From assembly GCA_016946835.1 (NCBI GenBank), contig JACVTC010000045.1, positions 466,501 through 530,500 of the forward strand: a stretch of DNA of 64,000 bases. The letters run 5' to 3'. Below, in pieces: positions 1 to 64,000 of the stretch. Under the pieces are notes generated by a model. The model made no database searches. It saw nothing but the letters and a program-made list of their open reading frames with translations, and was not told the DNA's origin. This stretch comes from Neocallimastix lanati (nom. inval.) (lineage: Eukaryota > Neocallimastigomycota > Neocallimastigomycetes > Neocallimastigales > Neocallimastigaceae). Position 1 is the stretch's first letter; the number at the start of each line of letters is the position of its first letter. Made by a program: the position numbers and the translations under genes.

Positions 1-166
1 AATCTTTTTGACTCAGTTAATCAATAAATATAAAAAATAATTTTTACATTAACTCAATTAATCTATTTAATTTAATGTTTTTTATTTAAATAAAAAGGAT
101 TTTAAATAAAAAACATTTTTTTTAAATAATAATAATTATAAATTATTAATAAAGCTAGAGAGTGAT
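1..166. other. AT-rich flank
   Basis: AT-rich DNA with no recognisable gene. It ends at the solo LTR that starts at 167. Confidence 0.6.
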
Positions 167-405
167 TGTTAGAGACAAGATTATTATATTATTAACTTAT
201 GTCAACCAATTATTAATCTCTAAGTAAATTAAATAATATTAAGATATAAAAATGTGAAATAAATTTAATATAAAAAATTATCTCTTCATAATAAAATATT
301 CTTAATAAACATTTTATAATATTACCCATAGCATAAAGTGCTTTGAGCTATTATTTTTTCTAGTTTAATGTTTTCCACTTAATATTATACTTTTTACCTT
401 TCTCA
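167..405 (+). mobile_element. Solo LTR, family 2 (old copy)
   Basis: The sequence starts TGTTAGAGAC and ends at a CA, and it aligns along its length with the 270-bp solo LTR at 48975-49244 (opposite strand) and the fragment at 20771-20950. The flanking 5-mers GTGAT (162-166) and GTTAT (406-410) differ at one base, so they look like a decayed target duplication. No internal region is attached. The right boundary is less certain than the left. Confidence 0.55.
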
Positions 406-895
406 GTTATTATATAATTAAGATTAAAAAATAAAAAAAATATATATTTCTTTCGTTGAATAGATATTTTAAATTTTTTTAACTTAATATAATAAAATAT
501 TCACTATTTTAATTTTATTACTATAAAAAATTAACATATTTTATTACGTTTTATTACAGAAATATTTAATTATTATTAATAAATTTTGATTAGAATAATA
601 TATATTTTTAATAATTGAAATAAAATAAAGAAAAAATAATACTATTAAAAGGAATAAATATATTATTAATATTTATTATTAGCAGTAAAATATTTATTAT
701 TAATAGTACAATATTTATTATTAGCTGTAATAATAATAATATTAGAAAAGAGATATTTTAATAATAGTAGAATTATTTAAAATTTTAATAATCTTTCTTA
801 TTTCTCTATTTAAAGTAATCTAACCTTTATGAATCAAATTTTTACTACAGACAGTATTAATTAAATTTTATTTTAGTTTTATTTTTATTAAAATA

Positions 896-926
<31 letters not shown>

Positions 927-1584
927 ATTTTTTTACATTCCTAAGGAACAAAAGAAAATCGATAAAAAAGTATAAAAATTTAAAAATTTTCCATTTTTTA
1001 TTGTTTTTAATTCAAGACAAATAAAAATATTTCAATCCTTTAAATATATAAAAATATAAAACTTTTTTTTAACTAATTTATTTATTTATCTTTTATTTAT
1101 TAAGTATAAAGATAGGTATTCTTTTTATCTTTTTTCTTAGGAATTTAGATAAAATAAGAAGAACTATTACTATAGCCTTCATATTAAATAAAAAGGATAT
1201 TTAAATTATTAGTTAAAAAAGTTTTAATTTTTGTTATAAAGGACGATAATTTTTTATAATATACTTCATTAAAATAACTTATATAAACTGAAAATTGTTA
1301 AAATTTTTAATATTGTATATATTTATATTTAATATTATATTGTAAATAGTTTTGTTTTGAGAATACTTTAGAAATAATATTTATATTATTTTAAATTGTA
1401 AATTTCATGTTAAATATAAAAAAAAGAGAATTTAATTATATTTAAATTCAATACTAGAATCATCTTTTATCAAGACTAAAAACATATCATATTTATTAAA
1501 AAAAAAAGATATAAAAAAAAAAAAAAGACTGAACATTTAGTTAAATTTTGTATTAAAAAATATAATAATAAATAAAAGTTGATT
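406..1584. other. AT-rich region upstream of the scaffoldin gene
   Basis: About 1.2 kb of very AT-rich DNA with a pure T run at 901-926. It must hold the promoter of the scaffoldin gene, but I can point to no defined core element. No gene seen. Confidence 0.6.
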
Positions 1585-4500
1585 ATGAATAATATAAAGT
1601 TTTTAATCCTACTACTGGTAGGATTTTTAGGTCTTAATTTAGGTATGAAATTTTATTTTTATTAATATTATTTTATATTAATATGAATAATAAGTATTTT
1701 TAATTAAAAATTATATATTTATATATTTGATTTAAATATTGAAATGTAAAGTTATAGGAGCCGATGCAGATGCAGAAGCGGATAAAGACCCAAATCCAGG
1801 AGCAGTTACAGAAGCAGATACAGATACAAAAACAGAAACCGGTACAAGTACAAGAGTAGCTGGTTTTTATTTTGTTAATGATAGTAATTACGAAAAATGT
1901 ACAAGTGATGGTAAATGTGAAGAAGTCCCTTATCCCACTAATACATCAACATGTTCACATGATACAACCGGTACTATTATTAAAACAGCAGATGGAGTAT
2001 TTGAACTGTGTCTTGGAAAAATTGATGAAGATATCTATTCTTCAATTAAATTTAAGAATGAAATAGCAACTGAAGCGAAATACCTTGTAAAGCATACACC
2101 CGTTGCAAACAATGTTTTTACTTTCGATGACGAAGCGTTTTACTACGTTATCAAATTAACCAATAAAGGAATTGAATTTGATGCGGAAAGTACATTTACC
2201 GATTATTGTGCAGATATTACTGGTAAAATAACAACTCGAATAGAAGACTTCTGTAGCTCTGAAGGTAGTGGTTTTTACTATACTTCTGAAAATGGTATTG
2301 TGAAATTGATTCACAGACAATCTGATTATTCAGAAGTACAGAAGTCTCTTGAAGATATTAATTATGAGTGTACAATTTCAATTTCAGAAAGTGATACTTG
2401 TACCACCAAAAAATGTGATAATTATTACATTAGTGAAGAAAATACTAACCCATCTTATTTGTTTGTTACTAGAGAAGGAAAATTCGTTTCCGATGTGAAT
2501 GGTAAAGGATTTCTTATTAAGGTGGTCAGTGACAAATCATGTTCAGTCGTTACAAAATCGTCGGCCTCCGGATATTATGAGAATCCTCTCTCCAATAAAA
2601 GTACCTATCCATTGATTTATTGTACTGGTGGATATTGTAGTTTGAAGAAAATTGAAGAAGCAAAAGGGAAGTACTATTACTTGGATGCCCAGGATAATAA
2701 GAAATTAATCTTATGTGATGAAACCAAAGACAATGAAAGTTCCATTATGACTTGTGAAACTAAAGAAATTGATAACACTTTTGTAGGATATTATAAGAAT
2801 GCCAATTCTAAAAACGAATTAATTTATTGTAGTGAAAAGAAGGAATGCAATCCAACCGTGGGAGTGAATCATTTTGCCTACATTACTAGTAACCCTTCAG
2901 AAATAATTATTTGTCAGAATGATGAATGTGAGATTGGGGATGGTTCACAAGACAAATTCTATATGAATGGTGGAAGCGATAAGATTACGAAACCTCTTCT
3001 TAAATATGACAGTAGTAATAAATGGGTCAGTACTGCAGCTGCAAAAGATTTCCTTTGTCTGAATGGTATCGAACCTTCTTCGGATAATCCAGGAGAAAAG
3101 GCATTAATTCTTTGTACGAACACCAATTCATGTAATGAAATTGATGCTGAGAATTCTCGTATCTTTATTAGTTATACAGATAATAAAATATATAAATATG
3201 ACGACTTAAATGAAAAATGGAAAGATAAAGATATTAATTTAACTAGTGCTAAAGCATATATTGTGAATTCAAACTTTGAATTATTAGAAAAAAATGGAGA
3301 AAAAGGTAAATTAGTTTACTGTACCGTAACCACTGATCAACAAGATACTAAATGTTCTATACCATCAAGTTATACTACGTACTATATTAATGCTCATGAC
3401 GAAGGTTTAATTAAGATGATATCAGGTATTCCAAATATTGTTTCAGGAGATGAATTGAAAGATGGTTTTTACGTAAACAGTGTTTCCGGAACATCACCTG
3501 ATATTGTTGTATGTGGTACTGAAGTTTGCAGTAAATTTAGTGAGACAGAAGAAAATTGTAAAGATGGCGTCATCATTACCTCAAAGGGAAAATTTTGTAG
3601 TAAGAGGAATGATGATGGAAAGGGGTCAAGCTTTCCTACAACGACCTCAAAATATATTCTCAAAATTGGTGATGGTAAAATAAATGGTAAAAGTGCTGGT
3701 AGTTATTTGTTCTCTGTGGATGGAAAAACTCTTCATATCATTGAAACGACATCCACTGATTATTACTTGGTAAGTTATACTACTAAACCCGGTTCTACCG
3801 ATAAAATTTCGGAAAATATTTTTGTAACTAAAACAGATTCAGATGGTATTGTTTATGAATGTACTAATGGTCAATGTACAGCACAGTCTTTTTCGGATGG
3901 AGCCTATTATTCCAATAATGATATTAACACTGCCGGTAAATACGCATTTATTCATTGTAAAACAGATAATTCTGTAAGTAAATGTGTATTGGAAGCCAAT
4001 ACCGATAAGACAAACTATTGTGTTAAAGACGATAAATTAATGTTATGTAACAGTTGTAGTGACTCTGCATCTAATTGTATAGGACAATCTGCGAAGGATG
4101 GCTTTTATCTTAGTAATTCTGAAAAGAAGATTATTAGTTGCAATGGTAATATGTGTGAAGACTACTCTAATACAAGTGTAGGTTATTATTTAAATCAAAA
4201 TATCACAGCTCCTCTAGTACAATGTTACAATTCGATGGGTTCTATTAATTGTAAATATTCAATTACCATCAATGAAGGATACTATATTAAAGAGGATGAA
4301 AAATTAATTAGCTGTACTTCTTCTTCCTGTAAAGAAATAGATAATCCAGAGGGGTGGTACAAGAGTGGTGAAAACGGAAAAGCTATTATCCGTTGTACTA
4401 AGAGTACAAATGGTGATATTGAGAAAACTTTATGTACGGCATATCCAGTTCCAATTATTGGATACTATGTTAACGGTAATGGCCAAACAACAGATGGAAA

Positions 4501-7500
4501 TTATTTAATTAAATGTGTATTAGAAAGTACTAACGTTGTCTGTACTGAAACTAAACCAAACAGTTTGACAGGAGATATGTATTACATTAATTCGGCGTCC
4601 TTCTATGATGGAAAATCATTAATTAAATGTAACTTAAGTAGTGGATGTGAAACCGTAGAAGGAGAAAGTAAGAAATATTATATTAATGGTGAAACTAAAC
4701 AGTTGATATATTGTATTACAAAGAATATTTGTTCACCATTTACAGTATCCCAAAAGGGATGGTATGTTGATTCGACTGATAGTAGTAGTAATGTAAATAG
4801 TAGAAAATTGATTGGCTGTGATTCTAAGAAAGTATGTTCTGTTGTGAGTCCAAATAAAGGTTACTACTTAAATGGTGATCCATTAACATATTATAATCCT
4901 ATAATTTATTATGATGGTAATAAATTACAAAGTATGAAAAGTAAGTCTAATGGATGGTATATAAACGCGGAAACTGATGTATCTAATAAAGAAGCTATCA
5001 TTCGTTGTACCGATAGAAACACTTGCGTCTATAAGGAAGTTAAAACTAATGCCTGCAGCCCTTCTAATGCAGGTGAATTCATTAAAATTAATGAAGTTAT
5101 TTCGTGGTGTAATGGTAAAGGAAAAACAGAAACCTTGGAAGCAAGTAATGGAAAGTACTCAATTCAATATTATGGTAAAAGTGATTTAATTCCAGGTGTA
5201 AAACTTACTTCCGGAACGAGTGGATATGCTGCTTTAATAATTGAAAAAAATTCAGTATTATTAGCCACCAATGTCGATGGTTATGTATATCATGAAAAAT
5301 CATTATATTACTGTCCTAGTGATAAATATGGAGTCTGCTCCTTAGTCACTATTGAAAATGGTTATTACGTTGAGTACAAAGGAAACACCATTTATAAATG
5401 TACTTCAGAGAAAGTTGGAGAGGAAGACATAACTTCCTGTAAGGATATTAGTAGTAGTAGTTGTGAAAGTGCCAATATTATAAATAATGAAAAAATTAAG
5501 TTATGTAAGGATAATAATAATGATAATGCCATAAAAATGGAAAATATTAAAATTAATGAATTATATGCATTATCAAGTAAATTAAATAAGAAATTCCCAT
5601 TCCCGGGATCCAATAAAGATTACATTACTGTAAATGTTGATAAATATAAAATTATCTTTAAGGAAGATATAGAAAATAATCCTTGTAAATCCGAAGAAAA
5701 TTGTAAAAGGAAAAACGATGGAACAGCAGTTTCGGAGGAATATAAATATGATTATGATACTAACTATGGATATTGGGATTATAACCTTGAAAGTGGAGCA
5801 TTACAAAAAGTATTTATACCAAAATATGATAGTAATAGTGTTTTAATACATAAATTAGAATGTAATATTGGTAGTGTTTGTGTGGAAAGAGAAATTGCAG
5901 AAGAACCAATCACGAGCTTTGTTGTGAAAGATGGTGTATTAAGTGCAAATACTCTCTCTGAAGAAAATAATGTTATTAATACAGTTATTAGTGTTGGTCG
6001 TTATTTAGATCCATTTGGAAAATGGATTATTTGTGGTGAGGATGGAGTGTGTGAAGAAGAAAAAGATTCAGATGAAGATACAAATGTTAAAGTTGAAGGT
6101 GGTGTTATTTCAGTCAGTATAGATACTGGTGATACTGAGAAACGTGAACCTATTAAAGCTAGTACAAAACATAAAAAGTACTTACCAAAATTACATAAAA
6201 GAAAAGGTAAGAAGATGAAAAGAAGTGATGATGAAGAAGAAGAGGAGGAAGAATATGTAGAAATTTATGAATTAAGTCATGTTTCCTATACTAATTCTTC
6301 AGAAAATAAAAATATATTTATCTATATAAATGAAGAAGATGAAGAAAACAGTTACAAAATGATTAAAAGTAGTAAAGATGAAAATCTTATTGGAATGGGT
6401 TACGTTTGCAATAATGGAAAATGTAACATAATTAGTACTACTGGGACAGTAAGATATTATTTAAACACAGTTCAAATAGGTACTAATAAAAATGAATTGG
6501 TAAAATGTGGAGGTAGTGAAGGAAAATGTGAATTTATTACTGTAGGTCAGGGAGAAAGTTTAATATATGAAAATGCTGCTTCTAAAAGTGTTGATGATGC
6601 TCTTATAAAATGTGAAAGCAATGGATGTCAATTAATAGGAATTACTTCAGAATTTGGATTACCAAATTGTATGAAAGAGGAAGGAAAAGATGCACCAAAA
6701 GAGAAATGTGATAGTAATAATGAAAATTGTAAATATGTTACTGATTCTGGTGTTGAACTTGAAAGTGATCAATACTGTATATATAATGAAGTTATATATG
6801 GTGAGGATGATGAAACCAACGAAGGAATTAATATGTTTGACGTCACATACAGATTAATTGATCATTCTTTAGTAAATGAAAGTCATGTATTTTCATCATT
6901 ATATAATTGTATCAGTGTAGGTGGAAGTATTAAATGTAATCAGACCTATGGTATTATTGCTAATAGTAATAAAGGATATTCAAAATGTACTTCATCTGGA
7001 TGTACATATTATACATCTACAAAAATTACTACTTGTGATCTTGTAGGAACTGGTAATATAGCATTTGATGGAAATGATTATTCTATTTGTACAAATGAAG
7101 GCAGCCAGAAGTTTAAATTAGCATTGGAAGGTGGAGGTACCAAAGATAATGAAGGTGTTTATTTCGCAGACATTAATGTGAATAATGGATTTCCTGAAAG
7201 TAAATTTGGAGATCAAGTTTTAATTGCTTTTAAGGATAAGGTAGCCTATTTAATAATAAATAATGGTTATATTTTAATAGATAATGAAAATAAGATAGTA
7301 ATTGAAAATTCTAAAGAAGGAAAAATTTTATACGAATGTAATAGCTTCAACAACAATTGTGTAAAAGTAGATATTAATAATAAGACCTACGGTTACTATT
7401 ATACAACATTTAGTGAGAATTTAATTAGTTGTAGTAGTACTAAGTGTTCAGCTATAAGTTATACTGATGAAGATGGTAATGAAGATATTTTATTCCCAGA

Positions 7501-10500
7501 AGAAGGAATAATAACATATAAATACATTGAGAGTGGATTTCCAGGATATGAGAAAGTTAAAGTTATTGTACAAGCAACTAATTTAAAGCAAGTCGTATTC
7601 AGAGCGGATAACTATATATTATTAGATGAAAAAAATAATGAATTGGCGACTAAAACTACTTCATCCGATAAACTTTATCTTTGTAATTCACAAACAGGAA
7701 AGTGCGAATTATCCGTAAATGACAAAGGTAAACCATACAGTGGATGGTATATATCAGGAGATGATCAATTTGCTGCTATTAAATGTCAAGTGGGAGTATG
7801 TTCAATGATTGTTGAACTTCCTAAATCATGTAGTAATTTTGGAGATTTAATATTTAATAAATTATACCAAATTTGTATTACCAAAAGTCCAAGTAATTTA
7901 AGTGATATAGCGGGTACTATTAAAACAATTAATCAATCTAACACATTAAATAATTTCCCATACGATGTGAATAAAGGTGATATAAATATTATAATGATTG
8001 ATTCTAAATCTAATTCTGTAATTGGAGTAGGTTATGAATCACCAGAAAAATCTGGTAGTAATTATAAAGTTGAAAGTAGCTTAGTTATTTCAGAATGTGT
8101 TAATAATGGTTGCCCAAGTTCATTCACTGAAGCTAACATGTACTGTTTCTCAAAGGGTTCAATGTATTATACTGAAAACCTAAATGGAAGTGTTAGTTGT
8201 AGTGGTAGTAAGCTTTCAAATAAAGTAGTTGTATTAAATGGAAGCAAATTAGCAACAGAAAACGACGCTTCCTATAGGTTCAAAAATGTATTATTGTGAT
8301 TCAAATTCAAGTTGTAGAATTACCACTGGTTATGCCAAAATTGATGAAACATGGTTTAAATGTGACAGTACAAAGTGTAGTAAAATAACTGAATCTACTA
8401 ATACGTTACAAGGGGATTTAAATTCGAATGGAGAGTTGAGAGTATTAGATACTGATAATTTAATTTCAAATGGAAACTACTTCTATATTAGTGGTAGTAA
8501 TAATTTCCCTGGTGCTGAAACAGTTGAATCATTTTTGGTAGAAATTGGTGAAAATTACGCTACTATATTTAAAGGAGATGGTTATTTCTTAATTGATAGT
8601 AGTAATAATATGACAAGAGATGATCCTGAAACAGCAACAAGTAGTAAAAGAAAGAGACAGAGTAATATCGCTAATGGTAATAATTTATACTATTGTAGTA
8701 GCACTACAATGGCTTGTGTTGAAGCAAAATGAAGTGACAAATGGTTATTTCCTTAATGGTGGTGCAAAAACGGACAGTAAAAGGACAAATTAATTCAATT
8801 ATTTATTGTTCCTCTGGTAAGTGTGAACTTGCTAATTCTGAAAATAAATCAATAGAATACTCTACTACAACATGTTCAGATCAATTAATAGGTAGACTTA
8901 TTCGTTCTCCGGACAGAAAGACCGTTAAACTATGTACAGGTAAAACCAGTACTGAACAATTTATTACCTCATCCTCATCCAATGCGAAATATAAACTTTT
9001 AACTCTTACTAAAGGAAATACTTTTGGTGACGTTTCCATTGGAAGTACAGAAGAAAATACAAACGATAAAGCTGTAATCCTTATAAAAATTACAAATTTA
9101 TCAATTACACAATACACTAAAGAAGGATATATAGTTTATAGTTCATCGAATGAAATTCTTGAAGGTAATGGAAAAGGTAATTTATACCTTTGTGAAAATA
9201 AAACTTATAATACAGTTTCTGAAGAGGAAACAGTTCAATGTGGAGAAGTCAGCAATATAAATAGTGGATTTTATTTCAATGATAAATTTGAAGATAAGAG
9301 ATATATTGAATGCGTTGAAAGTAATTGTAAGGTGGTAGAAGCGAAAGAAACAAATGAATGTACATCAAGTGGATCTCTTATATATAACAATGGAAAGTTT
9401 AAGCTTTGTCAAAGCTTGAATAAACAAGTAGTCATTGGAAATAACTGATTATAATGCAATTATGAATGTGTCAAATATGAAGGAATTCCCAGGAATATCT
9501 GCAAATAATACTGAAATTATTGTTTCCTTAAACAAATTCAATGTTCATTTAGTTAAATGGAATAGTTTTAAAGTTGTTAATCCTGATGATATGAAGTTAA
9601 TCGATGAGGTAAATCCTAATAGTGATTTCAGTTCTGGTGGTATTTTGTATAATTGTGAAAGTAATGGTGTTTGCAATAAAATAGTGGCGCCTTATGAAAA
9701 TTGGTATTTAAAAAATAATAAAACTAATATAGCTGAAGAACTTGTGTATTGTTCAGGTGGACCTGGTAATGATAAATGTGTTGCTTATATGAAACCTAAT
9801 GATGGATACTATATTTCAGGTAATAAAAATAAACCAATCATTCAATGTATTCAAACCGGATATGAAACTGAAGAAAATAACTTCATAATAGACACTTCTG
9901 AAAACAAAATAATTTGTACCGAAAGAGATTTCATTGAAGGATGGATGTTAAATGGTGAATTAAAAGGTGAATCTGAAATAGAAAGGCATAAACCAGATAT
10001 TAAACCATTAATTAAATGTAATTCAGAAATGGGTTGTAAGGAGTCTAATATTAGAAGGCAATGGTTGGTATATAAATTCTGCCTATAAGTATGGAAATAA
10101 TTATGGAACAACTAAAGTAACTAATACAGTTATTTCACCAATAATTCAATGTACGACTTCTGAATGTGATGAATATAAGACTAATATTGGTAATACTTGT
10201 ACAAAAGGTGGTGAATTAATATTAGTAAATAAAAAGTATAAATTATGTACAAAGAAAGGTACTTCTGTAGATTTTGAGAATGTATCTGGTACAATATATC
10301 AAATCGTAGAAATTGCGAACTATGGCGATTTCCCAGATGCTGATAATTCTAAAGGATATATATTAGTTAAAATTACAAAGAATGAAGTAGTACAAGATAG
10401 TAGAGATGAAATTTATATATATTAAAGGATAAAGTAATGTATATTTGTAATTTAGGAACATGTAGTATTATCAGTGAAGATTCCAATAATGGAAAAATTG

Positions 10501-13500
10501 TATTTGAAACGCTTTCACAGAATTTGTATACAGCATCATGTTCCAATAGTAAATGTTCATGGACAAACTATAACAAAGAAGATGTTGTATTTGTAACCGA
10601 CGAAAATGTCATTTTTAAAAATACTGAAGGTCAAGAATTTAGTAAAATTAAATATGTTTACAAATGTAAAAAGAATGATAATAGAGAGTTAGTGTGTATG
10701 GAACTATTTGACAGTGGAATTATTAATAATGAATCTAAATCTTACTTGTATAATTCAAATCATTATAATGCTGAATCTAAAAAAACTGTTAATACCCTTT
10801 ATATTTATGATAATGGGGCTTGGGGAGAATTTAAGGATGTTACAAAGTGTTCCCCATTAACATACAAACAAAATATATGTTATGTATCATATAGTGATGA
10901 ATATTACACCAAACAAATCGATGAAGATGGAAAGGAAAATAAAGTAGGCGCTGGAAATATTTGTGAAACAACAAATGGAAAATTCTATTTTGCATATAAT
11001 GAAATTAATACAGGAATAGATAATATGAATTGTATAGCACTTCCAATTGATACTGCGGTTAGTTATTATAATATTAATGAAGAAGTATATACAGTTGATA
11101 AGTTTGGTGTTTACAAATTAAATGGAAAGAATTACATAAATAGTGTCACTTCAAATTTAATTAAAAATGAAAATGAAAGTAATAAATATATTAAAGGAAT
11201 ATGGCGAGAAAATAGTTTATATGGAAATGATAATATAGTTACATGCACAAATGATTCATGTAACGTAGATAAAACAACATCTTGTACATATGATAATATA
11301 AAAGAAAAATGTAAATTGAAAACAGGAAATTTAAATGCAGGTCAAATATGTATATCATCAAATGGAATAACATATTTAGCTATTAATAAATTGAGTACGA
11401 CTGAAGGTGATTGTGTGAGATTCAATGAAGAAGAATATTCACTACCTGATGAAGAAAATTCTATTTATGAAAGAGAGACAAAATGGAAATATTATGTTAT
11501 TGATGGGGTAATGTATAGGATTAATGAAAATGAGGTAGAAGTTTTGGGTGAAGGTGTATACGTTATTGATAATGCTCATTATTTGGTGTCAATGTATTCC
11601 TATTATAATATGGATATATCAATTAATTCTCAATATTCCTTATATGTCTGTAAGAGTGAAGGATGTGTCAAAAAGACTGCTTGTGAGAATGGAAGTAATT
11701 TCGAATACATATATGATAGTTCAAAAAAGGATATCATTAAATGTAATCCTGAAACCAATACTATTACTCATGTACGGGATCCAGGATATTATCTTAATAA
11801 GCCATGGAATGACATAGTGAAATGCTATAATGATGGAATATGTAAAGAATATGGAGTAAGTGAAGGTATGGAAGGATACTACATTAATGAAGGAAATGAA
11901 GACTATATGATTATATGTAAGCGTGAAGGTGAAAAATTTGCATGTGTTGAAGACAAATTAATTGAATGTACTTTTAATGAAAGAGATAGTGTTTGTAGCT
12001 CTACCAGAGATCTTTTAAGAAATAGTTATTGCTATTACAGTGTTGTCGACAAGACTTTGGGTAAAATAGAAAAATTAATATATGTTGAAAACTTTATTAA
12101 ATCTGGAAGTGAAGGAAAATGTATAACAGGAAATGAAAATGAATATTTCATGAAATACAAAAAATCAAAATTCTTAGGGCACAGTGAACGCCCAGATCTC
12201 ATAAGAGTAAATAAAGATTCAATTGTAAGTATTTATGAACCCACAATTGGATATTACATTATTGACACAAAAGAAGGAAAAGGTATTACGGAAGATAAAT
12301 ATTTGAAAAAGACTAGAATGTATATATGTCGAAAAGGTAATTGTGAAGAAGAAAGAAAACCGAAGGAAAATGAAATTTATATAAATAAGGCATCCTCCGA
12401 AAAGTTGGTTAAATATAGTAATGGAAAATGGGAAATTATGAAACAACGTTGTGATTTAATATCTGGAAATGTTAGTAAATGTAAAATTAATGGTAATCAA
12501 ATTAATAAAGGTGATATATTATACACGGTGGTTAATGACGCAATAAATGTGTATGCAACTAAAGTAGATGTAAAAGGTAGTAGTGTCATTACTAATAATG
12601 AACTATTAGTAAAGAAAACATTTATTAATAATGGAAATTTATATCTATATAATGAAAATATGCAATCCTTTACAAGAAAAACTGGTCGTTATTATTTCTT
12701 TGAAAAAAGAGAGGATGATCTCGAGTATAATTTAACACCTTATAAATCAACAGTAAATGTTACTGTAAATGATGCTTTAATTACTAGTTCAAGCGAATAT
12801 TATACTGAAGGATACTATTGGAATCAAGCCGATATTGATGGAAATGGTATTGTAATACAATCTATGATTATTCCGGATAAAGTGAAGGTAGAAGCCGTAC
12901 TAGATAATGAAAATACAAATACAAGGGAAGAAATAAAAACTACTGCGGTAGTGAAAGCAATCTTAAATAAATGTATAATAAAGAGTAGAAATATTTGTAT
13001 AAATACTCAGGAAGGTCAAACAATAAATAGAGGTAGTCCTTGTGTTGTAACCGAAGGAGATTATAAAGGACTATATATTGCGACAGCACCGATCACAAAA
13101 TCTTCAGTTACCACTAATTGTGTAAGATATGACTCAGGAGTATCCAATATATGTAATTATAATAATGGAATTTGTACTAAAGTGAGCGATGGAAAAGTAT
13201 TATTAAATAATGAATATTGTATTGTACCATCTGAAGGTGTCATGGTTGGTAGCCAAAATGGTATTTGTTCTTATACAAATATAAATAATTCATATCAATA
13301 TATTGGAACTGGAAAGGAAAGAAATGCATATGTATTTGGTGAATTATATGAAAATATTTTATTAAATATTAATAAATATTCCATTGTACCATTTAAACAC
13401 GATTATTTAACTGCAGTTAATGATGGTAGAGATGGTCACATTGATTATGGATATTATGTTTTTGATGAGGGTCAAACGGATGGTAAAATATTATTTAATT

Positions 13501-16500
13501 CGGAGACTCTTAAAACTGGAACTGCCTATAAGTGCGATTATAAGAAGGAAAAATCTTCTGACAGTGAAGATGAAATAGAAATTGGATATTCTTGTGAATT
13601 GTTTAATAAAGCTAATGGATACTACTATGTTGAAGGAAATGTTATGTATGGAAATAATGCTAAATGGAAAGTAGAAACTGCTGATGGTTATTACTTCTTT
13701 AATGAAGATCATTTACCTGCTAAAATTTCAGAAGTAGATGGAATTGAGGATATTGATGAAATTAGTTCTAAATATAAAGTGTTAGGAAAGGCAGAAATAG
13801 CATATAATGGTAAATACTTAAATAGTGCTGTTCCAGCAACTACTAAAAATGATAAACCTATAATTATTGTAACTGAGAATCATGAAGGTGGTGTCTCCTC
13901 TGATAATTATCAAATATCAAAAGATTATAAATTGTGTGAGACTAGTAGTAATGGATCATGCAAATCAAGAAATATTGATGAAAGCTTAACTTCTGATGAC
14001 GTTTGTTATGACTTTAAGACAGGAAAACTTTATGTAGTTGATGTAATAACACTTGATGATGAAAGTCAAACCCAAAATATAATGTGCTATACTGGTAATA
14101 TGGATCATTATAAATACAAATTAATTGGTAGTACTTTGTATCAATTGGATGGATTATCTGTACAAAAAGTTGATAAAGGCTACTATATATTAAATAGTTC
14201 CATGGAGAGATTTAATAGTAATTATCCTGAAGTTCCATATACTATAATTTATTGTGAGGACGAAAGTTGTTTGGAAGTCACTGAAAAATTGAATAAAGAT
14301 CAAACCGTAATGGTTAATAATGCTAAAGTTGATAAATATAGTAGCTATGATATGTTAATGTATTATAATGAAAATACAGAAGAAAAGTTTAAAGATATTA
14401 GTAGTTCTGATAATAAATGCTATTGCTTAAATGTAGATTATGAGGTACCATCAACCGCTAGTGAGAATAATAGTTGTGAATATCAAACTGGAGATTGTTC
14501 TGGTGCAATTCATTTGAATTATGCAAGTACTGGAAGTAATATGATTTTAGAATCAAATTCAAATACAGATTCAGTAGATTTTAACTATAATTCAATTTTG
14601 GATGCTTTGGAATTCAAAGGGGAGTACAATTTGAATTCCAATAAGAGAGAGTTTAAATTTATTGATAAATATTTGTATTTATTATATCAGAAAAAAATGG
14701 TACGTCTAGTGGAAGAAGGTATTTATTTAATTTTAAATGGTGTTCCATTTGATAGTGATGAATGGACATCGTTAAGTGGAGATACTGAAGTATGTTACTA
14801 TACTTATCCAGGTTGCAATACTGATTATATTAAAACATATCGAAAGTATAAGTACAATTTGAATAGAGCCGTCAATGGAATTTCCATTATTGAATATGAT
14901 GAAGAAAGGGATATGTGGCGGACAGTGAAGGAGGATGGATTCTACTTCTTCTTTGTTGATGAGTATTCCATTACTGCTGAAGATCGTAGAGTTGAAGCTG
15001 TGTATGAAATAAAGAATGGTATTACTGAAGACGTTACCTCCACTATGAAGAATAATGGATTCCATATATTTAATGATTTAGTGGTTGAGAGAACTAGTAA
15101 GTCATGGGAAGATGGAGAAGCCGTTGTTGAAAATGTTGAAACTGAAAGTAGAAAGAAATGCAAAGCCATTGAGACGAATGACACAATTGAAAATGATGAG
15201 TTCTGTTATTCAGGAAAGAATGGTCTCTGTGTCGTCAAAACAATGTTTAGCGATACTATTGTCAATGCAAATAATTGTATGTTTGGTGAGGAGAAGCCCT
15301 ATTACTATATTATTGATAATACCTTATATATTGTTAATGATAAATCATACCAAAAAGTAAATAATAAAGGATTATATGTTATTGGTAATGATAATTTAGC
15401 TTTTGATGATAGAAAAGAAAGTCAAGCAAATGCCTACCTATGTGAAAATGGTAAATGTGAATTACTGAATGAACTCGAAACTCAATATTACTATAATAGT
15501 GCTAATGGTGATGTATTGTATTATAATGGAAATTCAAAATTATGGAAGAAGAACAATGAAAAGGGCGATTACTTCTTCAACGATTTAGGTAAACCTATTA
15601 ACACTGGAGAAACTATTGTTAATAAAGTAATAAATAGTAAAAGTAGTAATAGATATGTAAACAAGAGTAATCCAAATAAAAATATTATGGTAAAAAAAGT
15701 AAATAGTTTATATATTGCTATTGAAATTGCAGCATGTGAAATGAATGCAGGTATTATAAACTCAAAAATAAAGTTGAGTATTGGTGATAATTGTATTGCT
15801 GATGGAAAATTAATTTTGATTAGTGGCATTCAATCTAATAAACGTCAAGAAGAAGCAGAAGCAGAAGAATATAGTTACACAGGTTTTGAAATTGATGACG
15901 AAAGTACCACTGAAAAGATAATATATGATGAAAGTGAAAAGAAATTTATACGCGTGGTTGGAAATATTGTAACTGATATTGATATCCCAACAGGAACGGT
16001 AATTTTGAAAAAAGAAGATTCATCCATATTAAGTGGTTATGAACCGACAGAAGCTGAAGCCTATGATTGCAATAAAGAAAAGAAGGTATGCACCTTGATT
16101 GACAATGAGAATTTAGTGATTGATAAATTGTATGTAAATGCCATCAGAAACAATGAATTAGTGAAGTATATTGGAGAAGGACAATGGAAGGTACATGATG
16201 AAATCGGATACTACTTCTTTGACAGTAAAATTAATCCGGTTACTGAAAAAGCTATAGCTCAATACGCCTATGAAATATACAAAGAAAATGGTAAAATTAT
16301 TCAAAAAAGTATTATTGACGAAAATATTGTTGGTTACTTCTTAAATAACGCAAACAATAATAAATACTTAATAAGCAATAATAGCCATTATTGGTCTAAA
16401 GGTACTTTGATGCATGCATGCAATGTTACAGTTGTTGAAGATGGTATTTTATGTAAGACGAATAATGAAACTATTTCCTATGCTACAGGAGATTATTGTT

Positions 16501-19136
16501 ACAAATCCTCCACTAAAGAAATCTACCTTTTGCTTAGTGAGGCAAGTATATCAAGTGAAAGCGCCAATTGTATTTTAGCTAGTAATAGTCAACCAAAATA
16601 CATAGATTCCAGTATGATTGGACATGAACTTAATAATGTTGAAGTTAATAATCGTTTGATTGAATTAACTGGAAATGCTATCAGACCGGCTAAAGCAGGA
16701 TATTATATTGTTGACGGAAATTACACACTTACCGACAATAATAATGAAGAAACAGAGACCACCATATACAGCTGTACTAATTCCGAATGTGAAACGATTG
16801 CAAATCTTGAAGATGGAGAAAAGATAATTGTTAATGATGGTACCATGTTTGAAGTTGATGAAGAAGGACATTTAAAGAAGGTCACTGAAGATGGTCTTTA
16901 CTTCTTTAATTCCGAAGGAAAATTGTGTACAAATGAAGAATGTACCATTTCTGAAATTATTAGAATCACTGAAGGAGTATCTGAGGTGATCGAAAAAGAT
17001 TTATTAAAGGAAGGTATATATGTAAATGCTGGTGATAAAAAATCAGTAGGTATTTATGATGGTAATGATTGGAGTATTTCTTCATTAGAATGTACCTATG
17101 TTGAAAGCAGTAAGAGTTGTAGTAATGATGATATTGAATTAGGTATTGGTAGTTATTGTATCGCAGATGGAAAAATATATGTTATCTATGAAATTAATGA
17201 GGAAATGAATGAAAAGAAATGTATTCCAGGAAGTGATGAGAAACCATTATATATTACTAATGTAAATGGTGAATTAATGAAAATTAAGAAGGAAAACATT
17301 GAAATAATTGAAGTTGAAGGTTATTATGCATACAATGCAAAGACATTGGAAGCCCTTTCATCTGAAGAAGAAGTAGAAAGTAAATTAGTTCGCTGTAATA
17401 ATGAAAAATGTAGCATAGTAATTCCAAGTATTGGAAGCTACCTTAACAAATCACCAAATGAAAGTAATATTGCTCAATTTACTGAGAATGAGGTAGGTAA
17501 AGCAAAAACTATTGAAAAAGAATGCAGTGTCAATGGTGAATCCTGTACTGTCAATGACGGTAATAGTTTAAGTGTCGGTGATATTTGTATCAATGAATCC
17601 ACTCTCTATTTAGTGGATGAACAGAGCAAATGTTATATGGTGGATAGAAATATAGATAACTACAGAGTAGTAGGTGGAAAATTATATATGTTAGCCGATG
17701 ATTCAGTTATTCAGAAATTCGATGGATACTACTTCCTTAATAAAATGAATCGTGCCATTACTAATAAGAAGGAATATAGTGAATCAGGTGTTGTTGGCTA
17801 TATGTGTAGTAATGTAGGTGACTGCTTCCAAATTCAACCTCGACCAGATCGTCTATATCCTGATTACACCACAAAGAAAGGTAATAAATTTACTGTATTA
17901 AGATTTGATCCGGATAAGCTCTCTAAACGTGATGAAGGTAGTAGTGGCTATGAATCAATTACTGAGGAAGGTATCTTCAAAATGGATGATGGAAGCTATG
18001 CAGAATGTGAATTTGATAATAATGATGAAATTACCTGTCATAACATTGAAAATGTCGGAACTTACAAGAGTGATGTCAGTGAAACTGGTGAAGGTGAATT
18101 GATTAATTGTACTAAGAATGAAGAAGGTGAAATTGAATGTATAGAAGCTACAGAAGGTGGTTACTACGTTGTGAATGATAACTTGGTGTCCTGTGTTCCA
18201 AATGAAGATAAGAACGAATTAATTTGTAGTGATATGGATAAGGAAGGTTACTTCATTTCAAACTCTAATGGTGATCTCTACAGATGTGATGAAATACAAG
18301 AAACAGAAGAAGTAGACACCGCCAGTATAAGTAGTGTGTTTGAAAAATTGGATGCAATGAATATAATGATAAAGCGCAGTGAAGAGGATCCTTTACCACC
18401 GGATACAAATCCAGTTCAAGAGGATACAAATCCAGTTGAAGAGGCAGAAAACGAAAGTAATGATAGTACCAGTACTATTGAAGAAACAACAGCAACTACA
18501 GAAGTACCAAATCCAACGCCAACGCCAAAAGATGTATCATGTGCAGTGGTAAAATGTGAAAACGAAAATGAAAAGATTACCTTCTTAACGGAAGAAGGTG
18601 AAAAAGAGTTGTATATTTGTAAGAATGTAAAAACAATTGAACCTGAAACGGGTGAACCAAATACTGAAGAAGAAGAAAAAGAAGAAGATATGAGATGGGT
18701 TGCTCAAGGAGATTGTACTTGCTACGTTATGTTAGGAGAATATTACAGTTGTGATGATGATAAGGGTGAAATTGAGAAGATTGATAAACCCAATAAAGAA
18801 CACACATCAACGAGTGCAGATTTCACCATAACTACAAAGAAAACTACGGTTACCGCCACCACAACAACATCGACGACAACTGAAAATGCTACAAATGAAG
18901 CATCCACAACTGATAAATCAACTTCCAAAACGAAGAAAGCGACTTCAACGACAACAAAGAAAAGCGAAAAAACTACGACAAGTACAACAGCAGGTGGAGC
19001 TACTAGTAAGACAACAACTACAACTAAACCAGCTGCTACTACCACAACAACAGGTGGTGCTTTATCAATAAGAAATATACCATCGTTTACTTTCTATCTT
19101 ATTCTTTTAGTTTTTACATATTTTATTTTATTATAA
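1585..19136 (+). CDS. Giant ScaA-like cellulosome scaffoldin (anchored)
   Basis: Exon 1 is 1585-1642 (signal peptide MNNIKFLILLLVGFLGLNLG). A 115-bp intron follows (1643-1757, GTATGA...TTATAG), then one long exon to 19136; splicing keeps the frame. Mature N-terminus is acidic (ADADAEADKD). The body is dozens of degenerate repeats of roughly 30-60 residues, about GYYxN...LIxCxxxxCxxI. The end is a Pro/Thr-rich segment (about 18391-18530), a small Cys domain (18531-18790), a Thr-rich stalk (18800-19060) and a hydrophobic tail ending VFTYFILL, as in GPI or membrane anchor signals. This matches fungal ScaA scaffoldins, whose repeats bind the dockerins of plant-wall enzymes at the cell surface. 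Reconciled length is about 5,810 aa. Frame breaks at 8282-8286, 8726-8729, 8766-8782, 9436-9441, 10056-10058 and 10405-10425 interrupt it; repeat homology continues across each. Family call is strong; integrity is uncertain. Confidence 0.85.
1643..1757 (+). other. Intron after the signal-peptide exon of the scaffoldin
   Basis: Donor GTATGA at 1643, acceptor TTATAG ending at 1757. The junction splits a glycine codon (G|GA) and joins the hydrophobic leader to the acidic mature N-terminus. A leader exon plus short intron also occurs in the scaffoldin pseudogene at 39750-41416, which supports the model. Confidence 0.8.
8280..10430 (+). other. Frameshift cluster inside the scaffoldin
   Basis: Six frame changes occur in 2.15 kb. 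Five need one base removed: A5 at 8282-8286; A4 at 8726-8729; A5 or A4 at 8766-8782; near 9436-9441; GG near 10056-10058. The sixth, in an AT repeat near 10405-10425, needs one base added or two removed. Cys and GWY/GYY repeats continue across every break, for example GWYINSAYKYG in the third frame from 10063. No break is seen in the other 15 kb of the gene. The cause may be assembly error, decay or, less likely, recoding. Confidence 0.8.
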
Positions 19137-19870
19137 TTTAATACCACTATACTATTAATAAATTAATAATATATTAATATAAATTATATATAAGTAATAT
19201 CCAAGAAAAATTATTATATTTAATAGAAGTATTAATCTACACATATAATATTAATATTTAAAATATATATATAAGTAAAAATCTAATATAATATAAAATG
19301 ATAAAAAAAACCTTTACTTTATAATAAATTATTCTAGTGATATAATTTAATAATAATAATAATAATAATAATAATTAATACAATTGTATTTAAAATTATA
19401 AAAAATATACTAAAATATTGTTTTTATAAAAATATTTATTAAAAATTTATTTACAAGAATTGAATGTTAGGATTAATGAAAAAATATAAATAATAATTAT
19501 TTTGTTTCAAAAATTTTTAAAAATTACCAAATAATAATAATTAAAAATGTATTTTTTTAATATTTAATATGAAATTTAAATATAAATAAATAAGAAAATA
19601 GCAATTTAAAATATACATAAAATAATGAGTATTAAAGTGTTTTATAGTTATTTAAAATCAAAATTTATAAAGTTAATTTTATTAAAAAAAAAAAAAAAAT
19701 AGTTATTGAAAGTACAGTTATTTAAAACTTTTTATTACGAATTTAATATATTTAAAATATTTTATTAAATATAAACTAAATTTATGGTTAATACTAAATG
19801 AAATAATTTTGATATAAATTTTTATAATTTTATTTGGATATACATAATTGATTGCTAAATTATTAGAGGT
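19137..19870. other. AT-rich 3' flank of the scaffoldin gene
   Basis: AT-rich DNA with an (AAT)n tract near 19348-19376 and an A run near 19684-19699. It probably includes the scaffoldin 3' UTR. No gene recognised. Confidence 0.55.
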
Positions 19871-20080
19871 TGAATTAGAAATATAAATATAAAGTTTTAT
19901 AAGTATATTAATTTAAAGAGTAAAGTTATACATTTTAATACATCTATATAAGATATGCAATTAATAATAATAACAAGCCACATATTATGATAAATATAAA
20001 TACCATTAAAATGTATAATATTTTAGAAACATACTATTCTTAATTCTTACATAATAAAATAGAGATTTTTACTTTTCAAA
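19871..20080 (+). mobile_element. Diverged copia LTR (family 1)
   Basis: It aligns from end to end with the 207-bp LTRs at 54294-54500 and 57836-58042. Shared landmarks are the TTAGAAA start, GCCACATATTAT, ACTATTCTT.ATTCTTA.ATAATAAAA and the end ACTTTTCA. It has many substitutions, so it is old. It directly abuts a minus-strand copia integrase relic at 20081. Confidence 0.6.
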
Positions 20081-20770
20081 GGTTGGATAATTAATTTTAT
20101 TTAATATTTGTTGAATAATATGATTAATACCATATTTATTAGTATTATATGTATTTTTATTATAGTAAGTATAATCTACTCTGATTCGTGATATGGAATA
20201 AAATTTGAAATTTTGGATAAGCATTTTTAAGATAACTGTTTCCAGGATTGGATTTGAAAAAAACATCTAATCTTGATAGGATTATTTTATTAGTAGTAAT
20301 ATCTAAAATTTTATAAGCTGATAGATTTTCAGAGTATCCCTGGTTTAACATTGTTAACGAATTTTGATTTAAAGATTATAGATAAAAAAATAAATTTTGA
20401 ATACAAATAATTTAATATTTGGGTAGTTTATTTTATTTTATTAATTATTTCTTAAGGGATTTTCAGATTTATACTTTTTTATGGAATACGATTATGGATA
20501 TAAATAGGAGTAGATGTAGCATTTTCCCCAAAATTGGTACCTATTTTTAGAATCCCTCAGCATAGCTTTGACTGAATTTATTAAGGTGCCATTGAAACGT
20601 TCCATCCTTCCATTTTGTTGTGAATTATATTATACAGTTAGGTGATGTTTAATACCATAAGATTTGAAGAATAAAAAAAGTCATTATTACAAAATTTTCT
20701 ACCATTATATATTTAATTCTATTATTATACTTAATTTTAATAATTAAAAGCCAACTATAAAATGAATTAA
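20081..20770 (-). pseudogene. Ty1/copia integrase C-terminal relic
   Basis: Collinear with 58440-59160 of the copia element farther right. Read on the minus strand, both encode the second half of integrase: the NGR.ERFNGTLI-type segment, a KFWENATSTANYI-like stretch and SAYKILDITTNKII...PGNSYLK. Many stops and indels make it non-functional. It is cut at 20770 by a family-2 LTR fragment and at 20081 by a plus-strand family-1 LTR. Confidence 0.65.
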
Positions 20771-20950
20771 ATGTTATGAGTAATTTTATAAAATGTTTAT
20801 TAAGAATATTTTATAATAAAGATATTTCAAAGAGATAATTTTTTAAATTAAATTTATTTCACATTTTTATATCTTAGTTAATATTATTTAATTTACTTAT
20901 ATATTACTTGTTGACTGATATAAGTTAATAATATAAATAAATATATAAAC
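20771..20950 (-). repeat. Family-2 LTR fragment
   Basis: It matches the solo LTR at 48975-49244 from the GTTATGAGTAAT block through TTAATAATATAAATAAA. The TGTTAGAGAC end is missing or too diverged to see. It is the third copy of this repeat in the window. Confidence 0.5.
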
Positions 20951-23407
20951 CAATTTTATACTTTACAATTTTAATAAAATAAATGTAATATTTTTTTTAC
21001 TAATAAATTATTAATAAAAAATCACTGAATAAAAATTATTTATTAAGAGGAAATATTTTTACAATATAAAAATTTAAATAAATTCTTTTTATTCTTAATA
21101 TATATATATATATAATTATAAATTTTATTAATCAGAGATAATAGTTTATAAACAAAATTAAATATCCATTATACTAAATATTTTATATACAATTAATTTA
21201 AATTTAATTTATATATTTACTAAAAATTATTTTTACAAGTTTTACATTATATTTTTATTTGAAAATGTTAAATGATAATATTAATGTGTTGAACATAATA
21301 TTTATTAATCATATTTTACATACAAACAAAATAAGATAAGAAATTTACAAAATAGTTCATAAAATTTGAAATCCTAAATATTCAAAGGAAATATAATAGA
21401 ATGATAATTTCTTGTGTGAAGTGGATGCATTCTAACAATCATAGTTACTAAATGTGAAATTGATTTAAATAATAACTAACCTATATAATTATAATACAAA
21501 CCTTCGTAATAAAAAGTATGATAAAATAATAAATAATTCCACAAAGTTCTATATAAATGGAAGACATTTATTCATATATATACTATACTTATTAAATGTA
21601 AAGTAGTCAAGAGGTATAAATATTAAACCATTATGATTAGAATTTTAATAATGAAAAAACTCAAATATTTAAAATCCTTTTAAAAATTTGGATTTTACGT
21701 AGGAGTGGACATAATAATATTAAGAGCATAAATATTAAAGGATAGTTACTTAATTAATTCATTGTGTTGATTATTTATTAATTATATTTATTTAGGAAAT
21801 GAATAAAAATAAATTTAAAGAGAAAATTAGCAAAAAATAATCCACAAGAAAAATTAATTAAAATTTAGAAATTTTATAAAATATGAAATAATCAATATTA
21901 TTTACTTATAAGTTTAAATTGTTAGAATAATATGAATTGTTATAATTATAATTCAATTTTAATAACAAAGATTATAATTTTATAAGTAAAACAATATATA
22001 ATGATTAATAATCTATTTTAATAGTTATTGTTAAAACTATAAAGCGAAAATACATAAAAATTAATGCCAATCTATAAAGAAGATTATAATTGAAAGAAAT
22101 ATAAATCTTAAAAAATAAGAAACATTTGCTATTTATAAATTATCCTTTAAGAGAAAGATTTCCATTTTATTAATGATATTTAAAAGTCATAAATTATGAT
22201 CTATTAGATACATCCTATATTAATTGTGTAATAATATTAGATATTTATATTTTGGAAAAATCATTTTATTACTAATATATTTAAAAAATTATTTTAGTAA
22301 TATATAATCTAATAAGAAATTAATATAAATTGAAATTATTTTATTAATATAAATTTAAATTAGATTAGAAAATAAATAATTCATTGTTTAATAATAATTA
22401 AATATATAATATTATAAAATATGATAAACTTAAATATATTTATTCACCAGTAAACCCATTTATTCGTGATAGAATAAGGAGGAATATTAAAATATATAAA
22501 ATAAATGAAAAATAATTTTCATTTGAATTGAAACATATAATAATATAGTTAATGTGTAAGTCACAATACAAAGTTATAATATAAAAGTATTTAATTTAAA
22601 ATAATTAAATGAATAACTTTAAATCTTAAAATATATTAATAAAGTTAACATAATAATGGGCCATAAATTCCTGACTCTCGACAATTATTATTATTATAAT
22701 ATTATTATTTCATTAACTATAATTGATATTTTTTTTATAAAATTTTAACTTTAATTTGAAATTATTTAAGTAAAGAAAATAATTATTTATTAATAGAAAT
22801 ATTCTTTACATTAATGGTCTTTTTCTTATTATTTAAACTTTATAAGAACAAAATTAATGCTTAATTTTTGAATATAATTTAATTAAATAATAAATAATTA
22901 TATATAAAATAAAATAAAATAAAATAAATAGTAGAAATATAAATATAAAGTACAGATTGAATAAAATAAAAAAAAAATATATTTTTTTAATAATATAAAT
23001 CTAAATAAAATTACATAAATTTTTTAATAATGTAAATTGAAATAAAGTGGAGTTAATTCGTAAATAATACAAAATAAATAAGCAAATAACCTCTCTACTA
23101 TAATATAAATAATAATAAATAATTTATTTATTATATAATAAATAAAATATATTATATGAAATAATTGTAGTAATGAATGAAAAGTTATATATAATAATAT
23201 TTAAAATAAACTGATTTTAATATATTTAATATATATATTAAATTATGTATTTAAAATAAAAATAAATAATCCAATTTTAATGATAAACTTTATAATATAA
23301 TGAAACAATATTTTAAAAGTTTATTATTTAGTATTCAATTGAAATATATATAAATAAAATTTAAAATAATAATTAAATATAAATTAATAAATGTTTGATA
23401 GATTTAT

Positions 23408-23414
<7 letters not shown>
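20951..23414. other. Long AT-rich stretch without a recognisable gene
   Basis: About 2.4 kb of AT-rich DNA. I see no ORF of coding character, no repeat shared with the rest of the window and no RNA gene. An A run (23415-23440) marks its right edge. Confidence 0.55.
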
Positions 23415-23440
<26 letters not shown>

Positions 23441-23445
<5 letters not shown>

Positions 23446-24196
23446 TATATAGAATAAGTAATACTCCAATTCAAATGTACTTCTAAAATAAAGAGTATAT
23501 TTAGTAGGTGACGTAAAGGAAATACCATAGTGAAAAGTACTAAATTTTTCTTTATGACTATCGAATTCTTTCTCACTATTTAACACATTAATTTTTAATT
23601 CAAAAGTTCTATTTGCATTAGCAAAATAATTGGCATCGTAAGGTCGATACTCTATTAAATTATTTTTATTATCTTTAATATATTCCTCATATTCAAAAAA
23701 GGCATCATTTGAATCGACATTATTTTCTGTAAAGTCTTCATTTTCCTTTATAATATTAAAGGAATGAAAGATATTATTCATTTGGAAATTATATAGATAT
23801 TCATTCTTGTACTCGAAGTTTTCCGGAAATATAAAATCAATTTGGTATTGACCTAATCGATAACCTGGTAAATTTTCAATATTATCAACAGTAGTAATAT
23901 TACTGTTAATAATTTCAGGGATTTTAATTTCTTCTTCTTGCCACTGAGATTTATATCCTAATAGCAAAAAATAATAATAAAATTAAAATTAATAAATAGG
24001 AGTTAAAGTTTACTTCTGAGTAAATCTTCTTGTTTCTTTCGAAACATTCTGGAAATATTTTAATGTAAAATAAATCTTTTTAATTACCTATAATAACAAT
24101 AATTATAAGTGGAATTAAAAATTCTAAAAATAAAAACGATGATCTTTTCTTTAATTTAATATTAAGCCATATTAAAGTATTTATTTGACCAGTCAT
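23441..24196 (-). pseudogene. N-terminal fragment of an ABCA-type ABC transporter
   Basis: Exon 1 (24196-24088) encodes MTGQINTLIWLNIKLKKRSS followed by the hydrophobic helix FLFLEFLIPLIIIVIIG. An intron (24087-23958) joins in frame to exon 2, which begins GYKSQWQEEE at 23957. A short cytoplasmic start, one helix and a long outer loop (GYRLGQYQIDFIFPE, then an acidic loop) is how ABCA half-transporters begin. The frame runs into an A run on the plus strand (23415-23440), read as poly-Phe, and stops. No further membrane helices, Walker A, LSGGQ or Walker B follow. I read it as a 5' gene fragment; an unrelated membrane protein is possible. Confidence 0.5.
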
Positions 24197-24257
24197 AATA
24201 ATAAATGATGTTTATTTAACTGTTATTTTACTGTATTGAAAATAATATTTGCTTATT

Positions 24258-24270
24258 TAATTTTTTAGAT

Positions 24271-24305
<35 letters not shown>

Positions 24306-24512
24306 TTAATTTATTAATTTATTTATTGATTTATTGATTTATTTATTTATTTATTTATTTTTAAAATTTAATAAATTAATTAATTATTTATTCACTCATT
24401 TATATACACATTTATTTAAATAAATAATTAATTAATAAATTTATTATTTATTTATTAATTTATTTATTTATTAATTTATTTATTTATTAATTTATTTATT
24501 TATTAATTTATT
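24258..24512. repeat. (TTTA)n tetranucleotide microsatellite
   Basis: Imperfect tandem TTTA units with TTAA and TTGA variants fill about 250 bp. They lie just upstream of the ABCA-type fragment, on the side of its start codon. Confidence 0.8.
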
Positions 24513-27500
24513 CCAATTTATTTTTAGAGTAATATATTAAAGGAAAATTTATTTTTATTTATATAGTTTTTAATTTAAATATTAAGTATAAAATTAATAT
24601 TTTTATTTATATTTTCAAAATAAACAATAGCATTGACAATAAAAATAAGGTTATTGTATAAGATTATACGTATTAAATAAATTTTTATATATTTTATATA
24701 TTATAGATTATATATATTTATATTTATTAAATATTATAAATTTTCCTAGTTTTATATTCATTTTTAGTAAAAGTTCAGAATAGAATAAAATATATTAACC
24801 TATAATAAAATATAGCAGTATATTTTATAGTACACATTATATATATGAATATAAATATATAAATATAAAAAAATAAATATTACATTATTCTACATTAAAA
24901 TTTGATAAAGTACGCCTTTGGTTCAAGTTCTCTTGTTGGGAGAAGTTTTATAAAATTGTTATTTAATTATAAAATTTATTTATTTATTTAAAAATAATTA
25001 TAAAATTAATTAATACATGTATTTAATATTTATCTTGAAAATATAAAATAATTATAATATAAATTTGGCATAAAATTGTGCTGCAAAGAATAATTATAAA
25101 GAATTATTCTTGTTTTTATATTTGAAATTCATAATAAACTATTTAATTAATTAATTCTCTTAGAGTAACTATTAAGTATTTAAAGTATTTAATATAAAAG
25201 TATAAAATAAAATATAAAATATTCATAAAATATTAATAAAAATATAAATTTATTATAATTAATAAAATATTAATATAAAATAATAATTATTAAAATAATT
25301 AAAAATATAATAAAATAAAATATTAAATATAAAAATAATAAAAATAATAAAAAGAAATTTATAAATTATTTCAATTTTAACATAACATAAAATTTATGTA
25401 ATAAATTTTATGTTTACATTAATTTTTATGTTCTTTCATAATTTTATGTCTTTACATAATTTTAATTTTCTCACGTTATTTTCGATCACGTTTTATTTAT
25501 GTCACGAATTTGCAAATGATTTATTAATTTATTTTTATGTAATTATTAATAAAATAATTTATTAATAATTAAAGTTTTTATTTACGTTTTATATCAAATT
25601 TATTCAATTAGAATTTTAGAAATTATTTAAATTATAATTTAGCCCTAAATTTAATTTAAATGATATGTTTTGAAAATTAAGATTATAAAAAATTTTTTTT
25701 ATAATTTATTAAAATTATTTAGAAAATATACAAAAAAAACAAAAAAAATTGAAATTGAAATTTAAAATTATTATACTTTATTAATTTTTAATTAAAATAA
25801 AATAAAAAAAAAATTTTAAATTATGAATATATAAAAATATATATAAAATTTCAATTTTACGTAACACAAAATATTTAAATTATAAATGTATAAGATTTCG
25901 ATTTGAAGTAACACAAAACATAATTTATAAAATTTCATTTTAATATATTAGAAATTGATATAAAATGAAATATTCAAACTTTAATTAATATAAAATTAGT
26001 ATTTATTATTCAAACATAAATTAATGTCATAAATCAAATTTAAATCTAATGATTTTACAACAATTTCAATATGTGGCTTGATTTCTTTATATTAATTATA
26101 TTTATAATTAATAATAAAATTTATAGCATAAATCAATGCTTTTAATTATATTCTTATTATTTTATATTTATATTTATATAGTTTTTAAATAATTCCTTAA
26201 ATAATAATTATTAATAGTTTATTCTAATCACAAGAACAATTAATTAAATAGTTAATTATAACTAAATAACATAAAAATAAAGCATTTCTCTGAATTAAGA
26301 GAAGTGTCGCTGTTGTGAAGCTATTGTGTAAAAGTTAAGATTAAAAGTTATATTATGTTTAGTAATGTTAAGCTAGTTTGTAATTAAAAGTATAAGAAAG
26401 TTGTTATAAATATATGTAGTTTTTTTTATATAAAATTAAATAAATAAATAATAAATTAATAAATTTAATAAATAAATCCACAACAAAAGTACATCGAACT
26501 TTTGAGTTGTATATCAAAATATATTATTATTAGGTAATTATAGAAAAAGAATTAATTACCGGAATACCAAATTTAATATAATTTTAATTTACACAAAAAT
26601 ATTAACAATTTTTTTTAAACAAAATTATTATTTAATTTTTATAATAATATTTCTTAAAGACTTTATTTAAAATATTATTATTTTTCTAAAATTAATCTTT
26701 TTCTAAGGAAAAAGTGAATTTGAAAACTATTTACATATTTATATATTTTTCAATTAGTAATATTAATAATATTTAATACATTTTTTTAAATAAACTATCA
26801 GAATAAAATAAAGGTGTTATAATAAAAAATTTTTATTGTATTAATAAAAGTTAAAATAAAAAATTAATTTTATTATTATTAATTATTATAATAGTTTTGA
26901 TTTTTTTAATAAGCTTATTTAATGAAAATAAAGTATTAACTAATTTAAAGTGTGATTTTAATCTAGTGTGATTTTGATTAATTTTTCTTAATTTAATTAT
27001 ATAATTTGAGGCGTTATAAATTTTAGACTTTGTTACACATAATGTAGTGGCGCTTTAATTACAATATGTGGCGTATTGATTTCGTTAAGTATAACAAAAG
27101 CAAAACTACATTACAATTATAAAATTAATAGTATATAATAATTTAAATGGAATGCGTTCCATTTCGGCAATTTACAAAAAAAAAAAACAAATGTTCTTTT
27201 CATTATTATAAAAATAAATTTTTATTTATAATTATGTAATATTAGTAATAATTAAACGATATTATTATGTTCTAATTGAATAAATAATATTTATTTTTTA
27301 TTGTGTTTTTATTTTTAAAAAAATATTCATCTAATTAATAAATATAGTTATAACTTTCTATATAACGAAAAATAAAATATAATAAAAATAAAATATATAT
27401 TTTTGAGCTTTCTATTTTCGCTATTTTGTATTTTAATAATTTTTAATTAAATTATTAAATTACATAATTTAAATATCAATAATAAAAATAATTTTTTATA

Positions 27501-27592
27501 TATTTAATTAATTTACATTGCAACAATATAAATAAGGTTTGTTTTTTGAATATGAATTAATTTATTTCAATCAATAGAGTAATAATGATAAA
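24513..27592. other. AT-rich intergenic region
   Basis: About 3 kb of AT-rich DNA with no recognisable gene. A perfect 8-bp inverted repeat (AAATGGAA, 4-nt loop TGCG, TTCCATTT) lies at 27145-27164, about 430 bp beyond the UGDH stop codon. A stretch near 24905-24950 faintly resembles the start of the repeats at 31857 and 36936. Confidence 0.5.
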
Positions 27593-29979
27593 TTATAATC
27601 TTTTTCCTATAGCTTCAACGGAAAAACCAATTTGTTTTAATTCCTTATGATTTAAAATTAGTCTTCCATCAAAAATAAAAGCAGGTTTTGTCATATGACT
27701 ATATATTCTTTTATAGTCTAAAGTTTTAAATTCATCCCATTCAGTACAAATTACTATAGCATTGGCACCATAAGATGCTTCATAGCATGAATGGCAAACT
27801 ATAATATTTGAAATATATTCTTTTTTTTTTTTTTATTGAAATAAAAAAAATATAAATAAAAATGTTTATAATTAATAATTTTTTATTAAATAATATAATG
27901 TTTAAAATTAAAAAAAAATATTCGTTTTATCCGTACCATTATATTCTTGAAAATCACAATTTTCTGTAATATCATTTTTTATTTGATCTTCAGGAACTTT
28001 AGGATCAAATATTTTAATGATAGCACCTTCTTTTAATAGCGATAAAATAACGGTTATGGCAGGAGATTCTCTAATTTAATATTTTTATAATTTTTTATTT
28101 TTATTTATTGAATATTTTATATTTTAATAAAAGTCATTTAAAATTGTGTGATTTTGATTGATTTACCTTGTATCTTTAGTATTTTTTTTAAATGAAAAAC
28201 CATAAATTGCAATTATTTTACCAGTAATTGTATTAAAAAGTTTATTATAAATAGTTTTGACAAATCTTGTCTTTCTATAATCATTCATGATAATTACTTG
28301 TTTCCAGTAATCTGCAACATCAGGAAGATTAAAATAATTAGAAAGATAAACTAAATTTAAAACATCCTTCTTGAAGCAACTCCCACCGAAACCTATATAA
28401 TGATTTTTTTAAAATATAAATACACTAGTTAATTATTAATGGGTTCATTTATTATCTTATTGAATTACGAGTCACCTACCAACACTAGCATTAAGAAATT
28501 TTGATCCAATTCTTGAATCCAAACCACAGGCCAAAGCTATTTCTTGGATATCAGCACCTGTTTCTTCACATAAAGCACTTAGAGAATTAATACTTGATAT
28601 CCTCTGAGCCAATAAAGCATTGGCACTCTTAATAAATGTTTATAAAAAAAATTAAAAAATAAAATTTTTTAATGTATTTTTATAGAAATAAAATATTTGA
28701 TAATTTGATGCAAATAAATTAAAAAATTTGAAATATTTTATTATTTTTAGCAAAATAAATCTAATAAATAATAACTATATCATAATAAATTTAAAAAAGA
28801 TTTTAAAAATATTACTAATTTTGATAATTCTGCAGACCAGAGACCTATTTTTATAATTTTTTCTTTCGGTACCCAATAGGAATATAATTTACATAAAACA
28901 TCTTGGGCTATCTCACCTTCCTTTGTTTCATTACCACCAATTAATATTCTATCAGGATAGAGAATATCATTAACGGCTGTTCCTTCAGCAAGAAATTCTG
29001 GATTGGATAATATTTCAAAATGAATGGATTTATTTTTATCATCAATATCAGTAAATATTGGTTCACAATCAGACTTTAAATCTTCATTATTTAAAGTTGA
29101 ATTACTACTTGAACGTGATATACTTAAATTACAAATATCTAAAATATTATTTTCTAGATTTTCATTTAATAATTTATTATCTTTCAAATTTAAATAAATT
29201 ATTATAGGTATTTTAGTAAATTTAATATTTGTTTTTTATTAAAAATTTTATTTAAAATTATTTGATATACCATTATTATTTTTGTTTGCATTTAATATTG
29301 TTCTTATGTGATCTGCCGTTTTACAAGGTACAGTTGATTTTTCTATAATAATTTTTGAATTTTTTGAAAATTTTGCAATTTTTCTTGCTGCCATTTCTAT
29401 GAAACTTTATATATAAATAAAAAAAGTTATATTAGAATTTCCATAAGAAATTAATATTTTTTAATTTTACTTTTTTTTTAAAAAAAAAACCTTAGTTCAG
29501 CTGCTTGTCCAGCTCCAATTCCTTTTTTTTTAGTTGGAGTTCCTACTGAAATAAATATAATATCAGCTAAATAAATAGAGTTATCTATATCTTTCGTAAA
29601 GAATAAATTTTTTCCTCTTTTCTTCTTAACAATTTCTTCTAATCCTGGTTCATAGATTGGAAGCTTTAATATTCAATTAAAATAATAATTATGAGTATTA
29701 TATTTTTAACTTCTTTTAAATAATATTATAATTTACATTATCTGAATTCCAAGAATTTATTTTTTCTGAATCAACATCACAAACAGTTACAATAACTTCA
29801 TCTTCTGGACATTTATATGCCATTACAGAGCTTGATGTTCCTCCTACATATCCAGCACCTATATAGCAAACATTTAAAGGTCTATTTAAATACTTTTTAA
29901 AAGAGAAATAATTTTTTTGGTGGTTAATAGTTTTATTATTATCTTCATTTTCATTAAGAGAAAAAATATTATTTATCAT
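27593..29979 (-). CDS. UGDH: UDP-glucose 6-dehydrogenase, eight exons
   Basis: Oxidises UDP-glucose to UDP-glucuronate with two NAD+, feeding glycan and UDP-xylose synthesis in the cytosol. Exons on the minus strand: 29979-29737, 29663-29491, 29404-29271, 29180-28816, 28627-28480, 28392-28167, 28070-27937, 27798-27593. All phases agree and give 542 aa without a stop. Rossmann motif GAGYVGG is at residues 41-47. [34 protein letters not shown] and the catalytic-Cys motif [10 protein letters not shown] (Cys360) appear in family order, followed by the C-terminal UDP-binding domain ([11 protein letters not shown]). It is longer than the usual 460-495 aa because of a 35-residue N-terminal extension and an Asn/Ser-rich insert of about 50 residues in exon 4. 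Looks functional. Confidence 0.93.
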
Positions 29980-30839
29980 ATTTTGTTAAGAAACTAATGT
30001 ATAATTATGATACTAAAAAAAATGTAATTTATAGAAAATTTAATTTATAAATATTAAATATTTAAATTCTTTACAGGTTCTATTTTCAGTAAATAGTCAT
30101 TCTTTATATAAGAAAAATATTATTTTAGATAATTTTACTTTTATTTATTTTATATATTTAACAAAAATATGACTTTCTGTTTATTTAGAAATCATATCAA
30201 ATATTTTAAATTTTTTTATTTTAATTAAAAATTTATTTTTTAGTTTATATTTTTAAATGAATGGTAAGTTGATTTATTAATAATATAATTAAATATTTTC
30301 GGAGTTTTTAATATTAAATAAATATTTATAAGCAATAAAAATTTATTATATTTAGAACATATTACAAAAATATACAATTATTAATATTTTTTATATGTTT
30401 ACATTAAATCTAATTTATATAATAATTTTTAATAATTTAATAAAGCTTAAAAAATTCAAAAAATTTGAACTAAACAATAAATAATAAATATTTATATAAA
30501 AGTAAATTTAATATTTAATTTCAAATAAATATTTATAAATTTTCAAATTATAGGACATTTTAATAATTTGTAAATTACATATTTATTTTATATATAAATA
30601 GAAATAACATACCATTTAAATATAATAAAATTAATAGAGTATAATTTCATTACCAAAATTTTTTATATAAAATATTAATATTAATTTCTTTATTATAATT
30701 TTTATTTTTTCAGTAATTAAAAATGAATTTAAAAAATTAAAAATCTTGTTATAAATTAATTATATATAATTATATTTATTTAATTAAAATTCATAATAAA
30801 TTTCTTTTATTTTATTTATATTAATGCAGTATAAATATT
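29980..30839. other. AT-rich region upstream of UGDH
   Basis: About 860 bp of AT-rich DNA, presumably holding the UGDH promoter near its right-hand-strand start. No gene or repeat recognised. Confidence 0.5.
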
Positions 30840-31030
30840 TTAAAAAACTTAGGAATTGAAAATGCGATAAGAGAATTTATTTTATTGGTTGAATGTGGTG
30901 ACAATATTAAAAAAGATTTTACCAAAATTGACTTCAAAAATTAAATGATTATGTTATTAGGGTAGGTCAATTTGTACTTTGTGGTAGCATTTCTAAATTT
31001 ATAATCAAAGTAAATTTGAATATTATTTAT
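30840..31030 (+). pseudogene. Possible relic of a medium-chain dehydrogenase/reductase
   Basis: One frame reads LGIENAIREF...KKDFTKIDFK; after a frame change and stops it continues YVIRVGQFVLCGSISKF. The GRxVLCGSISxYN-like end is typical of zinc-independent medium-chain reductases (curcumin or prostaglandin reductase type), and the spacing fits. The stretch is short and broken, so this is tentative. Confidence 0.27.
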
Positions 31031-31639
31031 TAATTTAAAATTCGATTTGTAGAAAGAAACTCTTAAAGAGAAAATATAAAGAAACTTTGAAAATTGGAAT
31101 AGACTTTGCTTTTAAAACGTTAACATATAAATAAAATTAAAGACTGATGTAAGAATATATCATTATTATAACCGAAGAACATGTCCTCTCCGAAATTTTT
31201 CAAAAAAAAAATTAAAAATATTTAATACGAATGTTAATAAAAGTTTTAAAAATAGTAAAATATTATGTAAAAAAAAAAAGAATATTATTTAATTTTAATT
31301 TTAAATTGAATTATAAAAGAAATAATAATAATTACTAAAAATTAAATTTATTATTTTTTATTATAAACATTATATATATTATTTCCTTATTATAAATGAA
31401 ATTTATATATTTGATGTTATATTTAATTTTTATTTAAAAAATTATCTATTGTAAATTAAATAAAATAATTAAATATTTAATTTTTATTTAAAAAATTATC
31501 TATTGTAAATTAAATTAAATAATTATAAAGTTTTATTAAATATTTAAATTTTAATAATAATGCTAATAATAAATACTTATTATAATAAAAAAAAATATTA
31601 ATTAATATTAAAGAAAAAAAAAAGAAAATGTAAAAATTA

Positions 31640-31809
31640 TATTAATTTGTGGAATAACGTTTCATATTTAAATATTCCTGCCATAAAATATATGATTAAT
31701 TCTATTAATCATATTATTATAAATACCATACTAACGTTTAATATTAAATTGCAATCTAATTTTATCTTATTATATAATAACAGATTAAAAGCCTCAATTT
31801 TGATTGAGG
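31640..31809 (+). mobile_element. LTR-like remnant with a tRNA-Lys-type primer site
   Basis: The end of a diverged LTR-like sequence (TTATTATATAATAACA) is followed at 31783-31809 by GATTAAAAGCCTCAATTTTG..., whose complement resembles the anticodon arm of a lysine tRNA (...CTTTTAATC). Layout matches the copia elements at 54501 and 63591, but LTR identity is weak. An ORF of 62 codons overlapping it is chance. Confidence 0.35.
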
Positions 31810-31856
31810 GAGAAATAATAGTCAAAAATAAATAAATTAATTTTATTTTTAGTTAT

Positions 31857-32330
31857 TTCCTGCGTGTACTGCCCTTTCTTTCAGCAGTGGAAATATTGAG
31901 TTAGTACACATTTCCTTTTTATAAAGGCAGAATTGTCATTAGTTCTAACATTGGCTCTCTGAAATATATTTCTGAAATAAATGGGTTAGGTTATACTGTC
32001 TACTTATAAAAACATTATAACCTAATCCAGTGTTTTTCGTACAAACTACATTGAAATTGTATAATTGTTAAATTTATTTTAATTAAATATAATATATCTA
32101 CATGGACAAATGGAATAATATACTTAATCTGATTAGTATTTATTCTTATTATATATATATGAATGACATACTTTACCTGTAACCCTAACCATCATATTCT
32201 TTAAAAACCTCTTTGTGGGGAAATCCTGGAAATGATCATACGGTTAGTTCGAACCTGGAACCTTTTATATGCTTGTTCATAGATTAACAACCATTATATA
32301 ACCTAGCTTGACTAAATAAATAAAAGAAAA
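31857..32330 (+). repeat. Dispersed repeat R, copy A
   Basis: Less AT-rich than its surroundings. It begins TGTACTGCCCTTTCTTTCAG and shares ordered blocks with 36936-37405 and, inverted, 46240-46740: GGCAGAATTGT, CCTAA.CC, GTAACCCTAACCATCATATTCTTTAAAA, GGAAATCCTGGAAATGATCA and a TTCGAACC near the end. The last block resembles a Pol III box B, so a tRNA-derived SINE is possible. No coding potential. Confidence 0.55.
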
Positions 32331-33062
32331 TTATATCTATTAATATTAAAAATGAAAATTAAAATATATTTTATTGTAATATTCATACCATTATTAATTC
32401 ATATTTTATTTCTAATATAAATCTCTAAATAGTTTAAAATTAGAATTTAGAATTTATTGTTATTTAATATTAATATTAATAATATTTAAATTTCTTATAA
32501 ATTAAATATATAATTAATATATAAATTCAAATTACATATAATTTAAGAAAGAAATATTAAAATAAGTATTAAATTTTATTTTTAATTTTTTTATTTCTAA
32601 TATTTTTGTAATGTTTTACAAAATAATAATGAATGAAATATATTTTTATACAAAGAAAATAATATAATTAAATAAAATTGAACTAATTAATGTTAGATAC
32701 TATATACAAAAAATAATTTTAAATTAAAATATTTTTATTAAATAATTAAAAATCAAGAAAATATTTATATAAAATATATAATATTCCTTTAATAATATTA
32801 TCTTAAAAATATAAAGTGTGTTAATCCTATTAATTTTAAAAAAAGTAAATGCTTAGTTTGTTTGGATAATAAAATACTTTAATTAAATTTTCTATATAAA
32901 AAATGTTTGAATTATCTATATAAAATTGACATTAGAGTAATTCTTTCATTCATAAATATTGAATATTCTAAAGTATAATCATGCTTAATATATGATATCA
33001 TTTTATTTCAGATTAGCATTTATTTTAATAATATTATTATTTTCGATAATTTTACTTTTATC
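32331..33062. other. AT-rich 3' flank of the glycosyltransferase gene
   Basis: About 730 bp of AT-rich DNA; no gene seen. Confidence 0.5.
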
Positions 33063-35099
33063 TTACATATCTAATGAAAGACATTTTTTACATAATTTTC
33101 TTAATTTTATATTTTTATTTGAACATCTTTTCTTACAACGTAATAATAATTTCGGATTGTTTGACCTATTTTTCTTTAATTTATATAATTCTTCAAATTC
33201 ATCGTGATAAATATGCCATATGCTATTAATATATTCATATTCAGGTTCATTTGAATTCCAAGGCTTTTTTATAATATAATGAATTATTTTTTCGTCAGAT
33301 ACTTTCTTGTTATTACCATAAAATACTCTATTAATAGTATTATAGATATTAGGTCCTAAAGTTACTTCAATATTGTTTTCAATGAAATATTCTTGCATAA
33401 TATCTTGATCTGGATATTCATTATAATGTGCAGACGATTTATTATATTTATATGCTAAATTTAACATTCCGTCAACATGACTTTTATCTAACCTATTTTT
33501 ATTTATAAATATTACACCATTATTGATATATGTATTTTTTGATCCATCAAAAATATTATTCCATATTTCTTTATCTTTAACTAAATGACTTTCATGTGTA
33601 AAGCATATTAAATCTTCGTTTCTGTTAAATAATTCAAAAATATTTGATAAAACTAAGGTATTAGAATCAATATATAAAACTTTATCATAATTTGTTAAAC
33701 CAAAAATTTCAAATTTTATTAAGTGTGGTATATTTTTTTCTTTTATAAAGTTAATATTTACTTTATTATATTTTGTAGTATTAATTTTTAAAAATTTTAT
33801 ATAAGGAAATTTTAATAGTATTTCTTTTTGAGATTCTTCTGACAAAATATTGTAATTATCATCATACATTACTAGAATATCTCCATTAAACCAATTATTA
33901 TGTTTGTAAAATGAATATAACATGGTTTCAAATCCTATAACAAATTCATCATTTAATATTGTACATAAACAATATTTATTATTTTTGAAATTAAATATTT
34001 CATCTAAATCTTTTGTATATCTATCGAAAAAATCTAATTTCTCTTTTGTAATTTTATTACTCCTAAAATATCTTTTCTTAATTGATTCTAAGCTAAAATT
34101 CCATGAACTTAATACACCATGAGCTGCGGATGTCCTTTTATATTTCCTTTTAATATATTCTTCTGTTGATTTACTGTAAAAATGATCTAAATAAACTGGC
34201 AAATTTTTATAAATATTAATATCACTCCAAAAATGCATTACTCTTTCTTTATTTAAATTTACAATATAAAGTTCCTCATTCAGAGCAGTATGAGCATTAA
34301 ATCTTAAATTGAAGTTAAATTTTTTGGATTTTAATATTGTTTTAATGCGGTTAAAGTACCCTATATTTTCTTTATTCTTAAATCTTTCAATTACTGGTTT
34401 ATTTTCATAATATAAATTTTCATTATCTCCATACATTCTCCATTGAACTTTTATTCCGTCATAATCATTAAAATCGTTTAAAAATTCAGAGATATCATTA
34501 TATTTATAATCAATTGAAAGGAATTCATCAATGTCAAAAAAGGCTATCCAATCATAATTTTTAAAATTATTATAATAACAATCATTGTAAGCTTGTCCTT
34601 GTAAAGTCGTTCCATTCATTTGTTCTTTATGATTTTTAGTTGTTTTAACTTTTCCTCTCCAATTAAATATCTTAACAAATCCACTAGTTACGTAATCATT
34701 AATTACTTCTTCAAATCTTTCACCGTTCAAATCATTATTATCATAAAGGAATATTTTATTTATTCCTAAATTTTTATAATATTCTACCCATTCCCTAATA
34801 TATAGATTTTCATTTTTTCCAATAGCACAAATAGCTATTTTAGGAGATATATCTATTTTACTTTTTGTTATTAGATTCATATTTGATTTAGTATTGTTTC
34901 TTTCTGAATGTATATTAGAAAATTTGTTTAGTATATTATCAGTAAAACACTTTTTACAATTATTTACTTTGTTTTTATAATTTAATTTTTCACATTTTAA
35001 ACAGTGTTTAACTAGGGCATTTCTTGTTAATGTATTAATTTTTTCAATTAAAAAACAAAATATGTAAGCTATTAAAAACACTTTATAGTAAATTTTCAT
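33063..35099 (-). CDS. Secretory two-domain glycosyltransferase (GT92-like + GT8-like)
   Basis: The first ATG of the frame, at 35099, gives 678 aa and an N-terminal signal-anchor (MKIYYKVFLIAYIFCFLIEK); upstream codons in the frame are not ATG. Residues about 33-51 form a Cys motif (CLKC...CKKC). Domain 1, about 86-300, is GT2/GT92-like: CAIGKNENLYIREWVEYYKN, LYDNND and FFDIDEFL with DID at 189-191. Domain 2, from about 378 to 630, is GT8-like: CTILNDEFVIGFETMLYSFY, FNGDILVMYDD, KVLYIDSNTLV and YINNGVIFINK. Its DxD position reads DSN, which may weaken metal binding. The tail has a second Cys cluster (CKKRC...CKKC). Probably a Golgi or secretory enzyme; donor and acceptor unknown. Single exon, intact. 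A fragment of a related GT8 gene lies in the LTR element at 56300-56587. Confidence 0.8.
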   Translation of the reverse strand: MKIYYKVFLIAYIFCFLIEKINTLTRNALVKHCLKCEKLNYKNKVNNCKKCFTDNILNKFSNIHSERNNTKSNMNLITKSKIDISPKIAICAIGKNENLYIREWVEYYKNLGINKIFLYDNNDLNGERFEEVINDYVTSGFVKIFNWRGKVKTTKNHKEQMNGTTLQGQAYNDCYYNNFKNYDWIAFFDIDEFLSIDYKYNDISEFLNDFNDYDGIKVQWRMYGDNENLYYENKPVIERFKNKENIGYFNRIKTILKSKKFNFNLRFNAHTALNEELYIVNLNKERVMHFWSDINIYKNLPVYLDHFYSKSTEEYIKRKYKRTSAAHGVLSSWNFSLESIKKRYFRSNKITKEKLDFFDRYTKDLDEIFNFKNNKYCLCTILNDEFVIGFETMLYSFYKHNNWFNGDILVMYDDNYNILSEESQKEILLKFPYIKFLKINTTKYNKVNINFIKEKNIPHLIKFEIFGLTNYDKVLYIDSNTLVLSNIFELFNRNEDLICFTHESHLVKDKEIWNNIFDGSKNTYINNGVIFINKNRLDKSHVDGMLNLAYKYNKSSAHYNEYPDQDIMQEYFIENNIEVTLGPNIYNTINRVFYGNNKKVSDEKIIHYIIKKPWNSNEPEYEYINSIWHIYHDEFEELYKLKKNRSNNPKLLLRCKKRCSNKNIKLRKLCKKCLSLDM

Positions 35100-36589
35100 T
35101 TTATTATTATTTAACGTTAATTCCAATTTAAAAGAATTAATATATAAAATTATTAATGTGAGAAATTAGTTTATAATTTATATTATTTAAAAAAAAAGAT
35201 TTATTGAATTTAGAATTTAAAATTCTTAAAATTTAATTTTAATTTCAAATCTTATAATGATTACATTTAGTATGTAGCTGAATTACTCCACTTCTTTAAT
35301 TGTTACTTTAAATTACGTCTTAAAATTTATTTTTTTATTTCAATCGGAAAATAATATTTTAATTCAATTTTAATTTAATTATTTTTATATATAAAAGTTT
35401 GTTTATTTTCTTAAATTTAATTATGCTTTATTTTATTTTAAATAATTACAAAAAACAGGAATTTCTTTTTATTATAAAATTATTATAATTATTACAACTT
35501 TTTTTATTTAACTTATAATTAATTTTTTAGTTTATAATTTTTAATAATTGATAAGATAATTTACAAATATTAAATATAACAAAATAAAACTAAATTAAAG
35601 ATGTATTATATATAAAATAAATATAAAAAATACTAATATACTTATATACTTTTTATCAAAAAATATATTTAAAAATATTTTATAATTTTTAAGTGTTTAA
35701 TAAGTTACAATTAAAAATTTAAAATTTAAAATTATACTTCCGATAATAACAAATCCAATTTAAATTTAAAATTGAAAAATAAACAAACGAATATGAATTT
35801 TAAATATTTTAAATTTACGAATCTATTAAAATGAATTTAAATATTCTCAAAAATACGAATTTCAGAAAAACAATTTTATTAATGGTTAAATACTCTATTT
35901 TTAACGTAATTGAAATTTTAAAACTTAATATTAAAATATCAATAGTAAATTTTATATTTTTTAATATTCATTGAATTAGAAAATTTCGAATAAAAAATTT
36001 ATAGTTAATATGAAAAATTCAAAGTAAACAAAAATCCGATTTTTAAAATATTCAACAGTTCAATTTTGAAAAAATTTAACATATTTAAATAATTCTAGAT
36101 ATAAATAATACAACTTTAAAATTAAATGAAACTGAAATTTCAAAAATATCATTTTTAATTTCTAAGATTTATATAAATTAAACCAATTGATTCAAACATA
36201 TAACTCTTTCTTAAAAAAAATTTTTTTTCATTTTGAATTTATAACATCAAAACATAAAGATTAATATAAAAAATAAATATTTATTAATTATTATTTTAAT
36301 ATTACCATATTATTTCTTAAATAAAACTATACTTTAACGAGAAAAACATTGAATAATCAAAGATCATTATTTCACTGAAAGAAAAGATGTTCCAATAAAA
36401 ATAATAATAAGAAAATAAAAAGATTTTGTAAAAAAATTTTTATTTTAAATATGTTAAGTAAAAAAATTTCTGAAAATAATAAAATCAATGAAAATAATGA
36501 AATTTTGAAAATAATAAAATTTAATATAATAGTATATATTCTTAGAACAAAAATTCGTCAATAACAATTTTATCTAATTTAAAAGATTT
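35100..36589. other. AT-rich intergenic region
   Basis: About 1.5 kb upstream of the glycosyltransferase start. No gene, RNA gene or shared repeat seen. Confidence 0.5.
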
Positions 36590-36800
36590 GACCACAATAA
36601 AGTTGGAAATTTAATTGTATTCGGAGACTCTCATTCAGCAGTTGGCACTAATTTTACTGATATGATATATAGTAGATAGAATCATTCTGGTAGTAAAAAT
36701 TGGCAATTTTATTTAAAAGATTTTAATAAAATGAAATTTTAAAGTTATACAATAGCTAAAGCTCCTATCTATGAAAAATTATATAATAATTTCTAAATCT
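36590..36800 (+). pseudogene. Relic of a GDSL (CE16-like) esterase
   Basis: From 36602 the frame reads VGNLIVFGDSHSAVGTNFTD and continues to MIYSR, a stop, then NHSGSKNWQFYLKDF. FGDSHSAVG is block I of GDSL esterases, with Ser as the nucleophile. A following SG.NWP.YLK-like stretch is typical of fungal CE16 acetylesterases, part of the plant-wall enzyme set of gut fungi. In-frame stops and the lack of later blocks (GxND, DxxH) mark a decayed 5' fragment. Confidence 0.5.
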
Positions 36801-36935
36801 TAAAAAAGCAGTATGATCATTTGTATCAAAATATGTCAAAGAAAAGAAGATAAAATAAAAACATAATAAAATAAGCAATAATATATTTACACAATAAAGA
36901 AGAAAAATATACAATGATATGCTTTTTTAATTTTC

Positions 36936-37405
36936 CATTATGTACTGCCCTTGGTTTCAGTTTCCTCTAGAGAGAAATGAATCTTGAGGTATTCACACAT
37001 TTCTTTATAATAAAGCCAGAATTGTTCTACTAAACGTGGTGTTCTGATATGCATATTATTGCTAAGAATTATACTAGTTCTACTTCTTCGAGTCTTCTCC
37101 TGTTCGTGATTTCCCTTTGAAGAGTGCCACTATATCCTAACCCATATATTTTTGTACTTTTTCCTTTGTAATTGAGTAATTGTCAAATAGATACAATTAG
37201 GTAGAAAATATCTATACTGATACGTGAAATCATGTGTTTTACTCTTTCAATTAGTTCAAAATCTTTTCTAATAATATGTATATGGGGAAATACTTACATA
37301 TAATCTTAACTACCATATTTCATAAAAACCTATTGTAAGGAAAACCTGGAAAATGATCATTCGAATCCGAAGTCTTATGTATGGTAACCCATTGAATAAT
37401 AACCA
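36936..37405 (+). repeat. Dispersed repeat R, copy B
   Basis: Begins GTACTGCCCTTGGTTTCAG. It aligns with 31857-32330 through GCCAGAATTGT, CCTAACCCATAT, CTTAACTACCATATTTCATAAAA, GGAAAACCTGGAAAATGATCA and TTCGAATCCG, a good box B-like match. No coding potential. It lies just after the GDSL relic. Confidence 0.55.
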
Positions 37406-38229
37406 GGAGAACCTGGTTATTATTCAAGTATTTAATGAGAAAATTAAAATAAACTAAATTACTGACAATATCCAAATTAAAATTTACCAATTATTAATTG
37501 AAATTATAAAATATTTTTGAATATTACTTTAATACTTAAATAATTTTATTAACGAGTTAAATTAACATAACTAAATTATTTAAATTGGAATAGTTGAAAT
37601 AAACATAAATAAAATAAAATAACATAAAAAATATAAATTATTAAAAGAAAGTTATATCATAAAGAAAAACTATGTATTGTAACTAACAGGCCAAAAAAAA
37701 AAACAAAGATAAAGACAATTAAAATTTTTAAAACCGTAAAAATTACCCAACCATAATAAATGTTTATTGATTTAACTATATAATAATATATAATTAAATA
37801 AAATAATATGAATATTGAATAAAATAACTAATGCAAGAAAATTTTTTACAACTAGATTAATGAAAATAAATTTAATTAAGTTATTATAAAAAATATTCAA
37901 ATGTGTTTTATTAATAATTATAAATTTTCTATAAAATAACGTGTAGTATCCAAAATATATTAATAAAATTTGATTTCCATCAATCCAATAAAAAAAATGT
38001 TATTTTCAACAATTATTATATACTTCGATAAATTCAACAGAATTTATATATTAATATTTGAATATATAAAAAATATTTACGTTCTTACAAAAAAATATTT
38101 TTACTAAAATTAAAAAGTAATAACGTAATCAATCACTCTTTTTTAAAAAAAATCAATTAATAGAGCATTGGAACAGAGGTTAGTAATTTTGATATCTTAA
38201 AAATAATAAATTAATCAATTCAAATATAT
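37406..38229. other. AT-rich intergenic region
   Basis: About 820 bp of AT-rich DNA; nothing recognisable. Confidence 0.45.
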
Positions 38230-38600
38230 AAGCCAAATGATTATTATGTATTAATTCAAGATTAATAAAACAAACCTCATAAATCTACAATAAGCAAAAC
38301 GCATTAAATTTTTGATTATAATCTCATATATTTAATTGGACCAGTCAGTATCTCTACTGACACTAATAAATATTTTCTTTCAATTTTTAATGACTTTTAA
38401 AGATATAATTGAATGATCTTTATTCATAATAAAATTAATATATTCAATAAATTTTTTACTTAATATAATGAAATGCATTACTTACTAAATATTACTGTAA
38501 AAATAATTTGAGCTGACTACAGAAAAGAATTTAGAATAGCAGCTTTCAATAATTCTGTAATGAAAACGAAATCAAATATTAATGAATAATTTCTATTTAT
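38230..38600 (+). pseudogene. Ty1/copia integrase core relic
   Basis: The plus strand encodes LIGPVSISTDTNKYFLSIFND, then RYN.MIFIHNK and a YRKEF stretch. This parallels the integrase core of the copia element at 59034-60059 (DLIGPLPESLYGNKYLFTILDD...TLFLKSK...DNGTEF). Several stops interrupt it. The sequence is too different to be the same family as the 53-63 kb element, so it is a second copia lineage. Confidence 0.5.
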
Positions 38601-39749
38601 TATTCCAAAATTAGAACAGACGAAAGATTCAATAATATTCTTTTTCTTATGATAAAACATTTCTTAGTGAATCCAAAAATGGTCATTACTTTAGGGAATA
38701 TGATGTAAATAATGGAAACTTTCACACCAATAAAAGTGTTTATATATATTTATTTTCAAAATAAAAAGTTTTTATTAATTTTAATTTTAATAATTTTAAT
38801 ATTAGAACTAATTTATTAATACTATTAATAATTAAACTTTACTATTTTTAAATTAATACAAAATTAAAGAAAGAGATACTATAAGAATTTACAAGAATAA
38901 ATATATTTAATTATAACCGATTAAAACATAATCAAAAAAAAATATCAATACTGAAGCAAAAATAACAAAAATCATTGTTATTAAATAAAATTAAAATAAT
39001 TTTTATTATAAAAATTTAAATTAAATAAAGTTTTATATAATAAAATTGTAACTATTTTTATTAAAATATTTACTCATAATAATATAAAACATTAAAATAT
39101 ATATTATATTAGGGGGTTAGGGGGTTAGATTATATTACTTTAATATTTTATATATTATAAGTACTTTATTTTCTATGAAATAATTATTTAATTATTTATA
39201 GGGCTTAGGGTTTAATGCATGTATAGATATTAAATTTTTATTTACAAATATATGATTACTTTTAATAAATGCCATATTTGAAAATAATACAAAATTTTAA
39301 TTATAAATTTTTTTAAATTTTAAAAAATTTTATACTTTAAATATTAAAATATTTTTAATTAATATAATCGAATTTAATTTTTAGTATACAATTATAATAA
39401 TTGTTTAATTTATACATTATTCTTAATTAAATTATAAATATTTCTATTTTTTTTAATAGTAAAAATATTGAATCATTTCAAAAAAGTTCTTCTTTTTTAC
39501 ATGTTTGAAAACTATTATATATTTTTTATAAGAACCTACTTAGATAAAATTAAAAAATAAATAATAATTATTATATAAGTTAAAATTTTTTAAATAAACA
39601 CTAAACTAATTTTTTATTTTTTTATATTATTAAAATAATAAATAAATAAGTAGATATAAAAATATTTTTAAAGTTATATATAAAATTTATATATTCACAA
39701 ATGATTTATATTTTTATCGTATAATTTTAAATTTTTTCTCATAAACCTT
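38601..39749. other. AT-rich region with a telomere-like motif
   Basis: About 1.1 kb of AT-rich DNA. At about 39110-39129 it contains TTAGGGGGTTAGGGGGTTAG, and near 39202 GGGCTTAGGGTTT. No gene seen. Confidence 0.5.
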
Positions 39750-41416
39750 GCAGTATTAATTTACTTTGGTACATATTCCATTATTACATTCAAATTCTAA
39801 AACTTCAGTTATTTTATTACCGTTCATTGGATATGTATTATCTTTTTCCATAATTTTTAGATTACCAATACGACTATTATTAACATAGACATATTTCTTA
39901 TTATTATTGTATTTTGAGTTTAATGTAATGACTTAATCTTTTATAGCTATAATTGCAAATTTTCCTTCTGAAGCGAATAAGATATCCTTCTCTGTGTTAC
40001 CACCACCAGTAATCACGTAGTTTCTATTATTGCTATTTTTTAATATATCAACTGAAATTTCACCATTAAGTTTGTTGTCTTTAAAAACAATTCTACCTAT
40101 TCCATCATTATCACATTTATCAACAGTAATATCTTTTTTACAATTACTACTAGAGCAGAAATAAATTGTATCCTTATCGATAATATAGTAACCGGTTTCT
40201 GTAACTTAAGTACAATCTTTTTTTGTCTTACAAAAGTATGATAAACCAGATCCACTAGTAATCACATTGAGTGTCTTTTCATGAACAAGATAATAAGAAT
40301 TTTCAATACAATTTGATTTTGTAGTAATGTTACATTCTTTTGGACAATATTTTCGATCGACTGGAACAACACTTCCTTCCCAATTTTAATACAAATTTTA
40401 CATCCGTCACTAACGCCTAAAAAATTATCTTTATCATCTTCATCTTCATCAGGATTATTTATAGTAATTGAAATATACTACTATTTTCTGCATTAGACTT
40501 AATTTCAATAATATCTTTCTCATCTTCAGAATCAGAAGTATAAAGATAAGCTTTTTTTGATTCATCTTTTTCTGTTTTCACAATAATATCACCAGCACCA
40601 AAACGAATATTATCGTCTTCTACAATATCACAATATTCATTTTCTTTTTCACATACAATTATTTTCCCTTCGGAATTACCAGAATTTGTATTAATAAAGT
40701 ATCCGGAAATATTTTCCTCTATATAACATCCTTGTATAGTACATGTAATAACACTATCTTTTTCTTCCTCCATTGATATGTAATGATCAACTGTATTAGA
40801 TGCACTATTATCAATTATTTTGCAGATAAATTCAGCGTTATTACCATCTCCATTACTTCCACGACTTTGATGAATGACATTATTTTCTTCACATTTTATT
40901 AATTTGTTATATTTATTTCCAGCATTTTTGGAAGCACCATCTATGTAAAAGTTGTATTCATTCAAATCCACTGGAGAATCAGTAATTAAACTGCAGTTAC
41001 CTTCATTTATACATTTGAATAATTCATTACTTGATTCATTTAATTCATTTTGATTTAAATAGTATCCGGGTTCAGTTATTTCATTTTGCATTAAAAAGGT
41101 AATATTTATTTTCACCTATCATAATAATATATTAGTATTAAAAAATTTCTTTTTACTAAAATTTTTTATATTTATTAGTAACTTACATCCATTCCATTGA
41201 CCACTACTTGAATCAAAAGTATAACTTTTACCTATGTATTAGGTAATATATTTTTATTTATTAATAAAAAAAATAATATTTTTTTAATAAAGATCTATTA
41301 TATATATTGATTCAATTTTTTTTTATTATTTATGATTATATTTAAAAGATTGAAATTTAACCTGCATATACTAAATTGAATATTAATGAGATTAATAATA
41401 TTATAGTCTTAATATT
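39750..41416 (-). pseudogene. Decayed second ScaA-like scaffoldin
   Basis: The 5' end keeps a signal-peptide exon (41416-41362: NIKTIILLISLIFNLVYA) whose start codon position now reads TAA. An intron (41361-41232) leads in frame to GKSYTFDSSSGQWNG (41231-41187). A second intron (41186-41116) leads to a long run of scaffoldin repeats: TEPGYYLNQ, FKCINEGNCSLI, VITCTIQGCYIEENISGYFI, IIVCEKENEYCDIV, and later GYYIIDKD...CSSSNC. The longest open stretch is 40459-41115; several frameshifts and stops break the rest. There is no Thr-rich stalk or anchor. Same module type as the 1.6-19 kb gene, but on the opposite strand and clearly dead. Confidence 0.8.
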
Positions 41417-41985
41417 TTAATATATTAAATATAATTAATTAAGATGCTACAAGTATCTTTTAAAATTATATTACTACTATATTTTATTTTAATATATTAA
41501 AATATTTACTCAAAAAAAATTCGTACACCCATTTTTTAAAAATTATATTTTATTATTTTAATTATTTAAACTAAATAAAGTAATAATTGTATCACTAATG
41601 AATAATTGATATAGTTATTAAATTATAATTTAAATAAAATATTAAATTTATATTAGAGGTAAAATATTATAAAACAAATTTAATTCCACAACGAATATAT
41701 TATTTATGTTTAATATTTAATATTTTTACAATAGACTTATAAAATATAAATTATTAAAATTTTAATATCATGTAAATTGTATTTTCTGATAATAAATATT
41801 ATATAAATCTCTTAATTAAAACAAGTCGTTGTTAAATTAAAATCAATTATAAAAATTAAACAAATTATATTTTTAATTTATATATTATCATAATTTTATA
41901 ATATTTTATATAATATGATTCAAAAAATATTAAAAATATTAAACAAAAATAAAAAATAAGGAATTAAAAAATCAAAAGTCACATA
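41417..41985. other. AT-rich intergenic region
   Basis: About 570 bp upstream of the scaffoldin relic; nothing recognisable. Confidence 0.4.
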
Positions 41986-42155
41986 TATTATATCTTTCGT
42001 TTTTAATGACCATGCAGATAATATTGAAACTAGGAAGTCCATAACAGGATTTATAATATTAATTGGTAATTTAAACCACAACAATATGTCTATTTTTACT
42101 ATTAAAACGAAATATAAAGATCTTAGTGACTGTGATAGACAGTGTACTTAATATC
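41986..42155 (+). pseudogene. Ty1/copia RNase H relic
   Basis: One frame reads ADNIETRKSITGFIILIGN, then NHNNMSIFTIKTKYKDLSDC, ending at a stop near 42150. It follows the copia RNase H pattern (DADWA...TRKSTTGY.I.LG...S.KQ..VALSS.EAEY). Only about 55 codons survive. With the integrase piece at 38230-38600 on the same strand, it may mark one old copia insertion of about 4 kb later filled by other DNA. Confidence 0.5.
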
Positions 42156-43230
42156 TAAATCATTAAAATTATTTAAAATAAAATTTTTAATATTTTAATA
42201 TTTCGAAATTAAAATAAGTAGTTAATAAACGAAAAAAAAGCCAAAAAACAATTAATAAATTTGAAAACTAAACATATGAACTTCAGTATTCACTATATAA
42301 AGAAATAAATAAATATAAGATATATAAATCAAAAAGAAATTTGTAGAAGGGTTTGTAAAATATTCAATATTAATTTATTTTATAAGTTAATATTGCTTAT
42401 ATATTATATGTTATATAAATATATAGATTAAAATAAATTCGTTATTTTTTCTTTATAACTTGTTTTAGCTAAATGTCAAAATACTTAATAAAATATAAGT
42501 ATTTTAATAATTTATAATATGATATATTTTTTATTTCTATAAATTAAAATTATTATTTATAATTAATTGTGATTTATTCAAATTAAAATTATTTTATAAT
42601 TAATTTGTCTGTACAATATAATAAAGAAGTTATATTAACTTCTTTATTATTTTATTAATTCTAAATTAAAAAAAAATTTTTATTTAATAAAATTAATATA
42701 ATAAAAATTAACAAAATAAAAACTTTTATTATTAATATAAAATTTTTAATTATAAAATCATTATTTTAAATCAATATAATATTTTTATTATTTAAATAAT
42801 AATTAAAATTATTTATCTTTATTTTATTAGATAAAATTAGTTTTAATTTTTATAAATTTTTTAATATTACATCATTTTAATAATAAATGTAGGTTAATAT
42901 AAAAAATAAAATTAAAATTAATATATAAATTAGTAAGTTTAAAAGAAATATGTTTAAAAAAAATTAATTAGTAAGTATTCATAATAAAAATAATTATTAA
43001 AAAAAGAAAATTATAAATAACTTTAATATTTCCTTAAGGTAAAATTAAAACCAAATAAATTTATTTTACAAATAATAATAATAAAAATAAGGACTTAAAA
43101 TAAATACTTGATATTTATTTTGGAATTTTATTTATAGTTTTTAATAAAAAAATCAAATATTTTTCAAGCTTAATTTATTCTAAAAAGTTCCTTTCAAATT
43201 TATTTTTAATATTTTTTGTTTTTTAAAAAT
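42156..43230. other. AT-rich region upstream of the TupA-like gene
   Basis: About 1.07 kb of AT-rich DNA. A perfect 13-bp inverted repeat with a 3-nt loop (AATAAAGAAGTTA / TAACTTCTTTATT) lies at 42620-42648. No gene seen. Confidence 0.5.
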
Positions 43231-44265
43231 ATGAGAAATAGAAGTATTTTGATTTTCATTTTCATTATTATAAAATTAATATGTTCTGTTGAAAGTAAAA
43301 TTTCCAAATGTGAAAGGCTAATTAAACGTTATCATTTACAAAAAACTAATAGTACTATTGAATATTACAATAATAAAGATTATAATTCTAATTTAACATG
43401 CAACGAAAAATGTAAAAGTCATATATTTAAAGTTTGTAAAAAAGATTTAATAAAATGGTATAAATTGAAAACGAAAAGTAAAAATTTTGATATAGAAAAT
43501 CCAAAGACATATAATGAAAAAATTCAATGGTTGAAATTATATGATAATTATCCTTTAAAAACACAAATAACAGATAAATATTTAGTAAGAGGTTGGATAA
43601 AAGAAAAAATTGGTGAAAAATACTTAATACCATTATTAGGAGTTTGGGATTCTTTTGATGAAATAAATTTTGATTTATTACCTAATCAATTTGTACTAAA
43701 AACAAATCATGGTAGTCACTTCAATATAATTGTTAAAAATAAATCAACTTTAAATATTGAAGAAGCTAAAAAAAAAATAAATAAATGGATGAAAACTAAT
43801 TTTGCTTTTAATGGATTTCAATTTCAATATTTGGAAATTAAACCAAAAATAATAGCAGAAAAATATATTGAAAATATTAATGGAGATGTTTATGATTACA
43901 AAGTTTTTTGTTTTAATGGTAAAGCAGAAAGTATACTTGTTATTAATGATAGAAAAACAAAGTTAAAAATGTCTTTTTATGATTTAAATTGGAATAAATT
44001 AGATTATATTTATTCATTTTCTTTAAATAAAGAAATTGTACCTAAACCAAAAAATTTAAATTTATTAATTGAATTAGCTGAAAAATTAGCTGAAGGTTTT
44101 TCTCATGTTAGAGTAGATTTTTACATTCTTAATGATAGCACTATTAAATTTGGTGAAATGACTTTTAGTTCTATGAATGGAAGGTGTAGATGGAAACCTA
44201 TTCAACAAGATAAAATATTCGGAGATTTAATTAAATTACCATCAAAAAAACCTTTTATTTTATAG
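43231..44265 (+). CDS. Secretory TupA-like ATP-grasp protein
   Basis: The first ATG, at 43231, gives 344 aa beginning with a hydrophobic signal or anchor (SILIFIFIIIKLICSVES). A Cys motif (CNEKCKSHIFKVCKK) follows at about 57-71. The rest follows the TupA-like ATP-grasp pattern: NPKTYNEKIQWLKLYD, LKTQITDKYLVR, GEKYLIPLLGVWDSFDEI, LPNQFVLKTNHGS, IIAEKYIE, DYKVFCFNGKAE, KPKNLNLLIELAEKLAEGF, HVRVDFY and FGEMTFSSMNG. The last two carry the acidic metal/ATP residues. In bacteria, TupA-like proteins occur in exopolysaccharide loci and the ATP-grasp fold suggests ligation of a carboxylate to an amine. A secretory version suggests glycan modification; substrate unknown. Single exon, intact. Possibly acquired from bacteria. 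Confidence 0.8.
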   Translation: MRNRSILIFIFIIIKLICSVESKISKCERLIKRYHLQKTNSTIEYYNNKDYNSNLTCNEKCKSHIFKVCKKDLIKWYKLKTKSKNFDIENPKTYNEKIQWLKLYDNYPLKTQITDKYLVRGWIKEKIGEKYLIPLLGVWDSFDEINFDLLPNQFVLKTNHGSHFNIIVKNKSTLNIEEAKKKINKWMKTNFAFNGFQFQYLEIKPKIIAEKYIENINGDVYDYKVFCFNGKAESILVINDRKTKLKMSFYDLNWNKLDYIYSFSLNKEIVPKPKNLNLLIELAEKLAEGFSHVRVDFYILNDSTIKFGEMTFSSMNGRCRWKPIQQDKIFGDLIKLPSKKPFIL

Positions 44266-45668
44266 ATTGTTTTTAATATTAAAAATTAAATTATAATAAT
44301 TAATACTTTTAAAATAAAAATATTTTTTATTTATTTTTACTTGTGTGAGCATATTTCATAATAATGATTAAATGAAAAAAAAGTAATTATAATAATTTTT
44401 ATTTGAATTTATTTAATTAATAAAAATTACAATAATTATAATAAATGTAAACAAATATATTAAAATGAATAAATTAATTATCTATTAATAATTTTTATTT
44501 AAATTTATTTCAAATTTATAAATAAATAATTGGAGTGTTGTATAATTTTTTAAAATTTTTTTATTAATTCAATAAATTAAAAATAATTATAATGAAAAAT
44601 TTGAAATAATAATAGTAATATTAAAAAATTAATAAAATATTAATATGAGCAATAAATTTTATTTTAAAAATAAAATATACAAAAATCAAAATTTTATTTA
44701 GAATTAATTTTAATATTTTATTATGTCTTTTTTTGATTTAAAAAAAAAGAGAGAAATTTATTAACAATTATTATTTCAATGATTTCTATTTGACAAAATT
44801 AAATATTAATTTAAAAAAATAATATAAATATTATTGATATAATTTTTTTTAAAAAAAAGTAATGCGCAAAACTTAAATTTCCATTTTAAAATTATTTTAT
44901 AATTTAAATTTTAATTATTAGCTTTGTATTTTTCTTAACTGGAGATTTGAGTCCCATAATCTTTAAAAACCCAAATACCAATAAAATATTGTAGAAATTA
45001 TTAAATTCTAACTTATTTAAAATAAAAGTAAAAAATAACAAAAAAAATTATCTTAATAAGTTTATGTATTAAAGTAATCATTAAATTATAATATATATTA
45101 TATTTAAATATATAAAACTAAGCAATTATTCTATCTTTCAAAAATAACACCTAATCTAATATTATAAATCTATAATAATAGAAGCATACTTTAATATATA
45201 CTCTCTCAAAAATAAAAATATTTATATTTAGAGGTTAAATTGATCGTTTATTAATATTATTTTATAAAAGGTATATAATAAGTTATATTTTGAAAGATTA
45301 ATAGCTTCTTACATATTAGATTGAATTAAAACAAAGTTAATTATTTTTTTAATAATATAATATAATATGTTCATAATATAATTTTCTTATTTAATATGAT
45401 ACTAATTATTATCTATATATATATAAATACCTATTTTTGATAATCATTACTAATATATATACAATAGAAAAAAGAAATTTATATTTTTTTAAAATTATTT
45501 AAAGTAAAAATATGAAAATAAAATCATTCATATATAAAGTTCAAATTGTAATTTTAAGAGAATGTAGAAATTTAAAAACAACAGTTATATAATTTAATTT
45601 AAAAGTAAAATCCAAGATATTAATTGTGTAATATTAACTAGGTTGTATTCTGATTGTTCGTGGACTAG
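44266..45668. other. AT-rich intergenic region
   Basis: About 1.4 kb of AT-rich DNA with no recognisable gene or repeat. Confidence 0.5.
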
Positions 45669-46220
45669 CTATTAGAACTATAAAATTTATAATTATTTTA
45701 ATTTAAGGTGTAATGTTATAAATTTTAATATATTCATGTAAAATATTTGACCTATTATAATATTAAATTACATATTATGTTAACTATAAATATCAAAAAA
45801 ATTTTCATTATTATATTAATACCATTCTTTTATGTTCATATATTATCATATAATAAAGATATTCTTATTTCTAAAAGATTAAGAGTCTCAACTTTTCAGT
45901 TGAGCTATCAAATAAAGCTAACTTGAAATAAATAAAATATAACATTTTTTTTAAATCATTCATATTCGAACTAATAATAATATATTTTTATTATTATTTT
46001 AATATTCATTATAGAGATAAAATAAAATAAACATTTTTGGTATATAAATATTACAGAACAATATCGAGTGTATTGAGGATACAGGATATTAATTAAAATA
46101 TATATTGTAAAATTCATAGTTATTTTTACCTTTCAAAAATAAATTTGTATATAAATATAAATATCTAATAAAAAATAAGTTTATTTAAAATTTAAAAATC
46201 ATTTAAATAAAAATAATAGT
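45669..46220 (+). mobile_element. Old copia family-1 LTR, primer site and leader remnant
   Basis: 45669-45876 is a diverged version of the LTR at 54294-54500. It is followed by a well-kept primer site at 45877-45909 (GATTAAGAGTCTCAAC...GAGCTATC). Next come leader sequences matching 54535-54860, including ATTACAGAACAAT and the first GTCAACTA motif near 46211. The primer site is far better conserved than the LTR before it. Confidence 0.6.
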
Positions 46221-46239
46221 CAACTAACTAGCAAACATT

Positions 46240-46740
46240 AGGTTCCTAATTTGATCCCGCCCTATAACCATTTTACAAGTTTTCCTCAAAAGAACATTTT
46301 ACAGAATATAGTGATTAAGGTTACAGAAAAATATGTCTTTATATATTATTATTTGAAAAAATACTGAAGTAATTGCGAAGGTTACGCTAGTACTGTATAT
46401 TTGAGAAGGAATTACTAATATTTGGGTACAAGACTTAATGTTTCCATGTAAATATATAATTTACTTGTGATGTGAATAAATTCAAAATTACAATCTTTCT
46501 AATATTTAAATATTTTTTGCAAAGGGAGTTAGGGTGATACATTATTGGTTAGGTTATACTAGTCTTGTTTTAAAATAAGTGACGAAGCTCCCAAAAAAAA
46601 GTGCTAGAAAATTTTTCAACAATTATATATACATCAGAGTGCAAATGCAAAATACTCAGTAAGGTCTTCCAATATTTACAATTCTGCCATTATGTATGTG
46701 CGTGACTACCTCATTATTCCCGCTACCCATTGGGAGGGTT
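46240..46740 (-). repeat. Dispersed repeat R, copy C (inverted)
   Basis: The minus strand shares blocks in the same order as copies A and B: GAGGTAGTCACGCAC, GGCAGAATTGT, AGTATAACCTAACC and, near 46240-46320, GTAACCTTAATCACTATATTCTG with GAGGAAAAC. More diverged than A and B. It follows the LTR remnant directly. Confidence 0.45.
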
Positions 46741-47590
46741 AAAAAACTCCATAATATAAATTGATAAAAAATAATTTCACTTTTACATTTAAACTAATAA
46801 TATAATTTAAAATATAAAATATTTTTTAAATTAAATAATACAAAAAGTAACAAAATTTTAGCTAGAATACAAGAAAAAATTAATAATTTTAGTAATCAAC
46901 ATAAAATGATCAGAAAAGACAAAACAATCAATATTTAAAATTTATAAAAAAAATATTAAATATAAATTAATTCAAAAAAAAAAAATGACCAAATTGAACA
47001 ATAAAAAGAAATGCATAAAATCAATAAAAGGAATTTTCTACATCAAAAGTTATAATTTTACTTCAGGATTAACTTTATTTTATTTTTTTTGATTGTTATT
47101 CAAATATAACAAAATTATAACATAAAAGTAATTAAAAGGAAATCAAGACTATACTCAAAAAGTCAGCATTGATAATAAAATTTTTTTTTCAACTTTTAAA
47201 TAAGATACTATTAGAATCATCACAGTTATTACTTTAAATATAAATTTAAAAACAAAACAAATAAATATAAACTATTCATACCTAAATTCCTCTAATATTT
47301 TGGAATATTAAATCTATGATTAAATGAAAAATAATATAAAATACATAATTAATAATATCAATATGTTTTATTGAAAAATAAAATATAAAATATAAATCTT
47401 TAAATTAATAATTTTTAATATATTATTTTAATAAAATCACTAAAACAATATTTTTTATTTTCCAAATAAATTATATAATATATTTATACATATATATATT
47501 GAAATTAAGAGAAAATATTATTATTTTTTATTATTTAATAATAGTATTATAAATATTATTTTAAATTTTATAAAATAATTAAATAAACTA
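46741..47590. other. AT-rich intergenic region
   Basis: About 850 bp of AT-rich DNA at the 3' side of the decarboxylase gene; nothing recognisable. Confidence 0.45.
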
Positions 47591-50475
47591 TTATAAATAT
47601 TCATTTTCTAATTCAAAACCTAACTTTATTAGTTCATTTATAATTATTTTAATATTTGATTTCTGCACCAATGGATTTGCAATTACAACTCTAAAAACAG
47701 AAATACCATTCTTGCATTCAGGATATTTAGAAGTTTTAATGGTGGTCTTTGAAACAAATCCTAAACCTTCAGATTTCTGTTTTGCTTGTAATTTATCTAT
47801 AAATTTACTAATAAAATCATTTTCTGATAAACTGAAATGAAAATCATTTTCTAAATTTAAATTAATATTATCATCTTTTAAATAATTTGGTAAATTCTTA
47901 ATATTAGTTTTATTTGGGTTATTAGAAATTAAACTTTCATTACTGTTATTTAAAATATTAATATATTTATTATTTATTAAATTTAGTGAAAGTGGTGATT
48001 TGTTCTTATTTGAATTTTTTTTTGGTAAGCATGATGGTATATAACGATAAAGAAATATATTCGTAACAGGAAAACTAATTAATTCAAAATGAGGATTATT
48101 CTTTATTAAATTAGCCATATATTTTGCTTTTTCGCATGAAATTTCTAATAATTCATTTAGGCCATTTTTTCCCAATAAAGATAACGATGCATGTAAATAG
48201 AATACATTAGCTGGTCTTGAACCTTCTAAGGTAATTTTACCTTGATCAATTGAATTTTCTCTAATAATATAAGAAGCTACCTTTTTAATAGTTTTATATG
48301 GTAATAATGGAGATTTAAATAAAACAACACCACAACCCATAGGAGTATATAGTAATTTATGACCTTTAATGATATAATATTATTAATATATGTTAAAAAA
48401 TTACTAATTAATTATAAATTTAACTAAAACTTTTAAATTAAATAATTTTATTATTTAATTATATACCATCAATTGTAATTGTATCAGCTTTTTCAATTCC
48501 TTTTAATAAATTACAATAATTATCACTAAAGGCAAATGAACCTCCCCATGCTCCATCCACATGAAATAATGAATTATATTCTTTGGATAAATTTGATAAT
48601 TCTTCAAAATTATCTATTGAACCACTTTATTTAAATAAACAAATATAAATTTTAATATTAAACAATAAATATTTTTATATTATATTTTCGTTTAAAAATA
48701 ATTAAGAATAATAAATTTAAAATTTTATATATTTACACTTCTGTTGTACTAGCAATACCAACTATCGCAATTATTTTTATTTTTTTATCATATAATTCTT
48801 TTAACTTTTTTTTTAAAAGATCAATTCTAAATAAAAAAAATTTTGTAAATATTATATGAATTAATTTTAAATTAATAAATTATTAATATTTATATTTATG
48901 AAACAAAATAAGAAAAAATTAATAATTATGATATTTAAAATTTATTTTATTTACTTTATTTCATATTTTGAATTTGTGAAAAACAAATTTATAAATCTAA
49001 GACAAACACTGTATTAATAAAAACAATATAACAAAGTATTTTATGTTATGAGTAATATTATAAAATGTTTATTAATAATTTTTATTATGAGGATATATAT
49101 ATTTTTTCTAAGAGATATTTTTACATTAAATTTATTTCATATTTTATATCTTAGTTAACATTATTTAATTTAATTAAAGATTAATTATTGGTTGATATAA
49201 ATTAATAATATAAATAAATGTATGTAACGATTTCGTCTCTAACAGAATTAACGGGAATTGTATGTAAATTTTTTAGTCCTAATCCTAAAATATCTACTGC
49301 TTTTTTAAAAGAATAATGCATTAATTCTGATCCAACAATTGCAACACCATTATAACCATAGTATTTTAAAGCAGCTGGAAGTCCTTCTTTTTCAATTCCT
49401 TCGAAATCTTCTGTCTTCGGAAAAGCATAATTTCTTGCAATCCACATTGCTGTTAAATTTGCTATTGTTCCTCCAGATGTAAAACATCCTAAATAAATTT
49501 AATTATAAAAATTATTTTTATAATGAATTGTTTAAATATTAAAATAATATTTAATATAAAGATTTAATATGAAATTTAAATTATAAATTAATTAAAAAAA
49601 TTAAATTAATTATGCCAAAAGATAAGTTTTACCATATGAGAAATTACTAATTCCAATAGAATTTTTATAATATTCCTCTGATTGATGATAAAATGTTCTA
49701 TGTAAAATAGATAATACTTTCTTTTCTAAAAATGTTATTGTCGCCGAAGTTTCTTCCTTTACTAAATTTTGATTTAATGCAGTTACAAGTTTTGATATAT
49801 ATTTTTGAAAAAATGGTAATGAACTTGTCTTAAAATTTTTATTTATTAATATTATAATTATTATAAATTAATTATATATTTATAATTTAAAAAATTGTAC
49901 TTTACATTTATAATTATTTTAAATTAAATTTTTAATTTATTTAATTTTTGAAAAAAATTTTATATATAAACAATTTATATTTAATACCATATGACCAATC
50001 ATATTAGGTGAGGAAACTCTGGTTGATTTATCAATAACTTTTTCCTTAATTTGAATAAAATAATTGTAAATATTTTCAACATTACAGAGTAAACCTTTAG
50101 GAATGGAAGAACTTCCAAATTTTTTTTCAATTCGTCTAATGTACTTCTATTTGCAGCAAATACTGAAGGTGAAGGCCTATTAAATTCTAAAATTAAAATA
50201 AATTTTATGAATAAATTTATTTATAATTATTTAATATATTTAATAAGTATAAAATTAAAATTAAAATATTTCATTTACCATCTATTATTTTATCAATATA
50301 ATTTTGCAAATCCGATTCTTGTATTTGATTACCTAAAAAGTACTTTAATACTAATAAAATATAATAAATTTAATATACAGTAACTTCAAACTCATTTAAA
50401 ATAATATATATTCATGATAATACCATTATCACTTATGTTTAAGTTATTTTTTAAATCAATTTCTTGTAATACCAT
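47591..50475 (-). pseudogene. panP: PanP-type PLP-dependent aspartate 1-decarboxylase, disrupted
   Basis: Group II PLP decarboxylase closest to bacterial PanP, which makes beta-alanine from aspartate. Exons: 50475-50424, 50350-50279, 50186-49988, 49828-49633, 49488-48955 (split by an LTR at 48975-49244), 48826-48737, 48624-48467, 48363-47591. Family signatures in order: SPNMIGHMTSSLPFF, LVTALNQNLVKEETSA, GCFTSGGTIANLTAMWIARN, YYGYNGVAIVGSELMHYSF, IIAIVGIASTTEVGSID, FHVDGAWGG and the PLP lysine in TITIDGHK (Lys345). With the LTR and one duplicate GAATT removed, and one base added to the A8 run in exon 3 (about 50125), all phases agree and give about 599 aa, with an Asn-rich insert in the last exon. 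Bacterial-type protein with fungal introns suggests an old transfer. The A8 break could be a sequencing error; the LTR is real. Confidence 0.78.
48975..49244 (-). mobile_element. Solo LTR (family 2) inserted in panP exon 5
   Basis: 270 bp running from TGTTAGAGAC (49244) to TTTTTCACA (48975). It is flanked by perfect 5-bp target duplications, GAATT at 48970-48974 and 49245-49249. Removing it restores the exon to its donor site (48955/48954) in the right phase for the next exon. A lone LTR points to LTR-LTR recombination after insertion. Confidence 0.9.
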
Positions 50476-52662
50476 TTTAACTATTATTTTTTTTATATAT
50501 TTAACAAAAAATTTTAATAAAATAAAAGTTTAAAATTTATTTTATAATTTTTTTAAATTAAAAAAAAACATAAAAAGAATAACGTATTATTTTAGTTTAT
50601 ATAAAATTTATTACCTTTAAAGTTTTTAATTATAAATATATAAATTAAATTGGTTAATAATATTTAAAAAAATTAATTTTTTCATTTAATATTAAATAAT
50701 TAATTTATTAATGTCAAAATTTTAAATTTTGTTATTTATTTTTTCTTTTTATTTTAAATTATTTTTTATAAATTTATATTATAGATATTATAAAAGAGGC
50801 TGAAATTAAAAGTTCTAAAAGTTAGTAAAATTTTTTTATAAAATTTTGACTTTTTATTTTTTAATTATTATTAATTATTTATATTAGAATATTTTTATTT
50901 AATAAAAATAAAATTAAACTAATAATATTTGCATTAAATAAAATAAATTTATTTAAATATTTTATTTTCATTTATTTCATCTGATTTTTAAATAATATTT
51001 ATATGAAATTTTACACTATAAAATATTAATTTAATTTTATAAATTATTAAATAAATAAATTATGAAAATAAAATATTTACATTACTTGATTTTGATTTTG
51101 AATAAAATCAATATTTAGAAATATTTAAAAGAAGAACTTAATAATAAATTTTAAAAAGTATATATTTAAAAAAAAATATTTTAATTAATAATAATTAAAT
51201 TAAATGTTAATTAGAATAAAGACATATTAAATTATATAATAAAATTTAATTTATAAATTTTTATAAAATAATTAAAAATATTTTTCGTAATAATAGTTTT
51301 ATTTATTTAGAAATAATTGAAATAATTTATTAATAAATATTTGTATTCTATTTAATAAATTTCTCTTATATTTTTGAAATATAATAAAAATAAAAAAAAA
51401 ATAAAATATAAAAAAAAATTATAGTTCAATTAAATTTTCAATTTAAAAAATTAAAAAAGTAATAGTTATTTAAATTAATAATTATAATTTTAAAATAATT
51501 GAAAATAAACTAAATTAAAAAAATATTTCTAAAGATATTCCTATTTTTATTATTTAATAAATTCTAATATTGTTAAAATAAAGTAAATTTTAATTAAATT
51601 TTCAAAATTATAATTTTATGTTATATATTAATTTATTGAAATATTATTTTTTTTGTATAATTATTATTAATTTTAATTTTTAAATTACTTTATTTTTTAT
51701 ATTTTAACTATTTTTTAATCCAAGTAAATCCAAAAAAAGGAATAATACATAATATTGTTTTATTTTATAACTAAAAATTTTATTATTTTATATGGGAATA
51801 TCTATATTTTAATCTTTTCAAAATCGCGTAGGTGAAACAAAAGTCGAAATTTAAAAATGGTAATTTTTGAAATAATTAATATGCTCATTATGAATAGCTT
51901 AAACTTCTTATTTTATTTTTGAAAAAATTAAAATGAAAAATTAAAGTAGAGTGGTTAGCCAAGTATTTAAATTTTCATTAAAAACATAATCTTCAGTTAA
52001 AGGCCTTTCCGAATTATATAAAATTTAATCATAAATTTAATATGTCACAGAAAACTCTAATTATATATATAATAGGATAACATATTAATGAATAAATTCA
52101 TAAATATCCTATTTACTAAATTATATCAAATTATAATAATATATTAATCATATCAAATTTAAGCACTTAAATAATAAAGAATTTAATTAAAAGTGAAAAA
52201 TTAAGTAAAATAAAATAAATAAATGAATTTTAATTCAATTATTAATATTTACTTTAAGTTATTTAGATAAATCAAAATTATAATGAAATATAATCTTTAA
52301 TCTTTAAACATAAATATTTCCTATTAATGAGTTTAAAATTATGATATTTAATATTATATAATATTAACTGATTTATTTTGCTTTTATTAGATATTATGTT
52401 AATGAGACTTACTGTTAAATTATTAAATATTTTTTAATTTTAAGTTTTAGATAATATAATTTATATCAAAATTTATTTTAATGTTTAAAAATCTATCTTA
52501 TTAATTATTAATTATAAATATAACAATTATTAGTATTTCATTTTAAATATTTTAAATTTACAATACTTTATTATAAAATAAAATATTGAAATTAATATAT
52601 TAAATTTTTTTATAAAAAAAAAAAAAAAAAAAAAAGATTAACATTTTTATATTGAATTTATA
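50476..52662. other. AT-rich region upstream of panP
   Basis: About 2.2 kb of AT-rich DNA with an A run at 52614-52635. No gene seen. A slightly GC-richer patch near 51945-52015 looks faintly tRNA-like but fails as a tRNA. Confidence 0.5.
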
Positions 52663-52797
52663 ATGAAAATATATGAACAGAGAAAGAAGTTGGACCAATT
52701 TCATGAGAAATTGGAATTCCAGATCATACAACCAAGTATTTCAAAAATGGATATCATTATTTCAAAAATGGATATATTATTATCTAATATCAAATAA
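52663..52797 (+). other. Unassigned 44-codon open stretch
   Basis: ATG at 52663 to TAA at 52797. The product is charged and amphipathic (KIYEQRKKLDQFHEKLEFQI) and ends with a near-duplicate ISKMDII/ISKMDIL pair. Its composition is more coding-like than its surroundings. It follows a 22-A run. It could be a fragment of a coiled-coil gene or chance; I do not recognise it. Confidence 0.2.
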
Positions 52798-52980
52798 AAT
52801 AAAATTAGTAAATAAATATTTTAATTTAAAAGAAAAAAAAATTAAAAAATATTAAGTATATTGATGATAAGAATTATTAATATATTTATACCAACAAAAA
52901 ATAAATGAAAAATAAAATAAGTATACATAAAAAAAAAAGTAAAAAATAAAATAAATATAAAAAATATAAATAAATATTTT

Positions 52981-54293
52981 TTTAAGATATCTTAGTATTC
53001 TTACGACATTGTTCCAGTCTTCCATATTCGGATTATTTGATTTTCATGCTGCTTTACTTACCGAAAATAGAATATCAGGTCTGGTGCATATAGCAATGTA
53101 GAGTAAATTTCCTATTGCACTTCGGTAGGTAGTTTGATTAAACTTTATATTTCTAAGTTTGTCTTCCGTAATTGGTTTTGTATTCCTTAATGGCTTTTCA
53201 TTATTCATATTGAATTTTTCTAAAACCTCTATAATGTATCTTCTTTGATGCATAAAATATCCATTTTTGTGTTTAACAAATTTTATTCCGATAACGAAAT
53301 CCACGTCGCCAATTTCTTTTATTTTATATTTTCTTTTGAAATATTCTTTTATACATTTAATTTCATTCTCCTTTCCAGCGATTAAAATATCATCAACATA
53401 AATACCGACGATACATAAAATGTTTTTATTCTTACCATTTTTTACATATATAAATGGTTCACTTACCATTCTTCTAAGTCCTATTTTAGTTAGGAATTTA
53501 TTAATTTCTTTGTTCTATTCTCGATCGCTTTGTTTCAGACCATATATAGCCTTGTTTAATTTCCAGTATTTTCAATTAAAATCTGGGTGACCTTCTGGAG
53601 ATTTCATATAAATATCTTCACTTAATTTGGCATTAAGATAAGCAGCGTTTATATCAATTTGTTCTATATTAAAATTATTTTGGGCAGCAATTGAAGTTAA
53701 AATTCTGATAGAGTCGTGTTTTAACGTTGGTGCAAAAGTATCATGAAAGTCTATTCCAAATTCTTGGGTAAAACTTCGTGCTACCAATTTTGCCTTTCTT
53801 TTTGTTATCTCTTCATTCGCATTTCTTTTATATTTGAAAATCCATCATGAGGAAATTACATTGGCATTTTTAGTTATATATTTAATTGTATTAAATACAT
53901 TTAAGTTTTTCATATTACTTAATTCTTCATTTACTCCATTAATCCACTCTTTTCTATCAGTTAAATTTTGAATGTTTTTATAATTTTCTGGTTCTCTTAA
54001 AGTATTTATTTTCTTTCTTCTTTTGTTATTGTTTTCATTTATAATATTAATAGTTCTTTTTTTATTATTGTTCTCGATATTATTTAATTTAAATGAATTG
54101 TTATTAGTAAATAAAGTATTTATAATTTCTTTTTCATTATGTTGAATATAATTATTATTGATAATTTTTTTTTCATTTACTCTGTTGTTTTCAATATTAT
54201 TATTGTTATTGATTGTTTTATTGGCTGTGTTATCATTTATTATATTATTAGTATCTTCTCTATTTTGGCTATTATTATTATTTTCAGTATTAT
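52981..54293 (-). pseudogene. Copia reverse transcriptase (part of pol)
   Basis: It begins in the Asn-rich integrase-RT linker, then shows the RVT_2 pattern: VNEELSNMKNLNVF, ITKRKAKLVARSFTQEFGID, FHDTFAPTLKHDSIR, QIDINAAYLNAKL, LNKAIYGLKQS and the catalytic box GIYVDDILIAGK, then YRSAIGNLLYIAICTRPDI. Four codons are now stops: an Arg-like position before WIFKYKRN (about 53846), a Trp-like position after GHPDFN (about 53572), a Trp-like position after KQSDRE (about 53519) and one after SVSKAA (about 53044). The first three fit single transitions. RNase H is missing. Confidence 0.88.
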
Positions 54294-54500
54294 TGTTAGA
54301 AACAAAAATAATAAGATTTATAGTTATATTATTTAAAGGAGTAATGTTATATAAATTAATATATTAGTGTAAGATATGTGACCAATAGTAACAAAAAGCC
54401 ACATATTATTTTTACTATAAATACTATAAAGAAGTATAAAATTATGTATATATACTATTCTTTATTCTTATATAATAAAAAGAGATTTATACTTTTCACA
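54294..54500 (+). repeat. 5' LTR of the nested element
   Basis: 207 bp, TG...CA. Identical to the 3' LTR except for one A/G difference in the TATGTATRTATAC stretch. Confidence 0.92.
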
Positions 54501-54534
54501 GATTAAGAGTCTCAACTCTTCAGTTGAGCTATCC
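54501..54534 (+). promoter_or_regulatory. Primer binding site for a half tRNA-Lys
   Basis: GATTAAGAGTCTCAAC...GAGCTATCC directly follows the LTR. Its complement reads as the D arm and anticodon arm of a lysine tRNA (GGATAGCTC...GAGACTCTTAATC, anticodon CTT) and ends just past the anticodon loop. A normal primer site would match the acceptor 3' end. The pattern fits half-tRNA priming, as known for Drosophila copia. Confidence 0.75.
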
Positions 54535-54837
54535 ATAAAGCTAAGTTGAAATATATAAAATATAAAATCATTTAAATATAAAATTATTACTAATCAAACT
54601 AATAAATATATATTTTTATTATTTTTATAAAATTTATTATAGAAGCAAAACGTAATAACCAATATCCATAAGAAAATATTACAGAACAATTGTAAGAATG
54701 TTAAGGATATAAAATTTAAAATAAAATGCTTATTGTAATAGGTCATAGTTATTATTAATTATTAAAAATAAAAAATGATATAAATACATATACATATAAT
54801 TAGATAAAAAGAAAATATTAAAATAAAATAATAGTCA

Positions 54838-55095
54838 ACTAGTCTATCTAAGTTGAGAATTATTGAAAATAAAAAATAAATGTCAACTAGCTAAGCTGTG
54901 AATAATTGATAATAGAATAAAAATAATTGTCAACTAGCTAGGTTGATTAACAATAAAAATAAAAATAATTATTGATTAGTTTATCTAAGTTGTAAATAAT
55001 TAACTATAAAATGATTGTCAACTAGATTAACTAAATTGAAAATAATAGAAAATAAAAATAAAAATAATAGTCTAACTAGTGAAGTTTTGAATAAT
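54838..55095 (+). repeat. Tandem GTCAACTAG leader repeats
   Basis: Six degenerate units of about 45-60 bp begin near 54838, 54883, 54931, 54971, 55018 and 55070. Each has GTCAACTAG followed by a partly complementary CTAAGTTGA-like stretch, so each can fold into a small hairpin. The same set appears inverted at about 62980-63265 in the host element's leader. Confidence 0.75.
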
Positions 55096-56299
55096 TAAAT
55101 TTAAAATAATAGTCATTTTAAGTTATTAAGACTAAGAATTATCAATTACAAATAATCTGTTTATTCAAGTTAATTAATAATAACAATTTTTAACTAAATA
55201 TTAATGAAACACATAAAATAAAAAAATTAACAACTAATTGAAAAAGAGACAAATAAAAATGATTTATAAAAATTAATATTAACATTAATAAATAATATAA
55301 ACATAATTTATTTTTAATATAAATAAATATATAATTACTAAAATAATAAAATTATTAAATATTAAATAATATATCCTTACACACAAAATCCGTTCTGACA
55401 TTATACAATTCAAAATAATTTAAAAGATATAATATACATTTATTATGAATCAACTTAATTTTTAATATACAATAAAATACCATCAAGAAAAATTAACAAG
55501 TAATTAACGTTGAAACTAGAAACAATCCACAGAAAATATAATAATAGAAATTTTAATAATTAAAGTTTTACACTAAAATTTTAACAAATAATGTTCAAGA
55601 AATAAATTAAAATTAAAGTATCCGAGAAATTATTTTTAACAAAACTTTTATAATCAATAAAATTTTAATTTATTATAATATTTTTATTTAATATATTTCA
55701 AATTTTAATTTATAATAATTTTAAAATGACTAATTATATCAATCTATTAAAAATAATATTAATGATTTATTAAATTAAAATTAAATTAAATTCAATCAAT
55801 AATATAAATTTCATTATTTTTGCTAAACTTTAATCAATAATATTTAATACATTCCATCAATATTAATAACAATTTAAAATATTTTTAAAAAAATTATATT
55901 ATTAATAATATATAATATTTATAAAAATCTAATCTATCATTTATTAATCTAAATTTTGTTAAATCTCGAAACTTGATATTTAAAATATTTATATAATTTT
56001 TTTATAACATATTTATTCATATAAAACCCATTTATATATATCATTAACAATAATAGGGAAGATTAAATTTAGATAATCTATATAAAAAAATTTAAAATAT
56101 ATTATTTGAATTATTTATTATTCTCCAAATCAATGCTTAACATCTAAACATAAATGGGAATCATATATATATTTATATATAAAAAAGAAGTAGGAGATTT
56201 AAATGCTATTAAAAATATGATCGTTAATACCAGAAAACCTATGAATAGATTTGGAGGTATTTTATAACTAATAAATACATTTACCAATAAAAGATTTTT

Positions 56300-56587
56300 T
56301 GAAAAAGATTTTTTTTATGAAATTAACTCATTTATCCGATGAATCTTCGCAATGGTGTTTTAATATTATTGAAAATAAGAAGTTACGTTTATCCTTCGCA
56401 ATTTATTATTATTTAAAAGATATTACTTTGAATTAACAAATAAATGACAAATGCGTTGTAGATTTTGAAACAGTGTTATATTTATTTTATAAAAATAATA
56501 ATTAATTTAATGGAGATATTCTAGTAATACATGATGACAAATACAGCATTTTATCAAATGAATTAAATTTTATTATTTATAATTAGT
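56300..56587 (+). pseudogene. GT8-like glycosyltransferase fragment captured in the LTR element
   Basis: One frame reads SSQWCFNIIENKKLRLSF, YYYLKDITLN, a stop, then NDKCVVDFETVLYLFYKNNN, a stop and FNGDILVIHDDKYSILS. This aligns with the GT8 domain of the gene at 33063-35099 (LNDEFVIGFETMLYSFYKHNNWFNGDILVMYDDNYNILS), the stop falling on Trp. Similarity is partial, so the donor was a relative, not this gene. A 25-A run follows directly (56588-56612). Confidence 0.75.
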
Positions 56588-56809
56588 AAAAAAAAAAAAA
56601 AAAAAAAAAAAATAATAATAATAATAAAAAACACACATTATTTAAATACAGTTATATACAATACTCTTAATATAATCAATATATATATAAAAAAAAAAAA
56701 AAAATAAATATTATATTAGTATAAATGTAATAATCAACAATAAACCAATATTATAAATTATATATTGTTATAGTTTTGTAATTTTTTTTTATTTATTTTC
56801 AGCTTGCTT

Positions 56810-57042
56810 TAATCAGGCTTTTAAAGAACAAGATAATGCTCAGTTTGGCTTTTTCTAACCAGTTAAAACTGTTGATCCAAAGGTTGATACAACTATTGAT
56901 ATACTTAATAGATTGAAGAAATATATCAAACAACCGAAGACAATATTAAAAAGATGATTAATTGTATGAAAACCACTATGAACGAAACAAAAGCAATTTG
57001 CCTTTGTATCTAAAGATGCAAAATCAAAAGGAGATAAAGTTG

Positions 57043-57075
<33 letters not shown>

Positions 57076-57532
57076 GATAAATCTTGTTAGTTATTCTTTA
57101 AGTTCAAGTTCTAAAGATATTAATTATTTATACTTACCTGTTATGGAAAACTTCCATGAATGGCTAAAAACTTTCTTAGATAAAACTATTCGTGATGCCG
57201 AAGATTCTGTTTACAATTATAATAATGTTCATACTGAAATGGATATTACTACTCAAATGATTGCTCAAACAAAATAAAGATTAAGTACCGAAATTAATGG
57301 CATTCAAGAATGTAGACGTGCTATCTCAATATTAAGGGAACATGAACAATTATAAAATAAAGAAGGATAAATATGAATTATTATGTGAAGAAGTCATTAA
57401 AAATATTGAATTATTAGAAGCTAAGGGTAAGGCTGATATACCAAATTACCTTCAATTTATGTATGATTCTATGAATATTTTCTATCATCAAACAATAAAT
57501 TATTTCCCAGAAAGTGATTCATATAAATAAAA
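56810..57532 (+). pseudogene. Possible BAR-like coiled-coil gene fragment captured in the LTR element
   Basis: After an acceptor-like TTTATTTTCAG, several frames encode one amphipathic protein: VDPKVDTTIDILNRLKKY, FVSKDAKSKGDKVV, a 26-A run (57048-57073), LPVMENFHEWLKTFLDKTI, DAEDSVYNYNNVHTEMDI, INGIQECRRAISILREHE and KKDKYELLCEEVIKNIEL, ending NYLQFMYDSMNIFYHQTINY. Long helices ending in a FxxxxxxFYxQTIxYFP-like element recall BAR or sorting-nexin BAR domains. Stops and frame changes show it is dead. That a cellular gene is present is likely; the family name is tentative. Confidence 0.35.
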
Positions 57533-57800
57533 AATAATAATAATAATAAAATAAGATAAAAAGACATAATAATAATTTAAGTAAAGAAAGATTAATAAAT
57601 AATTTTAATAATAAAAAAATAACTCCAATCCAATTTGAAAGTAAGGGGAAACGTTAGAATTTAAAGTATATAAAAAAATTTCTTAAGTTTACAAATAAAA
57701 ATAAAAATAATTCTTTTCATATACTTAATAATATGTTAGTTGTATTATTATTAAAAATATTATTTTATATAGTAATACATTTGCAATATTTCTCTTCAAC

Positions 57801-57835
57801 TCTAACTTTCACCCAAAGTTAGATTTGAGGGGGAA
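57801..57835 (+). promoter_or_regulatory. Hairpin and polypurine tract before the 3' LTR
   Basis: A perfect 9-bp hairpin (TCTAACTTT / AAAGTTAGA, 57801-57823) is followed by the purine run GAGGGGGAA (57827-57835) directly before the 3' LTR. The purine run is where plus-strand DNA synthesis is expected to start. Confidence 0.8.
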
Positions 57836-58042
57836 TGTTAGAAACAAAAATAATAAGATTTATAGTTATATTATTTAAAGGAGTAATGTTATATAAATTA
57901 ATATATTAGTGTAAGATATGTGACCAATAGTAACAAAAAGCCACATATTATTTTTACTATAAATACTATAAAGAAGTATAAAATTATGTATGTATACTAT
58001 TCTTTATTCTTATATAATAAAAAGAGATTTATACTTTTCACA
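57836..58042 (+). repeat. 3' LTR of the nested element
   Basis: 207 bp, TGTTAGAAAC to TTTTCACA, followed by the ATTAT target duplication. Confidence 0.92.
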
Positions 58043-60059
58043 ATTATTATTATTATTTTCAATATTATTATTACAATTATTATTTCTAATTTTATTATTA
58101 CTATTATTTATATTATTATTATTGATAAAATTTTTATTATTTGTATTATTTTTATTGAATATAATTATTATTTTTTATGTTATTATTATTAATATTATTA
58201 TTGTTTATATTATTATGACTATTTGAATTATTATTAATGAAATTATTGTTATGGTTATTATTATTGATATTTTCATTTTTATTATTACTATTATTGTTAC
58301 AGTGATTATTATTTCTTTGTTTTTTGTTATATTTTCTTTTATTCTTAGAATTATTTTTATTGATTATATCTTCCTATATAATTTGTATATTTGTATTATT
58401 TAATATTGGTGAATTATTTAAAATGTTTTCTGAATTAAAAGTTCATTAAAATCTGGATAATCAATTTTATTTAATCTTTGTTGAATATTATGATAAATGT
58501 TATATGTATTGGTATCGTATGTAATTTTATTATAATATGTATTATATGTATTATCTCCCCTGATTTAGTGATCCGGAATAAAATTTGAAATTTCAGATGA
58601 GCATTCTTTAAGATAACTGTTTCCAGGTTTGAATTCGAAAAGGGCATCAGATCTATATATTATTATTTTATTTGTAATAATATCTAAAATTTTGTAAGCT
58701 GATGGGTTTTCAGAGTATACTAGAAAAATTCCTGGTTTAGTATTGTTATCGAATTTAGATCTAAAGATTTTAGGAATAAAGAAATAAATTTTGCATCCAA
58801 ATACTTTAGTATTTGAGTATTTGACCTATGTTTTGTTAATTATTTCATAAGGTATTTTCATATTTATTCCTTTTGTGGAATGCGTTATGTATATAGTTAG
58901 CCGTAGATGTAGCATTTTCCCAAAATTTGTAACTAATTTTAGAGTCATCTAGTATTGCTTTGGCGGAATTAATTAGGGTGCCATTGAAGCGTTCCACCCT
59001 TCCATTTTGTTGTGGGTTATATGGTAAAGTTAGTTAATGTTTAATACAGTAAGATTTAAAGAATAAATTAAAATTATTATTGAAAAATTCTGTACCATTA
59101 TCCGTTCGAATATATATAATTCTAGGATAATACTTATTTTTAATACTTAAAAACCAATTGTAAAATGAGTTAAAGGAGTCACTTTTAGATTTTAAAAACA
59201 AAGTCCATCCATATTGTGAATAGTCATCGAGGATTGTAAAAAGATATTTGTTACCATAAAGCGATTCAGGAAGAGGACCAATCAAGTCCATGTGATATAA
59301 TTCTAATATATGTTTCGACTTATTTATTGCTTGCTTATATGGTTTATTTTTAAGTTTTGAAATCATACAAATTGAGCATTGATTAATTGGTGTATTAAGT
59401 TTTAATAATTTGTTTTTAATATGACTAATATCAAAATGACATAATCTTCTATGCCATAAATTTAATCTCTTTGCTGCATTTAGTGTAGTGAAATTTATTT
59501 CTAAATTATTATGTTGATTGTTATTATTATTGAGATTTATTTTATTATTGGAAAACCAAATTTTAAATGTATTAGTCTTGGTAGCAGTGATGTTAACTAT
59601 TCTTTTATTGTTGCTATTGTAAATGATTGCATATGATTTATTATTTGAATTATTAAAAACAATTTTGTAATTTTCTTTTAGTAATTTGCATATGGATATT
59701 AAATTTTTATTGATTGCTGGAGAGTAGTATACCTCATTAAGTATTATTTCATTGTTGTTTACATACCTCTTAAATTTTCCTTTATGGACAGCTGTAATTA
59801 TTTTTCCATTAGCTAGATTAATTTCTTCATTACATTTTTTTATGTCTATTAGAAGATTAAGATTGCTTGTGATATTGATTGAAGCACCGGAGTCCAAAAT
59901 CCAACATGAAAGAAAGTTTTTGTCACTATCTTCATTTAAAAATTCTTTTTCAACGTTACAGTAATTTAATTCAATATTATTTTCTCTATTATAATCTTTA
60001 GTAAAGGCATCTGCGTATATTGTGCCATAATTATTTGAAGAGGCATCATTAATGTTCAC
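58043..60059 (-). pseudogene. Copia protease and integrase (part of pol)
   Basis: The open part (60059-59034) follows gag in the -1 frame. It contains the aspartic protease motif WILDSGAS (about residues 53-60), pre-integrase zinc residues (WHRRLCH...CSIC) and the integrase core (HMDLIGPLPE...LDDYSQYGW...RTDNGTEFF). A TAA at about 59034 interrupts it, but homology continues: LTLPYNPQQNGR, ERFNGTLINSAKAILDD, KFWENATSTANYIHNAF, SAYKILDIITNKII and KPGNSYLK. Below 58440 it becomes an Asn-rich linker, into which the nested element inserted. The protein is truncated and presumably inactive. Confidence 0.9.
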
Positions 60060-61033
60060 ATAATTAAAGAAAATTTTCTTTTGTTTTTAGTTCTTTTATT
60101 AAATTTATTTTTGTTTTGATTTTTATATAAATTATTTTTTCTAAATTTACATTTATAGTAGTAATGTCCTCTTCTTCCACAATAGTTACATCTTCCACTA
60201 CCCCTTTTGAGGCTTTTTCTTTTACCTTTATTTCTATTATTGTTTCGATAATTCTTACTCTTTATTGTTTCAGCATTGAAGAGAACATTATTGTTGTTTT
60301 CCTGGATGGAATATTTTTCTTTTAAATTAGATAAAACGATATTAGGGATGATTTCCTTAACATAGGAGCAGCATGATTCCCAACTCTTATGTTGAAAGAC
60401 GTTTATCCACCTTTGATTATCGGGTAAGCTTCTATTTAGAATGCCGATTTTTGTATTTATACTAAGGTCATTGTCAATTTTCTCAAGTTCGTCTATTAAA
60501 TTTTGCAAATTGGCAATGAATATATTTATATCGGTCTTGGTGTCAAACTTCATTGTTTCAATTTTGTTTTGGATTTCGATTTTTCTTCTTTCCTTGCTTT
60601 TGGTAAACGATTCTTGGAAGATGTTCCAAATTTGAAAAGCGGTCTTTTCATTTCCATTTATTAGTTTTCGTGTTTGTTCTCCAAGCCCATTTATGATAAT
60701 CCATTTGGCCGTGATGTCGTTAGTTATATCAATGTTTTTAGTGTTCTTTTCATAAACTAACGAACTATCAAATTGATCCTCCGGGTAATCTGTTAATTCT
60801 TCTCTTATATCTCTCTTTCTTAACTTCTTTACAATTGGATGAAGGACATATTTGGTTAATTTATTTATTGTTAGCAAATACAGAATTTTTCTTCTCCAAC
60901 CAGGGTAGTTTTCTGTATTTAGTTCAGTAATTTGGTTGAAATTTTCGGAATAATTAAAGGTTATTCCGTTATGTGTAATATCTTCTCCGGTGAGGTTGAT
61001 GACTTGTTCTTGGTTTCTTCTTCTTCCAGCCAT
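60056..61033 (-). CDS. gag: Copia Gag-like protein
   Basis: Intact 325-codon frame starting MAGRRRNQEQ at 61033. It builds the virus-like particle that packages element RNA. The central part has the copia Gag pattern (LNTENYPGWRRKILYLLTIN, AKWIIINGLGEQTRKLIN, TAFQIWNIFQESF, LQNLIDELEKID). The basic C-terminus has one CCHC zinc knuckle, CNYCGRRGHYYYKC. It overlaps the pol frame by 4 bases and pol is in the -1 frame. No classical slippery heptamer in the right phase is visible at the overlap, so a simple indel is as likely as programmed frameshifting. The frame itself is undamaged, unlike pol. Confidence 0.85.
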   Translation of the reverse strand: MAGRRRNQEQVINLTGEDITHNGITFNYSENFNQITELNTENYPGWRRKILYLLTINKLTKYVLHPIVKKLRKRDIREELTDYPEDQFDSSLVYEKNTKNIDITNDITAKWIIINGLGEQTRKLINGNEKTAFQIWNIFQESFTKSKERRKIEIQNKIETMKFDTKTDINIFIANLQNLIDELEKIDNDLSINTKIGILNRSLPDNQRWINVFQHKSWESCCSYVKEIIPNIVLSNLKEKYSIQENNNNVLFNAETIKSKNYRNNNRNKGKRKSLKRGSGRCNYCGRRGHYYYKCKFRKNNLYKNQNKNKFNKRTKNKRKFSLIM

Positions 61034-61539
61034 TTCGAATACTTTTGAAATCTTAAATTTTTATTATTATTTTAAATTAATTATAACTATTTTTTAATAT
61101 CTCAATTAATAAAAAATATTTTAGTAGTTTTTTTAAAAAAAATATTATAATATTTAATTCTGTTAATTTTTATTAATTTATTAGTATTAATTTGTTATAT
61201 TAAAAATTCTCATTTTAATTTTTACTTAAATTTGATTTCATTAATTTGTTACTATTTTTATCTCATTTAGTATTGTAATATCAAACTTTAATAAATAAGA
61301 CATTTATATTATTTAATTTATTATTAATTTTGATTAAATAAAAGGTGATTATTATTTGATTAGATTTTTAATTTTTTATTCATTGTTTAGTTTTATAATT
61401 TCATTTTAATATATTTGATATATTACATAATGTGATTTATTCAAAATTTTATTTAATATATATAATTAGTTTTTTTATTATTATTTTAATTTATTTATAT
61501 TTTTTATATTAATTTTTTAGTTTCAAATTTATCTAAATA

Positions 61540-61705
61540 CCATCAGTTGACTATTTATTCTAATCTTGATGATACTAGATTTAATTTAATTTAATATTAG
61601 TATCATCAGTTGACTATTTATTTATCATCTTGATGATACTATGTTTTTTTTATTTTTAATATTAATATCATCAGTTGACAATAAATTTTTCATCTTGATG
61701 ATATC
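61540..61705 (-). repeat. Three tandem hairpin repeats near gag
   Basis: Three units of about 55-65 bp, each with ATCATCAGTTGAC, an AT spacer and CTTGATGATA. The outer parts (AGTATCATCA / TGATGATACT) are complementary, so each unit can fold on itself. They lie about 500-670 bp upstream of the gag start. Confidence 0.75.
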
Positions 61706-61831
61706 ATTTTTATTTTATTTTAATAAATGGTAAGTTAGATTTTTATAAATATATATATTATTAATAATATAATTTTTTTTGAAAAAATTATAAATTGTTA
61801 TTAAAATTGATGTATTGGATTAAATATTATT

Positions 61832-62267
61832 GATTAAAGTTTAGCAAAAAAAAAAAAAAAAAAAAAAATAGACCTGCACGTATGGGTACCCATCTCCCAT
61901 ATGGCCATACAGTTATTAATTAACTGTAAGGTGATGAGTTATTGGCATACTGTATCAGCTTCGCCGCTCTGAATCGTCGTTACACACTGCCCGGAGATGC
62001 ATTCCTAACGTTCCTACATATATCTCTAATGACCACGAGCATCAGAACGGAACCATTAACTCCTCCCTAGTGGGTGTAATCATTGGCGATTGGAAATTTT
62101 ACAATCATCAAGATCTATGCTTCAATTCAAAGCGTAGTATCAGGGTTGGGTGAAATAATCATCTGAGGGAAAGCCTTATGGACATCACGTGTGGTCTCAT
62201 GATATCCCAGGATAGAAACCTCATCCGATTATTTGGTGCCATGCCGAGGATTAAAGTTTAGCAAAAA
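61832..62267 (-). mobile_element. GC-rich insertion with 19-bp target duplication and T tail
   Basis: GATTAAAGTTTAGCAAAAA occurs at 61832-61850 and 62249-62267. Between them are an extended A run (to 61868) and about 380 bp of near-balanced base composition (61869-62248). The other arm of the inverted repeat has the uninterrupted empty site at 55817-55835. The long duplication suggests target-primed reverse transcription; on the minus strand the element starts CTCGGCATGGC and ends ...GGTCTA plus a T run. The plus strand holds a hairpin (TACAGTTATTAATTAACTGTA region, 61908-61930). I find no ORF, tRNA, 5S or known SINE similarity by eye. Confidence 0.8.
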
Positions 62268-62437
62268 TAATTAAATTTATATTATTGATTGAATTTAATT
62301 TAATTTTAATTTAATAAATCATTAATTTTATTTTTAATAGATTGATATAATTGGTCATTTTAAAATTATTATAAATTAAAATTTGAAATGTATTAAATAA
62401 AAATATTATAATATATTAAAATTTTATTGATTATAAA

Positions 62438-62477
<40 letters not shown>

Positions 62478-63557
62478 TTTCTCGGATACTTTAATTTTAA
62501 TTTATTTCTTGAACATTATTTGTTAAAATTTTAGTGTAAAACTTTAATTATTAAAATTTCTATTATTATATTTTCTGTGGATTGTTTCTAATTTCAACGT
62601 TAATTATTTGTTAATTTTTCTTAATTGTATTTTATTGTATATTAAAAATTAAATTAATTCATAATATAGGTATATAATATCTTTATATTATTTTGAATTG
62701 TATAATGTAAGAACGGATTTTCTTTGTGAGGATATATTATTTAATATTTAATAATTTTATTATTTTATTAATTATATATTTATTTATATAAAAAATAAAT
62801 TATGTTTATATTATATATTAATACTAATATTAATTTTTATAAATCATTTTTATTTTTCTCTTTTTCAATTAGTTAATTTTTTTATTTTATGTGTTTCATT
62901 AATACTTAGTTAAAGATAGTTATTATTAATTAACTTGAATAAACAGATTATTTGTAATTGATAATTCTTAGTCTTAATAACTTAAAATGACTATTACTTT
63001 AAATTTAAATATTTAAAGCTTCACTAGTTAGATTATTATTTTTATTTTTTTTTCTATTATTTTCAATTTAGTTAATCTAGTTGACAATCATTTTATAGTT
63101 AATTATTTACAACTTAAATAACTAATCAACCATTATTTTATTTTTATTGTTAATCAACCTAGCTAGTTGACAATTATTTTTATTTTATTATCAATTATTC
63201 ACAACTTAGCTAGTTGACATTTATTTTTTATTTTCAATAATTTTCAACTTAGATAGACCAGTTGACTATTATTTTATTTTAATATTTTCTTTTTTTTTAA
63301 TTATAAGTATATGTATTTATATCATTTTTTTATTTTTAGAAAATTAATAATAACTATTACTTATTACAATAAGCATTTTATTTTAAATTTTATATCCTTA
63401 ACATTCTCACAATTGTTCTGTAATATTTTCTTATCGATATTGGTTATTACGTTTTGTTTCTATAATATTTTATATAAATAATGAAAATATATTTTTATTA
63501 GTTTGATTATTAATGATAAAATGATTTTTTATTTTATATAATTCTACTTAGCTTTAT

Positions 63558-63591
63558 TGATAGCTCAACTGAAGAGTTGAGACTCTTAATC
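63558..63591 (-). promoter_or_regulatory. Primer binding site of the copia element
   Basis: Directly after the LTR end the minus strand reads GATTAAGAGTCTCAAC...GAGCTATC, the same half tRNA-Lys complement as at 54501. Confidence 0.75.
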
Positions 63592-63783
63592 TGTGAATAG
63601 TATAAATCTCTTTTTTTTATTATATAAGAATAAAGAATAGTATATGTACAGAATTTTATACTTTTTTATGGCATTTATAGTAATCATAATATGTGGCTTT
63701 TTGTTACTATAGGTCACATATCTTACACTAATATATTAATTTATATAACATTACTATAAATCTTAATATTTTTGTTTCTAACA
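63592..63783 (-). repeat. 5' LTR of the copia element
   Basis: 192 bp, TGTTAGAAAC (63783) to ATTCACA (63592). It lacks a block of about 14-16 bp (TATATTATTTAAAGGAG region) present in the nested LTRs and has several substitutions, so the two elements are different subfamilies. Confidence 0.88.
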
Positions 63784-64000
63784 ATTTAATTTAAATTATA
63801 ATTTAACTTTATTTTAATTCAAACTCAATTAGTAGATTGAGACTCTTAATCTTTTAGACACACTAATATTTATATAATTAAATAATAGTTTAATTTATTT
63901 ATATAATAGATATTATATTATTTATTAATATATTTTTTATGAAAATATAACTGAAGAAAAACGTATTCATTTAGAAAGCTTTTATACATGAATATTATTT
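63784..64000 (-). mobile_element. Remnant of a further LTR element with primer site
   Basis: At about 63825-63852 the minus strand reads GATTAAGAGTCTCAATC...AATTGA, another tRNA-Lys-type primer site, preceded by AT-rich LTR-like DNA that continues to the window end. The copia 5' LTR thus appears to have inserted into the leader of an older related element. Confidence 0.4.

Follow-up and report, generated by a model that had tools for sequence, protein, structure and literature searches.

Positions 54294-58042 of the window, the whole stretch of 64,000 nucleotides of the Neocallimastix lanati genome analysed here, very probably contain a recently inserted member of a non-autonomous, copia-type LTR retrotransposon family, here called E, whose interior would stem from host transcripts; this confidence covers the insertion and the whole capture model jointly.

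Structure of the E insertion

The insertion lies on the forward strand between two 207-bp LTRs (54294..54500, reading TGTTAG...TTTTCACA, and 57836..58042) with TG..CA ends, which are identical at 206 of 207 positions. It is flanked by the target duplication ATTAT on the left (54289..54293) and on the right (58043..58047). A sequence-only reading of this DNA had claimed both the single LTR difference and the duplication, and both held when the LTR pair was compared and the flanks were read. A tRNA primer site adjoins the 5' LTR, and the 3' tail (57623..57835, forward strand) ends in a polypurine tract, GAGGGGGAA, that adjoins the 3' LTR. This tract was present in 40/40 scored E-type 3' tails, and a pattern search (≤2 mismatches) placed a polypurine tract with an LTR-E-like start at 61 places genome-wide. 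The empty site of the insertion is visible in copies of the surrounding element, copia family A. Joined flanks (500 bases, one ATTAT copy removed) spanned the junction in 6 of 7 copia-A copies (499-506 columns, 85-89%) and aligned to the seventh over 447 columns at 85%, with 3-6 small gaps in each alignment. E contains no gag-pol: matches to gag, integrase and RT (E-value 0.001) all lay in the flanks of copies, and the longest ORF with a usual start in its interior frames encodes 62 aa. Across the window, an Rfam search gave 0 matches and no tRNA genes were found.

E is a multi-copy family

The E interior was found at no fewer than 21 places (at least 1,450 of 1,696 bases, 90-100%; best 40 of 403 candidates scored). 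Perfect 5-bp duplications flank 12 of the 17 two-LTR copies, representing 11 independent sites because L043 and L044 share one, and are absent from the other five; the copies on contigs C155 and C114 are a single duplicated site. The 5' and 3' LTRs of the 16 two-LTR copies outside the window differ by 0-18 substitutions. Fifteen of the 17 measure 3.6-4.4 kb, and L035 (2.5 kb) and L048 (3.5 kb) are shortened by internal deletions. The copies fall into two supported clades, and the window copy groups with the tighter of them.

These copies support the earlier proposal of a recently mobile, non-autonomous LTR family with host gene fragments; full-length copies with the same captured pieces, which the proposal had suggested looking for elsewhere, turned up at 20 further places. 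All 20 were fetched, and their flanks, where read, differ except in the L043/L044 pair. The same proposal had named an assembly chimera, or a later recombination of unrelated pieces at one locus, as what would overturn it. Nothing was found to favour it and its chance is negligible, because the structure recurs at 21 or more places in flanks that differ where read, and carries 5-bp duplications at 11 independent sites.

Two host genes contributed to the interior

The segment at 56124..56560 (forward strand) is a captured glycosyltransferase piece, recognised by aligning the long-form copy L043 with the host gene L051 (C390:234600-236900; 81% over 527 columns and 86% over 126 columns). A Pfam search with the piece alone gave no match, and the assignment was made through L051, a host paralogue of this cargo that scores 38.4 bits against PF01501 (cutoff 24.3), which confirms the GT8-like fragment claimed for the interior. 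The piece comprises part of the N-terminal region and the start of the GT8 domain, fused via a coding deletion of ~140 bases. Compared with the long form, the window copy has lost ~440 bases between CAAAT repeats; ahead of the piece, the long form has ~240 bases for which no source was found. The reading frame of L051 is open and intron-free over the captured part, so the GT piece gives no readout of splicing.

The second, degraded cellular gene that had been claimed can now be named. The forward-strand segment at 56801..57622 corresponds to the coding sequence and part of the 3' UTR of a BAR/Arfaptin-like gene, with 89% identity to the coding exons of the host gene L049. Pfam matches of short pieces of the window to Arfaptin were weak, and the assignment was settled by L049 itself (PF06456, 74.3 bits, cutoff 32). 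Upstream, alignment to L049 and to older copies places 5' UTR exons 1 and 2, with intron 1 gone, at 56607..56800 (forward strand); this stretch terminates at a deletion junction, TTTTC/AGCTTGC, and is preceded by ~45 A-rich bases of uncertain assignment. The window BAR piece has lost its start codon, lacks intron 3 and contains stops and frameshifts.

Evidence for capture of spliced mRNA

Three introns are predicted in L049 (932-1722, 1802-2040 and 2503-2877), all GT..AG; an end of intron 2 at 2175 was rejected, as older copies put the 3' splice site after 2040. All three are exactly missing from the older E copy L050. When 50-base spliced junctions of L049 were aligned across each join, L050 spanned all three (84%, 90% and 92%). 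The second copy in L037 spanned junctions 1-2 (88%) and 2-3 (86%), its alignment at junction 3-4 being limited to 31 columns that adjoin a deletion, and the window copy spanned junctions 1-2 (86%) and 3-4 (87%). Three exact intron losses show, as far as comparison of sequences can, that E captured spliced mRNA of the BAR gene. As its coding part is 88.5-91.1% identical to the cargo, L049 could be a paralogue of the donor rather than the donor itself.

A TTTTCAG before this fragment had been taken as an acceptor-like hint of unspliced capture, a suggestion that does not survive the precise loss of all three introns of the donor-like gene. The motif is, judged by comparison among copies, a later deletion junction: young copies show the deletion that brings TTTTC to AGCTTGC, and L050 and the second copy in L037, both older, have a longer, spliced 5' UTR with an ATG. 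We thus rejected it as a retained splice acceptor.

The cargo could instead be a processed pseudogene, made by other machinery such as a LINE, already resident in the genome and acquired by E via DNA recombination or read-through transcription. The sole recognised place outside the E family is the intron-containing L049 (among the best 40 of 403 candidates, most of the diverged or partial ones not being fetched), which makes this unlikely. Recombinant copia structures do occur in the genome, and the BAR homology has its 3' end inside an A-rich run, as a processed copy might show, but such runs are frequent across the genome.

The cargo would now travel as an untranslatable passenger. One stop, at codon 34, is common to 23/23 rows, and because of it the cargo is considered dead as protein; it was so before the sampled copies spread. 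A 1-base deletion occurs in 21/23 rows, young copies are without the BAR start codon, and substitutions among BAR copies are spread evenly over codon positions (34/32/34%). All four features speak against a conserved protein. A functional cargo, whether as a BAR or GT fragment that is translated or as an RNA regulating the donor genes, is highly improbable, even though the BAR piece is still ~89% identical to the host gene and lies in sense direction. We give just as little credence to a bolder scenario, in which E would be like an acutely transforming retrovirus, having taken up two unrelated host mRNAs, one or both of them fully spliced, and changed its helper by an LTR swap, with sense BAR/GT RNA titrating or silencing the donors.

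Relation to copia family B and mobilisation in trans

The primer binding site GATTAAGAGTCTCAACTCTTCAGTTGAGCTATC (54501..54533, forward strand) fits the genome's tRNA-Lys(CUU): bases 1-14 complement its anticodon region without a mismatch, and TTGAGCTA matches the D arm. A primer-site search returned 73 places, all TAGCTCAATCGGTAGAGCGTGAGACTCTTAATC, and a pattern of LTR end plus primer site returned 69 (≤3 mismatches). E would thus be primed by a half-tRNA of tRNA-Lys(CUU), the mode of priming of Drosophila copia. The leader that follows (54534..55476, forward strand) carries repeated GTCAACTAG..AAGTTG motifs, which were counted, and resembles the leader of the autonomous family B (L063), which matches E 200-1211 at 71% over 1088 columns (E-value 1e-154). 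Its fold z is -3.2 in E and -5.0 in family B, and it may serve as a packaging signal. At 55477..55540 (forward strand) lies a decayed remnant of a gag start, without an intact frame, in a region that matches the end of the family B leader and gag start (L030) at 80% over 88 columns; the gag of family B matches PF14223. Leader and gag start point to descent of E from a copia element.

Family B is the likely helper of E in trans. Of its 21 gag genes at ≥94%, 19 sit 0.9-1.2 kb downstream of an E-like LTR-end/primer-site pattern. E and family B have the primer site, the leader and the last 8 LTR bases in common, but not the LTR body (47.6%, against a mean of 42.5% for 10 shuffles), and none of the best 40-150 candidates scored per search was an autonomous element with LTR E. 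The helper assignment falls short of proof because the LTR bodies are near the shuffled level and no such element was found. That one is present but was missed, and moves E, is possible, if doubtful: the searches took in the best 40-150 candidates, and among the 61 polypurine tracts with LTR-E-like starts, those on C757 and C135 have, 4-5 kb upstream and in the same orientation, gag genes that are 65-69% similar to family B. Against it, 0 of 8 extra E-type 3' tails, at places outside the interior list, had RNase H within 1 kb upstream (among 150 matches listed).

The ancestor of E would have been an autonomous copia element related to family B, of which the primer site, leader and decayed gag start were retained. 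The element would have exchanged gag-pol for host sequence by switching templates, while being reverse transcribed, to packaged host mRNAs, and so gained part of a glycosyltransferase transcript with a GT8 domain and a spliced BAR/Arfaptin mRNA from 5' UTR into 3' UTR; this route and the order of the two captures we infer. The chimera would have kept its cis signals (LTRs, tRNA-Lys half-tRNA primer site, leader hairpins and polypurine tract), and later copying would have relied on proteins supplied in trans, most likely those of family B.

The surrounding copia element belongs to another family

The element into which E inserted (52981..64000, reverse strand) belongs to copia family A. On the reverse strand it holds the end of a 5' LTR (63852-64000), gag (60056-61033), a protease/integrase region (59034-60059) and RT (from 53044); RNase H and a 3' LTR are absent after RT, the element being broken off at ~52981. 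E had been described as nested in an autonomous relative, with an LTR, primer site and 1.45 kb of leader that match it. The nesting in a copia element stands; a parent sharing its LTR does not, since family A has a different LTR and leader. An intact family A copy has a 194-bp LTR that starts TGTTAAAATATATTTAC at both ends (L062 versus L055, 100% over 194 bp), and E aligns with the 5' region of that copy over 162 columns at most (69%), around the primer site. Apart from their ends, LTR E and the LTRs of family A or B are not much more similar than shuffled sequence. Family A was accordingly rejected as the source of the E LTR and leader. The leader match behind that claim is a second, 3'-truncated E copy inside the host leader (about 61714..63783, reverse strand), which comprises LTR, primer site and leader (E 1-1660; E 1-1542 at 91%, E 1521-1660 at 89%) and is interrupted by an unrelated insert of ~390 bp at about 61854-62248. 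The flank stretch at the E site is a repetitive N-rich linker, which also gives weaker off-register matches.

Discussion

The reviews consulted describe capture of genes by LTR retrotransposons mainly for plants and some animals. In the literature searched, mostly titles and the starts of abstracts, anaerobic gut fungi did not appear as a source of LTR elements that carry host genes, which is no proof of absence. Since one genome keeps an intron-bearing donor-like gene, old copies with a start codon and young, further-deleted copies, the successive stages by which a spliced mRNA became a mobile dead passenger can be followed there. E also lends itself to testing which sequences in cis, such as primer site, leader hairpins and LTR ends, a copia parasite has to retain for mobilisation in trans. 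LARDs and TRIMs are LTR elements without coding capacity that are mobilised in trans. As far as available accounts go, E is like them in both respects and differs in that its interior is recognisable host gene sequence. TRIMs are usually under about 1 kb, and we rejected E as a TRIM on size, as 15/17 two-LTR copies measure 3.6-4.4 kb.

E is clearly a new case of a known kind of host gene capture, with an interior identifiable as cellular genes, exact removal of introns and multiplication by retrotransposition. Its closest precedent in the accounts available is maize Bs1, which a 2026 review describes as an LTR retroelement that incorporates parts of three host genes (PMC13317346); both contain pieces of several unrelated cellular genes. 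Unlike Bs1 as described there, E is copia-type, occupies at least 21 interior-bearing places in an AT-rich 199-Mb genome, and demonstrably lacks three introns of one donor-like gene. Bs1 is presented in that text as a new chimeric gene that is transcribed and translated (PMC13317346), whereas the E cargo was dead as protein before the sampled copies spread. The model of LTR-mediated retroposition by template switching, set out in PMC5408686, which cites Tan and co-workers, likewise joins host mRNA to LTR sequence, giving a product that gains LTRs and can move again; unlike that product, the E chimera grew into a multi-copy family without its own gag-pol. Within fungi, a report on Pyrenophora tritici-repentis describes DNA transposons that transduplicate a histone H3 domain (PMC3538342). 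There too host gene fragments are multiplied by a mobile element, but E involves an LTR element and spliced mRNA.

Structure and mobility of E

The window copy of E, a non-autonomous copia-type element at 54294-58042, is bounded by 207-bp direct repeats, recognized by repeat comparison as a 5' LTR (54294-54500) and a 3' LTR (57836-58042). These LTRs start TGTTAG, finish TTTTCACA and differ at one base, and ATTAT flanks the element on either side. When the flanks were joined without E and with one ATTAT dropped, they aligned across the join to copia copies elsewhere, over 499-506 columns at 85-89% in six of seven copies and over 447 columns at 85% in the seventh, with 3-6 small gaps per copy. 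The alignments thus place the insertion in the integrase-reverse transcriptase (RT) linker of a minus-strand copia. Paired LTRs, the duplication and rejoining flanks together establish the element that a sequence-only reading had proposed here.

Searching the 199-Mb genome with the E interior (56140-57835) gave at least 70 matches. Among the best 40 of 403 candidate places, which were scored, at least 21 including the window carry at least 1,450 of 1,696 interior bases at 90-100% identity; the leader of E had at least 69 matches. We fetched 20 interior-bearing places outside the window for comparison. LTRs could be paired in 17 rows including the window, and the other four (L030, L037, L039 and L046) have a single, cut or diverged LTR. 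A perfect 5-bp duplication surrounds E in 12 of the 17. Two rows, L043 and L044 (contigs C155 and C114), have common flanks, 99.95% identical over 5.8 kb, which mark them as a single insertion site on two contigs; either the segment is duplicated or the assembly holds two haplotypes. Counting this pair once leaves 11 independent duplications. The five rows without duplication differ between LTRs at 14-18 bases (L038, L041 and L047), 5 bases (L045) or 6 bases (L048, which starts directly after the tail of another E copy). Six rows, L043 and L044 included, show no substitution between LTRs. With 20 further places and 11 independent duplications, the suggestion of a mobile family with full-length copies elsewhere holds, and an assembly chimera at the window locus is excluded because copies recur in the genome. 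A midpoint-rooted tree of E interiors has two fully supported clades, the window copy lying in the tighter one.

Host-gene pieces in the interior

Two degraded cellular genes had been noticed in the interior, and both can now be named. The first is a glycosyltransferase piece. In the long form of E (L038, L039 and L041-L045) a piece matches other genome places at 79-86%, three of which we read (L051, L052 and L053). L051, a host paralogue, contains a GT8 domain (PF01501, 38.4 bits) in an open frame that exceeds 550 aa and continues beyond the fetched sequence; L052 has several split frames, the longest of 342 aa. Two stretches survive in E: one from the N-terminal region, 81% identical to L051 across 527 columns, and the start of the GT8 domain, 86% identical across 126 columns; the ~140 coding bases that separate them in L051 are missing. 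In the window copy, ~440 bases more of the long form are gone, from between two CAAAT repeats. L047 is a short form within an otherwise mostly long-form clade, and this loss seems to have occurred twice or been exchanged. About 240 bases upstream of the glycosyltransferase piece match no identified source sequence. L053 (C212:116900-118900) is a decayed E relative with the same piece and an apparent inverted copia fragment inside; L053, C212:110604 and C212:120256 together may represent an old E copy with a nested copia of family A, the family that surrounds the window copy.

The second piece is related to L049 (C423:801500-805800), a host gene with a predicted 262-aa protein bearing an Arfaptin-like BAR domain (PF06456, 74.3 bits), and its homology in E extends into the 3' UTR. 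L049 has three predicted introns (932-1722, 1802-2040 and 2503-2877), all GT..AG, and we aligned its 50-base spliced junctions to E copies. In L050, an older copy, all three align across the join (84%, 90% and 92%). Junctions 1 and 2 do so in a second copy in L037 (88% and 86%), the third aligning over only 31 columns beside a deletion, and junctions 1 and 3 in the window copy (86% and 87%). L050 and the second L037 copy retain the ATG and codons after it. Younger copies including the window have lost the remaining 5' UTR and start codon by a deletion joining TTTTC to AGCTTGC, which created the TTTTCAG once taken as a splice acceptor and a hint of unspliced capture. The acceptor is rejected and the hint falls with it, the L049 introns being absent at spliced joins.

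Sequence comparison thus shows intron loss from the BAR cargo. In the route that we consider most likely, host mRNAs would be packaged along with copia RNA, and a presumed template jump by RT would enclose host sequence within LTRs, primer site, leader and polypurine tract; the two captures would follow in an order that is likewise inferred, and onward copying would fall to proteins of another copia, a putative helper. The main rival is that E acquired a processed pseudogene at the DNA level. Among precedents, maize Bs1 carries pieces of three host genes (PMC13317346), LTR-mediated retrocopies are explained by a model in which the template switches to host mRNA (PMC5408686), and gene fragments in a fungus were multiplied by DNA transposons (PMC3538342). 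E resembles Bs1 as an LTR element bearing host-gene pieces, a kind already known, with steps well documented in E; in the portions of the literature searched, we found no host-gene-carrying LTR family from anaerobic gut fungi, a group that the genome appears to resemble in size and base composition.

Read in the L049 frame, all 23 of 23 rows have a stop at codon 34 and 20 of 22 have one at codon 167, and a 1-base deletion is common to 21 of 23. Differences among copies spread evenly over codon positions (34, 32 and 34%, from non-independent pairs), and the coding part is 88.5-91.1% identical to L049. These common lesions and even differences indicate that the BAR frame had already been disrupted by the time the sampled copies spread, and that the family moved without it.

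Origin of E and its candidate helper

The LTR and leader had been assigned to the host copia, family A. In this family, gag matches at 95% or above in 35, and RT at 91% or above in 39, of the best 40 places listed for each. Its LTR is 194 bp long, with no difference between the two ends in the single copy for which both were read (L062 1005-1198 and L055 2966-3159), and is unlike that of E, as is its leader. The longest stretch that E shares with the family A 5' region lies at the primer site and covers 162 columns with 69% identity. What had been matched is E itself: on the minus strand of the window, the family A LTR end and primer site (64000-63780, 90%) are followed by E 1-1542 (91%) and E 1521-1660 (89%), after which the family A leader resumes (93%). 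By these alignments, the stretch is a second, truncated copy of E split by a ~390-bp insert. This insert (61854-62248) has higher G+C, ends in poly-A/T and is flanked by a target duplication of ~22 bases, E 1521-1542 being repeated on either side; it looks like a SINE or small retro-inserted RNA, and an Rfam search gave no match. On its 3' side the window family A is broken: RT stops near 52981, beyond which neither RNase H nor a family A 3' LTR was found in the window.

Family B, a related autonomous copia with the same primer site and long uninterrupted frames, is closer. The LTR-end and primer-site pattern occurs at 69 genome places with up to 3 mismatches. A gag beside one E copy (L030) has at least 21 matches of at least 94% over 263-277 aa, of which 19 lie 0.9-1.2 kb downstream of the pattern; the two exceptions are C90:845726, where an E copy interrupts the leader, and C555:792564. 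L063, a 1.2-kb family B piece, is 71% similar to E in an alignment that begins at the LTR end, spans the leader and enters the first gag codons, and the gag start matches at 80% over 88 columns; E therefore descends from a B-like copia. Between the LTR bodies there is no match: their identity is 47.6%, and 10 shuffles average 42.5%. An E-type 3' tail was present in all of the best 40 places scored. Eight tails fall outside the interior list (C390:971184, C154:59466, C511:851505, C25:377348, C390:545205, C390:261050, C212:120034 and C212:227780), and none of the 150 RNase H matches listed lies within 1 kb upstream of them. Family B is therefore the likely, though unproved, helper.

L030 (C90:845600-851500) is a recombinant of three elements: a third copia family contributes its pol end and the start of its LTR, E from position 1774 on adjoins these directly, and a family B leader end and gag come last. 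The window also holds two long plus-strand open frames, 1742-8296 (2,185 aa) and 10437-19133 (2,899 aa), without a Pfam match at an E-value of 0.001. A solo-like family B LTR (48975-49160, minus; 99.5% over 186 columns) lies between exon-like blocks of a minus-strand gene, decarboxylase-like by eye, and weaker family B LTR matches occur at 20738-20881 and 240-358.

The first 14 bases of the E primer site are complementary to the anticodon region of tRNA-Lys(CUU) from the same genome, and a further 8 bases match its D arm. This pairing fits half-tRNA priming, the kind known from Drosophila copia. The leaders of E (z -3.2) and family B (z -5.0) are both predicted to fold more stably than their shuffled counterparts, and such a fold might act as a packaging signal. 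tRNA-Lys(CUU) itself occurs 73 times in the genome (37 plus, 36 minus), and on small contigs including C94, C160, C188, C251 and C266 the copies stand at regular intervals and switch strand from one to the next, an arrangement resembling a section of an inverted tandem array.
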